A stretch of DNA of 64,000 bases from Thermococcus barossii (GTDB taxonomy: Archaea > Methanobacteriota_B > Thermococci > Thermococcales > Thermococcaceae), in NCBI RefSeq assembly GCF_002214465.1, contig NZ_CP015101.1:298502-362501 (forward strand). Reading direction: 5' to 3'. The notes under the pieces are model-generated. The model was not told where the DNA came from and did not search any database. It saw only the letters and a list, made by a program, of their open reading frames with translations. A program made the translations under genes and the position numbers. Position 1 is the first letter of the stretch, and every line of letters starts with the position of its first letter. This document shows, one piece after another, positions 1-64,000 of the stretch.

Positions 1-923
1 TCAAGCCCCTCGGTTATGCGCTTGACGAGCTTCCTCTCCTGTCTCTCGATTTTGTCGAGGCCTATCCTCTCGATGTACCTTATCCCAGCGGCGAGGCCTA
101 TCGCACCGCCTATGTTGGGCGTTCCGGCTTCAAAGCGCTCGGGCGGTTCTGTGAGCTTGTAGCCGTCCAGATCGACGTCCTCTATCGTCCCGCCTCCGAT
201 GAGGGGAGGCTCGAACACCTCAAAGAACTCCTCGTTTATGTAGAGAACGCCTATCCCAGTCGGTCCCATCGGACCCTTGTGGCCGGAAAATCCAAGGAAG
301 TCCGCGTGGAGCCTCTTCACGTCCACCCCCATGTGGCCGGCGCTCTGGGCCGCGTCGACAACAAATATCGCCCCTTCCTCCTTCGCCATCTTTCCGAGCT
401 CCTCGACCTCGTGGATAACGCCCAGGGCGTTGGAGACGTGTTGCACAGCCACCAGCTTAGCTCCCCTAATCTTCCTCTCCGCATCGCTCAAATCGAGGTT
501 GCCCTCGTTATCTCCTTCAATGAACTCAAGCCTCAGGCCGAGCTTCTTAGCTAACCTCTGCCAGGGGAGCAGGTCGGAGTGGTGCTCGTAGGGCGTCGTT
601 ACTATCTTGTCGCCGGGTTTAAATATGTGCTCCAGCCCGAGGGCGACGAGGTTAAGGCTCTCGCTCGTGTTCTTGGTGAAGACCACCTCCTCAAACTTAG
701 CGTTTATAAACTCGGCGACGACCTTCCTGCTCTCCTCGTACTTATGGGTCGCCATCTGCGAGAGCCTGTGGACGCCCCTGTGCACGTTGGCGCGGTATCT
801 GAGGTAGTACTCGTCCATTGCCTCTATCACGGGCTTCGGCGTCAGAGAAGTGGCGGTGTTGTCGAAGTAGATAACCTCGCCCGTAAGGGGTATGTCCTTC
901 CTCACATCCTCCGGAATCCTCAT
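1..923 (-). CDS. Cysteine desulfurase, SufS/CsdA type (3' end outside window)
   Basis: A PLP-dependent class V aminotransferase-fold enzyme expected to remove sulfur from cysteine for Fe-S cluster or other sulfur transfer. About 307 N-terminal residues are visible; the family is about 400 residues long and the gene runs off the left edge, so the catalytic Cys loop cannot be seen. Visible signatures are FDNTATS (about 20-26), EHHSD (113-117), VDAAQS (189-194) and the PLP lysine K216 in SGHKGPMGPTG. The ATG overlaps the stop of the upstream small gene by 4 nt, so the two are probably translationally coupled. The family is confident; the distinction between SufS, CsdA and a more specialised desulfurase is not made here. 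Confidence 0.93.
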   Translation of the reverse strand, partial: MRIPEDVRKDIPLTGEVIYFDNTATSLTPKPVIEAMDEYYLRYRANVHRGVHRLSQMATHKYEESRKVVAEFINAKFEEVVFTKNTSESLNLVALGLEHIFKPGDKIVTTPYEHHSDLLPWQRLAKKLGLRLEFIEGDNEGNLDLSDAERKIRGAKLVAVQHVSNALGVIHEVEELGKMAKEEGAIFVVDAAQSAGHMGVDVKRLHADFLGFSGHKGPMGPTGIGVLYINEEFFEVFEPPLIGGGTIEDVDLDGYKLTEPPERFEAGTPNIGGAIGLAAGIRYIERIGLDKIERQERKLVKRITEGL

Positions 924-1222
924 GAAACCACCTCCAGAACTCCAGCGCAGTCGTAGATTATTCGAGCGAGCCTCTCTCCTCTTTTTGCATCTTCCAAGAG
1001 CTTGATTATTATCTTGCCGCTCGGATAGACGCTCGTCTCGTAGCCCTCCATCTCGACGAGAAGCATCATCCCCGGCAGGAGCTTCTTCACCGTGTAGCCC
1101 CTCTCCCTCAGGCACTGGGCGGTTCTCGTGAGGTCGAGCTTCACCTTCCTGTCCCACGAGTAGCCGCTTATGACGACCCCCTTCATCGTTACGCAGGGCT
1201 TCGCTATTATCATTTCCCCCAC
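920..1222 (-). CDS. Conserved small protein of unknown function, 100 aa
   Basis: I do not recognise this protein firmly. It is a compact alpha/beta sequence with two Cys (in AKPCVT near the N-terminus and YDCAG near the C-terminus). The stretch VYPSGKIIIKLL followed by a helix resembles one half of a TATA-binding-protein-like repeat, but this is only a visual likeness. It is first in an operon with the cysteine desulfurase (4-nt overlap). A TATA-like box (gtataagg on the minus strand, about 1242-1250) and a purine-rich stretch just before the ATG support the start. A role linked to sulfur mobilisation is inferred only from context. Confidence 0.8.
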   Translation of the reverse strand: MGEMIIAKPCVTMKGVVISGYSWDRKVKLDLTRTAQCLRERGYTVKKLLPGMMLLVEMEGYETSVYPSGKIIIKLLEDAKRGERLARIIYDCAGVLEVVS

Positions 1223-1303
1223 CGGTCAAAATTGGAAAAGGGGCCTTATACGGCTTTCCCAAACCGAAGGTTAAGGACAAAAGTGGGAATCGTGGAAAGG
1301 GGC

Positions 1304-2314
1304 TCAGCAGACCCTCGGAACGGGGTCTCCGGCAGGAGGCTCAAGGAAGCGCTTTCCGCCTATGCCGGTCTCAACCAGAACCCTACCCCTGTAGTCCCCT
1401 ATGACTTCGCCGATTATCGCCGCGTTCCTTCCCTGCTCCGTGCTCCTCATGGCTTTCAGGGCTTCCTCAGCGTATTCCCTTGCAACGGCCATGGCGACCT
1501 TGCCCTCGTTCGCCACGTCGAAGGGATTTATGCCCAGCATATCGCTTGCCGCCCTGACCTCCGGCCTGACCGGTACGTCGGATTCCCTTATGAGGATTCC
1601 CACGTTGGCCTTCTTGGCCATCTCGTTGAGGGCGTTGCTCAAGCCGCCCCTGGTGGGGTCCTTCATCGCATGGATGTTCTCCCAGCCGATGGTCTCTGCA
1701 ACCGCCTCGACGACCTCCCATATCGGCGCAACGTCGCTTTCAAGCTCGGTCTCGAAAGCTATGCCCTCGCGGTGGCTCATCAGGGCTATGCCGTGGTCTC
1801 CAACGGTCCCGCTGATAAGAACGGCATCGCCCACCTTCGCTCCGGCGTCGCTTATCGGCCTCTCTGCGATTCCTATCCCTGCTGTCACGACGAAGATGCC
1901 GATGTCCTCTTCGACGACCTTTGTGTCGCCGGTGACGATTGGAACCGGCACCTCTCTGGCCGTTTCGTCCATCGAGCGAAGGATTCTCCTCAGATCTTCG
2001 CCGTCGAAGCCCTCCCCGATTATCATGGAGTTGGCCAGGGCCAGTGGCCTCGCCCCCATCACCGCGAGATCGTTCACGGTTCCGCTGACAGCGAGCCTTC
2101 CGATGTCCCCGCCCGGGAAAAACAGCGGCTTGACCGTGTGGCCGTCTATTGTAAACACGAGGTGCTTATCGCCGAGGGGTATCGTTGCCCCGTCGTCGAG
2201 GGCATCCAAGCCTATTCCCCCGGCCGATTTCAGGCTCAGGCTCTTCAGTATGACCTCCCTGAGCAGTTCCTCCATTATTTCCCCGCCTGCCCCGTGTTCG
2301 AGCTTTATCCTCAT
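1304..2314 (-). CDS. hypE: Hydrogenase maturation protein HypE
   Basis: PurM/AIRS-like ATP-dependent enzyme that dehydrates the carbamoyl group received from HypF into a thiocyanate on its C-terminal cysteine, the source of the cyanide ligands of the [NiFe] active site. The protein begins MRIKLEHGAGG and ends in PRVC, the expected C-terminal Cys; length 336 aa is usual. A start 30 nt further upstream is open, but the ATG at 2314 sits just after a GGAGGGGGAA site and matches the family N-terminus. It lies 49 nt downstream of hypF and is probably co-transcribed with it. Confidence 0.96.
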   Translation of the reverse strand: MRIKLEHGAGGEIMEELLREVILKSLSLKSAGGIGLDALDDGATIPLGDKHLVFTIDGHTVKPLFFPGGDIGRLAVSGTVNDLAVMGARPLALANSMIIGEGFDGEDLRRILRSMDETAREVPVPIVTGDTKVVEEDIGIFVVTAGIGIAERPISDAGAKVGDAVLISGTVGDHGIALMSHREGIAFETELESDVAPIWEVVEAVAETIGWENIHAMKDPTRGGLSNALNEMAKKANVGILIRESDVPVRPEVRAASDMLGINPFDVANEGKVAMAVAREYAEEALKAMRSTEQGRNAAIIGEVIGDYRGRVLVETGIGGKRFLEPPAGDPVPRVC

Positions 2315-2363
2315 ACTTTCCCCCTCCGGATAACCGTCCAGCAAACCTGAATTTAACCTTTCC

Positions 2364-4682
2364 TTACAGCATCAGATCCTCCCTTGAGAGGTAGCCCTCC
2401 AGGTAAAGGCCGCCGAGGAAGGCCTGACCGACGTTTATTCCGTTGTCGCCGCGCGGAACCTCATGGGTTGTGTGGAAGTTCAGTCCTGTGGCCTCGACGA
2501 TCTTTCTGGCGGTCTTGACTATAAGCTCGTTGAATGCGACGCCGCCGCTTATTCCAACGTTTTTAACTCCAAACTCCCTCGCCCTTTCTATGGCCGTTTC
2601 GGCGAAGGCCCTCCCGAGGGCAAGGTGGGCCGAGTAGGCTATGTCCGCCGGACTGGCGGTGTCTATGACGTCCAGTGCCTGGGCAAAGAGCTCCTCCACC
2701 CTTATCAGCTCGCCGTCAACCGGAACCTCGAACTTCAGGTCGTTCTTCCCGCGCATCGCGAAGCTCTCCAGCTTCATCGCAGGTTCGCCCTCGTAGTGCC
2801 TCCTGTATGCAACGTTGAGGAGAACCGAGAGGGCATCGAGAACCCTGCCTGTTGATGATGCGTAGCTCGTGTTGACATCCTTCGCCAGCTGGGTCAGAAC
2901 CACGTTGAACTCCACCCTCCCGTAGCGGAGGCTCTCGATGGCCTTCGGACAGCATCTCTCGATTATCCCCTCAAGCTCCTCGACGCCGTAGACCTTGCTC
3001 AGGATGCCCATCAATGCCCTCAGCGGATAGTAGCTGGCCAGGTCGCCACCTGGGAGCGGGTAATAGTCTATATGGGCCAGCCTCTCCACGTCCTCGTAGC
3101 CCAGGTATATCACCTCGCCGCCCCAGGTGTGGCCGTCCGTACCGTAGCCGACCCCATCAACGGCTATGCCTATTATCTCGTCCAGCTTTCTCTCGGCCAT
3201 AACGCTCGCCACATGGGCGTAGTGGTGCTGAACCTGGAGGAACTCAACGTTTAGCTCATTGGCCATCTCCATGGCAAGCTTTGTGGTGTTGTAGCCCGGA
3301 TGCAGGTCTGCGACGATGAGGTCGAACTCATTGACGCGGAGAATCCTCTTGAAGTGCTCTATGGCTTCCTCCATGAACTCAAGAACCTCGACTTTGGAGG
3401 TGTTCCCGATGTACTGACTGGGATAAACCCTTCCGTTTTTGACGACGCCAAAGGCGTTGAGAAGCTCCGCCCCAACCGCTAAACCGCGGTAGCTGAAGGG
3501 TATCTCTATAGGCAACGGCACGAAGCCGCGGGAGCGCCTTATCACCGCCCTCCTTCCGTTGACGAACCTGATGACGCTGTCGTCGGCCCTGTTAAGTATC
3601 TTCCTGTTGTGGAGGAGGAAGTAGTCCGCAACATCCTTCAGCTCCTCAAAGGCCCCCTCATTGTCCTTGACCATCGGCATTCCCGGGTAGTTGGCAGAGG
3701 TCATAACGTAGACCTTTGCCATGCTCCAGTGGAAGAGTATGTAATGCGTTCCCGCATAGGGGAGCATGACGCCAATCGTGTGGAGGCCCGGTGCGAGGTT
3801 CTCCGGCAGGGGGAAGGGCTCCTTCTTGCGGAGGGTTATTATCGGCCTCCTGTAGGAGGTCAGCTCCTCCAGTTCCTCCTGTGAGAGGAAGGCGAACTCC
3901 TCGACGGTCTCGACGTCCCTCGCCATTATCGCGAAGGGCTTCTGCGGCCTGTGGGTTCTCCTCCTGAGCTCAGCCACGACCTCCTCGTTGCTCGCGTCGC
4001 AGGCGAGGTGTATTCCACCTATTCCCTTGATGGCGACGATGTAGCCCCTGTCTATCAGCTCGGCCGCCTTTTTCAGTGGATCGCCAATGATTTCCTTGCC
4101 CTCGTTCGTGTAGAGCCTGTAACTGGGCCCGCAGACAGGACAGCAGACGGGCTCCGCGTGGTAGCGTCTGTTGAGGGGATCCTTATATTCGCTCTCGCAG
4201 AAGTCGCACATCGGAAACTCGCGCATCGTGGTGTTGATTCTATCGTAGGGCAGATCCTCGATTATAGTGAACCTGGGCCCGCAGTTGGTGCAGACGATGA
4301 ACGGGTACATGTAGCGCTTGTCAGTCGGGTCGAATAGCTCCCGCAGGCAGTCGTCACAGATTGCTATGTCCGGAGGGATTATCGAGTCTCCGCCTTCCCC
4401 GCCCTGGGAGCTCTTCTCGATGTAGAACCTGTCGAAGCCCTGGGGAGGGAGTTCCTTCTTCTTTATCCTGTCTATCCTTGCAAGTGGAGGAAGCTTCTCC
4501 CGGAGGTCTCGCAGAAAAGCCGCTATATCCTCCTCCCTGCCCTCGACGACTATCTCAACCCCAGCATCGCCGAGGTTTTTAACGTAACCGCGGAGGTTGT
4601 GCTGGTGGGCTATCCTGTAGACGAAGGGCCGGAATCCAACGGCCTGAACGATGCCCTGAACGTGAAGCCGGTAAGCTTTCAT
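2364..4682 (-). CDS. hypF: Carbamoyltransferase HypF
   Basis: Converts carbamoyl phosphate to carbamoyl-AMP and passes the carbamoyl group to HypE. All domains are present in order: acylphosphatase-like (about 1-90, HVQGIVQAVGFRPFVYR), a double CxxC zinc region (about 105-185, CDDC, CTNCG, CDFC, CPVCG), a YrdC-like nucleotide-binding domain (about 200-380), and a C-terminal Kae1-like domain (HHYAHVASVMAE, GVGYGTDG, GISGGVAFNELI). Length 772 aa is normal. The ATG at 4682 follows GGTGAG; a GTG 9 nt upstream lies inside that site and is unlikely. It has its own promoter region with a SurR-like site at 4758-4774. Confidence 0.97.
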   Translation of the reverse strand: MKAYRLHVQGIVQAVGFRPFVYRIAHQHNLRGYVKNLGDAGVEIVVEGREEDIAAFLRDLREKLPPLARIDRIKKKELPPQGFDRFYIEKSSQGGEGGDSIIPPDIAICDDCLRELFDPTDKRYMYPFIVCTNCGPRFTIIEDLPYDRINTTMREFPMCDFCESEYKDPLNRRYHAEPVCCPVCGPSYRLYTNEGKEIIGDPLKKAAELIDRGYIVAIKGIGGIHLACDASNEEVVAELRRRTHRPQKPFAIMARDVETVEEFAFLSQEELEELTSYRRPIITLRKKEPFPLPENLAPGLHTIGVMLPYAGTHYILFHWSMAKVYVMTSANYPGMPMVKDNEGAFEELKDVADYFLLHNRKILNRADDSVIRFVNGRRAVIRRSRGFVPLPIEIPFSYRGLAVGAELLNAFGVVKNGRVYPSQYIGNTSKVEVLEFMEEAIEHFKRILRVNEFDLIVADLHPGYNTTKLAMEMANELNVEFLQVQHHYAHVASVMAERKLDEIIGIAVDGVGYGTDGHTWGGEVIYLGYEDVERLAHIDYYPLPGGDLASYYPLRALMGILSKVYGVEELEGIIERCCPKAIESLRYGRVEFNVVLTQLAKDVNTSYASSTGRVLDALSVLLNVAYRRHYEGEPAMKLESFAMRGKNDLKFEVPVDGELIRVEELFAQALDVIDTASPADIAYSAHLALGRAFAETAIERAREFGVKNVGISGGVAFNELIVKTARKIVEATGLNFHTTHEVPRGDNGINVGQAFLGGLYLEGYLSREDLML

Positions 4683-4757
4683 TCCTCTCACCGGTTTCTT
4701 CTTGGTAATCCGGGCCTTTATAGGTTTCTAAAACCAAAAGTTAAAAACCGGGGAGGA

Positions 4758-4774
4758 GTTTTCAACCTTTGGTG
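4758..4774 (+). promoter_or_regulatory. SurR-like site upstream of hypF-hypE
   Basis: Reads GTTTTCAACCTTTGGTG: GTTn3AAC is exact, followed by n5 and GTG instead of GTT. It lies in the 92-nt hypD-hypF spacer, upstream of minus-strand TATA candidates at about 4740-4748 (tttttaact) and 4713-4720 (ctataaag). The first candidate gives the same site-to-TATA spacing as at the other hyp promoters. SurR is the known redox/sulfur-responsive regulator of hydrogenase genes in Thermococcales; its binding here is inferred. Confidence 0.7.
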
Positions 4775-5887
4775 TCAGAACAAAGCTCCGTATTTGTAGA
4801 AGATGCTGCAGGTTCCTTCGTAAGAGACCATGCACGGCCCTATCGGACTCCTCGGCGTGCAGGTCTTTCCGAAGTGTGGGCACTGCGGTGGTAGGGCAAG
4901 TCCGCGCAGTATTGCGCCACAGATGCAGCCCTTTTCGAGGTCAGGAAGCTCCGGAACCTCCGGGTCGTAGTACGTCCTTATCTCCAGCTCCCTCCACTCC
5001 TTCCTGAGTTCGAGGCCGCTCTCTGGTATGGTTCCAAGAGCGCGCCACCTGGCGTCCCTGACCTCGAAGAACTTTTCTATGAGCTTCTGAGCAACAACGT
5101 TGCCTTCGTACTTTACGACCCTGGTGTACTCGTTGAGTATCTCGACCTCACCTTTCTTTATCATCCGTATGAGGAGCAGTATGCCCATCAGCATGTCCAC
5201 GGGCTCGAAGCCGGCTATGACCTGCGGTATGCCGTAGTCCCTTGTTATGTACTCCCAGCCCCTTACTCCTATTATGGTCGAAACGTGGCCGGGATCGATA
5301 AGTCCGTGGAAGCGCGTTCCGGCCTTCACGAGGGCCTCAACGGCAGGGGGAGTCAAGCGGTGAACGGAGTAGATTTTGAAGTTTTCAAGTCCTTCCTCGA
5401 CGACGGCGTTCAGCATTCCTGCCGCCGGGGCGGTTGTGGTTTCGAAGCCGGGGCTGAAGTGGACGACGGTTCTGTCGGGGTTCTCTCTGGCTATCCTGTA
5501 GGTGTCGTAGATTGAGTAGACCACCCTCACGTCGTAGCCCTCGCTCCTCAAGTCTGCAAAGCTCCCGAGCGGGGTGGGTATCTTGTACATGTCCCCGAAG
5601 GTGGTCAGGATTATTCTGTCCCCCTCGGCGTAGGCCTCCTTCATAATCTCGCGCATCTTGACGATGTCCTCAACGGGGGTTATGCAGACGGGACAGCCCG
5701 GCCCGCTGACTATCTTAATGTTATCCGGTAAAAGTGAGCGTATCCCGGAGCGGGTTACCGTATCTTCGTGCGTCCCGCAGACGTGCATGAAGCGGAGCTC
5801 ATCGAGGCCCTTTGCTTCCTCCCGTATCTTCCTCACGACCTTCTGGGCCAGTTCCCTGTCCTTGAAGGCGTTCAGGACATCGGTCAT
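4775..5887 (-). CDS. hypD: Hydrogenase maturation protein HypD
   Basis: Iron-sulfur protein that, with HypC, forms the scaffold on which the Fe(CN)2CO unit is assembled. Visible motifs are CGTHEDTV near the N-terminus, GPGCPVC (the redox Cys pair region), and the C-terminal cluster-binding run CICG, CPHFGKTC and SYEGTC that ligates a 4Fe-4S cluster. Length 370 aa fits the family. The ATG at 5887 follows GGGGTGA; the open frame extends 12 codons further up but lacks family similarity. It starts 2 nt after the hypC stop, so hypC-hypD form one operon. Confidence 0.97.
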   Translation of the reverse strand: MTDVLNAFKDRELAQKVVRKIREEAKGLDELRFMHVCGTHEDTVTRSGIRSLLPDNIKIVSGPGCPVCITPVEDIVKMREIMKEAYAEGDRIILTTFGDMYKIPTPLGSFADLRSEGYDVRVVYSIYDTYRIARENPDRTVVHFSPGFETTTAPAAGMLNAVVEEGLENFKIYSVHRLTPPAVEALVKAGTRFHGLIDPGHVSTIIGVRGWEYITRDYGIPQVIAGFEPVDMLMGILLLIRMIKKGEVEILNEYTRVVKYEGNVVAQKLIEKFFEVRDARWRALGTIPESGLELRKEWRELEIRTYYDPEVPELPDLEKGCICGAILRGLALPPQCPHFGKTCTPRSPIGPCMVSYEGTCSIFYKYGALF

Positions 5888-5889
5888 TT

Positions 5890-6114
5890 TCACCCCTCCA
5901 GTGCCCGCTCGACCTCTGCCCACGCCTCGAGTATCTCCAGAGCTCTCTCCTCATCCAGCCTTTCTATTGCGAAGCCTGTGTGGACTATTACGTAATCCCC
6001 GATTCCGACCTCTGGGAGCAGATCGAGGCGTACTTCCCTTCTCACGCCCCCAAAGTCAACAACGGCGGTTTTCCCGTGAATTTCAATCACCCTTCCCGGA
6101 ATTGCTAGGCACAT
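5890..6114 (-). CDS. hypC: Hydrogenase assembly chaperone HypC
   Basis: Small chaperone (74 aa) of the HypC/HybG family. It begins MCLAIPG, and the Cys after the initiator Met is the conserved residue that contacts HypD and the iron centre. The OB-like core (TAVVDFGG, GDYVIVHTGFAI) is complete. It is the first gene of hypC-hypD, with a TATA-like ttaaaaaat at about 6154-6163 and a perfect SurR-type motif directly upstream of it. It diverges from the mobA-like gene, with about 100 nt between the two starts. Confidence 0.97.
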   Translation of the reverse strand: MCLAIPGRVIEIHGKTAVVDFGGVRREVRLDLLPEVGIGDYVIVHTGFAIERLDEERALEILEAWAEVERALEG

Positions 6115-6163
6115 TTTCTCTCACCCGTGATTAGTTCTCGCGGGCCTTTTTAGGGATTTTTTA

Positions 6164-6180
6164 AACCTCTGGTTTTCAAC
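6164..6180 (-). promoter_or_regulatory. Perfect SurR motif at hypC / mobA divergent promoter
   Basis: The minus strand reads GTTGAAAACCAGAGGTT, an exact GTTn3AACn5GTT. It abuts the hypC TATA-like box (6154-6163), the position expected for an activating site. On the plus strand the same AT-rich stretch (ttttttaaacc) could serve mobA, so the site may influence both directions. Confidence 0.82.
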
Positions 6181-6215
6181 CGTCAACCCTAAAAGTCCGG
6201 AATCCAACGGATATC

Positions 6216-6800
6216 ATGCTCGGTGCGGTTCTTGCCGGTGGCAGGAGCAGGCGCTTCGGGGACGATAAGCTCCTCTTTAGGATAGAGGGGAGGCCGCTCA
6301 TCCTGCACGCCATCGAGAGACTTGAGTCTGCATCGCTGATACGGGAGGTCGTTATAGTTGCATCTGCCGACAACGCGGGGAAGCTGGGGCACCTCGGCTA
6401 TGGTGTCGTGGTCGATGAGCTCTCTGTCGGACCCATCGGGGGTGTCTATACGGCGTTGGGCCTCGGCGATGCCTTCGTCGTTGCTGGCGACATGCCGCTA
6501 ATCGTCCCGGAGTTCGTTGATTACATAGTTCGTGAATTCGGGAAAAGTGGAAAAGCAGTCTGCGTTCCCCGCTGGACCAACGGATATCTCGAACCCCTCC
6601 ATGCGGCCTACTCGAAGGTGTTCCGCCGCGTTCTCGATGAGAAAATAAAAATCGGAGAGTATTCGCTGAACGGTGCAATACGCTCCGCGGATGCGTGCTA
6701 CCTGGACGTGGATGGACTGCCCTTCCACTGGAGGGAAAGCTTCTTCAACGTTAACCGCCGGAGCGACCTCAGGAAACTTCTGAAAAGCGGACTAAAGTGA
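6216..6800 (+). CDS. mobA: MobA-like molybdopterin guanylyltransferase
   Basis: Nucleotidyltransferase that would attach GMP to molybdopterin (or tungstopterin) to give the dinucleotide form used by enzymes such as formate dehydrogenase. The N-terminal signature [15 protein letters not shown] is clear, with GDMPL further in; 194 aa is the usual length. No strong ribosome site precedes the ATG, and ccctaaaag lies 22-28 nt upstream, so the mRNA may be leaderless. It diverges from hypC and its 3' end overlaps that of the convergent GNAT gene by 9 nt. Placement next to hydrogenase maturation genes suggests supply of cofactor to formate- or hydrogen-metabolising complexes. Confidence 0.88.
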
Positions 6801-7664
6801 CTTTGCAAGAATGAGAACCTCGTCCAAGGGTGTTATGCTGAACTCCAGACTGCCGCTTATCAGCCCCCGGTCTAGACTCGTTCTGAGGGTTTTGAACCCC
6901 CGCCGCCTTGCGAGAGCCGTGAGCTGCCTCAGTCCCTCCAGACCGTTCTCGCCCCAGAAGTATGCAGTAGCGGTTTTTCTGTCGAAGAAACTCCCCTCAA
7001 GAACGTAAAAGCCTCCCCCAATCCTTCCGCTCTCGAAGTGTACCCTTCCGTCCACATCGGCTACCCTGTCAACGAACTCCGAGAACCAGTGGTTGTAGGA
7101 GCTCTGAAACTGTCCCAGGCTGAGGGGCAGTTCCTTCAGGTCGTCCCAGCCGGGAGTGAGTTGGGTTGCTTCGGGGGATTCCTTGCCGGCATCGGTTGCG
7201 ATGTCAGCGATAACTCCATGGTAAACCGTTCTGTCGAATCCAAGCTTTCTGTAGAATCCGAGGGCCCTCTTCTCTGGGGTCACCGTGAGGAGGTCGCAGT
7301 TCTCTTCCTCGGCCAGTTTCATCACGTGCTCCAGGAGGGCCCTTCCAATACCCTTTCCCTGGTACCACCGCGCCACCTCGATAACGCTGAGGTGTGCTGT
7401 TTTTGTCCTCTTGCCTCCCCAGACCTCATCGCTTATGAAAACCTCCGCCTCGCCTGCCACCTTTCCGTCCAGCTCGGCGATCAGTGCCTTTCCCCCCGCG
7501 AGCTTGAGGTTGTTGAGGTGGATTGCGCAGGTTTCCTCCAGTCCCCAGGGCCCAACCTGAAGGTAGGTCTCGTAGGGGGAGTCCCTCCAGGGCGAGTTGG
7601 AGAGGTATATTCCAACTATCCTCTGGCAGTCCCATATGGTGGCTTCCCTAATCCTCAGTTTCAT
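6792..7664 (-). CDS. GNAT-family N-acetyltransferase
   Basis: The central acetyl-CoA-binding signature is visible ([21 protein letters not shown], then [12 protein letters not shown]), typical of GNAT motifs A and B. The substrate cannot be told. At 290 aa it is longer than a single GNAT domain; the C-terminal half (about 165-290) may be a second, divergent GNAT-like or unknown domain. The ATG at 7664 lies inside the 3' end of hycI (17-nt overlap) and follows GGTG, so it is the last gene of the hypA-hypBAT-hycI unit. Its membership of that unit is odd, as it has no known part in hydrogenase assembly. Confidence 0.85.
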
Positions 7665-8127
7665 TGAGAGCACCGGCCATGGATTCTGCAAGGGCATCGG
7701 CCCTTTCAACCACTATCTCGCTCGGTTCCTGAAAGAGGCCCAGAACCGCCGGCTGGCAGCCGAGAAGAACGAACTCCGCGTTGAGGCGCGTTTTTAGGTA
7801 GCCCACAAGAACCCTGAGGGGTAGGCTGTGGGTCGAAACGGCATCGCCGATGGTCCCCTCGGGGTCTGCCACGATAAGCTCCCCGTGCTCCCCGCCGAAG
7901 TCAACGGCGTCAATGAATATAACCAAGTCGGGCTCGAAGTTCGTTATTTTCCCGGTGTAGCTCTCGGGGACTTCACCACAGTTGAGAACAAGGACGTTCG
8001 GGTTCTTCACCAGCTTTTTCAGTCTCTCCGCTACAAGAACGCCGAAGGCGTCATCTCCGCGAACCTCGTTGCCTATGCCACAGATGACAACGCGTCTGGC
8101 CTTCTTTAGGATATCGATGAGCTCCAT
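7648..8127 (-). CDS. hycI: Hydrogenase maturation endopeptidase HycI
   Basis: Nickel-dependent protease of the HybD/HycI family that removes the C-terminal tail of a hydrogenase large subunit once nickel is in place. The N-terminal GIGNEVRGDDAFGV carries the expected acidic metal ligand (E21). A second acidic ligand is likely in FIDAVDFGG, and a His in STHSLPL. Length 159 aa fits. It lies 44 nt downstream of hypBAT and overlaps the GNAT gene. No hydrogenase structural genes are in the window, so its target is elsewhere in the genome. Confidence 0.94.
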   Translation of the reverse strand: MELIDILKKARRVVICGIGNEVRGDDAFGVLVAERLKKLVKNPNVLVLNCGEVPESYTGKITNFEPDLVIFIDAVDFGGEHGELIVADPEGTIGDAVSTHSLPLRVLVGYLKTRLNAEFVLLGCQPAVLGLFQEPSEIVVERADALAESMAGALNETED

Positions 8128-8171
8128 GTTCGCACCACAGAAGATTGGATGAAGAGGAGAAAAACCCTTCG

Positions 8172-8903
8172 CTAAATTTCCCCAGCGACTTTCCTTATTC
8201 TCTCTGCAAACTCCGTCTTGAGGAGCTCGTCCGGCTTTCCAATCTTCTCCTCGAGGTCGCTGTAGAGGGGTATGCCCGTCAGGTAGGGTACGTCAAACCT
8301 CTTTGCCAGCTCCTCTATGTTCCTTTCCTCGTCCAGTTTGAGGTTCTCGACGATTCCAAGAACTCTGTGCTTTCTCTCCTTCAGCAGGGTCAGGAGCTTC
8401 TCGACGACGTTTATGGAGAGCTTTGAAGGCGTTGCAACGACCAGGAACTCTCCTCTCCTGAGGAATCTCAGGACATCGAGGAACTGGTCGCCGAGGCCGG
8501 GCGGCATGTCTATTATCAGGTAGTCCAGCTCGTCCCAGCGGGTTATGGCGAGAAGCTCTATGAGGGCGTCGCTTATCTCCATACCCCTCATGGGCGTCGG
8601 TTTGTCCTCGGAGTAGTAGACGATGCTCATGAACTTTATCCCGTGAACCGTCGGCGGAATTACGCCGTACTCCTCCTCCGGAAAGTCTTTCGGCTCGAAG
8701 CCGAGGATTACGTGGTCGCTTGCCCCGTGGAAGTCGAGGTCGAGCAGGCCGACCTTATAGCCCTTCTCTGCCAGAACGAGGGCCAGCGTAGTCGAAACCA
8801 GCGACTTTCCAACGCCGCCCTTTCCACTGACGACGGGAATGATGCGCTTCACCTTCTCAAGCCTGCCCTCTATGCCCTTGACGCGCGGGTCTATGCTTAT
8901 CAT
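8172..8903 (-). CDS. HypBAT, Mrp/MinD-type ATPase replacing HypB in nickel insertion
   Basis: P-loop ATPase of the SIMIBI class with a deviant Walker A (VVSGKGGVGKS, K33), switch DLDFHG and Walker B-like IIDMPPGLGDQ. Thermococcales lack the classical HypB GTPase; in Thermococcus kodakarensis a protein of this type binds HypA and drives nickel delivery, and the position here (overlapping hypA by 4 nt) is the same. The classical HypB histidine-rich and GTPase signatures are absent. Length 243 aa. The call rests on family knowledge plus the hypA neighbour; a generic Mrp Fe-S carrier is less likely in this context. Confidence 0.9.
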   Translation of the reverse strand: MISIDPRVKGIEGRLEKVKRIIPVVSGKGGVGKSLVSTTLALVLAEKGYKVGLLDLDFHGASDHVILGFEPKDFPEEEYGVIPPTVHGIKFMSIVYYSEDKPTPMRGMEISDALIELLAITRWDELDYLIIDMPPGLGDQFLDVLRFLRRGEFLVVATPSKLSINVVEKLLTLLKERKHRVLGIVENLKLDEERNIEELAKRFDVPYLTGIPLYSDLEEKIGKPDELLKTEFAERIRKVAGEI

Positions 8904-9319
8904 ACCTCTCCCTCCTTTTCAATCTTTATGCCGCTTATGTAAACCCCCCTGCCCTGCACAACCTCGAAGTCCCTGCTGCCGCACTTCAGACAGGCGAGGA
9001 AGGCATGAACGACCTCCGGGATGAAGTGGATGTCCTCCTTTATGCGCTCGTCAAAGCTTCCCTTGACCTCTTTAAGCTTCCATTCGTGACCGCAGTCACG
9101 GCACTTGAAAACCGCCTCCTCCTCCACGAACTCTATCTCCGCCCCCTCTCCTATGGTACCCTTGAAGAGCTCCCTCATCGCAAACTCAACTATCTCTGCG
9201 TTAACATCCTGGAGTTCGCCAAGAACTACCTGAACGGCCAGGAGCTTAGACGCGCCTTCTTTTTGTGCGTAGTCGAGGGCGGTTCTAACTATTCCATCGG
9301 CGAGTGCCCACTCATGCAT
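8900..9319 (-). CDS. hypA: Hydrogenase nickel incorporation protein HypA
   Basis: Nickel metallochaperone with a zinc-binding domain. The protein starts MHEWALADGI, where His2 is the nickel ligand, and has two Cys pairs (C73/C76 in CRDCG, C110/C113 in CLKCG) for structural zinc. The spacing between the pairs is long, as in the archaeal form. Length 139 aa. The ATG at 9319 is chosen because His must follow Met; the open frame continues 23 codons upstream without family likeness. It is first in hypA-hypBAT-hycI-GNAT, with a TATA-like tttttaag at about 9354-9362 and a perfect SurR site behind it. Confidence 0.96.
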   Translation of the reverse strand: MHEWALADGIVRTALDYAQKEGASKLLAVQVVLGELQDVNAEIVEFAMRELFKGTIGEGAEIEFVEEEAVFKCRDCGHEWKLKEVKGSFDERIKEDIHFIPEVVHAFLACLKCGSRDFEVVQGRGVYISGIKIEKEGEV

Positions 9320-9368
9320 CTCGATCCCTCCGTTTAACTTTTGGTCCCAGACGCTTAAAAATGGACGG

Positions 9369-9385
9369 GTTTCAAACCTTGGGTT
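9369..9385 (+). promoter_or_regulatory. Perfect SurR motif upstream of hypA operon
   Basis: The plus strand reads GTTTCAAACCTTGGGTT, an exact GTTn3AACn5GTT, about 6 bp upstream of the hypA TATA-like box (9354-9362). The site overlaps the last codons of the neighbouring membrane-protein gene (stop at 9372), so the regulatory sequence and the end of that reading frame share bases. Confidence 0.8.
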
Positions 9386-10304
9386 CACTGCCAGTCATTT
9401 TCTTCAGCCTCCACGCCAGAAGGGCGAAGGTGGCCACGCCGAGGAATGCTTCACCCCGCATACCCTTGAACTCAATTATGATGTCGTAGGGCACGAACCA
9501 GAAGGCCAGAAAGCCAAGGGCGAGGGCGTAGCGGCCCCTTTCGTCCAGATGGGCCGGTATGGAGTAGAAGTGAAGGGCCACCAGGAGTCCTAAGATGGCG
9601 GGCACAATCGGCGGCGCAGAGGAGTGGGGAAAGGCCGTGAAGATGAGGAACAGCGTGAAGGACACCAGGAAGCCGTAGACGAAGGGATGCCCCCTCGGAA
9701 GACCGCGCTTGAAGATGGCTTCCCTCCTCACCCTCCTCGCAAGGAACAGCAGAAGCGCCGTAAGGGCGATGGTGAGGGAATACTGGAGTGCCGGTGGACG
9801 GTAGGGGACGAGGAAGGTGAAGAAAACCGCCCCCGAGACCAGAAACGAGACGGATGCAATGATAAGCCCCCTCCTCCCCAGGAGTCTTTCCCCCGAGAAC
9901 TCGGGGTAGAGGGCGTCAACAACCATTATCGGCATGGCTATGCTCATCAGGGAGTGGAATATTGTCAGCCACACCGCCCAGACGGTGTTGACTCCCCATA
10001 CCCGCCCGTAAACGCTGAAGACGTCCAGGTCCGGCCAGTCGGGGTTGAACCACGACTTTATCACGAGGCCCTCCTCTACGATGCCGTAGATAAATCCGAG
10101 GAGCATGAGCCTGATGTAGTTCCTTCCCCAGCGCACCCAGACCTCTCTGACGAGGAGAACCCCTGCACCGTAGTATGCCCACAGGAACGGGAATGAGAGG
10201 GGCTCTGTGAGAACCTCGAGCGGTGGAGTCGAGCCGCTCAGCACCTCGGCGAAGAAAGGTGAGATGAGCGAGAGGATTAAAGCGACCTTGGTCTTCCGCT
10301 CCAT
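9372..10304 (-). CDS. Polytopic membrane protein of unknown function
   Basis: 310 aa with eight or more hydrophobic segments spread over the whole length. I cannot assign a family. The stretch LGFIYGIVEEGLVIKSW has paired glutamates in a membrane segment, which occurs in some intramembrane protease families, but no second motif supports that. No ribosome site precedes the ATG, whereas ggtataaatgcc lies about 27 nt upstream, so the mRNA is probably leaderless. It diverges from the lipoprotein gene at 10366, and the two starts share one AT-rich promoter block. Its 3' end carries the SurR site of the hypA operon. Confidence 0.75.
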   Translation of the reverse strand: MERKTKVALILSLISPFFAEVLSGSTPPLEVLTEPLSFPFLWAYYGAGVLLVREVWVRWGRNYIRLMLLGFIYGIVEEGLVIKSWFNPDWPDLDVFSVYGRVWGVNTVWAVWLTIFHSLMSIAMPIMVVDALYPEFSGERLLGRRGLIIASVSFLVSGAVFFTFLVPYRPPALQYSLTIALTALLLFLARRVRREAIFKRGLPRGHPFVYGFLVSFTLFLIFTAFPHSSAPPIVPAILGLLVALHFYSIPAHLDERGRYALALGFLAFWFVPYDIIIEFKGMRGEAFLGVATFALLAWRLKKMTGSEPKV

Positions 10305-10365
10305 GCTTCAACTTGGGGGGATAGGCATTTATACCTTGCCCCCTGATGCAGTACCGGGGTTGCGT

Positions 10366-11322
10366 ATGAGAATCTTTTCAATCGTGGTCATCCTCATGCT
10401 TCTGGTGTCCATGTCGGGATGCATGGGCTCAAACCAATCGCAGACAACAACCACGACCATGGATAGGCTGGCCTCCATACCCAATGGGGCGGTTAAGATA
10501 ACGCCCGAGACGGACGCTTTTCCACCGGTTCTCCATTCTAACGAGTGGGAGGCTCCGGTCCCGCTGGAAGGTCCCATAAACACCGCCGGTGCGGAGGATT
10601 CCCCTTTCGTGACCCCAGATGGAAAGAACCTCTACTTCTTCTTTACGCCCGATGTCAACGTGCCGCCCCAGAAGCAGCTCGTGGACGGAGTCACGGGGGT
10701 ATGGTGGTCGCGGAAGGTCAACGGAAAGTGGAGCGAGCCGGTTAGGGTCGTGCTGGGAAGCACCGAATCTCTCGATGGGGCGGTCTTTATCCTCAACGAT
10801 ACCATGTGGTTTGCCTCGGTCAGAAAAGGGAACTACGGAGAGGTGGACATCTACATCGCAAAATTCAGGGACGGTAGATGGACGGACGTAAAAAACGCGG
10901 GAGAACTTTTAAACAGGGTTTACGATGTGGGGGAGCTCTGTATCAGCCCCGACGGCAGGACTATGTACTACGGCTGCGGTGGGGACATATGCATGATGGA
11001 CTACGTTAACGGCTCGTGGGTGAACCCTAGGGAAGTGCCGAACATAAACAGTGAGCTGAACGAGGACCAGCCGTTCATAACGCCCGACGGGAGGGAGCTC
11101 TGGTTCACGGGGCAGAGCAGGCTCGGCTACCCCGGCCCGGCGGTATTTCGCTCGGTGTGGAATGGCAGCGGATGGAGCGAACCGGAGGAGATAATCTCGA
11201 ACTTTGCAGGGGAGCCGGTACTGGACGCCGAGGGGAACATATACTTCGTGCACCACTTCTTCACAAAGGATATGAAGATGATAGAGGCGGACATCTACGT
11301 GGCCTACAAAAAGAAAAGCTGA
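10366..11322 (+). CDS. Lipoprotein with PD40/TolB-like beta-propeller repeats
   Basis: 318 aa. The N-terminus is a lipoprotein signal peptide (basic start, hydrophobic core, lipobox SMSGC) followed by a Thr-rich linker. The rest carries repeated S/TPDG units: VTPDGKNLYFF, ISPDGRTMYYG and ITPDGRELWFTG, the mark of PD40 propeller blades. It is probably anchored outside the cell, where it binds a ligand or protein; the substrate is unknown. The open frame extends 53 codons upstream of the ATG, but the signal peptide fixes the start at 10366. It has a TATA-like catttatacc at about 10326-10334. Confidence 0.85.
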   Translation: MRIFSIVVILMLLVSMSGCMGSNQSQTTTTTMDRLASIPNGAVKITPETDAFPPVLHSNEWEAPVPLEGPINTAGAEDSPFVTPDGKNLYFFFTPDVNVPPQKQLVDGVTGVWWSRKVNGKWSEPVRVVLGSTESLDGAVFILNDTMWFASVRKGNYGEVDIYIAKFRDGRWTDVKNAGELLNRVYDVGELCISPDGRTMYYGCGGDICMMDYVNGSWVNPREVPNINSELNEDQPFITPDGRELWFTGQSRLGYPGPAVFRSVWNGSGWSEPEEIISNFAGEPVLDAEGNIYFVHHFFTKDMKMIEADIYVAYKKKS

Positions 11323-11339
11323 AGGGGGCAAAGGAAAGG

Positions 11340-12338
11340 TCAGCCAAGAAGGAAGTGCTTCACCGTTTTTATCCCCGTGACCAACCATATCGCCAGAAGG
11401 AGCCAGTAGAGGACAAAGCCGAAGTTGACGATAGCGTTTATCCCGAAGGTCGTCCCCACGTTGAAGGTGGCACTGACGTAGGCACCGAGGGGGAATATGA
11501 AGGCCCACCACGCGAGGCTGTAGGGGAGGTTGAGCCTTCTGATGTAGTGGAGTGTCATGAGGATCGCCATGACGAGCCACCAGACGCCAAAGCCCCAGAA
11601 GAGCAGGCCGAAGGCCAGGAAGGGCTCCTTGACGGCTATGAAGTCACTCGCCTTAACCAGGGCATAGAGAGTGCTCGTTCCCGCGCCGATAGGACCCAGG
11701 TTTATCCATATTGACGGGGCTATCCCGCAGGGCATCGGCTCGTGGCGGATGAAGCGGAGCATCACCAGCGCGAACAGAGCGAGGTAGAGGAAGAAACCGG
11801 AACCCCACGCGAAGAAGTTGATGAAAGCCATGATTTCCCTCGCTGTTCCGCCCGTCAGCGTCATCAGCTTGGCACCGCTTATCGGAATGACTATCAGGCC
11901 TACGGGCGGAATGAACCACGCCGGTGTTATGGCCTTGGTGTCAATTCCCTCGCAGGTGAAGAAGAGGTAGGGGATGAGGAAGGCGAAGAAGACCGTGAGT
12001 GGAACGCCGGCCAGCCAGAATGCCCACGCGATGGTGGTGTTTTCGAATATCATCAGGTAGTCCGCTGAAAGGATCAGCATGGCTATCGCGATGGTGCCGT
12101 AGAAGTTGCCGAGAACCGGGTGGTGAAGGTCCCTGAGGGCGTCTTCCCTGTATTTCAACCATCTCAGAATCCATGGGGCCAGGAGGGAGAAGAACAAAAC
12201 CGTGTTAAGGTACACCAGGAACTCTGCGAAGCTTCCCAGGAGCGGGAGTTTCCCTGAGTAGGCCTTGCTCACGAGAGCCAGCGCCCCGGTTCCCATAACA
12301 CTCGCAAACCAGCTCGGCGCGAAGTCCTTGATTCTCAT
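11340..12338 (-). CDS. TDT-family transporter (TehA/SLAC1/Mae1-like)
   Basis: About ten transmembrane helices over 332 aa, with the family's N-terminal FAPSWFASVMGTGALAL and a conserved mid-protein Gly/Phe pattern. Members move tellurite-related anions, malate or other C4-dicarboxylates, sulfite or chloride; the substrate here is open. GGTGGTCCT precedes the ATG. The promoter lies in a 26-bp inverted repeat (12350-12375) between this gene and the NifX-like gene, which is in the same direction 44 nt upstream. It converges with the PD40 lipoprotein gene. Confidence 0.85.
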   Translation of the reverse strand: MRIKDFAPSWFASVMGTGALALVSKAYSGKLPLLGSFAEFLVYLNTVLFFSLLAPWILRWLKYREDALRDLHHPVLGNFYGTIAIAMLILSADYLMIFENTTIAWAFWLAGVPLTVFFAFLIPYLFFTCEGIDTKAITPAWFIPPVGLIVIPISGAKLMTLTGGTAREIMAFINFFAWGSGFFLYLALFALVMLRFIRHEPMPCGIAPSIWINLGPIGAGTSTLYALVKASDFIAVKEPFLAFGLLFWGFGVWWLVMAILMTLHYIRRLNLPYSLAWWAFIFPLGAYVSATFNVGTTFGINAIVNFGFVLYWLLLAIWLVTGIKTVKHFLLG

Positions 12339-12349
12339 AGGACCACCAA

Positions 12350-12375
12350 TTTAAATGAAAAAAATTTCATTTAAA
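12350..12375. repeat. Inverted repeat over the TDT gene promoter
   Basis: Two perfect 11-bp arms (TTTAAATGAAA and TTTCATTTAAA) flank a 4-bp AAAA spacer. On the minus strand the arm contains tttaaatg, which could be the TATA box of the TDT gene, so a regulator binding here would compete with TBP. It could also act as an A/T-rich terminator for the NifX-like gene, but it lacks a GC stem. Confidence 0.7.
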
Positions 12376-12382
12376 AATCTTT

Positions 12383-12754
12383 TCACTGGTGCTTGGTCTC
12401 CTCTATCCGCTCCCTCCAGTGGGGGTCAACCTCAAGAACCTGGTGTATGAAGGCCTCAACGACGTCCCTGACTTTTCCGTACGCCCCAGTGACGATAGTA
12501 ATGCCGAGGCTCTCGAAGTAGGCCATTGCCTTTCTGCCCATTCCGTAAGCGAGAACCACGTCACCGTCGTGCTCCTTTATGAAATTCGGAAGGTCGCCCG
12601 GCCCGTGCTCTTCGAATGGCACCTCAACGACCTCGGCACCTTTGATGGTGTTTTCCTCAACATCGATGAAAGCGAAGTATCTTGCCCTACCAAAGTGCTC
12701 GCAGACCTCGCTTTCCAGGCCTCTACCGTCCTTCAGGGGGACCGCAATTCTCAT
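12383..12754 (-). CDS. NifX/NafY-like dinitrogenase cofactor-type protein
   Basis: 123 aa with the fold signature of the NifX/NifB C-terminal family: MRIAVPLKDG, then VCEHFGRARYFAF and VVLAYGMGRKAM. Archaeal members without nitrogenase are thought to bind iron, molybdenum or other metal-sulfur compounds; no nitrogenase genes are present. The promoter has tttatatg at about 12785-12794 with a 14-bp perfect palindrome adjoining it. It diverges from the FmdE-ABC operon, which also looks metal-related. Confidence 0.88.
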   Translation of the reverse strand: MRIAVPLKDGRGLESEVCEHFGRARYFAFIDVEENTIKGAEVVEVPFEEHGPGDLPNFIKEHDGDVVLAYGMGRKAMAYFESLGITIVTGAYGKVRDVVEAFIHQVLEVDPHWRERIEETKHQ

Positions 12755-12793
12755 GGAACCACCAGTATTATGAAAAAGCCTTCACATATAAAG

Positions 12794-12811
12794 TTTGTGC
12801 ATATGCACACT
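12794..12811. promoter_or_regulatory. Palindromic operator candidate TTTGTGN6CACA, nifX-like side
   Basis: TTTGTGCATATGCACACT contains the perfect 14-bp palindrome TGTGCATATGCACA (12796-12809). It adjoins the minus-strand TATA of the NifX-like gene. Related sites occupy the same promoter position at 58414-58431 (glycine dehydrogenase) and, more loosely, at 55430-55449. Confidence 0.6.
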
Positions 12812-12827
12812 TCATGGAACACCAAAG

Positions 12828-12844
12828 GTTAATAACACCTAGCT
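12828..12844 (+). promoter_or_regulatory. Partial SurR-like site upstream of fmdE operon
   Basis: GTTAATAACACCTAGCT has an exact GTTn3AAC core, but its third element is GCT rather than GTT. It lies about 7 bp upstream of a TATA-like cgttaaaaatg (12851-12861) for the plus-strand fmdE operon, the same arrangement as at the hyp promoters. The mismatch makes this only a candidate. Confidence 0.4.
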
Positions 12845-12891
12845 CAAAAAATCGTTAAAAATGTGTTACCCAATTCGCCTTTGGTGATACC

Positions 12892-13587
12892 ATGCTCGCT
12901 CTAAACAGGCTGGTGAGTGAGGGTGACGCTATGGGAATCCTGGAGTACGCCAGGGAGTTCCACGGTCATGTCTGTCCCTACTTGGCCCTTGGAATTCGAG
13001 CGTCGCTGATAGCAATGGAGGAGCTTGGTGTGGGGCGGCTCGACTGTTCCGGGAGCGTTGATGAGTCCATCCTCGCCGTGGTCGAGGTCAACAGCTGCTT
13101 CACCGACGGCGTCCAGGTGGCGACGGGATGTACGCTGGGCAACAACTCCCTGATTTACCTTGACCTCGGAAAGACGGCACTCACCCTTGTCAAGCGCTCA
13201 AGCTGGGAGGGCGTCCGGGTCTACGCCGATGCCGAGAGGCTGAGGAAGTACTACCCTCCCGGGGTTATGGAGCTGTTCAGCAGGGTTGTCAGGGAGAGGA
13301 AGGGAACCGAGGAAGAGAGAGAACACCTCTGGGAGCTCTGGGAAGAAATGGCCCACGTCATGCTCGACCTGCCGAGGAAGGAGTTTAAGATTGAACGCGT
13401 CAAAGTACCTCCAGTGGAGCAGGCGCCGATAGTGGAGAGCGTCCGCTGTTCGAAGTGCGGGGAGCTGGTCATGTCAACTCGGACCGTTTACATAAACGAT
13501 GAACCCTTCTGCCTCCGCTGTGCCGGCGAGGCCTACCGTGCGGTCGTTGGAAGGGGGATAGTGAAAGTCCAGCCGAGGGGGTGCTGA
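12892..13587 (+). CDS. FmdE-like protein with C-terminal zinc ribbon
   Basis: 231 aa. The N-terminal domain has the FmdE signature [12 protein letters not shown] (H24, H26, C28) and [19 protein letters not shown]. The C-terminus has CSKCG...CLRC, a zinc-ribbon-like pair. FmdE was named from a formylmethanofuran dehydrogenase operon, but in non-methanogens its role is unclear; links to molybdenum/tungsten or other metal handling are suggested. The start at 12892 follows GGTGA; a second ATG at 12931 follows GGGTGA and is an alternative. The ABC importer gene begins 1 nt after its stop, so the four genes form an operon. Confidence 0.88.
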
Positions 13588-13588
13588 G

Positions 13589-14710
13589 ATGAGGAGGCTT
13601 CTCGCCCTGCTTCTAATCCTGCTGGTGGTTTCAATAAGCGGATGCATAGGAAGCAGCACCGGGACGACGGAGACGGGGAAGGCTACAATAACGGTCACTG
13701 ACACCCTGGGAAGGAGCGTCGAGGTTCCGGCGAAGGTGAGCCGGATAGTTGCCGTTGGTCCGGGAGCGCTGAGGCTGGTGGTTTACCTGAACGCGAGCGA
13801 TATGGTGGTCGGTGTTGAGGACTTCGAGAAGCGGTACAACTTCGGGAGGCCCTACATCATAGCCCATCCCGAACTCAGGGAGCTTCCAACCGTCGGACCT
13901 GGGGGGCCGGGCAAACTGCCGGACTTTGAGGCGCTCATAGGGCTGAAACCCGACGTTATCTTCATAACCTACGTTGACGGGAAGACCGCCGATGATATAC
14001 AGGCCAAAACTGGAATACCCGTCGTCGTCCTCAGCTACGGTCAGCTGGCGACCTTCGAGGATGAAGAACTGTTCAAGTCCCTTGAGCTGGCGGGCAGAAT
14101 ACTCGGAAGGGAGGAGAGGGCGAGGGAAGTGGTGGACTTCATCAGGGCCATTCAGGATGACCTGATGAAACGCACGGCCGGCGTTGAACCGAAGACGGTC
14201 TTTGTCGGAGGAATCGGCTACAAGGGCGCGCACGGCATTGAGAGCACCGAGGCGGAGTACCCGCCGTTCATTGTTGTTCACGCCAGGAACGTTGCCGACG
14301 AACTCGGAAAGGGTCATCAGTTCATAGACAAGGAAAAGCTCCTTGAGTGGCAGCCCGAGTACATCTTCATCGATGAGGGAGGCCTTAAGCTAATCCTCGA
14401 CGATTACTCAAAGAATCCGGACTTCTACGCCTCGCTCAGGGCGGTTAAAAACGGCAACGTCTACGGCATACTTCCCTACAACTTCTACACCACAAACGTT
14501 GGGACGGCTTTGGCGGATGCCTACTTCATTGGGAAGGTGCTCTATCCCGAGCGCTTTAGCGATGTTGACCCCGCGAAGAAGGCCGACGAGATATACGCAT
14601 TCCTGGTCGGGAAGCCCGTCTATGCCACGATGAGGGAGCAGTTCGGCGGCTTCGGGAAGATAGACCTATCCAACGGAACGATTAAATACTCACTGCCGAC
14701 CTCACCGTGA
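13589..14710 (+). CDS. ABC transporter substrate-binding lipoprotein (BtuF/FepB class)
   Basis: 373 aa. Signal peptide with lipobox SISGC, then a class III metal-chelate binding fold: [14 protein letters not shown] at the start, [13 protein letters not shown] in the first lobe, [12 protein letters not shown] and [14 protein letters not shown] in the second. Homologues carry siderophores, heme, corrinoids or metal complexes; the ligand is not evident. A GGGGGTGCTGAG site precedes the ATG. Coupling to an FmdE-like gene rather than to iron genes suggests a metal or cofactor precursor other than ordinary iron. Confidence 0.92.
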
Positions 14711-15750
14711 TGGGAATGGACTACGAGGGCTACGTGGCCAGAAAACTGTCCATCGGACTTTTCCTCCTTCTTTCCATCCTCGCGGTTAGCCTCTACTCCC
14801 TCTCCCACGGCGCTTATTCACTTTCCGTTGGTGAGGTCGTTGATGCACTTCTGGGCGGCGGAACCGAGGGTGCCAGGCTGGTGGTCTGGAACATAAGGAT
14901 GCCGAGGATAGTTGCAGGTCTCCTTGTTGGAGCCTCGCTGGCCATCGCTGGTGCGGTCATGCAGGGCTTTCTGAGGAACCCGCTGGCAACGCCCTTCACG
15001 ATGGGAGTCTCCCACGGGGCGATGTTTGGGGCCTCCCTCGCTATTCTCCTGGGGGCGGGCTACGCCGAGAGTTCCGGCAGGATTTCACTTGACAATCCCT
15101 ACGCCGTTGTGCTCTTTGCCTTCATCGGTGCCATAAGCGCCACGGCGGTAATCCTCGCACTGGCAAGGCTGAAGGGACTCAGCCCTGAGGCCATAATCCT
15201 GGCCGGAGTTGCCATGAGCTCCCTCTTCGTTGCGCTTACGACCCTCGTTCAGTACTTCGCCGATGAGCTTCAGCTTGCCGCGATGGTCTACTGGAGCTTT
15301 GGAGACCTTGGAAGGGCCACGTGGCGGGAGAACGGCATAATGCTCGCTGCATTCCTTCCGATTTTTGTTTACTTCGTCGTTAAGCGCTGGGACCTGAACG
15401 CCTCCCTGATGGGGGACGACGTCGCCAAGAGCGTTGGGGTTGACGTTGAGAGGGTTCGCCTCATCTCGACGTTCCTGGCGGCGCTGATAACCGCCGTGAG
15501 CGTTGCTTTCGTCGGGGTTATCGGCTTTGTCGGCCTCATAGCGCCCCACGCCATCAGGCTGGTCGCCGGGGGTGACTACCGCTTCCTCGTACCCCTCTCG
15601 GCCCTCGCCGGTGCCCTTTTGCTGGTGGCCGCGGATACAATTGCCAGGCTGGTGCTTTCCCCCATGATACTCCCGGTCGGCATAGTAACCTCTTTCCTTG
15701 GTGCCCCCGCCTTCATATACCTCCTGGTGCGTATGGAGGGACGGAGATGA
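14710..15750 (+). CDS. ABC transporter permease, FecCD/BtuC family
   Basis: 346 aa with about nine to ten transmembrane helices. Typical stretches are RMPRIVAGLLVGASLAIAG, MQGFLRNPLATPFTMG, VGFIGLIAPHAIR-like (here FVGLIAPHAIRLVAG) and LGAPAFIYLL. The ATG overlaps the upstream stop (TGATG); a second ATG lies 6 nt further on. It forms the membrane channel with the preceding lipoprotein and the following ATPase. Confidence 0.95.
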   Translation: MGMDYEGYVARKLSIGLFLLLSILAVSLYSLSHGAYSLSVGEVVDALLGGGTEGARLVVWNIRMPRIVAGLLVGASLAIAGAVMQGFLRNPLATPFTMGVSHGAMFGASLAILLGAGYAESSGRISLDNPYAVVLFAFIGAISATAVILALARLKGLSPEAIILAGVAMSSLFVALTTLVQYFADELQLAAMVYWSFGDLGRATWRENGIMLAAFLPIFVYFVVKRWDLNASLMGDDVAKSVGVDVERVRLISTFLAALITAVSVAFVGVIGFVGLIAPHAIRLVAGGDYRFLVPLSALAGALLLVAADTIARLVLSPMILPVGIVTSFLGAPAFIYLLVRMEGRR

Positions 15751-16529
15751 GGGCCGTACGGGTAAGGAACCTTCACTTCACATACAACGGGTCGGAGGTT
15801 CTCAGGGGCGTTGAGCTGGAGATTGAGGAGGGAGAGTTCGTGGTGATACTCGGCCCGAACGGTGCCGGTAAGTCAACCCTCCTCAAATGCGTGGGGGGCA
15901 TTCTGAACTGCGGCGCCGTTGAAGTGTTTGGGCGCCCCGTGATGGACTACTCAAGGGACGAGCTGGCCAGGGTTATTGCCTACGTGCCCCAGAGGTGTGA
16001 GCCGGGCTTCATGACGGTCTTTGACACGGTTCTGCTCGGCAGGAGGCCGTACATGGGACTGAGGCCGTCGAGGCGGGACGTTGAGACCGTGAGAAGAGTC
16101 CTTAGGATGATGGGCATATCCCACCTTGCGCTTAAGCCCACCAACAAGCTGAGCGGGGGAGAGCTCCAGAAGGTGAGCATCGCGAGGGCTCTGGCTCAGG
16201 AGCCGAGGATACTCCTCATGGACGAGCCAACCAACAACCTCGATATCAAAAGTCAGCTGGAGGTCATGGAAACGGCGCGGAAGTTCGCGGAGGACGGGGG
16301 AACGTCCATCGTGGTCATGCACGACGTCAACCTGGCCCTCCGCTTTGCCCGGAGGTTCGTCTTTATGAAGGACGGGGTTGTCGTGGCCGACGGCGGGAGG
16401 GAGATACTGAAGCCGGGCCTCTTTGAGGATGTCTATGGCGTGAGGGTCAGGATAGAAGAGGTGGGGGGAATCCCCGTGGTGGTTCCCCTCTCACATCTCG
16501 GCCTCGCCGAGGAACTCAAGCAGGTCTAG
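15747..16529 (+). CDS. ABC transporter ATPase, FecE/BtuD family
   Basis: 260 aa with Walker A GPNGAGKST, signature LSGGELQKV, Walker B ILLMDEPTN and the switch His in VVMHDVN. It overlaps the permease by 4 nt (ATGA), completing a substrate-binding protein-permease-ATPase importer. Its last 39 nt overlap the 3' end of the convergent TPR gene. Confidence 0.96.
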   Translation: MRAVRVRNLHFTYNGSEVLRGVELEIEEGEFVVILGPNGAGKSTLLKCVGGILNCGAVEVFGRPVMDYSRDELARVIAYVPQRCEPGFMTVFDTVLLGRRPYMGLRPSRRDVETVRRVLRMMGISHLALKPTNKLSGGELQKVSIARALAQEPRILLMDEPTNNLDIKSQLEVMETARKFAEDGGTSIVVMHDVNLALRFARRFVFMKDGVVVADGGREILKPGLFEDVYGVRVRIEEVGGIPVVVPLSHLGLAEELKQV

Positions 16530-17450
16530 CAGGCGCGGGTCTTTGACGCTTTCTATTGCCTTACCTGCCTCTTCCGCCTCAATTTTGCCGTCCTTGTAGA
16601 GGGCTATGGCCTTCACGGCCTCGAAGAAGTCCGCCAGTTCTGGCATCGCGTTGGCGAACATGTCCATGTGCAGGTAGACGGTCTCGAAGTCGTCCTCAAG
16701 GAACAGCTGCCAGAGAACGTCCATGAGCGAGCCGAAGGCTATGTCCTCGTAATCGCTTCCCCTCGCGTGAACGAGAGCGTAGAGACATTCCTGCAGGGCC
16801 GCGTCGTAGTTCTCGTCCTCCTCGAATATCTCCTCGAAGCTCAGGTGTATCTCGACGAGGAGGTCGTTCTTGTCCAGAACCTTCGGAAGAAGACCTGCCA
16901 ACATGGCCTTTGCCTCGTATGTCTCCCCGGACTCGAAGAGCACGTAGGCCTTGTGGATGGCTATCCTCAAAACTTCCTCCTCGTTGCCGAGCTCCTCCTG
17001 TATCTCTTGAGCCTTCTCCATGAGTTCGATCGCCTTCTCATACTCCTGGAGTTCCTCGTGGATGAGTGCCATGGCGTAGTATATCTTTGCTATGTTCCCC
17101 TTGTTGCCTTTCTCGGTCTCTTCTTCCAGAAGAGCGCGGTACAGCTCAAGGCTCTTCTCCAGCTCTCCGATGAGGTAGTACAGGTCCGCCAGCTCGAACT
17201 TCACATCGAACGTGTCCTCCTCCTCGGCCATTCTCTCGAACTCGCTCAGCTTGTCTATCCCGAGGAGCTCATGGAAGTAATAAACGATGAGCTTGTAGAG
17301 TTCGAAATCCTTACATTCCAGGGCGAGCTTTTCGGCCTTTTCGAGGACTTCCTTAAGCTCCTCGTCGCCCAGCTCGTCAACCCTGTGGTACAGAAGGGTT
17401 GCAACTTTCTTGCAGTCCTTCTCCTCGATTGCCTTCAGAATCTCCTCCAT
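16491..17450 (-). CDS. TPR-repeat protein
   Basis: 319 aa, almost wholly helical and acidic, with tandem 34-residue helix pairs such as YYLIGELEKSLELYRALLEEE and YYAMALIHEELQEYEKAIELM, the usual tetratricopeptide pattern (about six repeats). Such proteins serve as interaction scaffolds; no catalytic motif is seen. The ATG at 17450 follows GAGGTG, with a TATA-like gttaaata at about 17487-17496. Its 3' end overlaps the ABC ATPase on the opposite strand, and its upstream neighbour is the large surface protein. The partner is unknown. Confidence 0.85.
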   Translation of the reverse strand: MEEILKAIEEKDCKKVATLLYHRVDELGDEELKEVLEKAEKLALECKDFELYKLIVYYFHELLGIDKLSEFERMAEEEDTFDVKFELADLYYLIGELEKSLELYRALLEEETEKGNKGNIAKIYYAMALIHEELQEYEKAIELMEKAQEIQEELGNEEEVLRIAIHKAYVLFESGETYEAKAMLAGLLPKVLDKNDLLVEIHLSFEEIFEEDENYDAALQECLYALVHARGSDYEDIAFGSLMDVLWQLFLEDDFETVYLHMDMFANAMPELADFFEAVKAIALYKDGKIEAEEAGKAIESVKDPRLLDLLEFLGEAEM

Positions 17451-17519
17451 CTCAGAACACCTCAGAATAATTAACCGTACGGGAGTATTTAACGCTTTGG
17501 TCAAAATTAAATGAAGGGG

Positions 17520-20501
17520 CTAGTGCCTCCTCCACAGGGCAACGAGTGCCGCCAGGATGATGATCACTCCGGGCCCGCAGGTGCCCCCCGACCCGGTCGG
17601 GGATGGTTGGGCACTGGAGGTACTGGTCGTCCCGCTCGGTGTGCTTGACGTCGTTTCCGGCGGTGTGGTCGTAGTTGGTGCAGGGCTTGATGTCGTTTCT
17701 GTCTGAGGGCTCTCTGCGGCTCCAACGGCAACGGTAATCCTCCTGACGTCCTCTCCTCCCATGTCGTCCCTTACGGTGAGCGTCACCGTGTAGTTGCCGG
17801 CGCTTGAGTATGTGTGAACCGGCTCGGCCTCGCTCGATGTGCTCCCATCTCCGAAATCCCAGCTCCAGCCAACTATGCTTCCGTCCCTGTCGTATGACTT
17901 GTCCGCGAAGCTTATCTCTTCCCCGGCCTTGGGCTCCTTTGGCAGGAACGTGAAGTCCGCCGTCGGCGGGTAGTTCTGCGGTTCGACGGTTATCTCCTTG
18001 TAGTATGAGCCCTTCAGTCCGCTCTCGTCCTCCACCGTCAGCATAACGGTGTAGGAGCCGGGGTTTGTATAAGTATGCCTCGGGTTTCTGTCGGTTGAGG
18101 TCGTTCCATCGCCGAAGTTCCAGCTCCACCCGACAACGCTTCCGTCCGGATCTGCGGAGCTGTCAGTGAAGCGCACCTCCTCCCCCGCCCTGACCTTTGC
18201 TGGCGAGTAGCTGAAGAGCGCCGTTGGTTCTTCGTTCGGTCCGACGCTTATCCCTGCCGTACAGGTTGAGTTGGCGTTCCAGGGGTCATAAACGGTGAGA
18301 ATGGCCGTGTAACTCCCCTCTTCGTGGTAGATGTGCGTCGCCTCGGTGCCGTTTCCCTCCGCCCTGGAACCGTCCCCAAAGTTAATCTTCCACCTCATGG
18401 AACCGTTCTCCGGGTCGTTTAAGTCCAGAGCAAAGTCAACTTCGAGCGGGAGCTTTCCTGAGCTGGGGGAGGCTGATATGGAACACTCCGGGGGCTTGTT
18501 CATGAGGCGGAAGACGTCGTAGTTTATCCTGAGGAGGCCGATGTTTATGAATATCGGGCTCTGGCTCCTCTCTTCGTAGTGGCTACCCTTGCTCGGCACG
18601 AGGAAGTCGAGAACCAGATGCCCGTCCTCGCTATCGAGGTAGATGACCCCGGTCGCGTTGTACCACAGGCTCCTGTCGCTTATTCCGCCCCCGTAGACGA
18701 CCTTGACGCTGGTCTCGTTGGAGACGGTGACCTCGTGGGTGCTTACCTTCTCGTAACCGTAGCTCCCCTCCACCTTCATGTCAAAGCTTGACGTTTGGGA
18801 GTTGTAGCCCCCTCCGAAGCCGAGTGAGACCCCAACGTTGAAGGTGTTCTGCCTCTTACTCCAGCTCAGCTCCTTAACCGCCCTCTCGTAGGAACTTCCA
18901 ACCTGGCCGATCTCCATGGTGAAGGTGTCGAGGAGGTTCCCCGGTTCGTAGTTCTTCAGCTCGTTCAGGTTCTCCGGGTAGGTGTTTATGTCCCCAATCT
19001 CGTGGAGTTTCGACCGGTAGTTCTGGAAGTGAACGTGGGGCGGTCCCTTGGGAACCGTCACGAGTATGTACTGCTGCTCGCCGTTCACCACCGCCAGCTC
19101 GGGCGGGCTTATTATCGGGAACTCGTAGACGTCGTAGTCCGTCGTGACGTAGAGCGCTCCGTCGCCCATGTCGGAGGTCATCTCGTAGGTTATGCTCTCC
19201 TCGTAGCTCTGCCCGCTTTCCCTCTGAAGCTTGATGCCCATACTCATCTTCAGGTTGATTTCGGTGTAGGCAACCTTCTTGTTGCCCAGTACGCCCTTCA
19301 TTCCGAGGCTCATTTTGATGTCGTGGGTCGCCTTCACCGAGAACTTGGTCGCCTTGGTGTGTTCAGTGGCGAACTGGGAGTAGAAAACGCCCGTCTCGTT
19401 TATGGCGTCGTAGTCAACGGGCGGGGCGTTTATCACGGCTATCACGAGGTTCTCAACGTGCATCCTTCCCTTCCTAGGGGGTCCGACGACTATTGAGTCG
19501 CCCTCCACGTCGCCAACCGCAAGGCCCGCCCCGTAGGAGAATTCAGCCTCCATGCCCTTGGGCCCGTTCAGCAACTCCCCGCCGATGTTGTAGACCTTTA
19601 CGTGGCCGTCCTGCGAGGCCCAGACTATCTCCTCCAGACCGTCGGCGTTGACGTCTCCAACCGCCATCCTGTCCCCCTTCTGGAAGGGGATTACGAACGT
19701 CGCCAGCTCTCTGCCCTCAAGCTGGGCCCCATTTTTAGAGAACCCAAAGATATGGACGCCCCTTTCCTGGTAGTCGCCCGAATCCTGAGTAGCCACAATC
19801 AGTTCGTTAAGGCCGTCGAGGTTCACGTCTCCAATGGCCGTCTCGTCCCTCGACGTCAGTTCGAAGTACTCGTTCGTCGCGAGGCTGCCGATAACGTTGC
19901 CGTTCATGTCGTAGATCGTTATCGTGTTGGCGGTGACGTCGGCGTGGACTATCTCCGCTTTACCGTCCCCATCGAGGTCTCCGACGGCTATCGAATCGCC
20001 ATCGGCGAAGTCATCCACCTTGAACTGGTTCAGCATCCCGAGGTTCTCGTCGAAGATGTGTATCCAGTTGTTCCTGTCCGCGTGGACTATCTCGGCCTTT
20101 CCGTCGCCTGTGAGGTCTCCACAGGCTATATCGTCGCCGGCCTCGAAGTTAACGTCCCGTTTGCCCAGCTCGGCTCCAGCTATCGTGTAGATGTATATCT
20201 TGTCCGTGCTCCTGTCGCCCTGGATTATCTCGGCTTTTCCATCACCGTTCACGTCGCAGGCGGCCATTTCGTCCCACTTTTCATAACCCGTGTGGAACTT
20301 CCCCACGAGTCCCCCACTCTCATTTTCGTAGGCCCAGAAGTAGTCCGCACGGTCTCCAATGATGATCTCATCGTCCTCTATGACCATACCACCCGAGCCG
20401 TTCAGAAGGTCGGACTCCTCGGCGATGACCCGATGACCCGGCAGGGTGAATACCGAAAAGGCCAGAAGTAGAATAATAAACAGAGCGGTTTTCCTGTTCA
20501 T
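17520..20501 (-). CDS. Secreted surface protein: FG-GAP repeats, PKD domains, CGP-CTERM anchor
   Basis: 993 aa. Layout: signal peptide (1-27); a block of about seven FG-GAP/VCBS-type repeats (roughly 45-330) with units such as CDVNGDGKAEIIQGD and VGDLDGDGKAEIVHAD that look calcium-binding; a beta-rich region of unknown type (about 350-680); three PKD domains (about 690-940) with NFGDGT or DFGDGS cores; a Thr/Ser/Pro-rich linker; and a C-terminal CGPG motif, hydrophobic helix and WRRH tail. That tail is the CGP-CTERM sorting signal known from Thermococcaceae. The start at 20501 is set by the signal peptide. A TATA-like ttttatat lies at about 20581-20592. It is probably a cell-surface adhesion or binding protein. 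Confidence 0.88.
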   Translation of the reverse strand: MNRKTALFIILLLAFSVFTLPGHRVIAEESDLLNGSGGMVIEDDEIIIGDRADYFWAYENESGGLVGKFHTGYEKWDEMAACDVNGDGKAEIIQGDRSTDKIYIYTIAGAELGKRDVNFEAGDDIACGDLTGDGKAEIVHADRNNWIHIFDENLGMLNQFKVDDFADGDSIAVGDLDGDGKAEIVHADVTANTITIYDMNGNVIGSLATNEYFELTSRDETAIGDVNLDGLNELIVATQDSGDYQERGVHIFGFSKNGAQLEGRELATFVIPFQKGDRMAVGDVNADGLEEIVWASQDGHVKVYNIGGELLNGPKGMEAEFSYGAGLAVGDVEGDSIVVGPPRKGRMHVENLVIAVINAPPVDYDAINETGVFYSQFATEHTKATKFSVKATHDIKMSLGMKGVLGNKKVAYTEINLKMSMGIKLQRESGQSYEESITYEMTSDMGDGALYVTTDYDVYEFPIISPPELAVVNGEQQYILVTVPKGPPHVHFQNYRSKLHEIGDINTYPENLNELKNYEPGNLLDTFTMEIGQVGSSYERAVKELSWSKRQNTFNVGVSLGFGGGYNSQTSSFDMKVEGSYGYEKVSTHEVTVSNETSVKVVYGGGISDRSLWYNATGVIYLDSEDGHLVLDFLVPSKGSHYEERSQSPIFINIGLLRINYDVFRLMNKPPECSISASPSSGKLPLEVDFALDLNDPENGSMRWKINFGDGSRAEGNGTEATHIYHEEGSYTAILTVYDPWNANSTCTAGISVGPNEEPTALFSYSPAKVRAGEEVRFTDSSADPDGSVVGWSWNFGDGTTSTDRNPRHTYTNPGSYTVMLTVEDESGLKGSYYKEITVEPQNYPPTADFTFLPKEPKAGEEISFADKSYDRDGSIVGWSWDFGDGSTSSEAEPVHTYSSAGNYTVTLTVRDDMGGEDVRRITVAVGAAESPQTETTSSPAPTTTTPPETTSSTPSGTTSTSSAQPSPTGSGGTCGPGVIIILAALVALWRRH

Positions 20502-20703
20502 GTGAACGTCCCTCCTTGGAGTGAGCCACGAAGGTTTCCAGAATGGCAACCTACGTAAACTCAATACTTGTTACACTTCAAAATATAAAACGGTTTTCAT
20601 GAATATATCTTACATTCACAGGGGATAACTAGAAAAATTTTCAGAAATCCTCCTGCGGTAAAGGCTCCGGGAGCTTTTTAAACTTCTCTCCTGAGGTGAT
20701 AAC

Positions 20704-21648
20704 ATGCTTGAAGTGATTTTCCTCGGCACCGGCGGCATAATGCCAACGCGTGAAAGGAACGTCCCGGCCATAGCGCTCCGCTACAAGGGCGAGCTCATAC
20801 TCTTCGACGTTGGCGAGGGGACGATGAGGCAGATGAACACGGCGAAGCTCAGTCCCATGAGGGTGGAGAAGATTTTCATCACCCACTTTCACGGTGACCA
20901 CTACCTCGGGTTAGCTGCGCTTATTCAGACCATGAACCTCTGGGACAGGGAGAAGCCCCTCCACATTCACGGCCCCAAGTACACCTTTGAGTTCGTCCAG
21001 AACCTCCTACAGAGCGGTTTCTTCAGGCCGGGCTTCGATATACACGTCCACGAGCTCGGGGAGACGAGGCTTAGGTTCGGGGACTACGAAATCTGGAGCT
21101 TCAAGGTCGAGCACGGGATTCCTGCTCTGGGCTACGTCTTTAAGGAGAAGGACAGGCGGGGGAGGTTTCTGCCTGAGAAGCTTGCCGAATACGGCCTGAG
21201 CGAGGGGCCGATACTCGGGAGGCTTGAGAGAGAGGGTCAAATCGAGTGGAACGGCAGGATAATCCATCTTGAGGATGTAACCGGGCCGAGGAGGAAGGGT
21301 GTTAAGGTAGCCTACACCGGCGACACCGAGCCGACCGAGCGCGTTAAACTCTTCGCGGAAAGGGCCGATCTGCTGATACATGAGGCCACGTATCTCTCCC
21401 CGGAACACCGGGGCGAGAGTTATCACTCCACCGTCGGAGAGGCCTGTGAAATCGCCAAAAAGGCCCGAGTGAAGCTACTCGCCCTCTTCCACAGGGCCTT
21501 CCGCTACACCTATGAGGAGTACCTGAGTGAAGCCTCGCGACTCTGCCGGGAGTTCGGGGTCAGGTACATAGTCCCGCGGGACTTTGACATTTTGGAGTTT
21601 AAATCGGGCGAATTCAGCGTGAGAAACCTTCTGGAGGAGAGAGGATGA
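20704..21648 (+). CDS. rnz: Ribonuclease Z (tRNA 3' endonuclease)
   Basis: Metallo-beta-lactamase-fold enzyme that cuts tRNA precursors after the discriminator base. The signature HFHGDH (61-66) binds the two zinc ions; further ligand regions are VEHGIPALGY, AYTGDTEP and LLALFHRAFRY. Length 314 aa is the short (tRNase Z-S) form. GAGGTGATAAC precedes the ATG, and a TATA-like ctttttaaac lies at about 20674-20683. It overlaps the TraB gene by 4 nt. Since tRNA genes here encode CCA, the precursor set it processes in vivo is a real question. Confidence 0.95.
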   Translation: MLEVIFLGTGGIMPTRERNVPAIALRYKGELILFDVGEGTMRQMNTAKLSPMRVEKIFITHFHGDHYLGLAALIQTMNLWDREKPLHIHGPKYTFEFVQNLLQSGFFRPGFDIHVHELGETRLRFGDYEIWSFKVEHGIPALGYVFKEKDRRGRFLPEKLAEYGLSEGPILGRLEREGQIEWNGRIIHLEDVTGPRRKGVKVAYTGDTEPTERVKLFAERADLLIHEATYLSPEHRGESYHSTVGEACEIAKKARVKLLALFHRAFRYTYEEYLSEASRLCREFGVRYIVPRDFDILEFKSGEFSVRNLLEERG

Positions 21649-22346
21649 GCTATCTTCGCTACGTCAAGCTCATAGGCACGATGCATGTCTCGCCGAAGAG
21701 CAGGGAGGAGGTCGTCAGGACGATTCTCAACGAGCGGCCCGATGCGGTTGCGATAGAACTTGACAGGACACGCTTCCTGGCCATGAACGAGAACAGACGC
21801 ATGACCCTCGAAGAAGCCCTACGCTTCGGTAGGAGAGGGCTGATAAACTACCTTCTGGCCAAGGTCGAGGAGAGGCTCGGGGAGGAATTTGGAATGGCCC
21901 CGGGTGAGGAGATGAAAGCAGCTGTAAACGCCGCTCAATCCCTCGGCGTCCCCCTCTACCTCATAGACGAGGACATAAACGTCATACTCTCCAAGATAGC
22001 CGCCGCACCCGGTCGGGAGAAGCTCCTCATGGCACTGGAGGCGCTGGGTGTATTCCTTCCCATTAAAGCGGGTGAGGTCGGCGACCCCATGGAGGAGTAC
22101 CGGCTTATGATGGTGCAGTTCAAGCGCCGCTATCCGTACCTCTACCGCGTTCTGGTCGAGGAGAGGAACGAGGTTATGGCGAGGAACCTGATCTCGATAG
22201 TGGAGAACCTAAAGCTACGGGGGATCAAGAGGCCGAGAGTCATAGCGGTTGTTGGCCTCGGCCACAAGCCGGGGATAGAGCACCTCCTCGACAGGGCCAG
22301 GGAGCAAAGGTTTCTCTCGCCATACTGGACCGCAGGGGCGATGTGA
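21645..22346 (+). CDS. TraB/PrgY-GumN family protein
   Basis: 233 aa. It has the family's N-terminal KLIGTMHVSPKSREEV and VAIELDRTRFLAM, and the C-terminal VVGLGHKPGIEHLL with a conserved GxH. TraB-family proteins are predicted metalloprotease-like enzymes; the group includes the plasmid pheromone-shutdown protein, but the archaeal role is unknown. This copy lacks the long C-terminal membrane region of bacterial TraB. It is translationally coupled to rnz by a 4-nt overlap. Confidence 0.85.
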   Translation: MSYLRYVKLIGTMHVSPKSREEVVRTILNERPDAVAIELDRTRFLAMNENRRMTLEEALRFGRRGLINYLLAKVEERLGEEFGMAPGEEMKAAVNAAQSLGVPLYLIDEDINVILSKIAAAPGREKLLMALEALGVFLPIKAGEVGDPMEEYRLMMVQFKRRYPYLYRVLVEERNEVMARNLISIVENLKLRGIKRPRVIAVVGLGHKPGIEHLLDRAREQRFLSPYWTAGAM

Positions 22347-22442
22347 TAACCCTCAGAGGAGAGTCCCCCGGGGACTTCGATTGGTTCGTTGCTTTCGTTA
22401 CTTTTATATTTAGAACCGCCCCAGCATTCTTGGGGATTCGCC

Positions 22443-22622
22443 ATGAAGGACAGACTCGAAAAGATGCTCAACGTCAAGATCCTTGAAATCGAGGAGCTTG
22501 AGGACAGGATAGTCGTTTACGTTCCGGAGGATCAGGTGAGGATAGCTGTGGGAAGCGGCGGCGCGGCCGTTAAAGCCGCCGAGCTTGTAATCGGCAAGAA
22601 GATTGAAGTAAAGGGCAGGTAA
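22443..22622 (+). CDS. Small KH-domain RNA-binding protein, 59 aa
   Basis: A single KH domain with the loop VGSGGAAVKAAE (GxxG type), preceded by DRIVVYVPEDQVRIA, resembling the KH modules of NusA-like proteins. It probably binds single-stranded RNA. The start at 22443 is the only one that leaves a compact KH fold; the frame is open further up. A TATA-like cttttatatt lies at about 22402-22411. The next gene begins 21 nt after its stop. Confidence 0.82.
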   Translation: MKDRLEKMLNVKILEIEELEDRIVVYVPEDQVRIAVGSGGAAVKAAELVIGKKIEVKGR

Positions 22623-22643
22623 ACCTCCCCATGGGGAGTTCCA

Positions 22644-23252
22644 ATGGCCTACGAACCGTGGAAAGGAGCCCACAGGGGTAGCACTGGGAGAAGGGAGCTT
22701 GAAGATCTGCTGGTTTCTTTTCTGGTCCTCGTTCTGCTGTTTTCCAACTTTGACCCCTACGCGGTTCCGTACTCCGTAGTGGCAGTTCTAACGGCCTTCG
22801 TCTTCCACGAGCTTGCCCACAGGTGGGTGGCGCGGCGCTACGGGTACAGGGCGTACTACAAACGCTGGGACACGGGCATACTCCTGGCTCTCCTCGTGGG
22901 TATAACGACCCGCCTTCTCACTGGCACCGTGTGGATATTCGCCGCCCTCGGTGCCGTTCAGGTCTACGCTCCTTATGCCTACGATGAGAGGGAAACCTTC
23001 GGAAAGATAGCCCTCGCGGGACCGCTCGTCAACATAGCCGTCGGCGCCGCCGCCCTGGTGACCCTGAGGGCGGTGATTCCGTTCACTCCCCTCTGGTGGG
23101 TCGTAAAGACCACGGCAACAGTCAACCTGTGGCTGGCCTTCTTTAACCTCCTGCCCTTCCCGCCGCTGGACGGCTCCAAGGTCGTCCGCTGGAACGCTGG
23201 AGTTTGGGCCGTCTCCATAGGTGTCTCCTACCTCCTCTTCAGGCTTCTGTAA
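22644..23252 (+). CDS. M50-family (site-2 protease-like) membrane metalloprotease
   Basis: 202 aa with about five to six hydrophobic segments. The zinc motif HExxH is VFHELAHRW (H55, E56, H59), and the second motif is NLLPFPPLDGSK near residue 170, the N/LPxxPxxDG metal-ligand segment of S2P enzymes. It would cut substrates within the membrane. It lacks PDZ or CBS domains, so it is the minimal archaeal form. The substrate is unknown. A Tgr-type site for the following pgi gene overlaps its stop codon. Confidence 0.88.
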   Translation: MAYEPWKGAHRGSTGRRELEDLLVSFLVLVLLFSNFDPYAVPYSVVAVLTAFVFHELAHRWVARRYGYRAYYKRWDTGILLALLVGITTRLLTGTVWIFAALGAVQVYAPYAYDERETFGKIALAGPLVNIAVGAAALVTLRAVIPFTPLWWVVKTTATVNLWLAFFNLLPFPPLDGSKVVRWNAGVWAVSIGVSYLLFRLL

Positions 23253-23266
23253 CACTCCCGGTGATA
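23250..23266. promoter_or_regulatory. Tgr/TrmBL1-type palindrome upstream of pgi
   Basis: TAACACTCCCGGTGATA is one mismatch from TATCACN5GTGATA, the Thermococcales glycolytic motif. It ends about 13 bp before a TATA-like ggttaaatag (23279-23288). Sites upstream of TATA are linked to activation in gluconeogenic conditions in this order. Confidence 0.7.
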
Positions 23267-23318
23267 TAGAAGGGAAAGGTTAAATAGGCCCGCCCTCACT
23301 TCTATAACGGTGATTCCA

Positions 23319-23888
23319 ATGGAGTACAAGAATCCGCTTGGGGTTGATATTGACCTCGAAACCGGCGTCATTCCCGGGGCCAAAAAGCTCGTCAGAAGGC
23401 TCAGCGACCTTAAGGGATACTTCGCCGATGAAAAAGCTTACGAAGAGCTTCTCAAGGAGAACCCGGTTGTCTACGAGGTCTACGCGGTCGAGCAGGAGGA
23501 GAAGGATGGCGACCTCAACTTCGCAACCACAGTGCTCTACCCCGGCAAGGTCGGAAGGGAGTTCTTCTTCACCAAGGGGCACTATCACTCCAAGGCTGAC
23601 AGGGCCGAGATATACTACGGCATCAAGGGAAAGGGCGGGATGCTCCTCCAGACACCTGAGGGAAGGGCCGAGTGGATTGAGATGGGACCTGGAACGGTTG
23701 TTTACGTCCCGCCATACTGGGCGCACAGGACCGTCAACACGGGGGACGAGCCCTTCATCTTCCTGGCGGTCTATCCTGCGGATGCAGGCCACGACTACGG
23801 CAGCATAGCGGAGAAGGGCTTCTCCAAGCTGGTCGTTGAGGAGGGAGGTGAGGTAAAGCTGGTGGACAACCCCAGGTGGAAGGAATGA
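23319..23888 (+). CDS. pgiA: Phosphoglucose isomerase, cupin type
   Basis: Interconverts glucose-6-phosphate and fructose-6-phosphate. This is the archaeal cupin enzyme, unrelated to the bacterial/eukaryal PGI. The metal ligands of the cupin barrel are all present: H88 and H90 in GHYHSKADRAEIYY, E97, and H136 in YWAHRTVN. Length 189 aa matches the family. The ATG at 23319 follows GGTGATT; a GTG 9 nt before lies inside that site. It feeds both glycolysis and, with the PMI domain of ManC downstream, mannose metabolism. Confidence 0.97.
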   Translation: MEYKNPLGVDIDLETGVIPGAKKLVRRLSDLKGYFADEKAYEELLKENPVVYEVYAVEQEEKDGDLNFATTVLYPGKVGREFFFTKGHYHSKADRAEIYYGIKGKGGMLLQTPEGRAEWIEMGPGTVVYVPPYWAHRTVNTGDEPFIFLAVYPADAGHDYGSIAEKGFSKLVVEEGGEVKLVDNPRWKE

Positions 23889-23896
23889 GTCCCTGA

Positions 23897-25324
<1,428 letters not shown>

Positions 25325-25406
25325 AACAAACCTTTTTATTTTCGTGTTCCCAAATTTTTTACGGGGTTTCCTTTTCATCTTCGAAAATTATCAAGGGGTG
25401 GTTGAA
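25325..25406 (+). promoter_or_regulatory. Promoter of the mannosylglycerate operon
   Basis: This 82-nt spacer holds A/T-rich boxes cctttttatt (about 25331-25340) and aaatttttta (about 25352-25361). The second places a start about 22 nt before the TTG codon, leaving room for the GGGGTGGT ribosome site. No glycolytic motif is present, so the solute operon seems to be regulated separately from glkA. Confidence 0.5.
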
Positions 25407-26588
25407 TTGCTTTTGGAGGCTCCGGTTTACAAGGAGCTGTTTGGAGCGGTTGAGATCTACGAGGTTCAGAAGGTTATCAAGCTGGACACTCAGACGCGAG
25501 ACGTGGGGAGCTTTACAGTCACGAACGTGCCCCGTGAGGACATCTACAGAACCCTTGAAGACATTGCGATAGTCGTTCCGATGAGGAACGAGAAGCTCCA
25601 GCTGGTAGATGGCGTCCTGAAGGCCATACCCCACCAGTGCCCGATAATAATCGTCTCGAACAGCAAGAGGAAAGGGCCAAACCTCTTCAAGCAGGAGGTT
25701 GACCTCGTCAAGCACTTCTACAACCTCACCCGCTCGCGTATAATAATGGTTCATCAGAAGGACATGGGGGTCGCTGAGGCCTTCCGTGAGGTGGGATACA
25801 CCGACATCCTCGACGAGAACGGTAGCGTGAGGAGCGGAAAGGGTGAAGGGATGCTGATAGGAATCCTCTTGGCAAAGGCCATAGGAGCCAAGTACGTGGG
25901 TTTCGTTGATGCGGACAACTACATCCCCGGCTCCGTCAACGAGTACGTGAAGGACTACGCGGCGGGGTTTCTCATGAGTGAGAGCGAATACGCGATGGTT
26001 CGCCTGAGCTGGCGCCACAAGCCCAAGGTCAGTACAAAGGGACTGTACTTCAGAAAGTGGGGCCGTGTAAGCGAGATAACGAACCGCTACATGAACGCCC
26101 TCTTCGGCGTGGCCACTAACTTTGAGACCAGCATCATAGTGACCGGGAACGCGGGCGAGCACGCGATGAGCATAAAGCTGGCCGAGATAATGCCATTTTC
26201 AACGGGCTACTCGATAGAACCCTTTGAGCTTGTGTACCTCTTCGAGACCTTTGGAAGGTGGGGAGAGGATCCCCACACGGACGTTTACGACCAGGGGGTG
26301 GAGGTGTTCCAGATAGAAACGCTTAACCCACATCTACACGAGGACAAGGGGCAGGAGCACGTCGTTAACATGATTCTCAGCTCCCTGGGAACGATATACC
26401 ACTCCCGGCTGGCGACGGACTCTCTGAAGAGCCAGATACTGAAGGAGCTTCGCCTTCACGGTCTCCTGGGTGAAAACGAAGAACCTCCGAGTCCCAGGGT
26501 CATGGCCCCCATAGAGAACATAGACGTGAAGAGGTGGATGGAAACCCTGGAAGACAACGCCGAGACACTTCTGCGCTTCGAGGTGTAA
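25407..26588 (+). CDS. mpgS: Mannosyl-3-phosphoglycerate synthase
   Basis: Transfers mannose from GDP-mannose to 3-phosphoglycerate, the first step to the heat- and salt-protecting solute mannosylglycerate. It is a GT55-type glycosyltransferase with [18 protein letters not shown] at the start of the catalytic domain, the metal motif DAD (168-170) in [11 protein letters not shown], and [10 protein letters not shown]. Length 393 aa. The frame is open 33 codons further up, but the family begins [10 protein letters not shown], which here starts at a TTG codon (25407) behind GGGGTGGT. I therefore chose TTG; a GTG at 25398 is the alternative. Confidence 0.95.
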
Positions 26589-26590
26589 CG

Positions 26591-27334
26591 ATGAGGGTGC
26601 TCTTCCTCGACCTCGACAGGACACTGCTCGGCGACGACTACTCCCCCGAACCCGCCAGACCGCTCCTTAAAGCACTCCTCGGGGCTGGTTTTGAGGTCGT
26701 GCTCAACTCCTCGAAAACCTTGGCTGAGCAGGAGTACTACAGGAGCGCATGGGGTCTGAGGGGTCCTTTCATAGTCGAGAACGGGAGTGCCCTCGTTATT
26801 CCCGAGGGTTATTTCCCCTTTAAGGTTAATGGAAGGAGGCGCGGGGAATACGTTGTCGTTGAGCTGGGGGAGAGATACGGCCGGATAAAAGCTGCTCTCG
26901 ACGGGCTTGCAGAAGAATACGGCCTCAGGTACTACGGTAACTGCACGCTTGAAGAGGTCATGGATTTTACAGGACTCCCCGAGGGTCTGGCAAGGCTTGC
27001 CATGAAGCGGGACTACAGCGAAACGATATTCACGTGGAAAAGGGCCGGCTTCGAGGGAGTCCTTGAGGGCATCCTTGAGGGCATGGGGCTGAGGGTGTCG
27101 AGGGGCAGCAGGTTTCTGGGCGTTACCGGAAACACCGACAAGGGGAGGGCCGCCAAGGAATTGCTGGGCCTCTACTCCCTCTTGGGGAAGGTTGAGAGCT
27201 ACGCCTTGGGGGACGGGGAGAACGACCTGCCCCTCCTGGATGTTGTTGATCACCCCTTCATCGTTGGAAACCTCAGACATCGGAGGGCTAAAAATATAAG
27301 CTCCGCTGACGAACTACTGGAGGTGGTGTTATGA
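26591..27334 (+). CDS. mpgP: Mannosyl-3-phosphoglycerate phosphatase
   Basis: HAD-superfamily phosphatase (Cof-like subclass) that removes the phosphate from mannosyl-3-phosphoglycerate to release mannosylglycerate. The first motif is FLDLDRTLLGDDY; others are LNSSKTLAE and ALGDGENDLPLL (acidic motif IV). Length 247 aa. The start ATG is 2 nt after the mpgS stop and follows GAGGTG; its 3' end overlaps manC by 4 nt. Gene order mpgS-mpgP-manC-x-pmm is the one known from Pyrococcus horikoshii. Confidence 0.95.
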   Translation: MRVLFLDLDRTLLGDDYSPEPARPLLKALLGAGFEVVLNSSKTLAEQEYYRSAWGLRGPFIVENGSALVIPEGYFPFKVNGRRRGEYVVVELGERYGRIKAALDGLAEEYGLRYYGNCTLEEVMDFTGLPEGLARLAMKRDYSETIFTWKRAGFEGVLEGILEGMGLRVSRGSRFLGVTGNTDKGRAAKELLGLYSLLGKVESYALGDGENDLPLLDVVDHPFIVGNLRHRRAKNISSADELLEVVL

Positions 27335-28713
27335 AAACCCTGATTCTCGCCGGCGGGAAGGGAACGAGGCTGTGGCCCCTTAGCAGGGAGCTGATGCCCA
27401 AGCAGTTCATCAGGATGTTCGATGAGTACTCGCTCTTCCAGAAGACCGTTCAGAGGGCACTTATCTTTTCGAGGCCCGATGAAATCTTCGTGGTTACCAA
27501 CGATATGTACCGTTTCAGGGTTCTCGACGACCTCAGGGAGCTCGGCCTGGAGCTTCCCGAGAACAACATACTCCTCGAGCCACTGGGGAAGAACACCCTG
27601 CCGGCCATATTCTGGGGAATAAAGAGAATCGAAGAGACCTTCGGGGATTCCATAGTCGCGGTGCTCCCCTCTGACCATCTGATAGAGGCCAATGAGAACT
27701 ACATAGAGGCGTTCAGAAATGCCGAGAGACTTGCGAAAAGGTACCTTGTGACCTTCGGCATAAAGCCGACAAAACCACACACCGGCTACGGCTACATAAA
27801 GCCCGGTGAGAGACTTGATGGAGGCTACACCGTGGCTGAGTTCAAGGAGAAGCCGGACCTTGAGACCGCAAAGCGCTACGTCGAGAACAACTACCTCTGG
27901 AACAGCGGAATGTTCATGTTCGACACGGAGGTCTTTACAGAGGAGGTGAAGAAGCACGCCCCCGAGGTCTACGAGGCCTTTGAAGAGGCGAGGGATATCA
28001 GGAAGGCCTATGAGCTTGTTCCGGAAGTTTCCGTTGACTACGGCGTCATGGAGAAAACGGACAGGGCGGCGGTGGTTCCCCTCAATGCCTACTGGAACGA
28101 CCTGGGCAGCTTTGATGCCATCTACGAGGTGATGGAGAAGGACGAGAGCGGAAACGCCGTTAAGGTCGGAGGCAGGAAGGGCTACCACATCGGCGTTAAC
28201 TCAAGAAACAACCTCGTGATGACGAATCGCCTAACGGCCACGGTTGGTGTTGAGGATCTCATAATAATCGACACCGACGACGCCCTGCTCGTCGCGCACC
28301 GGGGCGAGGGCCAGAGGGTAAAGGAGGTCTACAGGCGCCTCAAGGAGATGAAGGATGAGCGTGTCATGGTTCACAGGACTGCGTACAGACCCTGGGGTAG
28401 CTACACTGTCCTGGAGGAGGGGGACAGGTACAAGATAAAGCGCCTCACCGTTCTGCCCGGCAAGAAGCTCTCCCTCCAGATGCACTACCACCGCTCGGAG
28501 CACTGGGTGGTGGTTCGGGGCACCGCAAAGGTTCGCATCGGGGAGAAGGAAATCCTCCTCCGGCCCGGTGAGAGCACCTTTATTCCGGCAGGTGTCGTAC
28601 ACAGGCTTGAGAACCCCGGAAAAGTTGTTCTTGAGGTCATCGAGACCCAGATAGGTGAATACCTGGGTGAGGATGATATAGTTCGCTTTGCGGACGATTT
28701 CGGGAGGGATTGA
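27331..28713 (+). CDS. manC: Bifunctional mannose-1-phosphate guanylyltransferase / mannose-6-phosphate isomerase
   Basis: Two-domain enzyme. The N-terminal nucleotidyltransferase domain (about 1-335) has LAGGKGTRLWPLSRE and GTGYGYIK-like TGYGYIKPGE; it makes GDP-mannose. The C-terminal cupin domain (about 345-460) has LSLQMHYHRSEHWVVVRG and FIPAGVVHRLENPG, the type II PMI signature; it turns fructose-6-phosphate into mannose-6-phosphate. Length 460 aa. Together with pmm it supplies the donor for mpgS. It overlaps mpgP by 4 nt. Confidence 0.95.
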   Translation: MKTLILAGGKGTRLWPLSRELMPKQFIRMFDEYSLFQKTVQRALIFSRPDEIFVVTNDMYRFRVLDDLRELGLELPENNILLEPLGKNTLPAIFWGIKRIEETFGDSIVAVLPSDHLIEANENYIEAFRNAERLAKRYLVTFGIKPTKPHTGYGYIKPGERLDGGYTVAEFKEKPDLETAKRYVENNYLWNSGMFMFDTEVFTEEVKKHAPEVYEAFEEARDIRKAYELVPEVSVDYGVMEKTDRAAVVPLNAYWNDLGSFDAIYEVMEKDESGNAVKVGGRKGYHIGVNSRNNLVMTNRLTATVGVEDLIIIDTDDALLVAHRGEGQRVKEVYRRLKEMKDERVMVHRTAYRPWGSYTVLEEGDRYKIKRLTVLPGKKLSLQMHYHRSEHWVVVRGTAKVRIGEKEILLRPGESTFIPAGVVHRLENPGKVVLEVIETQIGEYLGEDDIVRFADDFGRD

Positions 28714-28715
28714 CG

Positions 28716-29141
28716 ATGGCTGAAGAATCCGAAAAGACGGAAAAGAAGGAGAAGGTCAGGAACTGCGGGGACGAGTGGGAGCGGTTCAGCAGCTCGATAT
28801 CCTCTCTTTCGCTCAGTCTCCTGCCTACGCTGCTCTTCGTTCTCATAATGTCCTACATAATCGTCGTTGGACTTCAGAACGCGGATATAACCTTTACCGT
28901 TCAGGGGCAGGAGGTCACCATAACCTATCCGCAGATAAACATACCCGTCGACTACTCCGCCATAAAGAACGCTGTTATATACCTCTTCGCCGCGATACTG
29001 ATAGGCATCCCCGTACCCCTGCTCTCGGGCAAATGGAAGCCGCTGAAGATACTCGTCTCGCTGATTCAGGCTGGGGCGTTCGTTTACGGACTCTACATAT
29101 TCGTGATGATGATAATCAACTTCGCCAGCGCTCTGATGTGA
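28716..29141 (+). CDS. Small membrane protein of the mannosylglycerate operon
   Basis: 141 aa with a charged N-terminal 30 residues (Lys/Glu-rich) and about three transmembrane helices (roughly 38-58, 88-105 and 112-135). I do not recognise a family. It starts 2 nt after manC behind GGGAGGGA and ends 9 nt before pmm, so it is clearly in the operon. A protein of similar size sits at this place in Pyrococcus, as far as I recall. It could organise the pathway at the membrane or take part in solute movement, but nothing in the sequence shows this. Confidence 0.8.
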   Translation: MAEESEKTEKKEKVRNCGDEWERFSSSISSLSLSLLPTLLFVLIMSYIIVVGLQNADITFTVQGQEVTITYPQINIPVDYSAIKNAVIYLFAAILIGIPVPLLSGKWKPLKILVSLIQAGAFVYGLYIFVMMIINFASALM

Positions 29142-29150
29142 GGTGATAGC

Positions 29151-30521
29151 ATGGGAAGGCTCTTTGGTACCTTCGGCGTCAGGGGGATAGCCAACGAGAT
29201 GATAACGCCAGAGTTCGCCCTGAAGATGGGAATGGCCTTCGGGACGATGCTCAGGAGGGAGGGAAGGAAAAAGCCGCTCGTCGTAGTCGGCAGGGACACG
29301 AGGGTAAGCGGAGAGATGCTGAAGAGTGCATTGATAAGCGGCCTCCTCAGCGTCGGCTGCGACGTCATAGACGTTGGAATAGCTCCAACGCCTGCAATCC
29401 AGTGGGCCACAGCTCACTTCAACGCCGACGGTGGGGCCGTTATAACCGCTTCCCACAATCCACCTGAATACAACGGCATAAAGCTCCTCGAGCCGAACGG
29501 CATGGGGCTGAAGAAGGAGCGCGAAGCGGTCGTTGAGGATGTTTTCTTTAAAGAAGACTTCGACAGGGCCAGCTGGGACGAGATAGGTGAGGTCAGGGAG
29601 GAGGACATCATCAAGCCCTACATCGAGGCGATAAAGGCTCGCGTTGACGTCGAGGCGATAAGGAAGAGGAGGCCCTTCGTGGTCGTGGACACATCCAACG
29701 GCGCCGGCTCTCTAACGCTTCCCTACCTCCTCAGGGAGCTCGGGTGTAAGGTGGTGAGTGTGAACGCCCATCCCGACGGCCACTTCCCCGCGAGAAACCC
29801 CGAGCCCAACGAGGAGAACCTGAGGGGGTTCATGGAGATCGTCAAGGCCCTTGGCGCGGACTTCGGAGTCGCCCAGGACGGCGATGCCGACAGGGCGGTG
29901 TTCATAGACGAGAACGGCAGGTTCATACAGGGTGACAAGAGCTTCGCGCTCGTTGCCGATGCCGTTCTGAGAGAGAACGGCGGTGGGCTTCTCGTTACCA
30001 CGATAGCGACCTCGAACCTGCTCGATGATGTAGCGAGTAAGAACAACGCGGAAGTGCTGAGGACGAAGGTCGGGGACTTAATCGTCGCAAGGGCCTTGCT
30101 TGAGCACGGCGGAACCATCGGCGGCGAGGAGAACGGAGGAGTAATCTTCCCGGACTTCGTCCTCGGCAGGGACGGGGCGATGACAACGGCAAAGATAGTC
30201 GAGATTTTTGCAAAGTCGGGCAAGAAGTTCAGCGAGCTGATTGATGAGCTTCCGAAATACTACCAGTTCAAAACGAAGAAGCACGTTGAGGGCGACAGGA
30301 AGGCGATAGTGGCCAGGGTGGCGGAACTCGCTGAAAAGAATGGTTACAGGGTGGACACCACCGACGGAACCAAAATTCTCTTCGAGGACGGCTGGGTACT
30401 CGTGAGGGCCAGCGGAACGGAGCCGATAATCAGGGTCTTCAGCGAGGCGAAGCGCGAGGAGAAAGCCAAAGAGTACCTTGGGCTCGGGCTGGAGCTTCTG
30501 GAGAGTGTGCTGAAGGAGTAG
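29151..30521 (+). CDS. pmm: Phosphomannomutase / phosphoglucomutase
   Basis: Alpha-D-phosphohexomutase that turns mannose-6-phosphate into mannose-1-phosphate. Four-domain protein of 456 aa with the phosphoserine loop VITASHNPPEYNG (S101), the Mg loop AQDGDADRAVF, the sugar-binding GGEENGGVIF, and the phosphate-binding RASGTEPIIRVF near the C-terminus. GAGGTGATAGC precedes the ATG. Its last 83 nt overlap the 3' end of the convergent nikO gene. Confidence 0.95.
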   Translation: MGRLFGTFGVRGIANEMITPEFALKMGMAFGTMLRREGRKKPLVVVGRDTRVSGEMLKSALISGLLSVGCDVIDVGIAPTPAIQWATAHFNADGGAVITASHNPPEYNGIKLLEPNGMGLKKEREAVVEDVFFKEDFDRASWDEIGEVREEDIIKPYIEAIKARVDVEAIRKRRPFVVVDTSNGAGSLTLPYLLRELGCKVVSVNAHPDGHFPARNPEPNEENLRGFMEIVKALGADFGVAQDGDADRAVFIDENGRFIQGDKSFALVADAVLRENGGGLLVTTIATSNLLDDVASKNNAEVLRTKVGDLIVARALLEHGGTIGGEENGGVIFPDFVLGRDGAMTTAKIVEIFAKSGKKFSELIDELPKYYQFKTKKHVEGDRKAIVARVAELAEKNGYRVDTTDGTKILFEDGWVLVRASGTEPIIRVFSEAKREEKAKEYLGLGLELLESVLKE

Positions 30522-31311
30522 TCTTCTTCCACTCTTTTAGTATTTTCATCGCTTCCTCTGTGCTTCTTGGAAGTGGCAGGCCAAGGCTCAGGAACAGTTC
30601 TACCAGTGGTGGGACATCCAGATTGTGCTCTCTAAGGAGCTCTGGATTTCCAAGTATCTCTTCAGGAGTTCCGACTGTGATAATCCTTCCGCGGTCCATA
30701 AGGGCTATCCTGTCGCAGAGCGAGAGGTAATCGGCCTCGTGGGAAGCAAGGATGACGGTTTTCCCCTCGCCCTTCAGTTCGAGTATGAGCTCCCGCATCA
30801 GTCTCTTGCCCCTGAAGTCGAGGTTGGCGAAGGGTTCGTCAAATACTATTATCTGTGGCTTCATGGCAAGGACTGTGGCTATCGCTATCCTCTTCTTTTC
30901 CCCGAAGCTGAGCTCCTTCGTTTCCCGGTTCGCATATTCTGCCATGCCTACTTTGTCAAGCGCCCACATAACGCGTTCTTCGAGCTCCTTTCCCCTGAGG
31001 CCGAGGTTGTAAGGGCCGAATGCAACGTCCTCAAAGACGGTCGGCGAGAACAGCTGGTCGTTGGGGTCCTGAAAGACTATGCCAACTTGTCTCCTGACAT
31101 CTTTTGGCCTTTTTACAGGATCGAGGCCGTCCACAAGGATTCTGCCTTTTTTGGGAGTGAGAATTCCGTTGAAGTGGAGGAGCAGAGTGCTCTTTCCGGC
31201 TCCGTTGGGGCCAAGGAATCCGAAGAGTTCTCCCTTCTCAATCGCGAGGTTTATTCCCCTCAGCACTTCACTGTCGGAGTAGGAGAAGTAAAGGTCTCTC
31301 AGCTCTATCAT
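30439..31311 (-). CDS. nikO: ECF transporter ATPase NikO/CbiO
   Basis: ATPase of the nickel/cobalt ECF transporter. Walker A GPNGAGKST, Q-loop VFQDPNDQ, signature LSFGEKKRI and Walker B IIVFDEPFANLD are intact. Length 290 aa. The ATG at 31311 overlaps the stop of the permease gene by 4 nt. The last 28 or so residues, after KILKEWKK, are coded on the strand opposite the end of pmm and look unlike the family (Ser/Pro/Ala/Arg-rich), so an ancestral stop may have been lost. Confidence 0.92.
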   Translation of the reverse strand: MIELRDLYFSYSDSEVLRGINLAIEKGELFGFLGPNGAGKSTLLLHFNGILTPKKGRILVDGLDPVKRPKDVRRQVGIVFQDPNDQLFSPTVFEDVAFGPYNLGLRGKELEERVMWALDKVGMAEYANRETKELSFGEKKRIAIATVLAMKPQIIVFDEPFANLDFRGKRLMRELILELKGEGKTVILASHEADYLSLCDRIALMDRGRIITVGTPEEILGNPELLREHNLDVPPLVELFLSLGLPLPRSTEEAMKILKEWKKTTPSAHSPEAPARAQGTLWLSPRASPR

Positions 31312-31967
31312 AGCAGCAGTCCCCCCAGAGCGAGAAGGGCAAGTGTTGCGGTCCAAACACTCGGCTTCGGTTCCTCAAGGCGCGGGAACTCCCCGAAGCC
31401 CCTCGCCAGCATAGCCCGGTATATCCTCCCGTTCCTGAGGTAAGCCCTGACGAATATCTCGCCGATGAGGGAGCCGAGCTTTTTGTAGTATTCCTCCTTC
31501 CCGATCCCAAAGGCCCTTGAGTCGAGGGCGCGCTTCATTCTCGTTGCCTCGTCCACGAAAATGTCGAGGTAGCGATAGGTGAAGGCCAAAGTCAGGGTGA
31601 GTATCCGCGGGAACCTCAAGGATTCCATCTCGGCGAGTATCCTGGAGAAGCCCACCGAGCTGGTCACGACCACGGCCGTTCCGGCGGAGAGGAATGCCTT
31701 TCCAAGGAGCATGAAAAACGAGTGGATTCCCTCATGGGTTATCGGCCCGATAGGGGTCTCTAAGATTGCTTGTCCCGGATTGAAGAGCGCCATGATAAAC
31801 AGAAGCCCTTCGAAGCCGAGGAGGAAGCCGAGCTTTTTGAAAACACCCCTCTTTGGCCTCATTGTGAGCACAACGACAAGGAAAAGGAGCCCAAAATAGG
31901 CTAACTCTGTGAGGCTCTTTCTCGTTACGACCCCAATCGCGTAAAGGAAAATGAAGGGCAGATACAC
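31308..31967 (-). CDS. nikQ: ECF transporter transmembrane component NikQ/CbiQ
   Basis: Membrane subunit that couples the ATPase to the substrate-binding NikM. 219 aa with about five to six helices and the cytoplasmic coupling sequences of the family (MKRALDSRAFG and YRAMLARGFG, the two Ala-Arg-Gly motifs). The frame is open to a TTG at 32012, inside nikN. I prefer the GTG at 31967, 1 nt after the nikN stop and 6 nt after GGGTG; a GTG at 31976 is also possible. Confidence 0.88.
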   Translation of the reverse strand: MYLPFIFLYAIGVVTRKSLTELAYFGLLFLVVVLTMRPKRGVFKKLGFLLGFEGLLFIMALFNPGQAILETPIGPITHEGIHSFFMLLGKAFLSAGTAVVVTSSVGFSRILAEMESLRFPRILTLTLAFTYRYLDIFVDEATRMKRALDSRAFGIGKEEYYKKLGSLIGEIFVRAYLRNGRIYRAMLARGFGEFPRLEEPKPSVWTATLALLALGGLLL

Positions 31968-31968
31968 C

Positions 31969-32217
31969 TCAGGCACCCTTTGCAAGCTTTGCCAAACCGT
32001 AGCCGACTCCAAACGCCAGTGCTATGCCAAGCAGACCCATCACAACGCTCTGGCCCCAGGTTTCCCCGTAATCAAGGGGAGCGTGGTAAACCGGGTTCTC
32101 CTCAAGGCCGACTTTCTCCATAGTGGCTTCGAGTCCATCCGGATTGCTTGAAGCCAGCGGCAGCACAAGCGCCAGTACGACGGCTATAACTACCAGCCCT
32201 TTGAAAACCGTTCTCAT
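31969..32217 (-). CDS. nikN: NikN/CbiN-like small membrane subunit (PDGLE-type)
   Basis: 82 aa with two hydrophobic segments joined by an outer loop containing PDGLEATMEKVG, the PDGLE signature of the nickel-system partner NikN, and a C-terminal YGLAKLAKG tail. It assists NikM in metal uptake. The PDGLE motif favours nickel over cobalt for this transporter. It overlaps nikM by 4 nt. Confidence 0.88.
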   Translation of the reverse strand: MRTVFKGLVVIAVVLALVLPLASSNPDGLEATMEKVGLEENPVYHAPLDYGETWGQSVVMGLLGIALAFGVGYGLAKLAKGA

Positions 32218-32828
32218 GCAGGCACCCCCTCCACCGATGGAAGCTTTGCTCTCACGGCGTAGACTATCAGGACGGTGAGTACGGCCTCGCCGATTCCGAT
32301 TATCGAGTGGTAGCCAACCATTAGGGTGAGGACTTTAAGGAACGGAAGGCTGTGGCTGAGGCCTATCTCGACCGATGCGAGGGCAGCTCCAAGAACGACG
32401 GAGAGCCAGGCAGCAAAGCCCATGGCAAAGGTTTCGTTGAGGGACTTGAGTCTAGTGTAGAGGCCGTAGCCTATGAAAGCCCCAATCAGCCCCATGTTGA
32501 GGATGTTTGCACCTATTGCAGTTATCCCGCCGTCTCCAAAGAGGAGCGTCTGTATGAGAAGAACCGCGGTCATGACTATTACTGCCGCGTAGGGTCCAAG
32601 CATTATTGCAACTAGAGTTGCCCCCAGCAGGTGTCCGCTGACGCCTCCTATTATCGGGAAGTTTACCATCTGGGCAGCAAAGATTCCGGCAGCGAAGAGG
32701 CCCAAGAGGGGGATCTTCTCCTCCGGGAAATCCTTCAGTTTCCGTACCGCGTAGGCTATTCCGGCTATCGTTATTGCGTAGGTTATTGCTATCACGGGAG
32801 TGCTCAACAGTCCGTCCGGAATATGCAA
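32214..32828 (-). CDS. nikM: ECF transporter substrate-binding subunit NikM/CbiM
   Basis: 204 aa integral membrane S-component with about seven helices; GVSGHLLGA is the conserved inner His region. The true N-terminus decides the function: NikM/CbiM needs Met-His-Ile-Pro-Asp-Gly so that the amino group and His2 bind the metal. This arises only if the TTG at 32828 is the start, and GAGGAGGTG lies 6 nt before it. The GTG at 32837 is part of that ribosome site and would bury the His at position 5, so I reject it. A TATA-like ttttaaaaac lies at about 32891-32900, with a SurR motif behind. Confidence 0.93.
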   Translation of the reverse strand: MHIPDGLLSTPVIAITYAITIAGIAYAVRKLKDFPEEKIPLLGLFAAGIFAAQMVNFPIIGGVSGHLLGATLVAIMLGPYAAVIVMTAVLLIQTLLFGDGGITAIGANILNMGLIGAFIGYGLYTRLKSLNETFAMGFAAWLSVVLGAALASVEIGLSHSLPFLKVLTLMVGYHSIIGIGEAVLTVLIVYAVRAKLPSVEGVPA

Positions 32829-32911
32829 CTTAAACACCTCCTCGGTTTTTGTGTTATCAACTGAATAAAAAGTAACACGAAATAAAAGTGTTTTTAAAAC
32901 CGCGTATTACC

Positions 32912-32928
32912 AACCAAAGGTTGAGAAC
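32912..32928 (-). promoter_or_regulatory. Perfect SurR motif upstream of the nikMNQO operon
   Basis: The minus strand reads GTTCTCAACCTTTGGTT, an exact GTTn3AACn5GTT, about 11 bp upstream of the operon's TATA-like box (32891-32900). This matches the arrangement at hypC and hypA and suggests that nickel import is switched on with hydrogenase production. Confidence 0.8.
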
Positions 32929-32969
32929 AGCGGTTGTGATATCCAGTCATGGAAAAAAATAGAACGGGC

Positions 32970-33770
32970 TCAGAGGTACCCCCTGTCTTCCTCCTCCGGG
33001 GCCGGTGGCATCTGCTGCTCCAGCATCGCCCTCTGCATCTCCTGGACCTTCCGGAGTATCTCCTCCGTCTCCTTGGCGCGCTCCTCAAGTGCTGTCATGT
33101 CGAGCTCAAGGCCGAGTATCTTGGTAACGGCCAGGAGGACGGATTTTGCCGCCTTGGCGTCGACGATGTAGCCAAGGCTCTCGCCGAGCAGGCTTACCCC
33201 GAACATCGAGCGGAGCTTGCCCATACCGAGGAGCAGTCCGGCGGCACCGACTATAGCACCGCCTTCGTCCTCGCGCCAGATAACCTCGACCTGACAGCCC
33301 TCAAGCTTTTTCTGGTAGTACTCCACCAGCTCCTCGTGGGTCACCGCAGCAAGGACCCTCGGCTCCCCCTGGAGCTCGGGCACCTGGTAGCCGCCCATTG
33401 TGATTATCTCCCTGACCCCGAACTCGCTCACGAAGTCCAGCATCTTTCCAACGACCTCGAAGTGACCGGGGCTGTCCGTTGGCGGAACCTGCTGGTCGCC
33501 GGTGATGATTATGATGTCCCGGCCGTTCTCGTTCGGGTTCTTCCAGTAGTAGAATTCGTTCTTCATCAGCTCGACGACGGAGTTCTTCTTTATGAGAACC
33601 TGGTGCATGAAGTGCGGCGAGTAAAGCTCGGCGAACTTGACCGCGTTGAGTTCCTGAATGAGGTGCTCAGCGGCGAGCTTTCCGACCAGCCCTATACCAG
33701 GCAGGCCCTCTATGAAAACGGGGTCTCTGAGCTGGGGCCTCTCATAGACGTGAATGACTGACTCCTTCAT
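32970..33770 (-). CDS. PAC2-family proteasome assembly chaperone homologue
   Basis: 266 aa. It has the family opening DPVFIEGLPGIGLVGKLAAEHL, then IIIITGDQQVP and IITMGGYQVPE. The C-terminal 40 residues are a charged helix (ALEERAKETEEILRKVQEM) followed by a Gln/Pro/Glu tail ending in GYL. A C-terminal hydrophobic-Tyr-X type ending is used by proteasome activators to dock on the 20S core, so the final YL is suggestive. The ATG at 33770 follows GGGAGTGAT, 1 nt after the nop10 stop. Confidence 0.88.
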   Translation of the reverse strand: MKESVIHVYERPQLRDPVFIEGLPGIGLVGKLAAEHLIQELNAVKFAELYSPHFMHQVLIKKNSVVELMKNEFYYWKNPNENGRDIIIITGDQQVPPTDSPGHFEVVGKMLDFVSEFGVREIITMGGYQVPELQGEPRVLAAVTHEELVEYYQKKLEGCQVEVIWREDEGGAIVGAAGLLLGMGKLRSMFGVSLLGESLGYIVDAKAAKSVLLAVTKILGLELDMTALEERAKETEEILRKVQEMQRAMLEQQMPPAPEEEDRGYL

Positions 33771-33771
33771 A

Positions 33772-33951
33772 TCACTCCCTCCCGACAATGCCCAGCTGCT
33801 CGCGCTTCAGCCTCCTTCTGTACTCCCCGTAGGGATCCTCCGGCGAGAAGCGCGGCGGATGGGCTACCTTTGTTTTAGCCCCGCAGACCGGACAGATTTC
33901 CTTGAGGGTGTAGCGCCCGCATTCGGGACACTTTCTTATCCGGAACCTCAT
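33772..33951 (-). CDS. nop10: H/ACA RNP subunit Nop10
   Basis: 59 aa, found by reading the gap between the PAC2 and eIF2-alpha genes. It begins MRFRIRKCPECGRYTLKEIC and carries the zinc-ribbon Cys pattern CPEC...CPVCG, followed by VAHPPRFSPEDPYGEYRR, the helix that binds the pseudouridine synthase Cbf5. It supports tRNA/rRNA pseudouridylation guided by H/ACA RNAs. The start overlaps the eIF2-alpha stop by 4 nt, and the stop is 1 nt from the PAC2 gene, so the three are co-transcribed. Confidence 0.96.
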   Translation of the reverse strand: MRFRIRKCPECGRYTLKEICPVCGAKTKVAHPPRFSPEDPYGEYRRRLKREQLGIVGRE

Positions 33952-34775
33952 GCCCCTCTCCTCTTTATCTTCTTGATTCTCTTCTCCTTTCTGATGAGTG
34001 TCGCTTCACCACCCGCCTCCTTTATGACTCGCAGTATCTCTTCGGCTATGTCCTCAAGAACCTCCTCGGCCTTGTAGTAGTCCGGGGCTGTTATGTCTAT
34101 TCTGTACCTCGGAGCGCCCTGATAGGAGAACTTGACCTCTATATCCTTCTCCTCGTTGGCCCGATCTCTCGCCCTTATAAGGGCCTCCTTGATAATCTCG
34201 ACTCCGTTTGGACTCGGGACGGTTATCTCGAACTCCGCATCTATGGTAACGGTCGGAATCTCTACGTAGGCTTCGATAATGGGCTTGAGCGCCTCAATCC
34301 ACTCGTCGCTGATGAGTCCCTTGAGAACCTCCATCCCGTTCTGGGCCGCGTCTTCGAAGGCGGCATAGACTTCTCCGTACTCCTCCTCGAGGGGAACCCA
34401 GACCTCGCGCCAGGCCGCCTCGAAGTCCTTACCAATCTTCTCAGCCGCCATCTTGAGCAGGTTCTCGGCCTTCTGGGCGCGCTTGTACTCCTGGAGCTTG
34501 GCCTTCCTCTGCTGCTGGTTGACGCGCTTGAGGCTCAGGTCGATGTGCCCCTTGCTGGGGTCAACCCGGATGACTTTGGCGACTATCTTCTGGCCCTCCT
34601 TCACGTAGTCCCTGATGTTCTTGACCCACGTGGAGGCAACCTCACTTATGTGCATGAACCCCTCCTTGCCCGGATACTCGTCAAGCTTGAGGAACGCACC
34701 GTAAGGGTGAATGCTCTTCACGGTGGCAACCACAAACTCTCCCTCTTCAGGGTACTCTTTGGCTTTCCTCGGCAT
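33948..34775 (-). CDS. Translation initiation factor aIF2 subunit alpha
   Basis: 275 aa. An N-terminal S1/OB domain (about 10-85; FVVATVKSIHPYGAFLKL and GFMHISEVASTWVKNIRDYVKEG) is followed by a helical domain and a C-terminal alpha/beta domain (about 175-265). It is part of the heterotrimer that brings initiator tRNA to the ribosome. GAGGTGGTTAAA precedes the ATG at 34775. The gene has its own TATA-like tatttaaag (about 34823-34832) after the rps27e stop and hairpin. The order eIF2-alpha-nop10-PAC2 is common in archaea. Confidence 0.95.
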   Translation of the reverse strand: MPRKAKEYPEEGEFVVATVKSIHPYGAFLKLDEYPGKEGFMHISEVASTWVKNIRDYVKEGQKIVAKVIRVDPSKGHIDLSLKRVNQQQRKAKLQEYKRAQKAENLLKMAAEKIGKDFEAAWREVWVPLEEEYGEVYAAFEDAAQNGMEVLKGLISDEWIEALKPIIEAYVEIPTVTIDAEFEITVPSPNGVEIIKEALIRARDRANEEKDIEVKFSYQGAPRYRIDITAPDYYKAEEVLEDIAEEILRVIKEAGGEATLIRKEKRIKKIKRRGA

Positions 34776-34842
34776 TTTAACCACCTCAAAATTTTCTCTG
34801 CCGGGGTAAGTTACGAAAAGAGGTATTTAAAGTTTAGCAGAA

Positions 34843-34860
34843 GCCTCCGGACACGGAGGC
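34843..34860 (-). terminator. GC hairpin after rps27e
   Basis: Perfect 7-bp stem GCCTCCG/CGGAGGC with a 4-nt loop, 17 nt after the rps27e stop in the direction of transcription. It is not followed by a strong T run, so it may be a weak terminator or an mRNA 3' stabiliser. The eIF2-alpha promoter begins just beyond it. Confidence 0.5.
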
Positions 34861-34876
34861 AAAGGAAAGAAAAGGT

Positions 34877-35074
34877 TCACTCAAGAACCTCGAGTATCTT
34901 GGCCTTGATGACGCCCTTTCCGCCGGTCGGCTCGACGAGGGTAGCACCGCAGACGAGGCAGCGGACGGTCGTTGCAGGGTTGCTGAAGACTATCTGCTCG
35001 TTGCCGCAGTCTATGCACTTGACGCGGAGGAACCTGCTCCTCGGCATCGGAATGAGGTTCTTCGGGAGCGCCAT
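34877..35074 (-). CDS. Ribosomal protein eS27 (S27e)
   Basis: 65 aa small-subunit protein with one C4 zinc ribbon (CIDCG...CLVCG) and the family pattern [17 protein letters not shown]. It starts 3 nt after rpl44e, as is usual in archaea. The gene pair and the following translation factor genes form a translation block. Complete, with no anomaly seen. Confidence 0.96.
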
Positions 35075-35077
35075 GCT

Positions 35078-35362
35078 TCACACCTCCACCAGCTCGAACT
35101 TCTTAACGCGGAAGCCCTGTCCCCTGGTGTGGGCCTTGCCGCACACGGTGCACCTAAACCTGAGGTCGAGCTTCTTGACCGGCTTCTCCCTTCCGGCCGG
35201 GTTCGGCCTCGGGAAACCGCGGTAACCCTTCATGATTCTCCTAAAGCGTCTCTGACCCTGGCTGAGCTCGCTCCTCGGCCTCTTCTTGACCTTCTCGACC
35301 TTGTGGATGGTGTGCTTCTTACAGTAGGGGCAGTAAGTTCTTATCTGCTTCGGATACTTCAT
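35078..35362 (-). CDS. Ribosomal protein eL42 (L44e)
   Basis: 94 aa large-subunit protein with a zinc ribbon ([11 protein letters not shown] near the N-terminus and CTVCGKAH near the C-terminus) and a basic middle ([17 protein letters not shown]). GAGGTGAGAGA precedes the ATG. The nearest TATA-like box (tttttaaag) is at about 35470-35480, leaving an unusually long GC-rich leader of about 90 nt that could fold. Confidence 0.96.
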
Positions 35363-35369
35363 TCTCTCA

Positions 35370-35469
35370 CCTCCACGCAGAGGCCCGGTGGGTTCCTACT
35401 CGCCCCAGCCTCGGACACCCCCGAGCCGTGAGGCATGATAGTGCCTGCAGGCATCGGTAAGCGTGAGGC
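35370..35469 (-). promoter_or_regulatory. Long GC-rich leader upstream of rpl44e
   Basis: Between the TATA-like box at about 35470-35480 and the rpl44e ATG there are about 90 transcribed bases. They hold the palindrome TGCCTGCAGGCA (35442-35453), a CTCGG/CCGAG stem (35410-35425), and a short CCTC/GAGG pairing (35370-35383) that would cover the ribosome binding site. Most Thermococcales leaders are short, so this may be a regulatory leader for ribosomal protein synthesis or hold a small RNA. Folding was judged by eye only. Confidence 0.4.
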
Positions 35470-35545
35470 TTTAAAAAAGTTTTGCGGACTGAACCAAAAC
35501 ATTTAAATAACAAAAAGTTATTAAACGTTCCGGGAGGTGAGGGCC

Positions 35546-36124
35546 ATGGAACGTATGATAACCACCGTGGAGGAACTGAAGAGGCTGGAGGCGAAGGCGG
35601 AAAAGGAGTACAGGAGGCTTCTCAAGAAGCTCAAGGACCCGGAGTACGCTGATCTGAGGGCCCTGATCCTCAGGATGGCTATAGACACCGCCTTTCACAA
35701 GCACCTGATGGAGGCCCTTGAGAGAGCGTACCATGAGTCCCTGAAGCTCGTGGATGAATACGGAACCAGGGAGGATGTGGGTGAGATTGCACTCATCCCC
35801 GGTCTGCCGACGATGGTAATGCCCTTGGGCTTCGGTGCAATTGGCGCCAGGGTCCCCCCGGAAGAGATAATCGAGGAGTACCTAAAGGACTTCCCGACGG
35901 AGGTTGTACTGCCTGAGAACGGAGACGGAAAGCTTGGTGAGTTGCTTGGGGAGTATATCAAGCTCCAGGAGAGGATGCTGGAGCTCTACGACAGGCTCTC
36001 AAGGAGGGCATTCCACCCGGTAGTTAGGGGTCTTGCCACGGAGATAAAGAGAAACGAGGAACAGCACGGGGCAATCCTCAAAAAGCTCGGCGAGAGGTAC
36101 GGCACTCACTCGGCAGGTGCGTAG
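35546..36124 (+). CDS. Predicted ferritin-like helical protein
   Basis: 192 aa, mostly helical, with two similar halves. Each half ends in a rubrerythrin-like helix: ILRMAIDTAFHKHLMEAL in the first and ATEIKRNEEQHGAILKKL in the second, where the E/D-x-x-H pairs could bind a di-iron centre. The two halves are joined by a less ordered Pro/Gly stretch (LIPGLPTMVMPLGFGAIG). I infer a ferritin-like four-helix protein, perhaps in oxygen or peroxide response, but cannot name it. GGGAGGTGA precedes the ATG, and catttaaataac (about 35499-35510) is a good TATA box. Its 3' end overlaps the HTH gene by 19 nt. Confidence 0.75.
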   Translation: MERMITTVEELKRLEAKAEKEYRRLLKKLKDPEYADLRALILRMAIDTAFHKHLMEALERAYHESLKLVDEYGTREDVGEIALIPGLPTMVMPLGFGAIGARVPPEEIIEEYLKDFPTEVVLPENGDGKLGELLGEYIKLQERMLELYDRLSRRAFHPVVRGLATEIKRNEEQHGAILKKLGERYGTHSAGA

Positions 36125-36285
36125 TAGCAGCGCTTCGGTGAGATTATTTTGCCCTCCTTTTTGAGGACTTTTATTGCCTTGTCCACTTCCTTCTTGTCAA
36201 TACCGGCTATCTCTGCTATCTCCTTGCTCTTGAGGGGCCTCCCTGCTTCCTTCAAAACCTTGAAAACGAGTTCAACCTCGGCCAT
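36106..36285 (-). CDS. Small winged-helix DNA-binding protein, 59 aa
   Basis: One HTH unit: VFKVLKEAGRPLKSKEIAEIAGIDKKEVDKAIKVLKKEGKI followed by a short basic wing and CYYAPAE. Similar tiny archaeal proteins act as local regulators or nucleoid factors. Of three starts in frame (GTG 36294, ATG 36291, ATG 36285) the last has the usual GGTGATGAAA spacing. A TATA-like gtataaac lies at about 36306-36313. It converges on the ferritin-like gene, with which it overlaps. Confidence 0.85.
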   Translation of the reverse strand: MAEVELVFKVLKEAGRPLKSKEIAEIAGIDKKEVDKAIKVLKKEGKIISPKRCYYAPAE

Positions 36286-36346
36286 TTTCATCACCGGTTA
36301 AGTTTATACATAAAACCTAAATCGTTTGAATTTAAAAGATTATTGG

Positions 36347-36928
36347 TTAGAACTGAAGGATAAACGAAACAACGAAGGGCACCAGAGCGGTGAGCACAAA
36401 GCCATGAACGAAGGCTATGAGTGCAACGTCACTTCCCCCGAACTTCGTCATTATCGGCAGCGTGGTATCCATCGTGGTCGCGCCACCCATGGAAACGGCC
36501 AGCTCCTTTGGAATTCTCCTTATTGCCATCGGGTACAGCAAAACGGTGAATATCTCCCGGACAAGGTTGGCCAAGAAACCCAGCGTTCCATAGACCGCCG
36601 AATACTGTGCGATGAGTGGCCCTGTGAGACTGTACCATCCACAGCCGGCCGCAACGGCCAGTCCCCACCTGAGTTCTATGCCCAAAAGCAGGGAGGCGAC
36701 AAGGCCTCCGAGGAGCGAACCCAGAAGAGTCCCGAGGGGCAGTTTTATGGCCAGCCTTCCAAGCCTTTTAATCTCCCCGAGCCGGAAGGTCTGGCCGAGG
36801 TCTATCCCGATTATCAGTATCAGAAGGTAGAGCATGGCCTCATAGAGGTTACCAAATTCAGGGGCGTAGAAGTGCCCAAAGGCTATGCCGGCTATGAGGG
36901 AAACCAGAACGTAGACCAGAAACCTCAT
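36347..36928 (-). CDS. LysO-family lysine exporter, C-terminal part
   Basis: 193 aa with about six transmembrane helices. Signatures are ILIIGIDLGQTFRLGE, AGCGWYSLTGPLIAQY, REIFTVLLYP and SMGGATTMDTTLP, all typical of LysO (DUF340). In E. coli LysO is one chain of about 300 aa; here the N-terminal part is a separate gene that overlaps this one by 4 nt, so a two-chain transporter is likely. The start at 36928 follows GGGGAGAAGGG. Confidence 0.88.
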   Translation of the reverse strand: MRFLVYVLVSLIAGIAFGHFYAPEFGNLYEAMLYLLILIIGIDLGQTFRLGEIKRLGRLAIKLPLGTLLGSLLGGLVASLLLGIELRWGLAVAAGCGWYSLTGPLIAQYSAVYGTLGFLANLVREIFTVLLYPMAIRRIPKELAVSMGGATTMDTTLPIMTKFGGSDVALIAFVHGFVLTALVPFVVSFILQF

Positions 36929-37170
36929 CCCTTCTCCCCCGCTAAAAAGGCGACTCCAACGCTGCCAACTATGGTGAAGGCCGCGAAGACGATTGATGAA
37001 ACCAGGAGCCAAAGGGCGTCTATCTCGACCTTGCCTGCCTCAACCCCCATGAAGAATATGAGGAGAATCAGCGAGGCGCTCATAGGCAGGTTAACGTTAA
37101 CTCTGCGCCCCTTTCTCCGAATTATGTAGCCAATAAGAATCCCCGCGATTAGTGGGATGAAGATGTTCAT
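36925..37170 (-). CDS. LysO-family lysine exporter, N-terminal part
   Basis: 81 aa with about three hydrophobic helices (IFIPLIAGILIGYIIRR, MSASLILLIFFMGVEAG and a third at 58-76). It corresponds to the first part of LysO and is followed in a 4-nt overlap by the C-terminal part. GGAGGGTTTAC precedes the ATG. Only 27 nt separate it from the stop of TnpB in the same direction, and no TATA box is visible in that gap, so its original promoter may have been displaced by the element. Confidence 0.85.
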   Translation of the reverse strand: MNIFIPLIAGILIGYIIRRKGRRVNVNLPMSASLILLIFFMGVEAGKVEIDALWLLVSSIVFAAFTIVGSVGVAFLAGEKG

Positions 37171-37197
37171 GTAAACCCTCCTCTGAAGGTTAGTGAA

Positions 37198-38445
37198 CTA
37201 CCCCACCCTTACGGACGGGGCTTCGTGAGGAGTGAGACCACCCCAAGGTAGCCTCACCCTCACAGGCCGGTTCACACGGCCACTACCGGCTATCCCCCTG
37301 ACGGGAGAATCGCCGGCTACCTTCCTCAAAATGTTCAACGCACCGTTCACGTCGGCATTAACCAGCGTTCCAGTCGAGGACTGGAAAAGTCCCCTCTTCA
37401 CCCGCCTCCCAAGGTATTCCTTCTTTTTCCCAATAGGCTCCAGAGCGAGGGCATCAACCTTACTCGTGTAGGCCTCATCAACCTCGATGTAGTTAATTCC
37501 ATAACGCTCACACTTGGCTTTCAGCTTCCGCTTGAAAAGGCCGAACGGAACATACTGGAAATTCTGGTTGTTCCTCTTGCCAAGGTTGGCGTTCTGCTTT
37601 ATCCCCTTCAGCTCGCCAATTACAATGTTGCCAATCCCGTTTTCGAGGCAGTAGTTCACGATGTAGCTTACGGCCTTGTTCATAAAGTCGTTAATCACGT
37701 TCTTTCTTTTCCTCAAAAGCCAAGCCATCTTCTTTCCAAACTTTACGCCCTGCTTGTCGTATTGACTTTGGAGGCGGGCTTTCTCCCTGTTCCCCCACCG
37801 GTTAAAGCTCTTCAACCCCCGGCCTTCGATGATGAAGACCGTCCCAGTGGTGGAAACACCGGTGGCGAAGTTGTTAACCCCTAAATCAATAGCGAGGTAT
37901 TTTGAGTAGTCCAGTTCTTTCTCCTCCGGCTCAACCTCATAAACGTACTCGATTTCGAACCAGAGGGCATTGTATCTTGGCACGATACGGACTTCCTTTA
38001 TCCTGTGGCCTTTAACGTTCTTTGGGAGGGTGAATTCGAGGTGTTTAACCCCGTATTTTTCTGCAAAGTTCCTGCCGAGGGAGAGGATTATTTTATCTCC
38101 TTTAACCCTGAAGGACTGGTATGGGAAGATGAGGAGGAAGTGGCCGTTCTTTGGGAGATACTTCGGTGGTCTTACCGGACGGTTGTAGTTACCCTTCCTC
38201 CTCTCGTTGATGACGTGGAAGAAGGAGCGGAAGTTTCGTTCAACTATTTTCATCGTTTGCTGTGCGGCTTGGCTCGGAAGGAGTTTGTAAGGCTCGCTGT
38301 CCTTCACGATGTGGTAGGCTTTGGCGTATGGCAGGAAAGTGCCGTTCAGCTCGTAGTGTTGTTTAACCGTGTAGAGTGTGAGGTTGTAGAGGCTCTTGGA
38401 TAGATGGGTCAGGGTTCGGAGAATTTTGTAGGTCTTCTTGTCCAC
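37198..38445 (-). CDS. tnpB: TnpB RNA-guided nuclease, zinc-finger-less variant
   Basis: 415 aa RuvC nuclease of IS200/IS605 elements. The three catalytic acids are present: D187 (AIDLGVNNFA), E278 (VIGELKG) and D365 (NADVNGALNI). The CxxC...CxxC zinc finger that normally lies between E and the last D is absent; instead there is YTSKVDALALEP and KRGLFQSSTGTL, a known sub-branch. The frame opens at GTG 38445, which has no ribosome site. In-frame upstream codons read YLTQKNHLR, as expected for the family, and begin at ACG 38475, 5 nt after GGTGGT, so a native ATG may have mutated to ACG. It may be inactive or use a weak start. Confidence 0.85.
   Translation of the reverse strand: MDKKTYKILRTLTHLSKSLYNLTLYTVKQHYELNGTFLPYAKAYHIVKDSEPYKLLPSQAAQQTMKIVERNFRSFFHVINERRKGNYNRPVRPPKYLPKNGHFLLIFPYQSFRVKGDKIILSLGRNFAEKYGVKHLEFTLPKNVKGHRIKEVRIVPRYNALWFEIEYVYEVEPEEKELDYSKYLAIDLGVNNFATGVSTTGTVFIIEGRGLKSFNRWGNREKARLQSQYDKQGVKFGKKMAWLLRKRKNVINDFMNKAVSYIVNYCLENGIGNIVIGELKGIKQNANLGKRNNQNFQYVPFGLFKRKLKAKCERYGINYIEVDEAYTSKVDALALEPIGKKKEYLGRRVKRGLFQSSTGTLVNADVNGALNILRKVAGDSPVRGIAGSGRVNRPVRVRLPWGGLTPHEAPSVRVG
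37201..37220 (-). ncRNA. Right-end hairpin, candidate end of the TnpB guide RNA
   Basis: The minus strand has CCCCGTCC-GTAA-GGGTGGGG, an 8-bp stem with two G-T pairs inside the last codons of tnpB. In IS200/IS605 elements the guide (omega) RNA comes from the 3' end of tnpB and runs past the element end, so a guide sequence would begin in the flank near 37192 and enter the lysO leader. RNA production is inferred. Confidence 0.5.
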
Positions 38446-38731
38446 CCGGAGGTGGTTCTTTTGGGTGAGATACGTGGGAAACCACCTATTATTTTTTATT
38501 AAAGCTGTATTTAATGGTTTCGGGGCTTTCGTCTCCCTTTCGGAAGGAGTCTTCCCGCCCGAAGGGATAAACGTATCGAGGGGCTCGGTGGGTGTTCACG
38601 TCATCATGGTGCATCTTTTCAGCATGCTTGCTAGTCGTCATCGCCCGTAATCCTTTATCTCCGCCTCTTTTTAAACCTATGTGGGCAAAGCTTTTTACCA
38701 CAAACCTCTCATCATTCAAATGGTGATCCAT

Positions 38732-39931
38732 ATGATTCGCGCATCCGAAAGGGCCATGGGAATTGAGTACGCCATCAGGGACGTTGTTCTCCCCGCAAGG
38801 GAGCTTGAGAAGAAGGGAATAAAGGTCATCCGGCTCAATATAGGCGATCCGGGCAAATACGACTTTCAGCCCCCGAAGCATATGAGGGATGCTTACTGTA
38901 AGGCCATCCAGGAGGGTCACAACTACTACGGGCCAAGCGAGGGCCTTCCGGAGCTCAGGGAGGCCATAGTCACAAGGGAAAAGAGGAAGAACGGCGTTGA
39001 TATAACCCCCGAGGACGTTCGCGTCACCGCTGCCGTTACTGAGGCCCTCCAGTTCATATTCGGGGCCCTCCTCAACCCCGGAGACAACATCCTCGTTCCG
39101 AGTCCCAGCTATCCACCCTACGTCGGCCTGGTCAAGTTCTATGGAGGAATCGCCAACGAGTACCTGACGGTTGAGGAGAACGGGTGGCAGCCCGACATAG
39201 ACGACATGAGGAAGAAGATCAACGAGAGGACGAAGGCCATAGCGGTGATAAACCCCAACAACCCAACAGGCGCTCTCTACGAGAAGAAAACGATAAAGGA
39301 GATACTCGACCTCGCCGGCGAGTACGACCTGCCCGTCATCAGCGACGAGATATACGACCTCATGACCTATGAGGGGAAGCACGTTTCCCCGGGTTCCCTT
39401 ACCAAGGACGTCCCGGTCATAGTGATGAACGGCCTCTCCAAGGTCTATTTCGCCACCGGCTGGCGCCTCGGCTACTTCTACTACGTTGACCCCGAGGGCA
39501 AGCTTGAGGAGGTCAGAGAAGCGATAGACAAGATGGCCAGGATAAGGATATGCCCCAGCACCCCTGCACAATTTGCCGCGATAGCCGGCCTGACCGGTCC
39601 GATGGACTACCTCGACGAGTACATGGGCAAGCTCAAAGAAAGGAGGGACTACATCTACAAGCGCTTCACCGAGATTCCGGGAATAAGCACGACGAAGCCC
39701 CAGGGAGCGTTCTACATCTTCCCGCGCATAGAGGAGCGCTCGAAGTGGAAGAGCGACAAGGAGTTCGTGCTCGACGCCCTCAACGAGGCCCACGTGCTCT
39801 TCGTTCACGGCTCGGGCTTTGGCTACGCTGGAGACTGGCACTTCAGGATAGTCTTCCTGCCTCCGGTGGAGATACTGGAGGAGGCCATGGACAACTTCGA
39901 GGCCTTCATGAGGAAGAGACTCGGGGCTTGA
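38732..39931 (+). CDS. Alanine aminotransferase (class I/II)
   Basis: 399 aa PLP enzyme, very close to the alanine aminotransferase of Pyrococcus furiosus as I recall it (opening MIRASERAMG, VEYAIRDVVLPAR-like IEYAIRDVVLPAR). It makes alanine from pyruvate and glutamate, an electron-sink route in Thermococcales. Visible: NYYGPSEGLPELR, AVINPNNPTGALY, the PLP lysine K237 in NGLSKVYFATGWRLGY, and GAFYIFPRI. The ATG at 38732 follows GGTGATCCAT; the 17 codons before it have no family match. A TATA-like ctttttaaac lies at about 38667-38676. Confidence 0.95.
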   Translation: MIRASERAMGIEYAIRDVVLPARELEKKGIKVIRLNIGDPGKYDFQPPKHMRDAYCKAIQEGHNYYGPSEGLPELREAIVTREKRKNGVDITPEDVRVTAAVTEALQFIFGALLNPGDNILVPSPSYPPYVGLVKFYGGIANEYLTVEENGWQPDIDDMRKKINERTKAIAVINPNNPTGALYEKKTIKEILDLAGEYDLPVISDEIYDLMTYEGKHVSPGSLTKDVPVIVMNGLSKVYFATGWRLGYFYYVDPEGKLEEVREAIDKMARIRICPSTPAQFAAIAGLTGPMDYLDEYMGKLKERRDYIYKRFTEIPGISTTKPQGAFYIFPRIEERSKWKSDKEFVLDALNEAHVLFVHGSGFGYAGDWHFRIVFLPPVEILEEAMDNFEAFMRKRLGA

Positions 39932-39945
39932 AGCCCCTTTTCTCA

Positions 39946-40149
39946 TCATCCTCCAGAAACGACGGGTATTACCTCCACGTAGTCACCATCTTTCACGTTT
40001 TCATCTTCGAGGGCAACTCTACCGTTCACCTTTGCTATGGCGCTCTCCGTGTTGAAGCCTATCTCATGGAGCAGATCTGAGACCTTCATGCCCTTTCTCC
40101 ATTCAACTTCCCTCTCGATGCCCCTGCCAAGAACCTTTACCCTTATCAT
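39946..40149 (-). CDS. Ubiquitin-like sulfur carrier (MoaD/ThiS/SAMP type)
   Basis: 67 aa beta-grasp protein ending in VVSGG. The C-terminal Gly-Gly is the site that is adenylated and then thiocarboxylated for sulfur transfer, or joined to lysines in archaeal protein modification (SAMPs). The core MIRVKVLGRGI and VKDGDYVEVIPVVSGG is typical. Which of molybdopterin, thiamine/tRNA sulfur or protein conjugation it serves is not visible. A TATA-like tttataaagg (40181-40190) lies about 35 nt upstream. It converges with the alanine aminotransferase. Confidence 0.88.
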   Translation of the reverse strand: MIRVKVLGRGIEREVEWRKGMKVSDLLHEIGFNTESAIAKVNGRVALEDENVKDGDYVEVIPVVSGG

Positions 40150-40196
40150 CGCTCACCACCGGCTCGATGTTTTTTGCCCACCTTTATAAACCGAGC

Positions 40197-40286
40197 GGCC
40201 TCAGAAGTGGTGGCCCTCCGCACCCTTCGGTGCCGGGCCAGCCTCTCATCATCGGCCGCGGTAGAAAGTGGGTTTCTGGGATGAGA
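40197..40286. ncRNA. Candidate structured RNA before the tRNA-Ser gene
   Basis: A GC-rich block starts just after a bidirectional TATA (ctttataaa, 40181-40190). On the plus strand it can form two hairpins: TGGCCC/GGGCCA enclosing GCACC/GGTGC (40211-40240), and TCTCATC/GATGAGA enclosing AGAAA/TTTCT (40244-40286). The minus strand carries TGATGA and CTGA flanked by GGCC on both sides (40197-40257), which resembles a box C/D kink-turn. Strand and function are uncertain. Confidence 0.4.
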
Positions 40287-40342
40287 TGCCGTCCAAAAAA
40301 CTTAAAAACCCTCCCCGGCTCATATAACCTGGGCATTGGAGT

Positions 40343-40428
40343 GCCGCGGTAGCCTAGCCTGGTAGGGCGCCGGCCTGCTAAGCCGGTGGGCGCTGCCCAC
40401 AGGGGTTCAAATCCCCTCCGCGGCGCCA
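40343..40428 (+). tRNA. tRNA-Ser (anticodon GCT)
   Basis: 86 nt including the encoded CCA. The acceptor stem is gccgcgg/ccgcggc; the anticodon loop ctgctaa gives GCT, reading AGC and AGU. The long variable arm (gggc/gccc) is the serine mark. T-loop ggttcaaatcc. A TATA-like ttaaaaac lies about 35-40 nt upstream. No intron. Confidence 0.97.
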
Positions 40429-40449
40429 AAATCTTTCTGGGGTTCAAAT

Positions 40450-40524
40450 GCCGGGATAGCCTAGAGGTGAGGCGGTGGACTGCAGATCCGCTTTACGGGG
40501 GTTCGAATCCCCCTCCCGGCTCCA
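40450..40524 (+). tRNA. tRNA-Cys (anticodon GCA)
   Basis: 75 nt with encoded CCA. Acceptor stem gccggga/tcccggc, anticodon stem gtgga/tccgc with loop ctgcaga (GCA), T-loop ggttcgaatcc. Discriminator base is T (U), as expected for tRNA-Cys. It follows tRNA-Ser by 21 nt and is probably co-transcribed with it. Confidence 0.97.
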
Positions 40525-40624
40525 CAGCAAAATTTTGTGTAAGGTAAAAGTGCACGAAACTTCTCGCGGGTGGAGTTTTCCTTAGGAACAAACCATAAAT
40601 ACCTTCTCCGATTACCTACATCCG

Positions 40625-41893
40625 ATGAGCGCCCCGGTCTTCAACTCAAAACTCTGTGCCGTCTGCAAGGGCAGAAAGCTCCTCTGCGGCAGGCCAACCT
40701 GTCCAATCCTCGAAAGGTTTAGGGTAGCCCGGACGGTTGAACGGAGGCTCAACAAGCGCCACCTCTTCGGCTCTTCTCCCCCGAGCATCTTCGTCGGCGA
40801 GTACGGCTATCCAAAAGTTCGTATAGGTCCCCTCGTGCCGCCGATTGAGGGGGACACCAGTCACCTCGACAGTCCCCTCCGGTGGGAGGACAAGACCATA
40901 CGCGACATCCTCTACTACCGCTCTCTCCTTGTCATGGGGGAGACAAAGGCAGACGTCCACGTGAGGAGGAGCGGGAGAATACTGGGTGAGGTTCAGGAAC
41001 TGGCAATGTCGATAAAGCCCGTTGACAGCGAGGTTCTCCTCAAAAGAAAGCCCGTCCTCAAAGTCCTCCCAAGCGAGTTTGCCCCACCTATAGGGCCGAA
41101 GGCTGAGCTACTCGACTTTGAACTCACGGAGAACCCGCGGATTCCGAGGAGGACGGACTACGTCGTTAGTGACGAGCTAAAGGCAGAAGCGGCCGTAATG
41201 AGGCTCTACAACTGGGGCTTTGACGAGTACTACATCATAAGGCTCCTCTCGGCCGGACTCCTCGGGGTGGACAAAAAGCTCGTTCCAACGCGGTGGAGCA
41301 TCACGGCAGTTCAGGACACGATAGGGAAGAACCTGCGGCGCGAGATACTCCACTATCCCGAGATAAACGACTACGAGGTGTACTTCTACAGATTCCTCGG
41401 CAACCGCTACGCCGTTCTGCTCATGCCCGAGAGCTACGCCTTTGAACTGCTTGAGGTCTGGCTCAAGGGGTCGCTTTTCGGTGCCTCTGAACCCAGCGTC
41501 ATCCACGACTACGAGGACTTCCGCGGGAGGAGAGAATACGTCAAGGAAACGGCAGGGGCATACCACGCCGCCCGGCTGAGCGTTCTGGAGGCGCTGAGGG
41601 AAAGGAGGAGGCAGGCGAGGGTGGTGGTCTTCCGCGAAGTTACTCCAGAGTACTACGCCCCCGTCGGAGTCTGGCAGATACGCCTCGGCGTGAAGAAAGC
41701 GATGGGAAACCCCATCGGTCGCTTCGAGACGCTCAATGAGGCGCTCGATGCCATAAAACGGCGCCTTGAACATCCCTTTGAGAAGTACCTTGCAAGGAGC
41801 TACGTCCTTGGGAGCCTCGCGAGACAGAAAACCCTGGATGAGTGGCTCGGAAGGAATTTATACCGCCTCGACCAAGGAAATCAAGGTGGATGA
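40625..41893 (+). CDS. nreA: Archaeal DNA repair protein NreA
   Basis: 422 aa. The N-terminal zinc-finger-like CAVCKGRKLLCGRPTCP and the following conserved segments (VGEYGYPKVRIGPL, DKTIRDILYYRSLLVMG) match the NreA family, which helps repair DNA damage in haloarchaea together with PCNA and UvrABC-related factors. A C-terminal PCNA-interacting motif QKTLDEWL (401-408) is visible. The ATG has a TATA-like ccataaatacc about 30 nt upstream and no strong ribosome site, so the mRNA is probably leaderless. Biochemical activity is not settled. Confidence 0.9.
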   Translation: MSAPVFNSKLCAVCKGRKLLCGRPTCPILERFRVARTVERRLNKRHLFGSSPPSIFVGEYGYPKVRIGPLVPPIEGDTSHLDSPLRWEDKTIRDILYYRSLLVMGETKADVHVRRSGRILGEVQELAMSIKPVDSEVLLKRKPVLKVLPSEFAPPIGPKAELLDFELTENPRIPRRTDYVVSDELKAEAAVMRLYNWGFDEYYIIRLLSAGLLGVDKKLVPTRWSITAVQDTIGKNLRREILHYPEINDYEVYFYRFLGNRYAVLLMPESYAFELLEVWLKGSLFGASEPSVIHDYEDFRGRREYVKETAGAYHAARLSVLEALRERRRQARVVVFREVTPEYYAPVGVWQIRLGVKKAMGNPIGRFETLNEALDAIKRRLEHPFEKYLARSYVLGSLARQKTLDEWLGRNLYRLDQGNQGG

Positions 41894-41953
41894 TGACCCC
41901 TCCATTCCACTGAGGCGTGATGAGTGCACGTCAGGCTGACACCGGTGATGGAA

Positions 41954-43075
41954 ATGAGAAAAAAGCTCGCCCTCGTAAGCCTCGATGGCAACGGGGTTTA
42001 CAACCTGAAGCACATGCCCTTCCTGAGCGAACTCGCTGAAAGCGGCGAGTTCGCGGTGGTTGATTCCATCTTTCCAACGCTCACGGACTTAGTTCACACC
42101 AGCGTGATGACAGGAGTGTGGCCGAAAGACCACGGCGTCGTTGAGAACGGCTACTACGATAGGCTCGCCGACAGAAAGGTCAACTTCTACGACTACGAGG
42201 TTGCCTTCAACCCCCACAGGGTCATAAAAGCCCCGACGGTGGTGGATATACTCCGCCCCAGGGGAGTCAGGACGGCAAGTGTTTCCGGCTACACCATGCC
42301 ACCCTTCAGCGGGACGGACGTCAGAATCTTCCCGCCCTTCTTCGCGAGCGACAGGATGTACCGTCAACATGGCCGGGACTGGAGGAAGGACCTGTGGGTT
42401 CTAAGTTCAGCCCTCTACCTCTACGAGGAGTGCAGGCCTGACCTACTCCTCGTCCACTTCGCCTCGATAGACGGCATGAGCCATGACCACGGCCCGCTGA
42501 GCGAGGGGGCTCTGAAGGCCGTCGAGACCGTTGACACTGCAGTGAGAACACTGTGGGAAAGGTTGAAGGACGAGTACGCCTTCATAATCTTCGCCGATCA
42601 TGGGCAGGAGGAAGTTCACACCTGGGTGAATCTAAAAACTTACCTGAGGAAGCATGGCATCGAGACGCTCCGCGTTTCCTCGGGAGGCGGAGCACACGTC
42701 TACCTCAGGAACCCAAACGAGTCGGAGGAGGCCTTTGAAATCCTCAGGAGAGCTCCAGGAGTTGGGGCGGTCTTCTTCCGCGAGGATTTGGAGCACCTAA
42801 ACAGTCCGAACAGCGGCGAACTGATAGTCTCTGCTAGGCCCGGTTACTGGTTCTGCTCCCACAGGATGTGCAAGGGGGTAAAGGGAGTGAGCCACTGGGT
42901 CAGGGGGATGCACGGGTCGATGAACGAGCCCGTCGTTAAGGTCCCCCTCATCCTCTGGGGCTTTGAGGGGGCTGAGCTTGAGAACGCCTCGCTGATGGAC
43001 ATAGCGCCAACGGTTTTGAAGTTCTTCGGGATAGAAAAGCCAGGGAGCATGGTAGGGAAGAATTTAATAGAATGA
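41954..43075 (+). CDS. Type I phosphodiesterase / nucleotide pyrophosphatase-like (alkaline phosphatase superfamily)
   Basis: 373 aa. Metal-site segments of the superfamily are in order: LVSLDGNGV at the N-terminus, the nucleophile Thr in IFPTLTDLVHTSVMTG, HFASIDGMSHDHGP, FADHGQEEVH, and RGMHGSMNEP near the end, where AP-superfamily enzymes place a His ligand. It likely cleaves a phosphodiester or nucleotide, but the substrate is unknown. Candidate starts are GTG 41924, ATG 41948 and ATG 41954; the last follows GGTGATGGAA and fits best. Confidence 0.88.
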   Translation: MRKKLALVSLDGNGVYNLKHMPFLSELAESGEFAVVDSIFPTLTDLVHTSVMTGVWPKDHGVVENGYYDRLADRKVNFYDYEVAFNPHRVIKAPTVVDILRPRGVRTASVSGYTMPPFSGTDVRIFPPFFASDRMYRQHGRDWRKDLWVLSSALYLYEECRPDLLLVHFASIDGMSHDHGPLSEGALKAVETVDTAVRTLWERLKDEYAFIIFADHGQEEVHTWVNLKTYLRKHGIETLRVSSGGGAHVYLRNPNESEEAFEILRRAPGVGAVFFREDLEHLNSPNSGELIVSARPGYWFCSHRMCKGVKGVSHWVRGMHGSMNEPVVKVPLILWGFEGAELENASLMDIAPTVLKFFGIEKPGSMVGKNLIE

Positions 43076-43313
43076 AAATTGTGTTGCTCCCGCTTTTTCC
43101 AAACGATGGCAAGTGGGGAAGAGAGGATAACGCCCCAATACTATATACCGGGACCGTTATTCTCATTCCATATTGGATGAATGCTGTACGTATCTGATTG
43201 TCTGCTGGAATCAAATCAATTTCAACATGAATCCAAACCCATATATACTTTGAGGGTGTAAAACGGAGTGAGAATAACTTTTCTTCAATCAATTGCAGCT
43301 GGGAGCTGGTTTT
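43076..43313. other. AT-rich spacer with two TATA-like boxes
   Basis: 238 bp of lower GC than its surroundings, between the phosphodiesterase and GMC genes. It holds tactatatacc (about 43139-43148) and ccatatatact (about 43239-43249), both in plus orientation. The second suits the GMC gene; the first has no gene directly behind it. No convincing small ORF or tRNA is seen. Confidence 0.5.
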
Positions 43314-44597
43314 ATGAAAAAGCACGCTGAGTATCTAGTTGTTGGTTCTGGGGCCGGTGGAGCCACTATAGCGAGAGAACTGAGTATGGCAGGTAAAGAC
43401 GTTCTAATCGTGGAAGCTGGGAAGTACGAAGAGCACGTTGGGACTTTTAGGGACTCCCTCAGATACTTTGAAACGACCGGGTACAAAACCCCGAGGACTT
43501 CCAGGGAGGGGGTGATCCTGTGGAGGGCTATAATGGCCGGTGGTTCGACTGTCGTTTCATGTGCAAATGGAACCCGGTGCCTCCAGGAAGAGTTCAAAGA
43601 CCTCGGGATAAACTTGGAGAGCGAATTTAGGGAAGCTGAAGGGGAGATGAAAATAGCCCCAACTCCGAAGAGCCTCCTATCCGAGGCGTCACTGAGCATG
43701 TTGGAAGTTTCTGCCGACTTAGGCTACAAGATGGAACCAATGCCGAAGTTCCTAGACTTCTCCAAGTGCGTTCGCTGCGGGTGCTGCACCTTTGGGTGCC
43801 TTCAGGAGGCAAAGTGGACGGCCCTGGATTACCTGAACGATGCCCTTGCCCGTGGGGCTGATGTGCTCTACGAAACCAGAGCCCACGAGATGGTCGTGGA
43901 GGATGGCAAGGCTATAGGCATTCGGGGAAGCGGGAAGGGAGGCTACACCGAGATAACGGCAGATAACGTCATACTGGCTGCCGGTGCACTGAGTACCCCC
44001 GTGATTCTTCAGAATTCTGGGGTGAAGAATGCCGGAGGAAGCCTTTTCATTGACATCCTTGTGAACGTCTACGGCAGGGCGGAGGGCCTTCATCAGGCCA
44101 GGGAGCCAAGTATGGCCCTTGTTGACCACGAGTTCCATGATGAGAGGGGCTTTATTCTGTCTCCCTACATAAACATCAACCGGACCGTCCGGTTCATGGA
44201 GGCGGGTAGAAAGGGATTCATGATGCCCACGGACAAGCTTGTGGGAATCATGGTAAAGACTGCGGACGATCCCACGGGCAGGGTCTATCCCGACGGGAGC
44301 GTTTCAAAGGGTGTGACCAGGGACGATCAGAAGAGACTGGATGAAGGCGCCGCAATAGCCAAAGAAATATTGGAAGGCATTGGGGCTGATCCAGGTTCAT
44401 TCGTTGTCTCAAAGCCTGAAGGGGCCCACTTTGGTGGTACCGCTGCCATAGGGGCGGTTGTTGACGAGCACCTTGAAACGGAGATAAGGAACCTCTACGT
44501 CTGCGATGCCAGCGTCCTCCCAAAAGCTCCAGGAATGCCTCCAATACTGACGATAGTGGCTCTGGCCAAGTGGCTCGGAAAAGCGCTGGCCCACTGA
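43314..44597 (+). CDS. GMC-type FAD oxidoreductase with a Cys cluster
   Basis: 427 aa. FAD-binding Rossmann motif VVGSGAGGATIAREL (9-23), MAGGSTVVSCANG, and the C-terminal GGTAAIGAVVDEHL and CDASVLPKAPGMPP typical of GMC oxidoreductases. Between them is CVRCGCCTFGC (C152, C155, C157, C158, C162), which could bind an Fe-S cluster; similar Cys-rich inserts occur in some plant and archaeal GMC proteins. At 427 aa it is shorter than classical GMC enzymes. The substrate (alcohol or sugar) is unknown. Its AT-rich upstream spacer and lack of operon partners are compatible with recent gain. Confidence 0.85.
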   Translation: MKKHAEYLVVGSGAGGATIARELSMAGKDVLIVEAGKYEEHVGTFRDSLRYFETTGYKTPRTSREGVILWRAIMAGGSTVVSCANGTRCLQEEFKDLGINLESEFREAEGEMKIAPTPKSLLSEASLSMLEVSADLGYKMEPMPKFLDFSKCVRCGCCTFGCLQEAKWTALDYLNDALARGADVLYETRAHEMVVEDGKAIGIRGSGKGGYTEITADNVILAAGALSTPVILQNSGVKNAGGSLFIDILVNVYGRAEGLHQAREPSMALVDHEFHDERGFILSPYININRTVRFMEAGRKGFMMPTDKLVGIMVKTADDPTGRVYPDGSVSKGVTRDDQKRLDEGAAIAKEILEGIGADPGSFVVSKPEGAHFGGTAAIGAVVDEHLETEIRNLYVCDASVLPKAPGMPPILTIVALAKWLGKALAH

Positions 44598-44653
44598 CCT
44601 TTTAATTTTTGAACAAAATCCAGGAGAATAGGAAGGGAGAAACCGGCCAGCCC

Positions 44654-45301
44654 TCAGCGTGAGGACTGGGCGATCCTTTCGATCTCTTCCTTCTTGCTGT
44701 AGGCGAAGCTCTTCGGGTCCCTGTTGGCGGCGGCGATTATTTCCTCCGCCAAAGCCTGAGCGTAGCTGGTCTTGTTCCTGTAGCACTTGGCGGAAGCACC
44801 GAGGGCGATGTTCTTGAGGGCTATGTCGAGCCTCCTGAGCGGTGAAACGTCAACGGCCATGTGATAGCGGATTCCACCGAAGGCTATGGTTGTGGTGTCC
44901 TCCCTCGGGGCGGAGTTCTCAATGGCTCTGACGAGAACCTGAATCGGGTTCTGCTTGGTTCTCCTCTCGATGATCATGAAGGCCTCCTTAACGACCTCGT
45001 AGGCCTTCATTTTCTTGCTCATGAGGGAGCGGTGCTCTCTCCTCATGAAGTGACCGCCGACCTTGTGACCGCTGGCACCGCTGCGCATGACCTTGTTGAT
45101 GAGCCTCTCGACGATGTGAACGTTGGCCTTTCCAAAGGCCTTCTTGGCGTGCCTTCCGTGGCTGTGCGGGAGTATGCGAGCGTCGAGGTTGATGTAGGGC
45201 CTGAGCGAGGGGTCGTTCACGACGACGTCCTCAACGCTCCACCTGCCCATGACCTTGAGTTCCTTAGGCTGATAGAACCTCTCGGTGATTGCCTTGGTCA
45301 T
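44654..45301 (-). CDS. rps7: Ribosomal protein uS7
   Basis: 215 aa small-subunit protein. It has [29 protein letters not shown] and [23 protein letters not shown], the rRNA-binding core of archaeal S7. It is the last gene of the RNA polymerase-ribosomal operon, 5 nt after rps12. Downstream is a short gap, then the convergent GMC gene. In many archaea elongation factor genes follow S7; they are not here. Confidence 0.96.
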
Positions 45302-45306
45302 TCACT

Positions 45307-45750
45307 TCACCTCCTCGGCTTCTCCTTCCTTCCCTTGACGAGTTCCTTGAGGGAAACCCTGTTGACCTTGACGACCTTGTACCTGATTCCTGGGATATCA
45401 CCCATAGAACCGCCCTTTGGACCGCCGATTCCTTCAATGATGACCTCGTCGTGCTCGTCGATGTGGTTTATTGCTCCATCACCGGGGGTGAAGGCGGTGA
45501 CGACCTTACCGTTCTTGATGAGCTGAACCCTAACTGCCTTACGCATAGCCGAGTTCGGCTGCTTGGCCTCGACGGCTATCTTCTCAAGGACTATTCCCTT
45601 GGCCTGAGGAGCACCTTCGAGCGGGTCGCTCTTCTCCTTGAGCCTGAGAACTCTCCTCTTGTAGCGAATGTCACTCCAGCGGAACTTCTTCCTTTTGAGC
45701 TTGAGCTTTCTACCGGCAAACTCTCCATACGGGGCCTTCTTTCCAGGCAT
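45307..45750 (-). CDS. rps12: Ribosomal protein uS12
   Basis: 147 aa. The decoding-site loops [15 protein letters not shown] and [15 protein letters not shown] are present. [11 protein letters not shown] is the usual archaeal start, at 45750 behind GAGGTGATGCTC; the frame is open 3 codons further up. It lies in the rpo-ribosomal operon between nusA and rps7. Confidence 0.96.
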
Positions 45751-45760
45751 GAGCATCACC

Positions 45761-46506
<746 letters not shown>

Positions 46507-46519
46507 TAACTACACCTCC

Positions 46520-47695
46520 CTACTCCCTTTTCGGTCTCAGGGGGAGATTCATTGCCAGTTTAACGATTCCCGTACCGACGGGTACGGGCTGTCCGATGAG
46601 GACGTTCTCGACGACACCGTTGAGCGGGTCGGTTTCACCCCTCTCAGCCGCCTCAAAGAGGTGCTGGGTGGTGATCTCGAAAGCGGCCCTGGCAAGCACG
46701 CTGGCCTTCTCCCCAACTATACCGTGCCTGCCAATGGGCAGTATGACTCCATCGAGCGTCATCATATCGGCGACGAGCATTATGTGCCTGACGTCGACCT
46801 CAAGACCCTGCTCGCGCATCGTGTTGACTATCTCCTCTATGATGGCGTTTCTCGCGGCCTCGATGCCGAGCACCTCGGCGATTTCGTGGATGTTGTTGGT
46901 CCTGGTTCTCGTCGGGTCAACGCCCGGAACCTTGATGACCTGCTTGAAGTTGGAGCCCTCGGTGTAGATAACGTACTCGTCGCCTTCTTTCCTTATGATG
47001 GTCTTCCCGACGCCCGAGAGACCCTTAAGGCGGTGCTTTTTAACCTTTTCGGCAAGCCTCCTCAGGTCGGAGAGCTTACCGACCTTCTTGGGGCGCATTA
47101 TGACTGTGTAGCCGTCGACTTCAAATTCAGCACTCTTAAAGGAGCTCTCAAGCTTCCTCTGGATCCTTTCCATGTCGAGACCGGCCTTCTCAAGTCTCTC
47201 CGGGTCTATCTCGACGATAAACTCGAAGTTGAGGATGTCTATGCTCATCTCCCTGGCGAGGTTCTCAAGGCTCGTTCCCTCAATGCGTCTGGCGACCTCC
47301 AGGGCCTTCTCTCTATCATACCTGTGCTTCTCATCGAGATAGACGGTCATGATGGGTGTTGACGGGTTCTTTCTGGCATCAACGATCTCGATGATCCTCG
47401 GCAGACCGAGGGTGACGTTGATTTCGGCGACACCCGCGTAGTGGAATGTGTTCAGGGTCATCTGAGTTGAAGGCTCGCCGATGGACTGGGCCGCAACTGT
47501 TCCTATGGCTTCTCCAGGCTCGATGAGGGCCCTCTGGTACTCGTTAACGGCCTCGTCTATGATGGCCTGGACCTCGGCCTTCTTGAGCTTGTACTTCTTG
47601 TTGTACTCGACGAGCTTGGTGTAGAGCTCTTCCTTGATGTTGTCCGGGAGCTCTGCCTTGTCGACCATGCTCTTGATGGTTTTTGCGGCGACCAT
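46520..47695 (-). CDS. rpoA2: RNA polymerase subunit A'' (Rpo1C)
   Basis: 391 aa C-terminal part of the largest polymerase subunit, split from A' as in most archaea. It carries the trigger-loop and bridge-related region [26 protein letters not shown] and the jaw/clamp parts [33 protein letters not shown]. It starts 5 nt after the rpoA1 stop. No intein interrupts the trigger-loop site. Confidence 0.97.
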
Positions 47696-47700
47696 TTATA

Positions 47701-50418
47701 TCACCCCTTCCCCCTCACCTTGAGCAGGGTTTTTACAATCACTCTATCAACGTCCAGCGTCTTGCCTCCCCAGCTCTTCATCGGGTCTATTCCGTCCTCG
47801 CCGTACTTGAACTGAACGATGATTCCGGTTGGGTCTCTGACGGTTCCGTCGTAGTCCACCTTGAGGTCCTGGAGCGCGTTTATCAGACGGCGTTGCATGT
47901 AACCGCTCTGGGCCGTCCTGACGGCCGTGTCAACCAGTCCTTCCCTACCACCCATGGCGTGGAAGAAGTACTCCTGCGGTGTTAGGCCGCTCTTGTAGGA
48001 GTTGGTGACGAATCCCCTGGCCCTGGCTCCGAGGTCCCCGGGCTTGAAGTGGGTCAGAACCCTTCCGCGGTAGCCGCGGTAGAGACGCTTTCCACGGATG
48101 GACTGCTGGCCAAGCATTGCCGCCATCTGGGTGATGTTGAGCATCTTACCCCTCGCTCCGGTCTTGGCCATTATGACGGCGTGGTTTGTCATACCAAGGT
48201 AGCGCTCGGCAACCTTACCCGCGTTGTCACGCGCCTCGGCCAGGACGGCCATTATGTTGCTCTCAAGGGTCTCCTCAAGTGTCTTACCCGGCAGGGGCTC
48301 AAGCTCGCCGTTCTTGTAGGCCTCTATGAGCCTGTTTACCCTCTCCTCCGCCTCGCGGATTATCTCGTGAATCCTGTCGAGGGCCTCGCTCGGGAGGTCT
48401 TCGTCGTCTATCGCAGTCGTGAAGCCCTTATGGGTGATGACCCATATTGCCAGCTTGGTGACCTGGTCAAGGAACTGTCTGGCCCTCTCAACGCCGTACT
48501 CCCTCACGATAATGTCGAGGAGCTTTCCATCCTCCCTGCCGTAGGCCTTCTTGTCTATTGCACCGCTGAGGAGCTTGCCGTTGAGTATGTATGTGAAGCC
48601 ATCGTAGGCGAGCTTTCTAACTTCCTCCTCGTCGGGGATGAGCTTTTCCTCTATGAGCTTCTCCAAAGCCTCACAGCGCTCCGGCTCATCGCAGAGCTTG
48701 TTGCGGTACCAGATTGTAAGGTCTTCCGGAAGCAGGAGCGAGAATATGGTCTTTCCGCTCCAGAGCTCGACGCCGTTCTCGACCTTATCCGGCTTGGGGA
48801 GCTTGTCCACGTCAACGCCGGCGAACATGAGCATCTGCTCGACCTCTGCGCGGGTGAAGTATGCTCCCTCGCGGGTGAGCAGGTAGCCACCGGAGATGTG
48901 GTCCTGTATTCCAGCGATGAGCGGGCCACCGTAGCGCGGCGAGATGATGTGGTTCTGGACCTCCATGAGTATCTTCGCCTCTGCCTGAGCCTCCTCCGTC
49001 TGCGGCACGTGGAGGTTCATTTCGTCACCGTCGAAGTCGGCGTTGTAGGGCGGGCAGACGGCGAGGTTGAGCCTGAAGGTCTTGTAGGGCATAACCCTGA
49101 CGCGGTGGGCCATGATGGACATCCTGTGAAGCGAAGGCTGCCTGTTGAATAGAACTATGTCGCCGTCGAGGAGGTGCCTCTCAACTGTCCAGCCTATGTC
49201 GAGCTTCTCGGCGATGAGCTCAAGGTTGTTTTCCATGAGGCGGATTCTCCTTCCTTCGGGGTCGATAACGTAGTTGGCGCCCGGATACTTCTCGGGCCCG
49301 TTGAGAACCATCTTCTTGAGCTTCTCGAAGTTGAACTCGGTTACTTTCTCCGGAACGGTGAGCTCCATGGCGACCGCTATGGGAACGCCGACCTCGTTGA
49401 TGCTTATCATCGGGTCGGGGCTTATGACTGTACGGGCAGAGAAGTTGACACGCTTACCGCTGAGGTTTCCACGGAAGCGACCTTCTTTACCCTTCAAACG
49501 CTGGGCAAGGGTCTTGAGGGGCCTTCCGCTCTTGTGCTTGGCCGGCGGAATACCGGAGGTCTCGTTGTTGATGTATGTGGTAACGTGGTACTGTAGGAGG
49601 TCCCAGAGGTCCTCGATGATGAGCTGCGGCGCACCGGCCTCGATGTTGGACTTGAGGCGGTTGTTGATACGGATAATATCGACCAGCTTATGGGTGAGGT
49701 CGTCCTCAGCCCTTATACCGCTCTCAAGGGTAATTGATGGCCTCATGGTAACGGGCGGAACCGGCAGGACGGTTAGAACCATCCACTCCGGCCTGGCCTT
49801 CTCCGGGTGGAGTCCGAGGAGTGGCAAATCCTTGTCGGGTATCTTCTCAAGCCTGTCCCTGACCTCGCTCGGCATCATCCTGTGCTTGTACTCGTTGCCC
49901 TCCTCATCCTTCCTGAGCTCCCAGTATATCGTCGGTCTCTCGAACTTGATCGGGAACTGCGGGGCACCGCAGTGCGGGCAGACCATCCTCTCCTTGGCCT
50001 TCTTGTGTATCTCCTTGATGAGCCTGTCCTTGGCCTTCTTCCTGTCGCCCATGACCTCGAACTTGTGCATGTACTCCTCTATCTCTTCCTCGGTGAGCTT
50101 TATCCTTCCACATTCTCTACATGTGCTCTCCAGAACCCTGTGAATGGTCTTGGCGAATCCGACGTGGATTATCGGCCTTGCCAGCTCAACGTGCCCGAAG
50201 TGGCCGGGACACTCTCCTGCTCTCGCTCCGCAGGTCTCACAGCGAAGTCCCGGGTCGATCACACCGAGCCTTTTGTCCATGAGGCCGCCCTCTATCGGGT
50301 AACCGTCATCGTCGTAGGTATCCGGGACGGTTATCTCGGCCGCGCTCATCTTTCTGATTTCCTGGGGTGAGAGGATTCCGAACTCAATACTCCCGATGAC
50401 CTTCTTCATCGACTGCAT
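47701..50418 (-). CDS. rpoA1: RNA polymerase subunit A' (Rpo1N)
   Basis: 905 aa. N-terminal zinc site CETCGARAGECPGHFGH, then CRECG and CPHCG; catalytic Mg loop NADFDGDEMNLH about half-way (near residue 455); and SGKRVNFSARTVISPDP. Three in-frame starts exist (GTG 50427, ATG 50418, ATG 50409); 50418 follows GGGTGTGAT at good spacing, though 50409 gives the shorter MKKVIGSIEFG start seen in relatives. It lies 5 nt after rpoB. No intein. Confidence 0.96.
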   Translation of the reverse strand: MQSMKKVIGSIEFGILSPQEIRKMSAAEITVPDTYDDDGYPIEGGLMDKRLGVIDPGLRCETCGARAGECPGHFGHVELARPIIHVGFAKTIHRVLESTCRECGRIKLTEEEIEEYMHKFEVMGDRKKAKDRLIKEIHKKAKERMVCPHCGAPQFPIKFERPTIYWELRKDEEGNEYKHRMMPSEVRDRLEKIPDKDLPLLGLHPEKARPEWMVLTVLPVPPVTMRPSITLESGIRAEDDLTHKLVDIIRINNRLKSNIEAGAPQLIIEDLWDLLQYHVTTYINNETSGIPPAKHKSGRPLKTLAQRLKGKEGRFRGNLSGKRVNFSARTVISPDPMISINEVGVPIAVAMELTVPEKVTEFNFEKLKKMVLNGPEKYPGANYVIDPEGRRIRLMENNLELIAEKLDIGWTVERHLLDGDIVLFNRQPSLHRMSIMAHRVRVMPYKTFRLNLAVCPPYNADFDGDEMNLHVPQTEEAQAEAKILMEVQNHIISPRYGGPLIAGIQDHISGGYLLTREGAYFTRAEVEQMLMFAGVDVDKLPKPDKVENGVELWSGKTIFSLLLPEDLTIWYRNKLCDEPERCEALEKLIEEKLIPDEEEVRKLAYDGFTYILNGKLLSGAIDKKAYGREDGKLLDIIVREYGVERARQFLDQVTKLAIWVITHKGFTTAIDDEDLPSEALDRIHEIIREAEERVNRLIEAYKNGELEPLPGKTLEETLESNIMAVLAEARDNAGKVAERYLGMTNHAVIMAKTGARGKMLNITQMAAMLGQQSIRGKRLYRGYRGRVLTHFKPGDLGARARGFVTNSYKSGLTPQEYFFHAMGGREGLVDTAVRTAQSGYMQRRLINALQDLKVDYDGTVRDPTGIIVQFKYGEDGIDPMKSWGGKTLDVDRVIVKTLLKVRGKG

Positions 50419-50423
50419 GGCAA

Positions 50424-53400
50424 TCACACCCTATCAACTATGTTGAGAGACGGCCTTATTCCCATTGCCTTCAGCTCGTCCAGCAGCAGCTTGAAGGCGT
50501 AGCTCATCTCCACCTTGCTTATTTTCTCTTCCTCTCCACAGACCGGGCAGTAGACCTTGCCACGACGCTTGTCTTCGAGTGCCAAGTGGCCACAGCTCTC
50601 GCAGACCCATACCTCGGTCTTATCGCTCTCTTCGAGGAGACGCTCTATGAGCAGCATTGCAGCACCATGGCCGATGAGAACGTCACGCTCCATCTCACCG
50701 AACCTGAGACCACCTTCCCTGGCCCTTCCCTCGGTTGGCTGCTTGGTGAGAACCTGCACCGGACCCCTGCTCCTCGCGTGCATCTTGTCGGCGACCATGT
50801 GGTGGAGCCTCTGGTAGTAGATGACGCCAACGAATATGTCCGCCTCAAGGCGCCTTCCGGTTATGCCGTCGTACATGACCTCCCTTCCGCTGTGCTTGAA
50901 GCCGAGCTCCTCAAGCTCCTTTCTGAGCTTCTCCTCCGGCTCTCCGATGAAGGCAGTGCCGTCAACCCTCCTTCCCTTCAGCGCCGCGACCTTCCCGCCT
51001 ATTGCCTCTATGAGCTGTCCGACGGTCATACGGCTCGGGATACCGTGCGGGTTGACGATGAGGTCCGGAACGATTCCGCTCTCGGTCCAAGGCATGTCCT
51101 CCTGCGGGACGATGAGGCCGATAACACCCTTCTGGCCGTGCCTCGATGCGAACTTGTCTCCGAACTCCGGAATGCGGAGGTCTCTCACCGTCACCTTCAC
51201 GAGCTTTGTTCCGTCGCCGGTCTCGGTTAGAATAACCTTGTCGACGATGCCCCTCTCGCTTGGCCTCACCGCAACGCTCGTTTCACGCCTCTCCTGGATG
51301 ATTATGCCTCCAAGGCCGCTCTGCTCCTCAAGGAACCTTGGCGGTGAGGTTCTTCCAACGAGGACGTCCTTACCCTCGACCTTTGACTCCGGGAAGATTA
51401 TGCCGTCCTCGTCGAGGTGCCTGTAGTACTTCTCGCCCAGATAGCCCTGTATTGTCGGGTCGGGAACCTCAAAGCGGTCGGTCTGACCACCGAGGTAGCG
51501 CTTCTCCTCAGCTTCATAGGTTCTGAAGAACGTTGAGCGGGCCAGGCCGCGCTCTATCGAGGCCTTGTTCATTATAACCGCGTCTTCCATGTTGTAGCCG
51601 CCGTAGCTGAGGACGGCAACGACAAAGTTCTGACCTGCCGGCCTCTCCTCGAAACCGACCGCCTTCATTATGCGTGAGTTGACGAGCGGAACCTGCGGGT
51701 AGTGCATGAGGTGCCCGCGGGTGTCAACCCTTATCCTGAAGTTGGCCCAGCCGAGACCGAGGCTCTGCTTGGCCATACCCGCTCCATATGTGTTACGCGG
51801 GGCCGCGTTGTGCTCCGGATACGGGACGAGTGAGGCCGGAATGCCGAGTATGGCAGCCGGCATCAGCTCAAGGTGGGTGTGCTCCTCCGTAACTTCCCAG
51901 GGCCACGTTGCCACGTAGGCGTTCTCCTCCTCTTCGGCATCGAGGTATTCGATGACCCCCATCTTAACGAGATCGCTCCAGGTGAGGGTACCGTTCTTTA
52001 TTCCCTCGACGTGTTCCTTGGTGAGCCTTGGCTGGCCATTCTCAACTATTATGAGAGGCCTCCTAACGCGGCCATCATCGCTGTTAACGTATATCTCTCT
52101 GACCTCCTCGTCCTGGTAGAGTGCGACGTTGATGACATCGCTTATCCTTCCGCTTCTCCTGTCCGTCCTTATCCTGTTCACGAGTCCTTCTCCATCTTCG
52201 ACGGTTCCGATGAGGACTCCGTTGAGATAGACGCGCCAGAGCTCGGGGTTTGGCCTCTGCTCCTCTATCGGGATAACTCCGAGTCTGCTCAGGTAGTCCC
52301 TTACCTCCTCCTCAGGGATTCCGGTGGTTATCTGGGCCATCAGGGAGAGGTTCTTGACGAGACCACAGTTCGGACCTTCCGGCGTTTCCGTCGGGCATAT
52401 CCTTCCCCAGTGGGTTCCGTGGAGGTCACGGGCCTCGAAGTGGGGCTGGTCCCTGCTGAGTGGAGAAGTGACGCGCCTGAGGTGAGAAAGGGTTGACATG
52501 TAGTTGGTTCTGTCGAGGAGCTGGCTCACACCGGTTCTTCCGCCGGGCCATGCGCCGGTGGCGAGGGCGTGCTCGATCCTCTCGCTCAGCACGTCCGGTC
52601 TTATCGAGTTCCTCACGAAGCGCTGTATGTTCTCGAAGGTGTAGCGCTCGCCCTTCCTCTGGTATGTCTTGGTCATCTGATACTGCATGTCCTTGACGAG
52701 CTGGCCGAAGGCAACGCGGAAGAGGTCCCTCAGAAGGTCTCCAGCCAGCTTGAGCCTCTTGTTAGCGTAGTGGTCCTTATCGTCCTCGCCACGCAGTCCA
52801 AGGGAAAGCTCAAGAACCTTGAGGGCCATCATGCCGAGGTAGTAGGCCTTGGCGCGCCTGTCCTTCTCCTCGACACCCATATGCGGCAGGAGGTTGTTGT
52901 CTATGATGTGCTGGGCCCTTCTGAGCCTGTACTCCTTAGGCTGGCCGGGGAGGGCAAGCTTGCCTATGTAGTCAAGGGCCTCTTCCTGGGTGGTTATGTC
53001 GCTCGCGTCCTCAAGGTTGTCGAAGAGAACCTGCTGTATCCTCGGGTCGTCGCTTACAGCCTCAACTATCTCCTTATCGCTGAGAACGCCCAGCGCGCGC
53101 ATGACGTAGACGAACTTGACCGGCCTCGGAACGTTCGGTATGTTGACGTAGAGAATTCCATCCTTTCTCCTCTCAACGGTGATTAAAGCCCTGTAGCCGT
53201 GCCTGTATGAGAAACACTTGGCTATGACCCTGTTCTGTCTCTCGTCTCTCTCAACGAGGGTCTTGTTGGGGGCGAGGTCTTCGATAGAGACGATAACCCT
53301 CTCAGAGCCGTTGATGATGAAGTATCCTCCGGGATCCTTCGGGTCTTCGCCGAGCTTTATCAGCTCCTCATCGCTGAGGCCGTAAAGCCTGCACGCCTTC

Positions 53401-53792
53401 GATTTTAGCATTATCGGAAGTTCTCCAATGCGAACCTCCACGGCCTCCTGGGCTATGCCGTTAACGACGGGAATGAGTTCGAGGTACAGCGGGGCCGAGT
53501 AGGTGAGGTTCCTTATGCGGGCATCCATCGGGTAGAGAGGCTTCCTCTGGCCCTGGGCCTCCTGGAATTCCGGCTCGCCGAGGCGAACCTTTCCAAACTT
53601 GACCTCGAAGTCCGGGATGTCCGGCTTGATGCCGCCGAACTCGTCTATGACCTTCTGCATGCCGTAATCAATGAAGGCGTTGTAAGAGTCAAGATGCTGC
53701 CTCACCAGTCCCTTCTCCTTCCAGTATGCCTCCATAACGAGCCAGAGGTCGTCGGGAGTAACATCAACAACGGTCGGTCCTCTCGATGCCAT
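50424..53792 (-). CDS. rpoB: RNA polymerase subunit B (Rpo2)
   Basis: 1122 aa, in one piece as in Thermococcales (split in many methanogens). It has the hybrid-binding and catalytic segments [22 protein letters not shown]-type [22 protein letters not shown], and the C-terminal clamp zinc ribbon CESCGHLA...CPVCGEEEK. The protein ends [24 protein letters not shown] precedes the ATG; it follows rpoH by 17 nt. Confidence 0.98.
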
Positions 53793-53809
53793 AATCTCAC
53801 CTCACAGAA

Positions 53810-54058
53810 TCAGTCCTCAACCACCAGGCGGTAGTAGTAATAGTAACCAGCCGTCGGGCTCTTCCTCTTGATCTCAAGAACGTCGCCGGGCTTTGCGCCA
53901 AGCGCGACAACAGCAGGATCTGAAGCCTTGATCTGTGGAAGCTGGGAAATCCTGATTCTGTACTTTCTGAGGAGCTCTTCCTTCTCCTCCTCGCTGAGTA
54001 TTCTGTGCTCAGGAACCAGCTCGTGAGTGAATATATCAAATTCTTTTTTCGCCGCCAC
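53810..54058 (-). CDS. rpoH: RNA polymerase subunit H (Rpo5)
   Basis: 82 aa. The sequence [15 protein letters not shown]...[11 protein letters not shown] is the archaeal RpoH (eukaryal Rpb5 C-terminal) module. The frame is open to an ATG at 54079, but the family starts right before AAKKEFDIF, which here is a GTG at 54058 behind GGGGGC. It heads the rpoH-rpoB-rpoA1-rpoA2-rpl30e-nusA-rps12-rps7 operon. Confidence 0.94.
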
Positions 54059-54079
54059 CGAGAATTGCCCCCTTAACAT

Positions 54080-54135
54080 TTTTTAAGAACGATTATCACT
54101 ACCTCCCACCTGCGGGTTTCGGTATATAAGCTTTT
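54080..54135 (-). promoter_or_regulatory. Promoter and leader of the rpoH operon
   Basis: The minus strand has agcttatatacc (about 54120-54131), a good TATA box, giving a start near 54100. The leader carries GGGAGGTAGTGAT, an apparent ribosome site about 35-45 nt before the GTG of rpoH and not at usable spacing for it. It could serve a very short leader frame. Confidence 0.6.
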
Positions 54136-54610
54136 CGAGTGATAAATCGCCCGCAGGGGTTTATATCGGTTACGAAAAGTTTAAGAACCTTTTTCCATGC
54201 CGAAAAGCTACCCTGATGCACCTTTATGTTCACCCCTACTGGGAAAGGCTTATAAAGGCTCAGCGGGGGTTCGATGTTCAAACTTTCTGAGAAACGGCCA
54301 AACGCTCGAAATTGGGTGGAGTTTTGATATTGTTGGTGACAAAATGTTGTCATTATGCTACAGTTTCAAGAGACTCCCTGTCATATTCGGTCTAAACAGA
54401 GACAAAATTTGGTCAGTTTTTTGTATGGGATAAAGGGCGATAAGAGCTTTAAATCCTGGATGTGCCGCCATAAGAGTGTATCTATGTGAATGGCCGGATT
54501 TCACTCCCAAATTGTGGAAAATCTCAGCATTCCGGAGGTTCGCTCTGGATTGAGCATCAAGAAGGGTCAGGACTTTGATCGAACTTTCGTTCATCCAAAG
54601 TTTGTCGTGG
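54136..54610. other. 475-bp non-coding gap between rpoH promoter and tRNA-Thr
   Basis: No convincing gene. It holds TATA-like boxes on the plus strand at about 54249-54257 (gcttataaagg) and 54158-54167 (gtttatatcg), and a small perfect hairpin TGACAA-AATG-TTGTCA (54337-54352). The part from about 54280 to 54600 is AT-richer than the genes around it. An unannotated RNA or a decayed gene is possible. Confidence 0.5.
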
Positions 54611-54687
54611 TGGAGCCCCGGGCGGGATTTGAACCCGCGACCGGCGGATTACAAGTCCGCCGCCCCGCCAGGCTAGGCTACCGGGGC
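54611..54687 (-). tRNA. tRNA-Thr (anticodon TGT)
   Basis: 77 nt with encoded CCA. Acceptor stem GCCCCGG/CCGGGGC, anticodon loop cttgtaa (TGT, reading ACA and related codons), T-loop ggttcaaatcc. Discriminator T (U). A TATA-like ctttatattt lies on the minus strand at about 54711-54720. Confidence 0.96.
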
Positions 54688-54788
54688 ACGGTTTTAAGAG
54701 TAACCGGGCTAAATATAAAGTTTTCTCTCCAGTCCAGCCATCACCGTAAGTTTTATAAATCCCCCCTGTATTCCCTACATTGGGTCGT

Positions 54789-54864
54789 GCCGCCGTAGCT
54801 TAGTCGGTAGAGCGCCGGACTGTTAATCCGGCGGTCCCCGGTTCGAGTCCGGGCGGCGGCGCCA
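54789..54864 (+). tRNA. tRNA-Asn (anticodon GTT)
   Basis: 76 nt with encoded CCA. Acceptor stem gccgccg/cggcggc, anticodon loop ctgttaa (GTT), T-loop ggttcgagtcc, discriminator G. A TATA-like gttttataaat is at about 54748-54758, about 35 nt upstream. Confidence 0.97.
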
Positions 54865-54869
54865 TTCGT

Positions 54870-54947
54870 GGGCCCGTAGCTCAGCCTGGTCAGAGCGCGC
54901 GGCTCATAACCGCGTGGTCGGGGGTTCAAAGCCCCCCGGGCCCACCA
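54870..54947 (+). tRNA. tRNA with CAT anticodon, probably tRNA-Ile2
   Basis: 78 nt with encoded CCA, 5 nt after tRNA-Asn. Anticodon loop ctcataa (CAT). The acceptor stem gggcccg/cgggccc with discriminator A, and the D-arm agctcagcctggtcaga, resemble archaeal tRNA-Ile(GAT) rather than initiator or elongator tRNA-Met. I therefore favour the isoleucine tRNA whose C34 is changed to agmatidine to read AUA; elongator Met is the alternative. Confidence 0.75.
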
Positions 54948-55059
54948 TGAAAAACTCTTTTGAGAATTCTGTTTGAGAAGGGTTTTTGTGAAACACCGTC
55001 CCCAGAAGTGCCGTTTTCAGGTAAGGCGCATCTTTGCCCCAGTTTAATCAAGGAGGGAT

Positions 55060-55368
55060 TCAGCTCTCCTCCGGAAGCTGGGTTACATGAACCGGCCACG
55101 TTCTGTAGCCGTCTTGGATGTAGACCTCAAGGACCTCCGCCCCAGCGTACCTAACTTCCCTTATGATTAACCTCTTTCCACTCCTTCCCCTGAGGATGTC
55201 CTCATGAACGTCCCTCGGAAGCTCCTCCGTGACCGGAAGGATGCCGCCCTTCACGTACACTCCCTCAAGCCTGCCGTCCTTGAAGAGAAACCCCCTCACG
55301 GGCACCTCGTACTCCTCAACGACTTCCCCATAATGAACAGTTTTGTACTTCCCAATGGCTTCGTCCAT
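55060..55368 (-). CDS. Hypothetical protein, 102 aa
   Basis: Not recognised. A soluble, beta-rich sequence with a central acidic stretch (VTEELPRDVHEDILRG) and conserved-looking ends (KYKTVHYGEVVEEYEVPVRGFLF and IQDGYRTWPVHVTQLPEES). The ATG at 55368 follows GGGTGATGATA. Its promoter has ttaataaagg (about 55417-55426) with a TTTGGTGCATATATGGGCAA element directly upstream, related to the elements before the glycine dehydrogenase and NifX-like genes. It ends just short of the tRNA pair on the other strand. Confidence 0.78.
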   Translation of the reverse strand: MDEAIGKYKTVHYGEVVEEYEVPVRGFLFKDGRLEGVYVKGGILPVTEELPRDVHEDILRGRSGKRLIIREVRYAGAEVLEVYIQDGYRTWPVHVTQLPEES

Positions 55369-55429
55369 TATCATCACCCATATGCAATTTTTCTGTTACA
55401 TATTGATTCGGGCGAGCCTTTATTAATCT

Positions 55430-55449
55430 TTTGGTGCATATATGGGCAA
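55430..55449. promoter_or_regulatory. Imperfect palindrome upstream of the 102-aa gene
   Basis: TTTGGTGCATATATGGGCAA has matching outer arms (TTG and CAA) and the inner CATATATG. It resembles the TTTGTGN6CACA sites at 12794 and 58414 and, like them, sits just upstream of a minus-strand TATA box. The match is loose. Confidence 0.35.
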
Positions 55450-55506
55450 CTGAGGTCAGAAATGGTAGAAAAGGATAGCCAAAAAGGAGAGATAATGGCG
55501 GCTGGT

Positions 55507-57012
55507 TCAGATGTCGACCTCTCCCTTCTCCTTCAGCTCCCTGTACATGCGCCAGGTGATTATTGGCCTCTTCGCGGCAAGAACGTCGTCCACCCTTCTC
55601 ACCGCTGTGTTGTGCGGTGCGCTCTTAACGATCTCCGGATTGCTGTAGGCCTCCTCGCTTATCCTCTTGAGGGCCTCCACGTAGGCATCAAGCTCTTCCC
55701 TGCTCACCGTCTCGGTCGGCTCTATCATCAGGGCCTCGTGGACTATCAGCGGGAAGTAGATAGTTGGCGCGTGAAGGCCGAAGTCGAGGAGCCTCTTGGC
55801 CACGTCGAGGGCCTTAACGCCGGTCTCCTTCTTCATCGGCTCGGCACTGAAGACGACTTCGTGCTTTCTCAGCTCTTTGTGGGGCAGCTCGTAGCCCCTC
55901 GTCCCTTTCAGCTTCTGGGTGATGTAGTTGGCGTTAAGAACAGCTACCTCGCTGGCCTCCTTGAGACCTTCGCGTCCCATGACCTTGAGGTAGGTGAGCG
56001 CGCGCACCATTACCGCGAAGTTGCCGTACAGTTCCTTGACCTTTCCTATGCTCTTGGGCACGTTGTAGTCGAGGTAGTAACCGCGCTCCTCGTCGTAGCC
56101 GACCAGCGGGACCGGCAGGTAATCTTTGAGGAAGTCCTTGACGCCGACCGGCCCGCTTCCCGGACCGCCACCGCCGTGCGGGGTTGAGAAGGTCTTGTGG
56201 AGGTTGAGGTGGACGACATCGAAGCCCATATCGCCGGGCCTCACCTTTCCAAGAACGGCGTTGAGGTTTGCACCGTCGTAGTAGAGCAGCCCACCGGCCT
56301 TGTGGACTATCCTCGCAATCTCCAGTATCTCGTCCTCGAAGATACCGAGGGTGTTGGGGTTTGTGAGCATTAATCCGGCGGTTCTCTCGCTCACGGCGTT
56401 CTCCAGCGCTTCGAGGTCAACGGTTCCGTTCTCGTTGGAGGGAATCTCAATGACCTTAAACCCTGCCATGGCAGCACTTGCCGGGTTGGTTCCGTGGGCT
56501 GAGTCCGGCACGAGCATCTCGGTTCTCTGCGTCTCGCCGCGGTCGAGGTGGTAGGCACGGATCACCATGACTCCCGTGAACTCGCCGTTGGCCCCTGCAG
56601 CCGGCTGAAGGGTGAAGCGGTCCATTCCGGTTATCTCCTTCAGCCACTGTTCGAGCTCCCACATTATCTTTAGCGCTCCTTGGACGGTTCTCTCGTCCTG
56701 ATAGGGGTGAATGTAAGCAACTCCCGGATGGCCGGCTATCTCCTCGTTTATCTTGGGATTGTACTTCATGGTGCACGAGCCGAGCGGGTAGATTCCGGAG
56801 TCAACGCCGTAGTTCATCTCGCTTAGTCTCGTGTAGTGCTTGACCACCTCAGGCTCGCTCAGCTCGGGAAGGTTCAGCGGGCTCTTCCTCCTGAGCTTCT
56901 CCGGAATCTCAACGCTTACATCTTCAATCGGCTTTGGCAGAGTGTACCCAATCCTTCCCTCGCGGGAGAGCTCGAAGATGAGCGGTTCGTCCCATTTAGC
57001 CTGGCGGAACAT
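55507..57012 (-). CDS. gcvPB: Glycine dehydrogenase (decarboxylating) subunit 2
   Basis: 501 aa, the PLP-binding half of the P-protein of the glycine cleavage system. PLP lysine K273 in [39 protein letters not shown] and [12 protein letters not shown] are further markers. It releases CO2 from glycine and passes the aminomethyl group to lipoyl GcvH. The ATG directly follows the gcvPA stop. GcvT and GcvH are not in the window. Confidence 0.96.
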
Positions 57013-58353
57013 TCAGGCCACCTCCTTGAGGGCCTCTATGAGGGCATCGACCCATTCTTTCCTCGTTGTTTCGGTTGCGGCAAAGAGGGCACTCTCTCCC
57101 AGCTCCGGGAAGTGCTCCCCCACGTAGTAGCCACCGTGAATGTTTCTCTCAAGCAGCTTCCCGTGTATCTCGTCGTAGGACTTCTCGAACCTGACCAGGA
57201 TATCCTTGAAGTTGATTCCCTCGAAAGGAATCTCAGCGACCTCTGAAAGCCTCTTCTTGAGGTAGGCGGTGTTCTTGAGTATGACCTCTCCGAGCTCGGT
57301 CAGGCCCCTCGGGCCGAGGGTCGCGAGGTGTATCGCGGCGGCGACGGCAACCAGGGCCTCGTTCGAGCAGATGTTTGAAGTCGCTTTTGCGCGCCTTATG
57401 TGCTGCTCCCTGGTCTGGAGTGTCATGACGAAGGCCCTCTTCCCGTCTGCATCTTTCGTCATTCCGATTATCCTTCCGGGCATCTGGCGTATGAGCTTTT
57501 TGTCGTTCCTGACTGCAAATATCCCCGCCCTCGGGCCGCCGAAGTTCATAGGGTTGCCGAAGTAGGCGGCCTCGCCTACGACGATGTCGGCTCCAAGTTC
57601 TCCGGGCGCCTCCACCAGACCCAGAACAGTTGGGTCAACGCCTACCACGAAGAGAGCCCCAGCGTCGTGGGCTATTTCGCCGATGGCTGCGATTTCCTCC
57701 TCAAGCAAACCGAAGAAGTTTGGAACCTCCACGTACACCCCGGCGGCGCCGTCAACGGCTTCCTTAAGTTTCTCGATGTCCACCTGCCCCCTTTCGTTCC
57801 AGTCCACGTAGTCTATCTCAACTCCCGGGCCCGCGGTGTAGGTGTGCAGGACCCTCTTCTTTTCAGGACTGAGGGCCTTTGGCACAACGAACTTGCTCTT
57901 CTTCTTGACCCTGGCGCTCATCAGGGCCGCCTCCGCCATGGCCGTTCCCCAGTCGTACATTGAGGCGTTAACTATCGGAAGGCCGACGAGCTCAGCTATG
58001 AGGCTCTGGTATTCAAAGAGGGCCTGGAGCATCCCCTGGCTTATCTCCGGCTGGTAGGGGGTGTAAGCGGTCAGGAACTCGCTCCTCTCGATGAGGTACT
58101 TCACGTGGGCTGGAACGTAGTGGAAGTACGTCCCGGCTCCGAGGAAGCTGGGCATCTCAAGGACGGTTCTGTTCATAGAGAGAACCGAGTTGAGTTCGAG
58201 AAAAACCTCGTATTCGCTCTTGCCCTCCGGAAGGTTGAACTCCTTGACCATGCCCTTGGGAACGTCGGAGAAGAGGTCTTCAACGGAGGTGAAACCAATT
58301 TCCTTGGCAAGTTCTTCCTTATGCGCAGCGTTGGGGAGGTAATGCCTTCCCAT
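57013..58353 (-). CDS. gcvPA: Glycine dehydrogenase (decarboxylating) subunit 1
   Basis: 446 aa, the non-PLP half of the archaeal two-subunit P-protein. Typical parts are [15 protein letters not shown] at the start, [38 protein letters not shown], and [13 protein letters not shown]. The start at 58353 follows GGGTGATAGGT; the frame is open 25 codons further but the family begins MGRHY. The promoter has catataac (about 58404-58412) with a TTTGTGN6CACAAA palindrome upstream. Confidence 0.95.
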
Positions 58354-58413
58354 ACCTATCACCCTCTGAGCTTTAAGACAGTCGTGGAAAATAAGGTTGG
58401 GATTGTTATATGC

Positions 58414-58431
58414 TTTGTGTTCATGCACAAA
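58414..58431. promoter_or_regulatory. Operator candidate TTTGTGN6CACAAA upstream of gcvPA-gcvPB
   Basis: TTTGTGTTCATGCACAAA: perfect 6-bp arms with a 6-bp centre, directly upstream of the minus-strand TATA-like box of the glycine dehydrogenase operon (58404-58412). The same arms and position are found at 12794-12811. Confidence 0.55.
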
Positions 58432-58480
58432 AAAGAAAAACCCTTAAAGGCCCGATCGGAGAGCTTTGGGAGGGGTCATC

Positions 58481-59158
58481 ATGATAATAGCCTTCGACTT
58501 CGACGGCACACTGGCGGACACGTACTCCTGCATCGAGGAAGCCTTCAAGCGGGCCCTTGAGAAGCGCTACCGCTGGCTGCCGTTCAAGGGCTTCTGGGCC
58601 AAGGCCCTCACAAAGCTGGAGAACTACTTCGAGAGGCCCACGTTCGGGAAGCACAAGAAGACGTCAAAGCCCCCGTTCTTCCTGCGCACAAAGTTCTTTG
58701 AGACGTGGTTCGAGGAGAGGGCCAAGCTCTCGAAGCCGATAGACGATGCTCCGGAAGTCCTCAAAAGGCTCAAGGAGGAAGGTCACACGGTCATTTCCTT
58801 CTCGGCAGAGGACTTCATCGACGGTATGAAAGTAAGACGGCTGAAGCAGATGGGCATCTATGACCTCTTTGACGACGTTATAGTCTTCGGCCGCGAGATG
58901 ACCATAGATGAGGCCTTCAGGTTCGTTCGCCAGAAGTACGGTGACGAGATATTCGTCTGGGTGGATGACAAACCCTGGCGATTCATAGGGCATGGCGATG
59001 AGAACACGGAGTACGTCTGGTACTACTTCCCCTTCAGTGCGAGGTTCGTTGAGAAGAACCGTGAAAGGCTCGCCCTGATTCCACACCTCCACGTGATAAG
59101 GGATCTGTGGAGCATATTCGACGTTATAGAAAGAATAAAGCAGGAGCGCTCAGCCTGA
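58481..59158 (+). CDS. HAD-family hydrolase
   Basis: 225 aa. Motif I is DFDGTLADTY at the very start (7-16); VISFSAEDFIDGMK provides the Ser/Thr motif II, and EIFVWVDDKPWR the acidic motif IV. Phosphatase activity on a small phosphorylated compound is likely; the substrate is unknown. The start at 58481 follows GGGAGGGG. It diverges from gcvPA, with a TATA-like cccttaaagg at about 58441-58450, and overlaps the next gene by 9 nt. Confidence 0.85.
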   Translation: MIIAFDFDGTLADTYSCIEEAFKRALEKRYRWLPFKGFWAKALTKLENYFERPTFGKHKKTSKPPFFLRTKFFETWFEERAKLSKPIDDAPEVLKRLKEEGHTVISFSAEDFIDGMKVRRLKQMGIYDLFDDVIVFGREMTIDEAFRFVRQKYGDEIFVWVDDKPWRFIGHGDENTEYVWYYFPFSARFVEKNRERLALIPHLHVIRDLWSIFDVIERIKQERSA

Positions 59159-59434
59159 GTCCGCGTTGGTGTACTCAATGGTGTCCTCGACGAACTCGTC
59201 GTATGTTTCCTTGTCAACCTCTTCCAACTCCATCTTGAACTCTCTTCCCAGGGCCCACCTCACGGCAACCTCTCCCCTGTCCGTTTCCGCCATCACCAGA
59301 CCAAAGGGCAGGTCTCCCGCCCAGTGGTGCTTTGAGAACTCAATGGTAAATCCCCTTCTTTTCAGCTCGCTAAGTATGAGTTCGTAAGTTTTAACCGGTC
59401 CGTGGGGGCTTCTCACTAATCCAACATAGGGCAT
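59150..59434 (-). CDS. Hypothetical protein, 94 aa
   Basis: Not recognised. A small soluble alpha/beta protein: MPYVGLVRSPHGPVKTYELILSELKRRGF, then a strand-rich middle (LVMAETDRGEVAVRWALG) and an acidic C-terminal helix (EEVDKETYDEFVEDTIEY). The layout resembles small single-domain archaeal proteins without known roles. It converges with the HAD gene (9-nt overlap). No operon partner. Confidence 0.7.
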   Translation of the reverse strand: MPYVGLVRSPHGPVKTYELILSELKRRGFTIEFSKHHWAGDLPFGLVMAETDRGEVAVRWALGREFKMELEEVDKETYDEFVEDTIEYTNADSG

Positions 59435-59525
59435 TTTTACTCACCATTGTTCCCTTTGTGGACAGATTTAAAACCTTTTCGGTTGGCCTAACAAAGTTTA
59501 AAAGTTGAGGGGCAAACTCCAACAC

Positions 59526-60206
59526 ATGAAACCCACACCGCTGCCGGAAAAGGCCCTGAAACTGGGAAAGGCGGTCATCATAGCGGACCTCCATTTAGGT
59601 TACGAAGTCAGCATGGCGAGGGAGGGCTTTTACCTGCCCAGAGTGTTCGGCGAGGTAGTCAGAAGGCTGAAACTTCTCCTTAAGAGGGAGAGGCCAAAGA
59701 CCCTTGTGATTGATGGTGACCTGAAGCACTCCTTCGTGCCTGAATGGCGCGAAAAAAGAGAGTTGAGGGCCTTCGTTGAAGAGGTGGCACCCCTGGTTGA
59801 CGAGCTGATTCTCGTGAGGGGAAATCACGATGTGGGAACCCTCTGGCTCAGAGAGCTGGGCGTTGAGGTTGTTGATGAGCTTGAACTTGCTGGATGGAAG
59901 CTGGTTCACGGCCACAAACTCGTCGAGGGGGAGCGCTTCATCATAGGACACGAGCATCCCTCGATACGGCTTCGGGATGAGGTGGGGGCGCTCCTAAAGG
60001 TGCCAGTCTTCTTGATGGGCGAAGAGCTCATAGTCCTGCCCGCGTTCAGCCCGTGGGCGTACGGGAACGACGTGCTCAGGGAGATAGTCTCCCCCTTCCT
60101 CAGGGTTCATGAAATCTCAGATGCGAGGGTCCTAGTGCCTTTGGAGGATGAGCTCCTGGACTTCGGAAAACTCGCCGACCTGAACCGGGCACTGGCCTCG
60201 CTCTAA
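59526..60206 (+). CDS. ICC-like calcineurin-type phosphoesterase
   Basis: 226 aa metallophosphoesterase. All five motifs are present: DLHLGYE (D21, H23), IDGDLKHS (D63/D65), RGNHDVG (N100, H101), LVHGHKLV (about 127-132) and GHEHPS (141-146). The fold is that of SbcD/Mre11-like and ICC phosphodiesterases, but the capping domain of Mre11 is missing. The substrate is unknown. A TATA-like gtttaaaag ends about 25-30 nt before the ATG and no ribosome site is close, so a leaderless mRNA is likely. Confidence 0.88.
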   Translation: MKPTPLPEKALKLGKAVIIADLHLGYEVSMAREGFYLPRVFGEVVRRLKLLLKRERPKTLVIDGDLKHSFVPEWREKRELRAFVEEVAPLVDELILVRGNHDVGTLWLRELGVEVVDELELAGWKLVHGHKLVEGERFIIGHEHPSIRLRDEVGALLKVPVFLMGEELIVLPAFSPWAYGNDVLREIVSPFLRVHEISDARVLVPLEDELLDFGKLADLNRALASL

Positions 60207-60253
60207 TGCCAACCTTTTAATACCGGGAGCTGAACTATTCTCCGGGTGATAGA

Positions 60254-61012
60254 ATGGGAAAGGGCTACATCGGAATCATCGGCGCAGTGCTCGTTCTCAT
60301 GGTTTTCGCTTCGGGATGCATCTCATCCGGAGGGAACAATCCTGGCCATACAACAACTACCACTTCAAGCCTGCCTTTCACAAAGGAACAGCTTGAGAGT
60401 GCCGTTGCAGGGATAAAAAGCTACGAGTACGTTATGGACGTTAAAACGTACAATGGAACGAAGCTGGTTGCAACGCTCCACTCGTCGGTTGCCATAGACA
60501 AGGAAAACGAGATGAAGTCATCGAGCACAGTAGCCAGCAGGACTGATGGGCAGGTCTATGCCGTCTACTACTACACCACCAAAACAGGTTTTGTGACGCT
60601 GACCAACAAGAGCGGCCTCGTGAACTGGCAGTTTTCGTGTTATGAGGCAGGTAAGGGGCCCGAGGTAAACTCGACGCTTCTTGACAGCCTGTGGAAGGAT
60701 TTCCCACTCGAAAACGCGACCGTGGCCACTGAGGGAGACTACTACATCATCACGGTAAACCACACGATCTGGAGCGAGGGCGGGAATGAGAAGGACTACA
60801 GCGGCACCGTAACTGTGAAGCTGACCAGGGATCTCATTCCAGTGGAGATAATTCAGAAGGCGTACTACAAAAAGGATGACCAGAGGTGGGTGGACGAGAT
60901 AACGATAAACATAAGGAACGTCAACGCGGTTTCAGTGGAACCCCCGGAGACCCTCGTGAACTACTTGGAGAGTCAGGGATTGGACCTGGAGGAACTCCTT
61001 GGAAAATGCTAA
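60254..61012 (+). CDS. Putative lipoprotein, 252 aa
   Basis: Signal peptide with lipobox FASGC (about 18-22), then a short Thr-rich linker and a globular domain. The domain starts KEQLESAVAGIKSYEYVMDVKTYNG and goes on with a run of beta strands, a pattern like LppX/LolA-type lipid-binding lipoproteins, which is only a resemblance. It is probably a distant paralogue of the lipoprotein at 62069 (both have a KEQ/KEK-xx-x-A-I helix, then a strand with many Asn-X-Thr/Ser sites). GGGTGATAGA precedes the ATG. Function unknown. Confidence 0.8.
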   Translation: MGKGYIGIIGAVLVLMVFASGCISSGGNNPGHTTTTTSSLPFTKEQLESAVAGIKSYEYVMDVKTYNGTKLVATLHSSVAIDKENEMKSSSTVASRTDGQVYAVYYYTTKTGFVTLTNKSGLVNWQFSCYEAGKGPEVNSTLLDSLWKDFPLENATVATEGDYYIITVNHTIWSEGGNEKDYSGTVTVKLTRDLIPVEIIQKAYYKKDDQRWVDEITINIRNVNAVSVEPPETLVNYLESQGLDLEELLGKC

Positions 61013-61057
61013 ACCTTTAAATTTTCAGCCTCCCAATTTCTTTTGGTGAAGTGAGGC

Positions 61058-61765
61058 ATGGATTTCCTTAGTGCCATAGTGTTCTTCGCATACGCTCCGG
61101 CCCTGGTGATACTCTGGTACTTCTACCACGCAGACAGGTACGAGCCCGAGCCGAGGAGATACGTTTTAGGGACTTTCCTGCTGGGGGCAACCCTCTCGGT
61201 GGGCATAGCGTACATGATAGAGGGCGTCCTGACCCTGGGGGGAGCCGTCACCCCGGTTCTACCGACGACGGCATTCTACGTGGCAATGGTTGCGGGGATT
61301 GTGGAGGAGCCTGCTAAGGCTCTGGCCATCAGGTGGCCCTTTAAAGCAGGCCAGATGGACGGCATAATGGACGGTCTCGTCTACGGTGTTGCCGCAGGAC
61401 TTGGCTTCGCCGCAACGGAGAACTTCCTCTACGGGCTGGGATACGGGGTCTCGGTGACGGTCATGAGGGCCTTCCTGACGCCCTTTGCCCACGGTGCCTG
61501 GAGCGCTGTGATAGGTGTCGGCTACGGGATGAAGGCGGAAGGGAAGATAGACTCGGTCGCTCCTTACTTCCTCCTCGCGATGCTCCTGCACTTCATCTGG
61601 GACTACTACGCCTTCCTGAGCAGGGATGTGCCGGCCTACAATATCATTCTCATACTGCTGATACTCGTGAACCTCGCGATACTCCGCTACTTCCTGATAA
61701 TGGGCCAGGCTGAGGACGTTGGCCGGCTCTGGTACTACTGGTTCAAACGGAGGGATGAGATGTGA
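61058..61765 (+). CDS. PrsW-family intramembrane protease
   Basis: 235 aa with about seven transmembrane helices. The catalytic signatures are GIVEEPAKALA (E83, E84, K87), GFAATENFLYG, FLTPFAHGAWSAVIG and LLHFIWDYYAF, which place the glutamate and His residues as in PrsW and related glutamic-type membrane proteases. PrsW cleaves anti-sigma factors in bacteria; the archaeal substrate is unknown, and the neighbouring lipoproteins and membrane proteins are worth considering. GTGAAGTGAGGC precedes the ATG. It overlaps the next gene by 4 nt. Confidence 0.88.
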   Translation: MDFLSAIVFFAYAPALVILWYFYHADRYEPEPRRYVLGTFLLGATLSVGIAYMIEGVLTLGGAVTPVLPTTAFYVAMVAGIVEEPAKALAIRWPFKAGQMDGIMDGLVYGVAAGLGFAATENFLYGLGYGVSVTVMRAFLTPFAHGAWSAVIGVGYGMKAEGKIDSVAPYFLLAMLLHFIWDYYAFLSRDVPAYNIILILLILVNLAILRYFLIMGQAEDVGRLWYYWFKRRDEM

Positions 61766-61962
61766 AGCTGGAAGAGGCCCTGTTTGAAGCGAGGCCGTAC
61801 GTGGAGTACTATGAGAGGCTGGAGAGTCTCGTAAGGCAGTTGTGGAAAGAGGCAACCGACGAGAAAAACTTCCTTCAGCTCCTCAAAGAGGAGATAGAGC
61901 GCGCTGAAGAACCATTCAAGACGGACCTCAGGATATTTCTCCAGAAGTTTGAGGCACTTTAA
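61762..61962 (+). CDS. Small helical protein coupled to prsW, 66 aa
   Basis: A short, charged, coiled-coil-like protein (ESLVRQLWKEATDEKNFLQLLKEEIERAEEPFK) starting at a GTG that overlaps the prsW stop (GTGA). A GGAGGGATGA site lies just before. It has no known family. Tight coupling suggests a partner or regulator of the protease. Confidence 0.72.
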   Translation: MKLEEALFEARPYVEYYERLESLVRQLWKEATDEKNFLQLLKEEIERAEEPFKTDLRIFLQKFEAL

Positions 61963-62068
61963 GTTTTCCACTTTTTGCTAACTCTTCTTAATGGTATGTA
62001 AAATCTGAATAGAAAAAGTATTTAAGCTCACCCGCGCATATTCTGATGAAACCACGGGGGGTAGTACC

Positions 62069-62872
62069 ATGAGGAAGATTGTGGTCCTTTTGCTTGTTGG
62101 CCTCATCGTGCTGGCGAGTGGATGTATTGGAAAGGACGTTGGCCTGACCAAGGAGAAGGTTTTGAGCGCCATTGAAAACATTGAGACGGCCAGATACGAC
62201 CAGAACTTCTCGGTGACCATGCACTTCACGGATCCAAGTACAAACAGAACGGTCAACATAACGATGTCCGGACGTGCCATGGGGGTGTTCAACAAGACCG
62301 CTGGCCGGGAAAGGGGCAACATGAGCATGAAGACACACACCATGGGGATGGACATCAACTTTAACTGGCCGTACTTCATAAATGGCACCAACGCGTACAT
62401 CAACGTGGATGGAAAGTGGTACCGCGTATCTAGCGACGATACCATCTACTCCCAAGCAAAGGGTTCACTCAACGTTGCCTACATCGAGAACCTCCTGGAG
62501 AAGAAAAATGTGACCATCAAAAAGCTAGCCAACGGATACGCTTTCCGCGTCAACGTTACCTTCTGGGAGTTTGTTAACGCCACCAACCAGACCGGCTACC
62601 TCAACGAGGTATGGGGAACCCTCCCCGGCAACGTGACTGTGGACACGAAGTCTGGATGGGTCGAGGTTCACCTCAGGGACGATGGAACACCGGTTTTCAT
62701 TGAGACGTACATGGATGTTGTGCTGAAGGTAACGGCCGTCTCAGAGGAGCCCATAGAGATTCACGTGGCGGTTCACGAGGAGGTCAGGCTCTCCGATGTA
62801 AACGAACCCGTGGAAATACCGGTCCCAGCGGGAATAACGAATGCTGCTGACTTCGGTGATGGATTCTGGTGA
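62069..62872 (+). CDS. Putative lipoprotein, 267 aa
   Basis: Signal peptide with lipobox LASGC (about 15-19). The mature part begins LTKEKVLSAIENIETARYDQNFSVTMHF and is beta-rich, with many Asn-X-Ser/Thr sites (NRT, NIT, NKT, NMS, NGT, NVT, NAT), fitting an extracellular N-glycosylated protein. It includes YINVDGKWYRVSSDD, a phrase also common in LppX-like domains. Probably a paralogue of the lipoprotein at 60254. The promoter has gtatttaagc at about 62018-62027. The ligand is unknown. Confidence 0.8.
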   Translation: MRKIVVLLLVGLIVLASGCIGKDVGLTKEKVLSAIENIETARYDQNFSVTMHFTDPSTNRTVNITMSGRAMGVFNKTAGRERGNMSMKTHTMGMDINFNWPYFINGTNAYINVDGKWYRVSSDDTIYSQAKGSLNVAYIENLLEKKNVTIKKLANGYAFRVNVTFWEFVNATNQTGYLNEVWGTLPGNVTVDTKSGWVEVHLRDDGTPVFIETYMDVVLKVTAVSEEPIEIHVAVHEEVRLSDVNEPVEIPVPAGITNAADFGDGFW

Positions 62873-62884
62873 AATCCTTCCCTA

Positions 62885-63586
62885 TTATTCTTTGCCATTT
62901 TTACCCTTGCTCCCGAAAAGCCACCACATAAGGAATGGAACCCCCAACATAACGCCCCACATGGCTAGGAAGCCCGAGAGCTCGTGGAAGCTCTGGGGTG
63001 TGTAAGCCGGGCCGGCATGTACGAAAATCTCCAGCGAGGCCCACTCCCTTGTATCCTCTTCAATCCCTCCAATGGCTTTTTCATTTCTTTCAACAACGTC
63101 CATAAGAACTTCCCTGTTCTCTGGGGAGACTTCATCGAGGTGAGCTGTTATTATCTCGTTCTCCCTTTTGAACCTGGAAATCTCCTTTGTGCAGGAATCC
63201 GAGTTGTTATGGTAGAACACTGGCCACCCGTTTTTCTCACTTTTATTCACGATTCTGTTGACGTCCCTGAGGGCTACCCTGCCCCTCATTGTCACGATCC
63301 TTTCCCCACGCCGTGAAACTTCAACGGTTATCCCCTCCTTCCTAAGGAACTCCTCCAGTTCTGAGGCATCCTTCTGACCCCTTACCAGGATGTAGATGTC
63401 CACGATGTTGCAGAGCCCTCCTGAGGGGGCATTTTTCTCTCCGAGTTTCTCAAGCTCGTCCATGGAGGTCAGTTGCTCGCGGGCCAGCGAGGTTTCCCTG
63501 TAGTAGGTGCCTGCGAATATCGAGCCCAGGACTATGAAAATAACGAAGGGGGCCACCGCAAGTATCAGGTTTTTCTTTCCCTCCAT
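62885..63586 (-). CDS. Two-helix membrane protein with an exposed domain
   Basis: 233 aa. One transmembrane helix at each end (about 5-27 and 205-225) encloses an extracellular or luminal domain with alpha/beta character: LCNIVDIYILVRGQKDASELEEFLRKEGITVEVS could be a small BON- or ACT-like unit, followed by a helical acidic part (SPENREVLMDVVERNEKAIGGIEEDTREW). Not recognised as a family. The start at 63586 follows GGTGATGAT; it overlaps the upstream gene by 22 nt, and both are probably one operon. It converges with the lipoprotein at 62069. Confidence 0.75.
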   Translation of the reverse strand: MEGKKNLILAVAPFVIFIVLGSIFAGTYYRETSLAREQLTSMDELEKLGEKNAPSGGLCNIVDIYILVRGQKDASELEEFLRKEGITVEVSRRGERIVTMRGRVALRDVNRIVNKSEKNGWPVFYHNNSDSCTKEISRFKRENEIITAHLDEVSPENREVLMDVVERNEKAIGGIEEDTREWASLEIFVHAGPAYTPQSFHELSGFLAMWGVMLGVPFLMWWLFGSKGKNGKE

Positions 63587-64000
63587 ATCATCACCAGCCC
63601 GGCCAGTCCGAGGAGAATGACACCGCTCCACAAGACTGTCATGAGGGATGCGTTGCTCTCCGCCTTCTCGGGATACATTAGGATAACGCGGGCGAACGTT
63701 GCGTTGCAGACCGGTTCTTTCTGCCCCAGTCCTAGGAGTTCCTCCAGCTCAAGGGTGCGATTGTGGATGAATTCCCTATCAGTGGGGTTGTTTATCAGGC
63801 CTTTAAGCTCGCGGTAGGCTTCCAGCTCCTTTTCCAGCCTCCCCCGGTTCAGTTCAAAAGGTTTTATTTCTGCACTGCCCCATAAGCGACATGCATCTGG
63901 AAGTTCGCGGTAGAATTCACTTTCGTTGAAGACCACAACGTTGGTCTCGCCGTAGCCACCGGTGAGTTCCATCGAGAAGTGTGGGAACTCATCGAGCGTC
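63565..64000 (-). CDS. Membrane-anchored protein (5' end outside window)
   Basis: At least 145 residues. The frame stays open to the window edge, and the residues before the first ATG (63972) read like protein (LDEFPHFS), so the gene is probably cut by the right edge. The visible part is an extracellular domain with a long helix (GRLEKELEAYRELKGLINN) and two Cys (in DACRLWG and PVCNATF), followed by one C-terminal transmembrane helix (about the last 30 residues) and a basic RERKT tail. It overlaps the next gene of the same strand. No family recognised. Confidence 0.75.
   Translation of the reverse strand, partial: TLDEFPHFSMELTGGYGETNVVVFNESEFYRELPDACRLWGSAEIKPFELNRGRLEKELEAYRELKGLINNPTDREFIHNRTLELEELLGLGQKEPVCNATFARVILMYPEKAESNASLMTVLWSGVILLGLAGLVMIWRERKT

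Follow-up and report, generated by a model that had tools for sequence, protein, structure and literature searches.

An operon in the window, the whole stretch of 64,000 nucleotides of a heat-loving archaeon analysed here, raises the question of which metal its transporter imports, where its S-component begins and how its expression is controlled. Its four components are encoded on the minus strand in the order M-N-Q-O and form one operon, as identified with Pfam and NCBIfam models. The S-component NikM/CbiM (32214..32828; PF01891, 205.5 bits) consists of 204 amino acids and starts at a TTG codon with Met-His-Ile-Pro-Asp-Gly; the end of its gene overlaps the gene of a PDGLE protein of 82 amino acids (31969..32217; PF13190, 31.8 bits at a cut-off of 27), which we take to be NikN. 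The T-component NikQ/CbiQ (31308..32012), whose start is uncertain, matches PF02361 above the cut-off and TIGR02454 below that model's own cut-off, and the ATPase NikO/CbiO (30520..31311) matches TIGR01166 above the cut-off. The genome contains a single copy of CbiM, whose similarity to PDB chain 4m58, presumably TtNikM2, extends across residues 1-192 and is closer (E 4.2e-30) than that to chain 5x3x (E 4e-12), which we take to be R. capsulatus CbiM. Since the five closest relatives of NikM among the best 80 of 464 loci (76-89% identity) belong to Thermococcus, Thermococcaceae or Thermococcales, the family of 94 genomes searched is taken to be the Thermococcaceae. CbiM is present in 65 of these 94 genomes, with 43 rows at 74-100% identity and about 20 close to 38%, in addition to a few fragments. 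Remnants are seen in G012 (locus L031), in which the frame is broken at the start, and in G009 and G084, which possess fragments only. Among the same best 80 of 464 loci, the CbiM of a Dictyoglomota bacterium contig (L194) is 64% identical to NikM, which is above the other bacterial rows.

On the minus strand, the ribosome-binding site GAGGAGGTG (32843-32835) is followed by TTTAAG, the TTG codon (32828-32826) and CAT ATT CCG GAC GGA, and 6 nt separate the site from TTG 32828. A GTG codon (32835..32837) lies in frame nine bases before the TTG and is picked as the start by a mechanical list of open reading frames (32214..32837); it forms the end of GAGGAGGTG, in agreement with an earlier sequence-only reading, which had assigned it to the ribosome-binding site and had placed the start of the S-component at the TTG. 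The alignment of orthologue starts, which that reading had named as a check, comprised 48 loci from L001-L051, i.e., 40 close ones (74-100% identity, own locus included) and 8 distant ones (about 36-38%); a second copy of the own locus (L001), a locus at a contig edge (L029) and L031 with its broken frame were left out. In all 48 loci, the codon directly before HIPDG is a start codon (37 TTG, 8 GTG and 3 ATG), and no conserved extension before HIPDG was found among them, the upstream frame being variable in length and different in sequence between clades. TTG itself is retained in 7 of the 8 distant loci as part of the 37. Translation from GTG 32837 would add Met-Phe-Lys in front of HIPDG, with the N-terminus being processed or the metal site being formed otherwise. 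This GTG is chosen by longest-ORF calling and recurs in frame at position -9 in 39 of the 48 loci; however, it falls within the ribosome-binding site, just as the GTG at -9 lies inside a purine-rich ribosome site in the sequences inspected, it is absent in the remaining 9 loci, and 7 of the 48 have no other in-frame start at all between the HIPDG start and the upstream stop. In addition, position 1 of 10 of the 12 matching NCBIfam models coincides with the TTG codon. Initiation at the GTG is therefore considered extremely improbable, and the start of NikM at the TTG appears settled as far as sequence allows. It is plausible that automatic annotation uses the GTG instead, because the ORF lister picks it and because a similar observation was reported in a transcriptome study of T. 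kodakarensis, in which annotated GTG starts lie 2-3 codons upstream of the likely ATG start (PMC4247193). His2 and His66 of NikM align with His2 and His67 of 4m58. The amine of Met1, His2 and this second His presumably constitute the nickel site, with the same ligands as in TtNikM2; no paper on the metal ligands of NikM was found in the open-licence literature. The correct start would thereby restore the metal site in a protein whose N-terminus is easily miscalled.

The region upstream of nikM contains a TATA-like element ACTTTTAT (32882..32889, minus strand), which is a conserved block in alignment A1; from the rule of about 23 bp, the transcript would be expected to start at about 32859-32862 (PMC4247193). 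A SurR-type palindrome GTTn3AACn5GTTn3AAT (32906..32928, minus strand) agrees at 11 of 12 positions, and the SurR long motif GTTn3AACn5GTT within it is exact (32912-32928) and stands upstream of the TATA-like block. SurR has been described to activate from a position upstream of the TATA box (PMC12162507). Exact long motifs are found four times in the window, compared to 0.32 expected, and 31 times in the genome, compared to 9 for the reversed pattern. Further exact copies in the window are located ahead of hypF (4732-4748), between hypD and mobA (6164-6180) and ahead of hypA (9369-9385). These genes belong to a hydrogenase maturation cluster on the minus strand (2364..9388), which consists of hypF (2364-4691), hypD (4775-5923), a hycI-type protease gene (7648-8127), the gene of an Mrp-like ATPase (8172-8903), which we take to be archaeal HypB, and hypA (within 8900-9388), with mobA (6216-6800, plus strand) and another ORF in between. 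The window also carries a gene for a TnpB-family RNA-guided endonuclease (37198-38445; NF040570). A SurR-type score of at least 10 of 12 is reached by 42 of 49 upstream regions (the 48 loci of the start comparison and L031) and by 90 of 4900 shuffles, the loci being related, which inflates this and all other counts.

Between the TATA-like block and the start codon lies a second element, which was absent from the sequence-only reading, the NikR-type site GTGTTAC-N14-ATAACAC (32851..32878, minus strand) with 13 of the 14 consensus half-site letters. It is one letter off GTGTTAC-N13/14-GTAACAC, which was predicted for NikR before nik operons of delta-proteobacteria (PMC545781), the consensus being delta-proteobacterial and itself a prediction; the operator of E. 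coli NikR is different (PMC7055735). The pattern GTGNTAY-N14-RTRRCAC occurs at a single place in the genome, 32851-32878, and its reversed control at none. A looser pattern is found at 57 places in 48 of the 94 genomes, 31 of which lie within 150 nt ahead of cbiM. Since the reversed control matches 45 of the 94 genomes, compared to 48 for the pattern, a bare match means little and only the placement speaks for the site. Among the 26 places not ahead of cbiM, those in G018, G023, G028, G075 and G079 were inspected: the match in G023 precedes a FecBCD-type operon at the usual spacing, and those in G075 and G079 (L098, L099) precede another FecBCD-type operon without the usual spacing. The palindromic matches in G018 (L096) and G028 (L100) fall within long open frames, no adjacent gene was recognised as a metal transporter, and both were dismissed as chance. 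A short SurR motif GTTGATAAC (32852-32860) lies inside the NikR-type box, and no other locus has it at this position, so that it was not used. With half-sites scored in either orientation and a 14-nt spacing that was chosen after looking, 43 of the 49 upstream regions have a best NikR-type score of at least 11 of 14, compared to 114 of 4900 shuffles.

A candidate regulator for this site is encoded in nearly every genome, as nikR was found in 91 of the 94 family genomes and in 73 of the 74 good ones; the own copy is located elsewhere in the genome (G000:C1:256362). Its product aligns at 138 of 138 positions with PDB 2bj1, which is labelled nickel responsive regulator and is presumably P. horikoshii NikR, and the HVH...C stretch, whose residues we take to be the metal ligands, is identical. 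Among 57 genomes with fmdE, 10 have nikR immediately before this gene (the fmdE copy of G069 is a fragment), and in G053 a FecBCD-type operon is preceded by nikR. NikR (tg0232) has been described to govern nickel import in Thermococcales (PMC3407056). A NikR homolog of Methanothermobacter, however, adjoins a zinc transporter (PMC3087415), which is a warning against inferring the metal from the name NikR. Neither a NikR regulon of Thermococcales nor control of the nikM operon by SurR was found in the titles and abstract starts of the open-licence literature.

The joint occurrence of both elements was followed across the family with R1, a purely sequence-based model of 25 promoters, 24 of cbiM and one of a FecBCD-type operon (L097, from G023). 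In the family search, 50 candidates were scored per genome and matches were listed to about E 3e-5; a match was regarded as full-length if it began at or before model position 11 and reached position 74 or beyond. Among the 150 matches listed, 117 are full-length and 33 partial, and the FmdE promoter of the own window is not counted among the 117. The full-length matches precede cbiM in 61 cases (partly circular, as 24 belong to the model; two precede remnants), fmdE in 41 cases (all of them outside the training set of R1; two stand before fragments) and other sequences in 15 cases: FecBCD-type genes without FmdE in G023, G017, G053, G067, G057 and G093 (in G093, only the binding protein was seen), the gene of a CooC-like nickel chaperone in seven cases, a formate/nitrite transporter gene in one and a contig end in one. 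Hence, 115 of the 117 listed full-length matches stand before cbiM, fmdE, FecBCD-type genes or CooC. Of the partial matches listed, one precedes cbiM, and the 32 located elsewhere nearly all cover the SurR and TATA part only. In the own genome, R1 has 8 matches up to E 0.05, and the full model is matched only by the cbiM and FmdE promoters. Matches also persist ahead of the CbiM remnants in G012, G009 and G084, the one in G084 being partial. The match in G002 (L183) before the formate/nitrite transporter gene (PF01226), a formate channel, counts against the nickel-related role proposed for the promoter.

An operon controlled by NikR alone or by SurR alone, with only one of the two motifs being functional, would agree with the presence of an exact SurR long motif on either strand in only 23 of the 48 loci with usable upstream DNA, and with the placement of the best SurR-type match: among 49 loci, 22 have it at a distance of 43-44 nt to the NikR-type box, 26 in another register and one elsewhere (L018 taken with its NikR-type box at -51). 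The half-sites of the NikR-type box also switch orientation between clades; however, reversed half-site orders were likewise predicted for NikR (PMC545781). Moreover, 24 of the 25 rows of A1 keep a distance of 43-44 nt between the inner AACn5GTT and the NikR-type box, and the pair of SurR-type and NikR-type elements recurs before other operons. Control through a single motif is thus regarded as unlikely, and a composite promoter that responds to both regulators is preferred.

The second composite promoter of the window (12820..12890, plus strand; R1 E 2e-6) consists of a SurR-like part, a TATA-like part and GTGTTAC-N14-GTGATAC. As a bare pattern with up to 3 mismatches, its box (12863-12890) has 5 matches compared to 1.66 expected, and 4 of 100 shuffles reach 5; the box is within chance as a bare pattern and stands out only with the whole R1 model. 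The first gene behind this promoter encodes an FmdE-zinc-finger protein (12892..13587, plus strand; PF02663, PF01258) and is followed on the same strand by a FecBCD-type ABC importer (13589..16529; PF01497, PF01032, PF00005) composed of a binding protein (13589-14710), a permease (14707-15750) and an ATPase (15747-16529). The binding protein is highly similar to PDB 2etv, labelled iron(III) binding protein (E 3.7e-170). In 19 of 20 loci examined for matches away from cbiM, FmdE follows the promoter, and in 17 of these 19 the binding protein and permease come next. The FmdE gene is present in 19 of the 29 genomes without CbiM, and the CbiM-less genomes G017 and G067 have a binding-protein operon behind the same composite promoter. 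A CooC-like ATPase is encoded directly behind the promoter in G017, G021, G024, G043, G051, G062 and G067, with one match each, the assignment of G051 and of one G067 match having been made by eye. The CooC-like protein aligns with residues 1-227 of 242 of PDB CooC 3kje, and no NCBIfam CooC model was among its matches; a Cys-Ala-Cys motif is present in L154, L155 and L164 of the CooC-like loci L154, L155, L164, L181, L182, L185 and L186. In T. gammatolerans, which is said to lack a whole CbiNMQO, addition of nickel raises tg0819, an iron-type ABC transporter gene (PMC3407056). The shared promoter points to FmdE-FecBCD as a possible route of nickel uptake in species that have no NikMNQO. It is tentatively proposed, at slightly less than even chances, that the Thermococcaceae possess a nickel regulon with one composite SurR/NikR promoter, in which NikMNQO would not act alone: FmdE-FecBCD would be a main importer of nickel, FmdE would be a partner that handles the metal, and some species would have NikMNQO and CooC in addition. 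Nickel uptake would thereby be coupled to the switch between sulfur and hydrogen. The new part of this analysis, and the one worth testing, is the composite promoter that these genes share, with its connection to FmdE-FecBCD and CooC.

The sequence-only reading had suggested that the transporter is probably a nickel importer, and this view is strengthened by the NikR-type site, by the company of the promoter (CooC-like, nikR and FecBCD-type genes) and by the lack of cbiD, so that nickel as the transported metal, although inferred, is well supported. Of the three clues originally named, each of which is weak alone, the PDGLE-type NikN is borne out by the PF13190 match above the cut-off and the SurR site in front by the exact long motif; the hydrogenase maturation genes are indeed within the window, but they are not close, with hypF, hypD, the hycI-type gene and hypA located 23-30 kb from the nikM operon. 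Since cbiD, which marks anaerobic B12 synthesis, was found in none of the 94 family genomes (6 of 14 controls were positive), a cobalt importer for de novo B12 synthesis would not be expected. Four Thermococcales all have nickel-iron hydrogenase and none has the B12 pathway, and Table 3 of the same study assigns them one nickel-type and one unassigned transport system of the NikMNQO/CbiMNQO kind (PMC2667541). Because a nickel-type system of Thermococcales was already assigned there, the nickel reading is not new; neither the start nor the nickel role is out of the ordinary, and published work had partly predicted them. The transporter might also import cobalt or both metals, with the operator belonging to a cobalt- or B12-responsive regulator: of the 12 NCBIfam models that match, 11 bear the name cobalt transporter CbiM, albeit none reaches its own cut-off, the PDB labels of NikM relatives mention cobalamin or cobalt, H. 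pylori NiuBDE transports nickel and cobalt (PMC5140060), and FecBCD-type operons can import B12, the best NCBIfam model of the FecBCD-type permease being BtuC, below the cut-off. However, genomes without cbiD or a B12 pathway would have little need for free cobalt, the operator differs by only one letter from the predicted NikR consensus, and the CooC-like protein is under the same promoter in 7 matches. A cobalt or dual importer is therefore judged improbable, and nickel is retained as the metal.

Taken with the observed start, gene content and motifs, including the conservation and company of the latter, the operon probably encodes a NikMNQO-type ECF nickel importer with a TTG-started NikM, which would be governed by a composite SurR/NikR promoter. 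Due to the TTG start, the free amine of Met1 could form the metal site together with His2 and His66. We infer from the two motifs that both regulators bind and in which direction they act: in the absence of sulfur and while hydrogen is made, reduced SurR would bind just upstream of the TATA box and activate transcription, and nickel-loaded NikR would bind between the TATA box and the start codon and repress it. Under this scheme, nickel would be imported at a high rate only if hydrogenase synthesis coincides with a shortage of nickel. In Palaeococcus pacificus, sulfur reportedly raises nickel/cobalt transport by genes that are not named, which is opposite to activation by SurR, together with an ABC transporter of the iron(III)-siderophore type (PMC6981617). 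As a guess, nickel might be removed by sulfide and the promoter might respond through its NikR arm. The promoter provides an explanation, open to testing, for the way in which hydrogen-producing archaea adjust their nickel supply to hydrogenase synthesis.

Among known systems, NikM resembles PDB 4m58, 4m5b and 4m5c, the latter two of which we also take to be TtNikM2, in its MHIP start and the second His (His66 here, 67 there). The PDB label of these three entries is cobalamin biosynthesis protein CbiM, and the nickel specificity of the archaeal NikM is putative. The H. pylori system NiuBDE is presumably FecBCD-like. Like the FecBCD-type importer described here, it belongs to the ABC importers whose binding proteins are separate, and it is used for nickel (PMC5140060); in contrast, the archaeal system has FmdE as its first gene and a composite promoter, and its nickel transport is putative. 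As in the SurR regulon of Thermococcales, GTTn3AACn5GTT is located upstream of the TATA box in the activator position, and cobalt, nickel and Cbi are absent from the main texts of the two SurR regulon papers (PMC12162507, PMC8595942). With the NikMNQO and Nik(MN)QO ECF nickel importers, the operon shares the genes M, N, Q and O and an upstream NikR-type site; unlike these, it has a short separate PDGLE protein, a start codon that is TTG in 37 of the 48 loci and a SurR-type site joined to the NikR-type site (PMC545781, PMC2667541).
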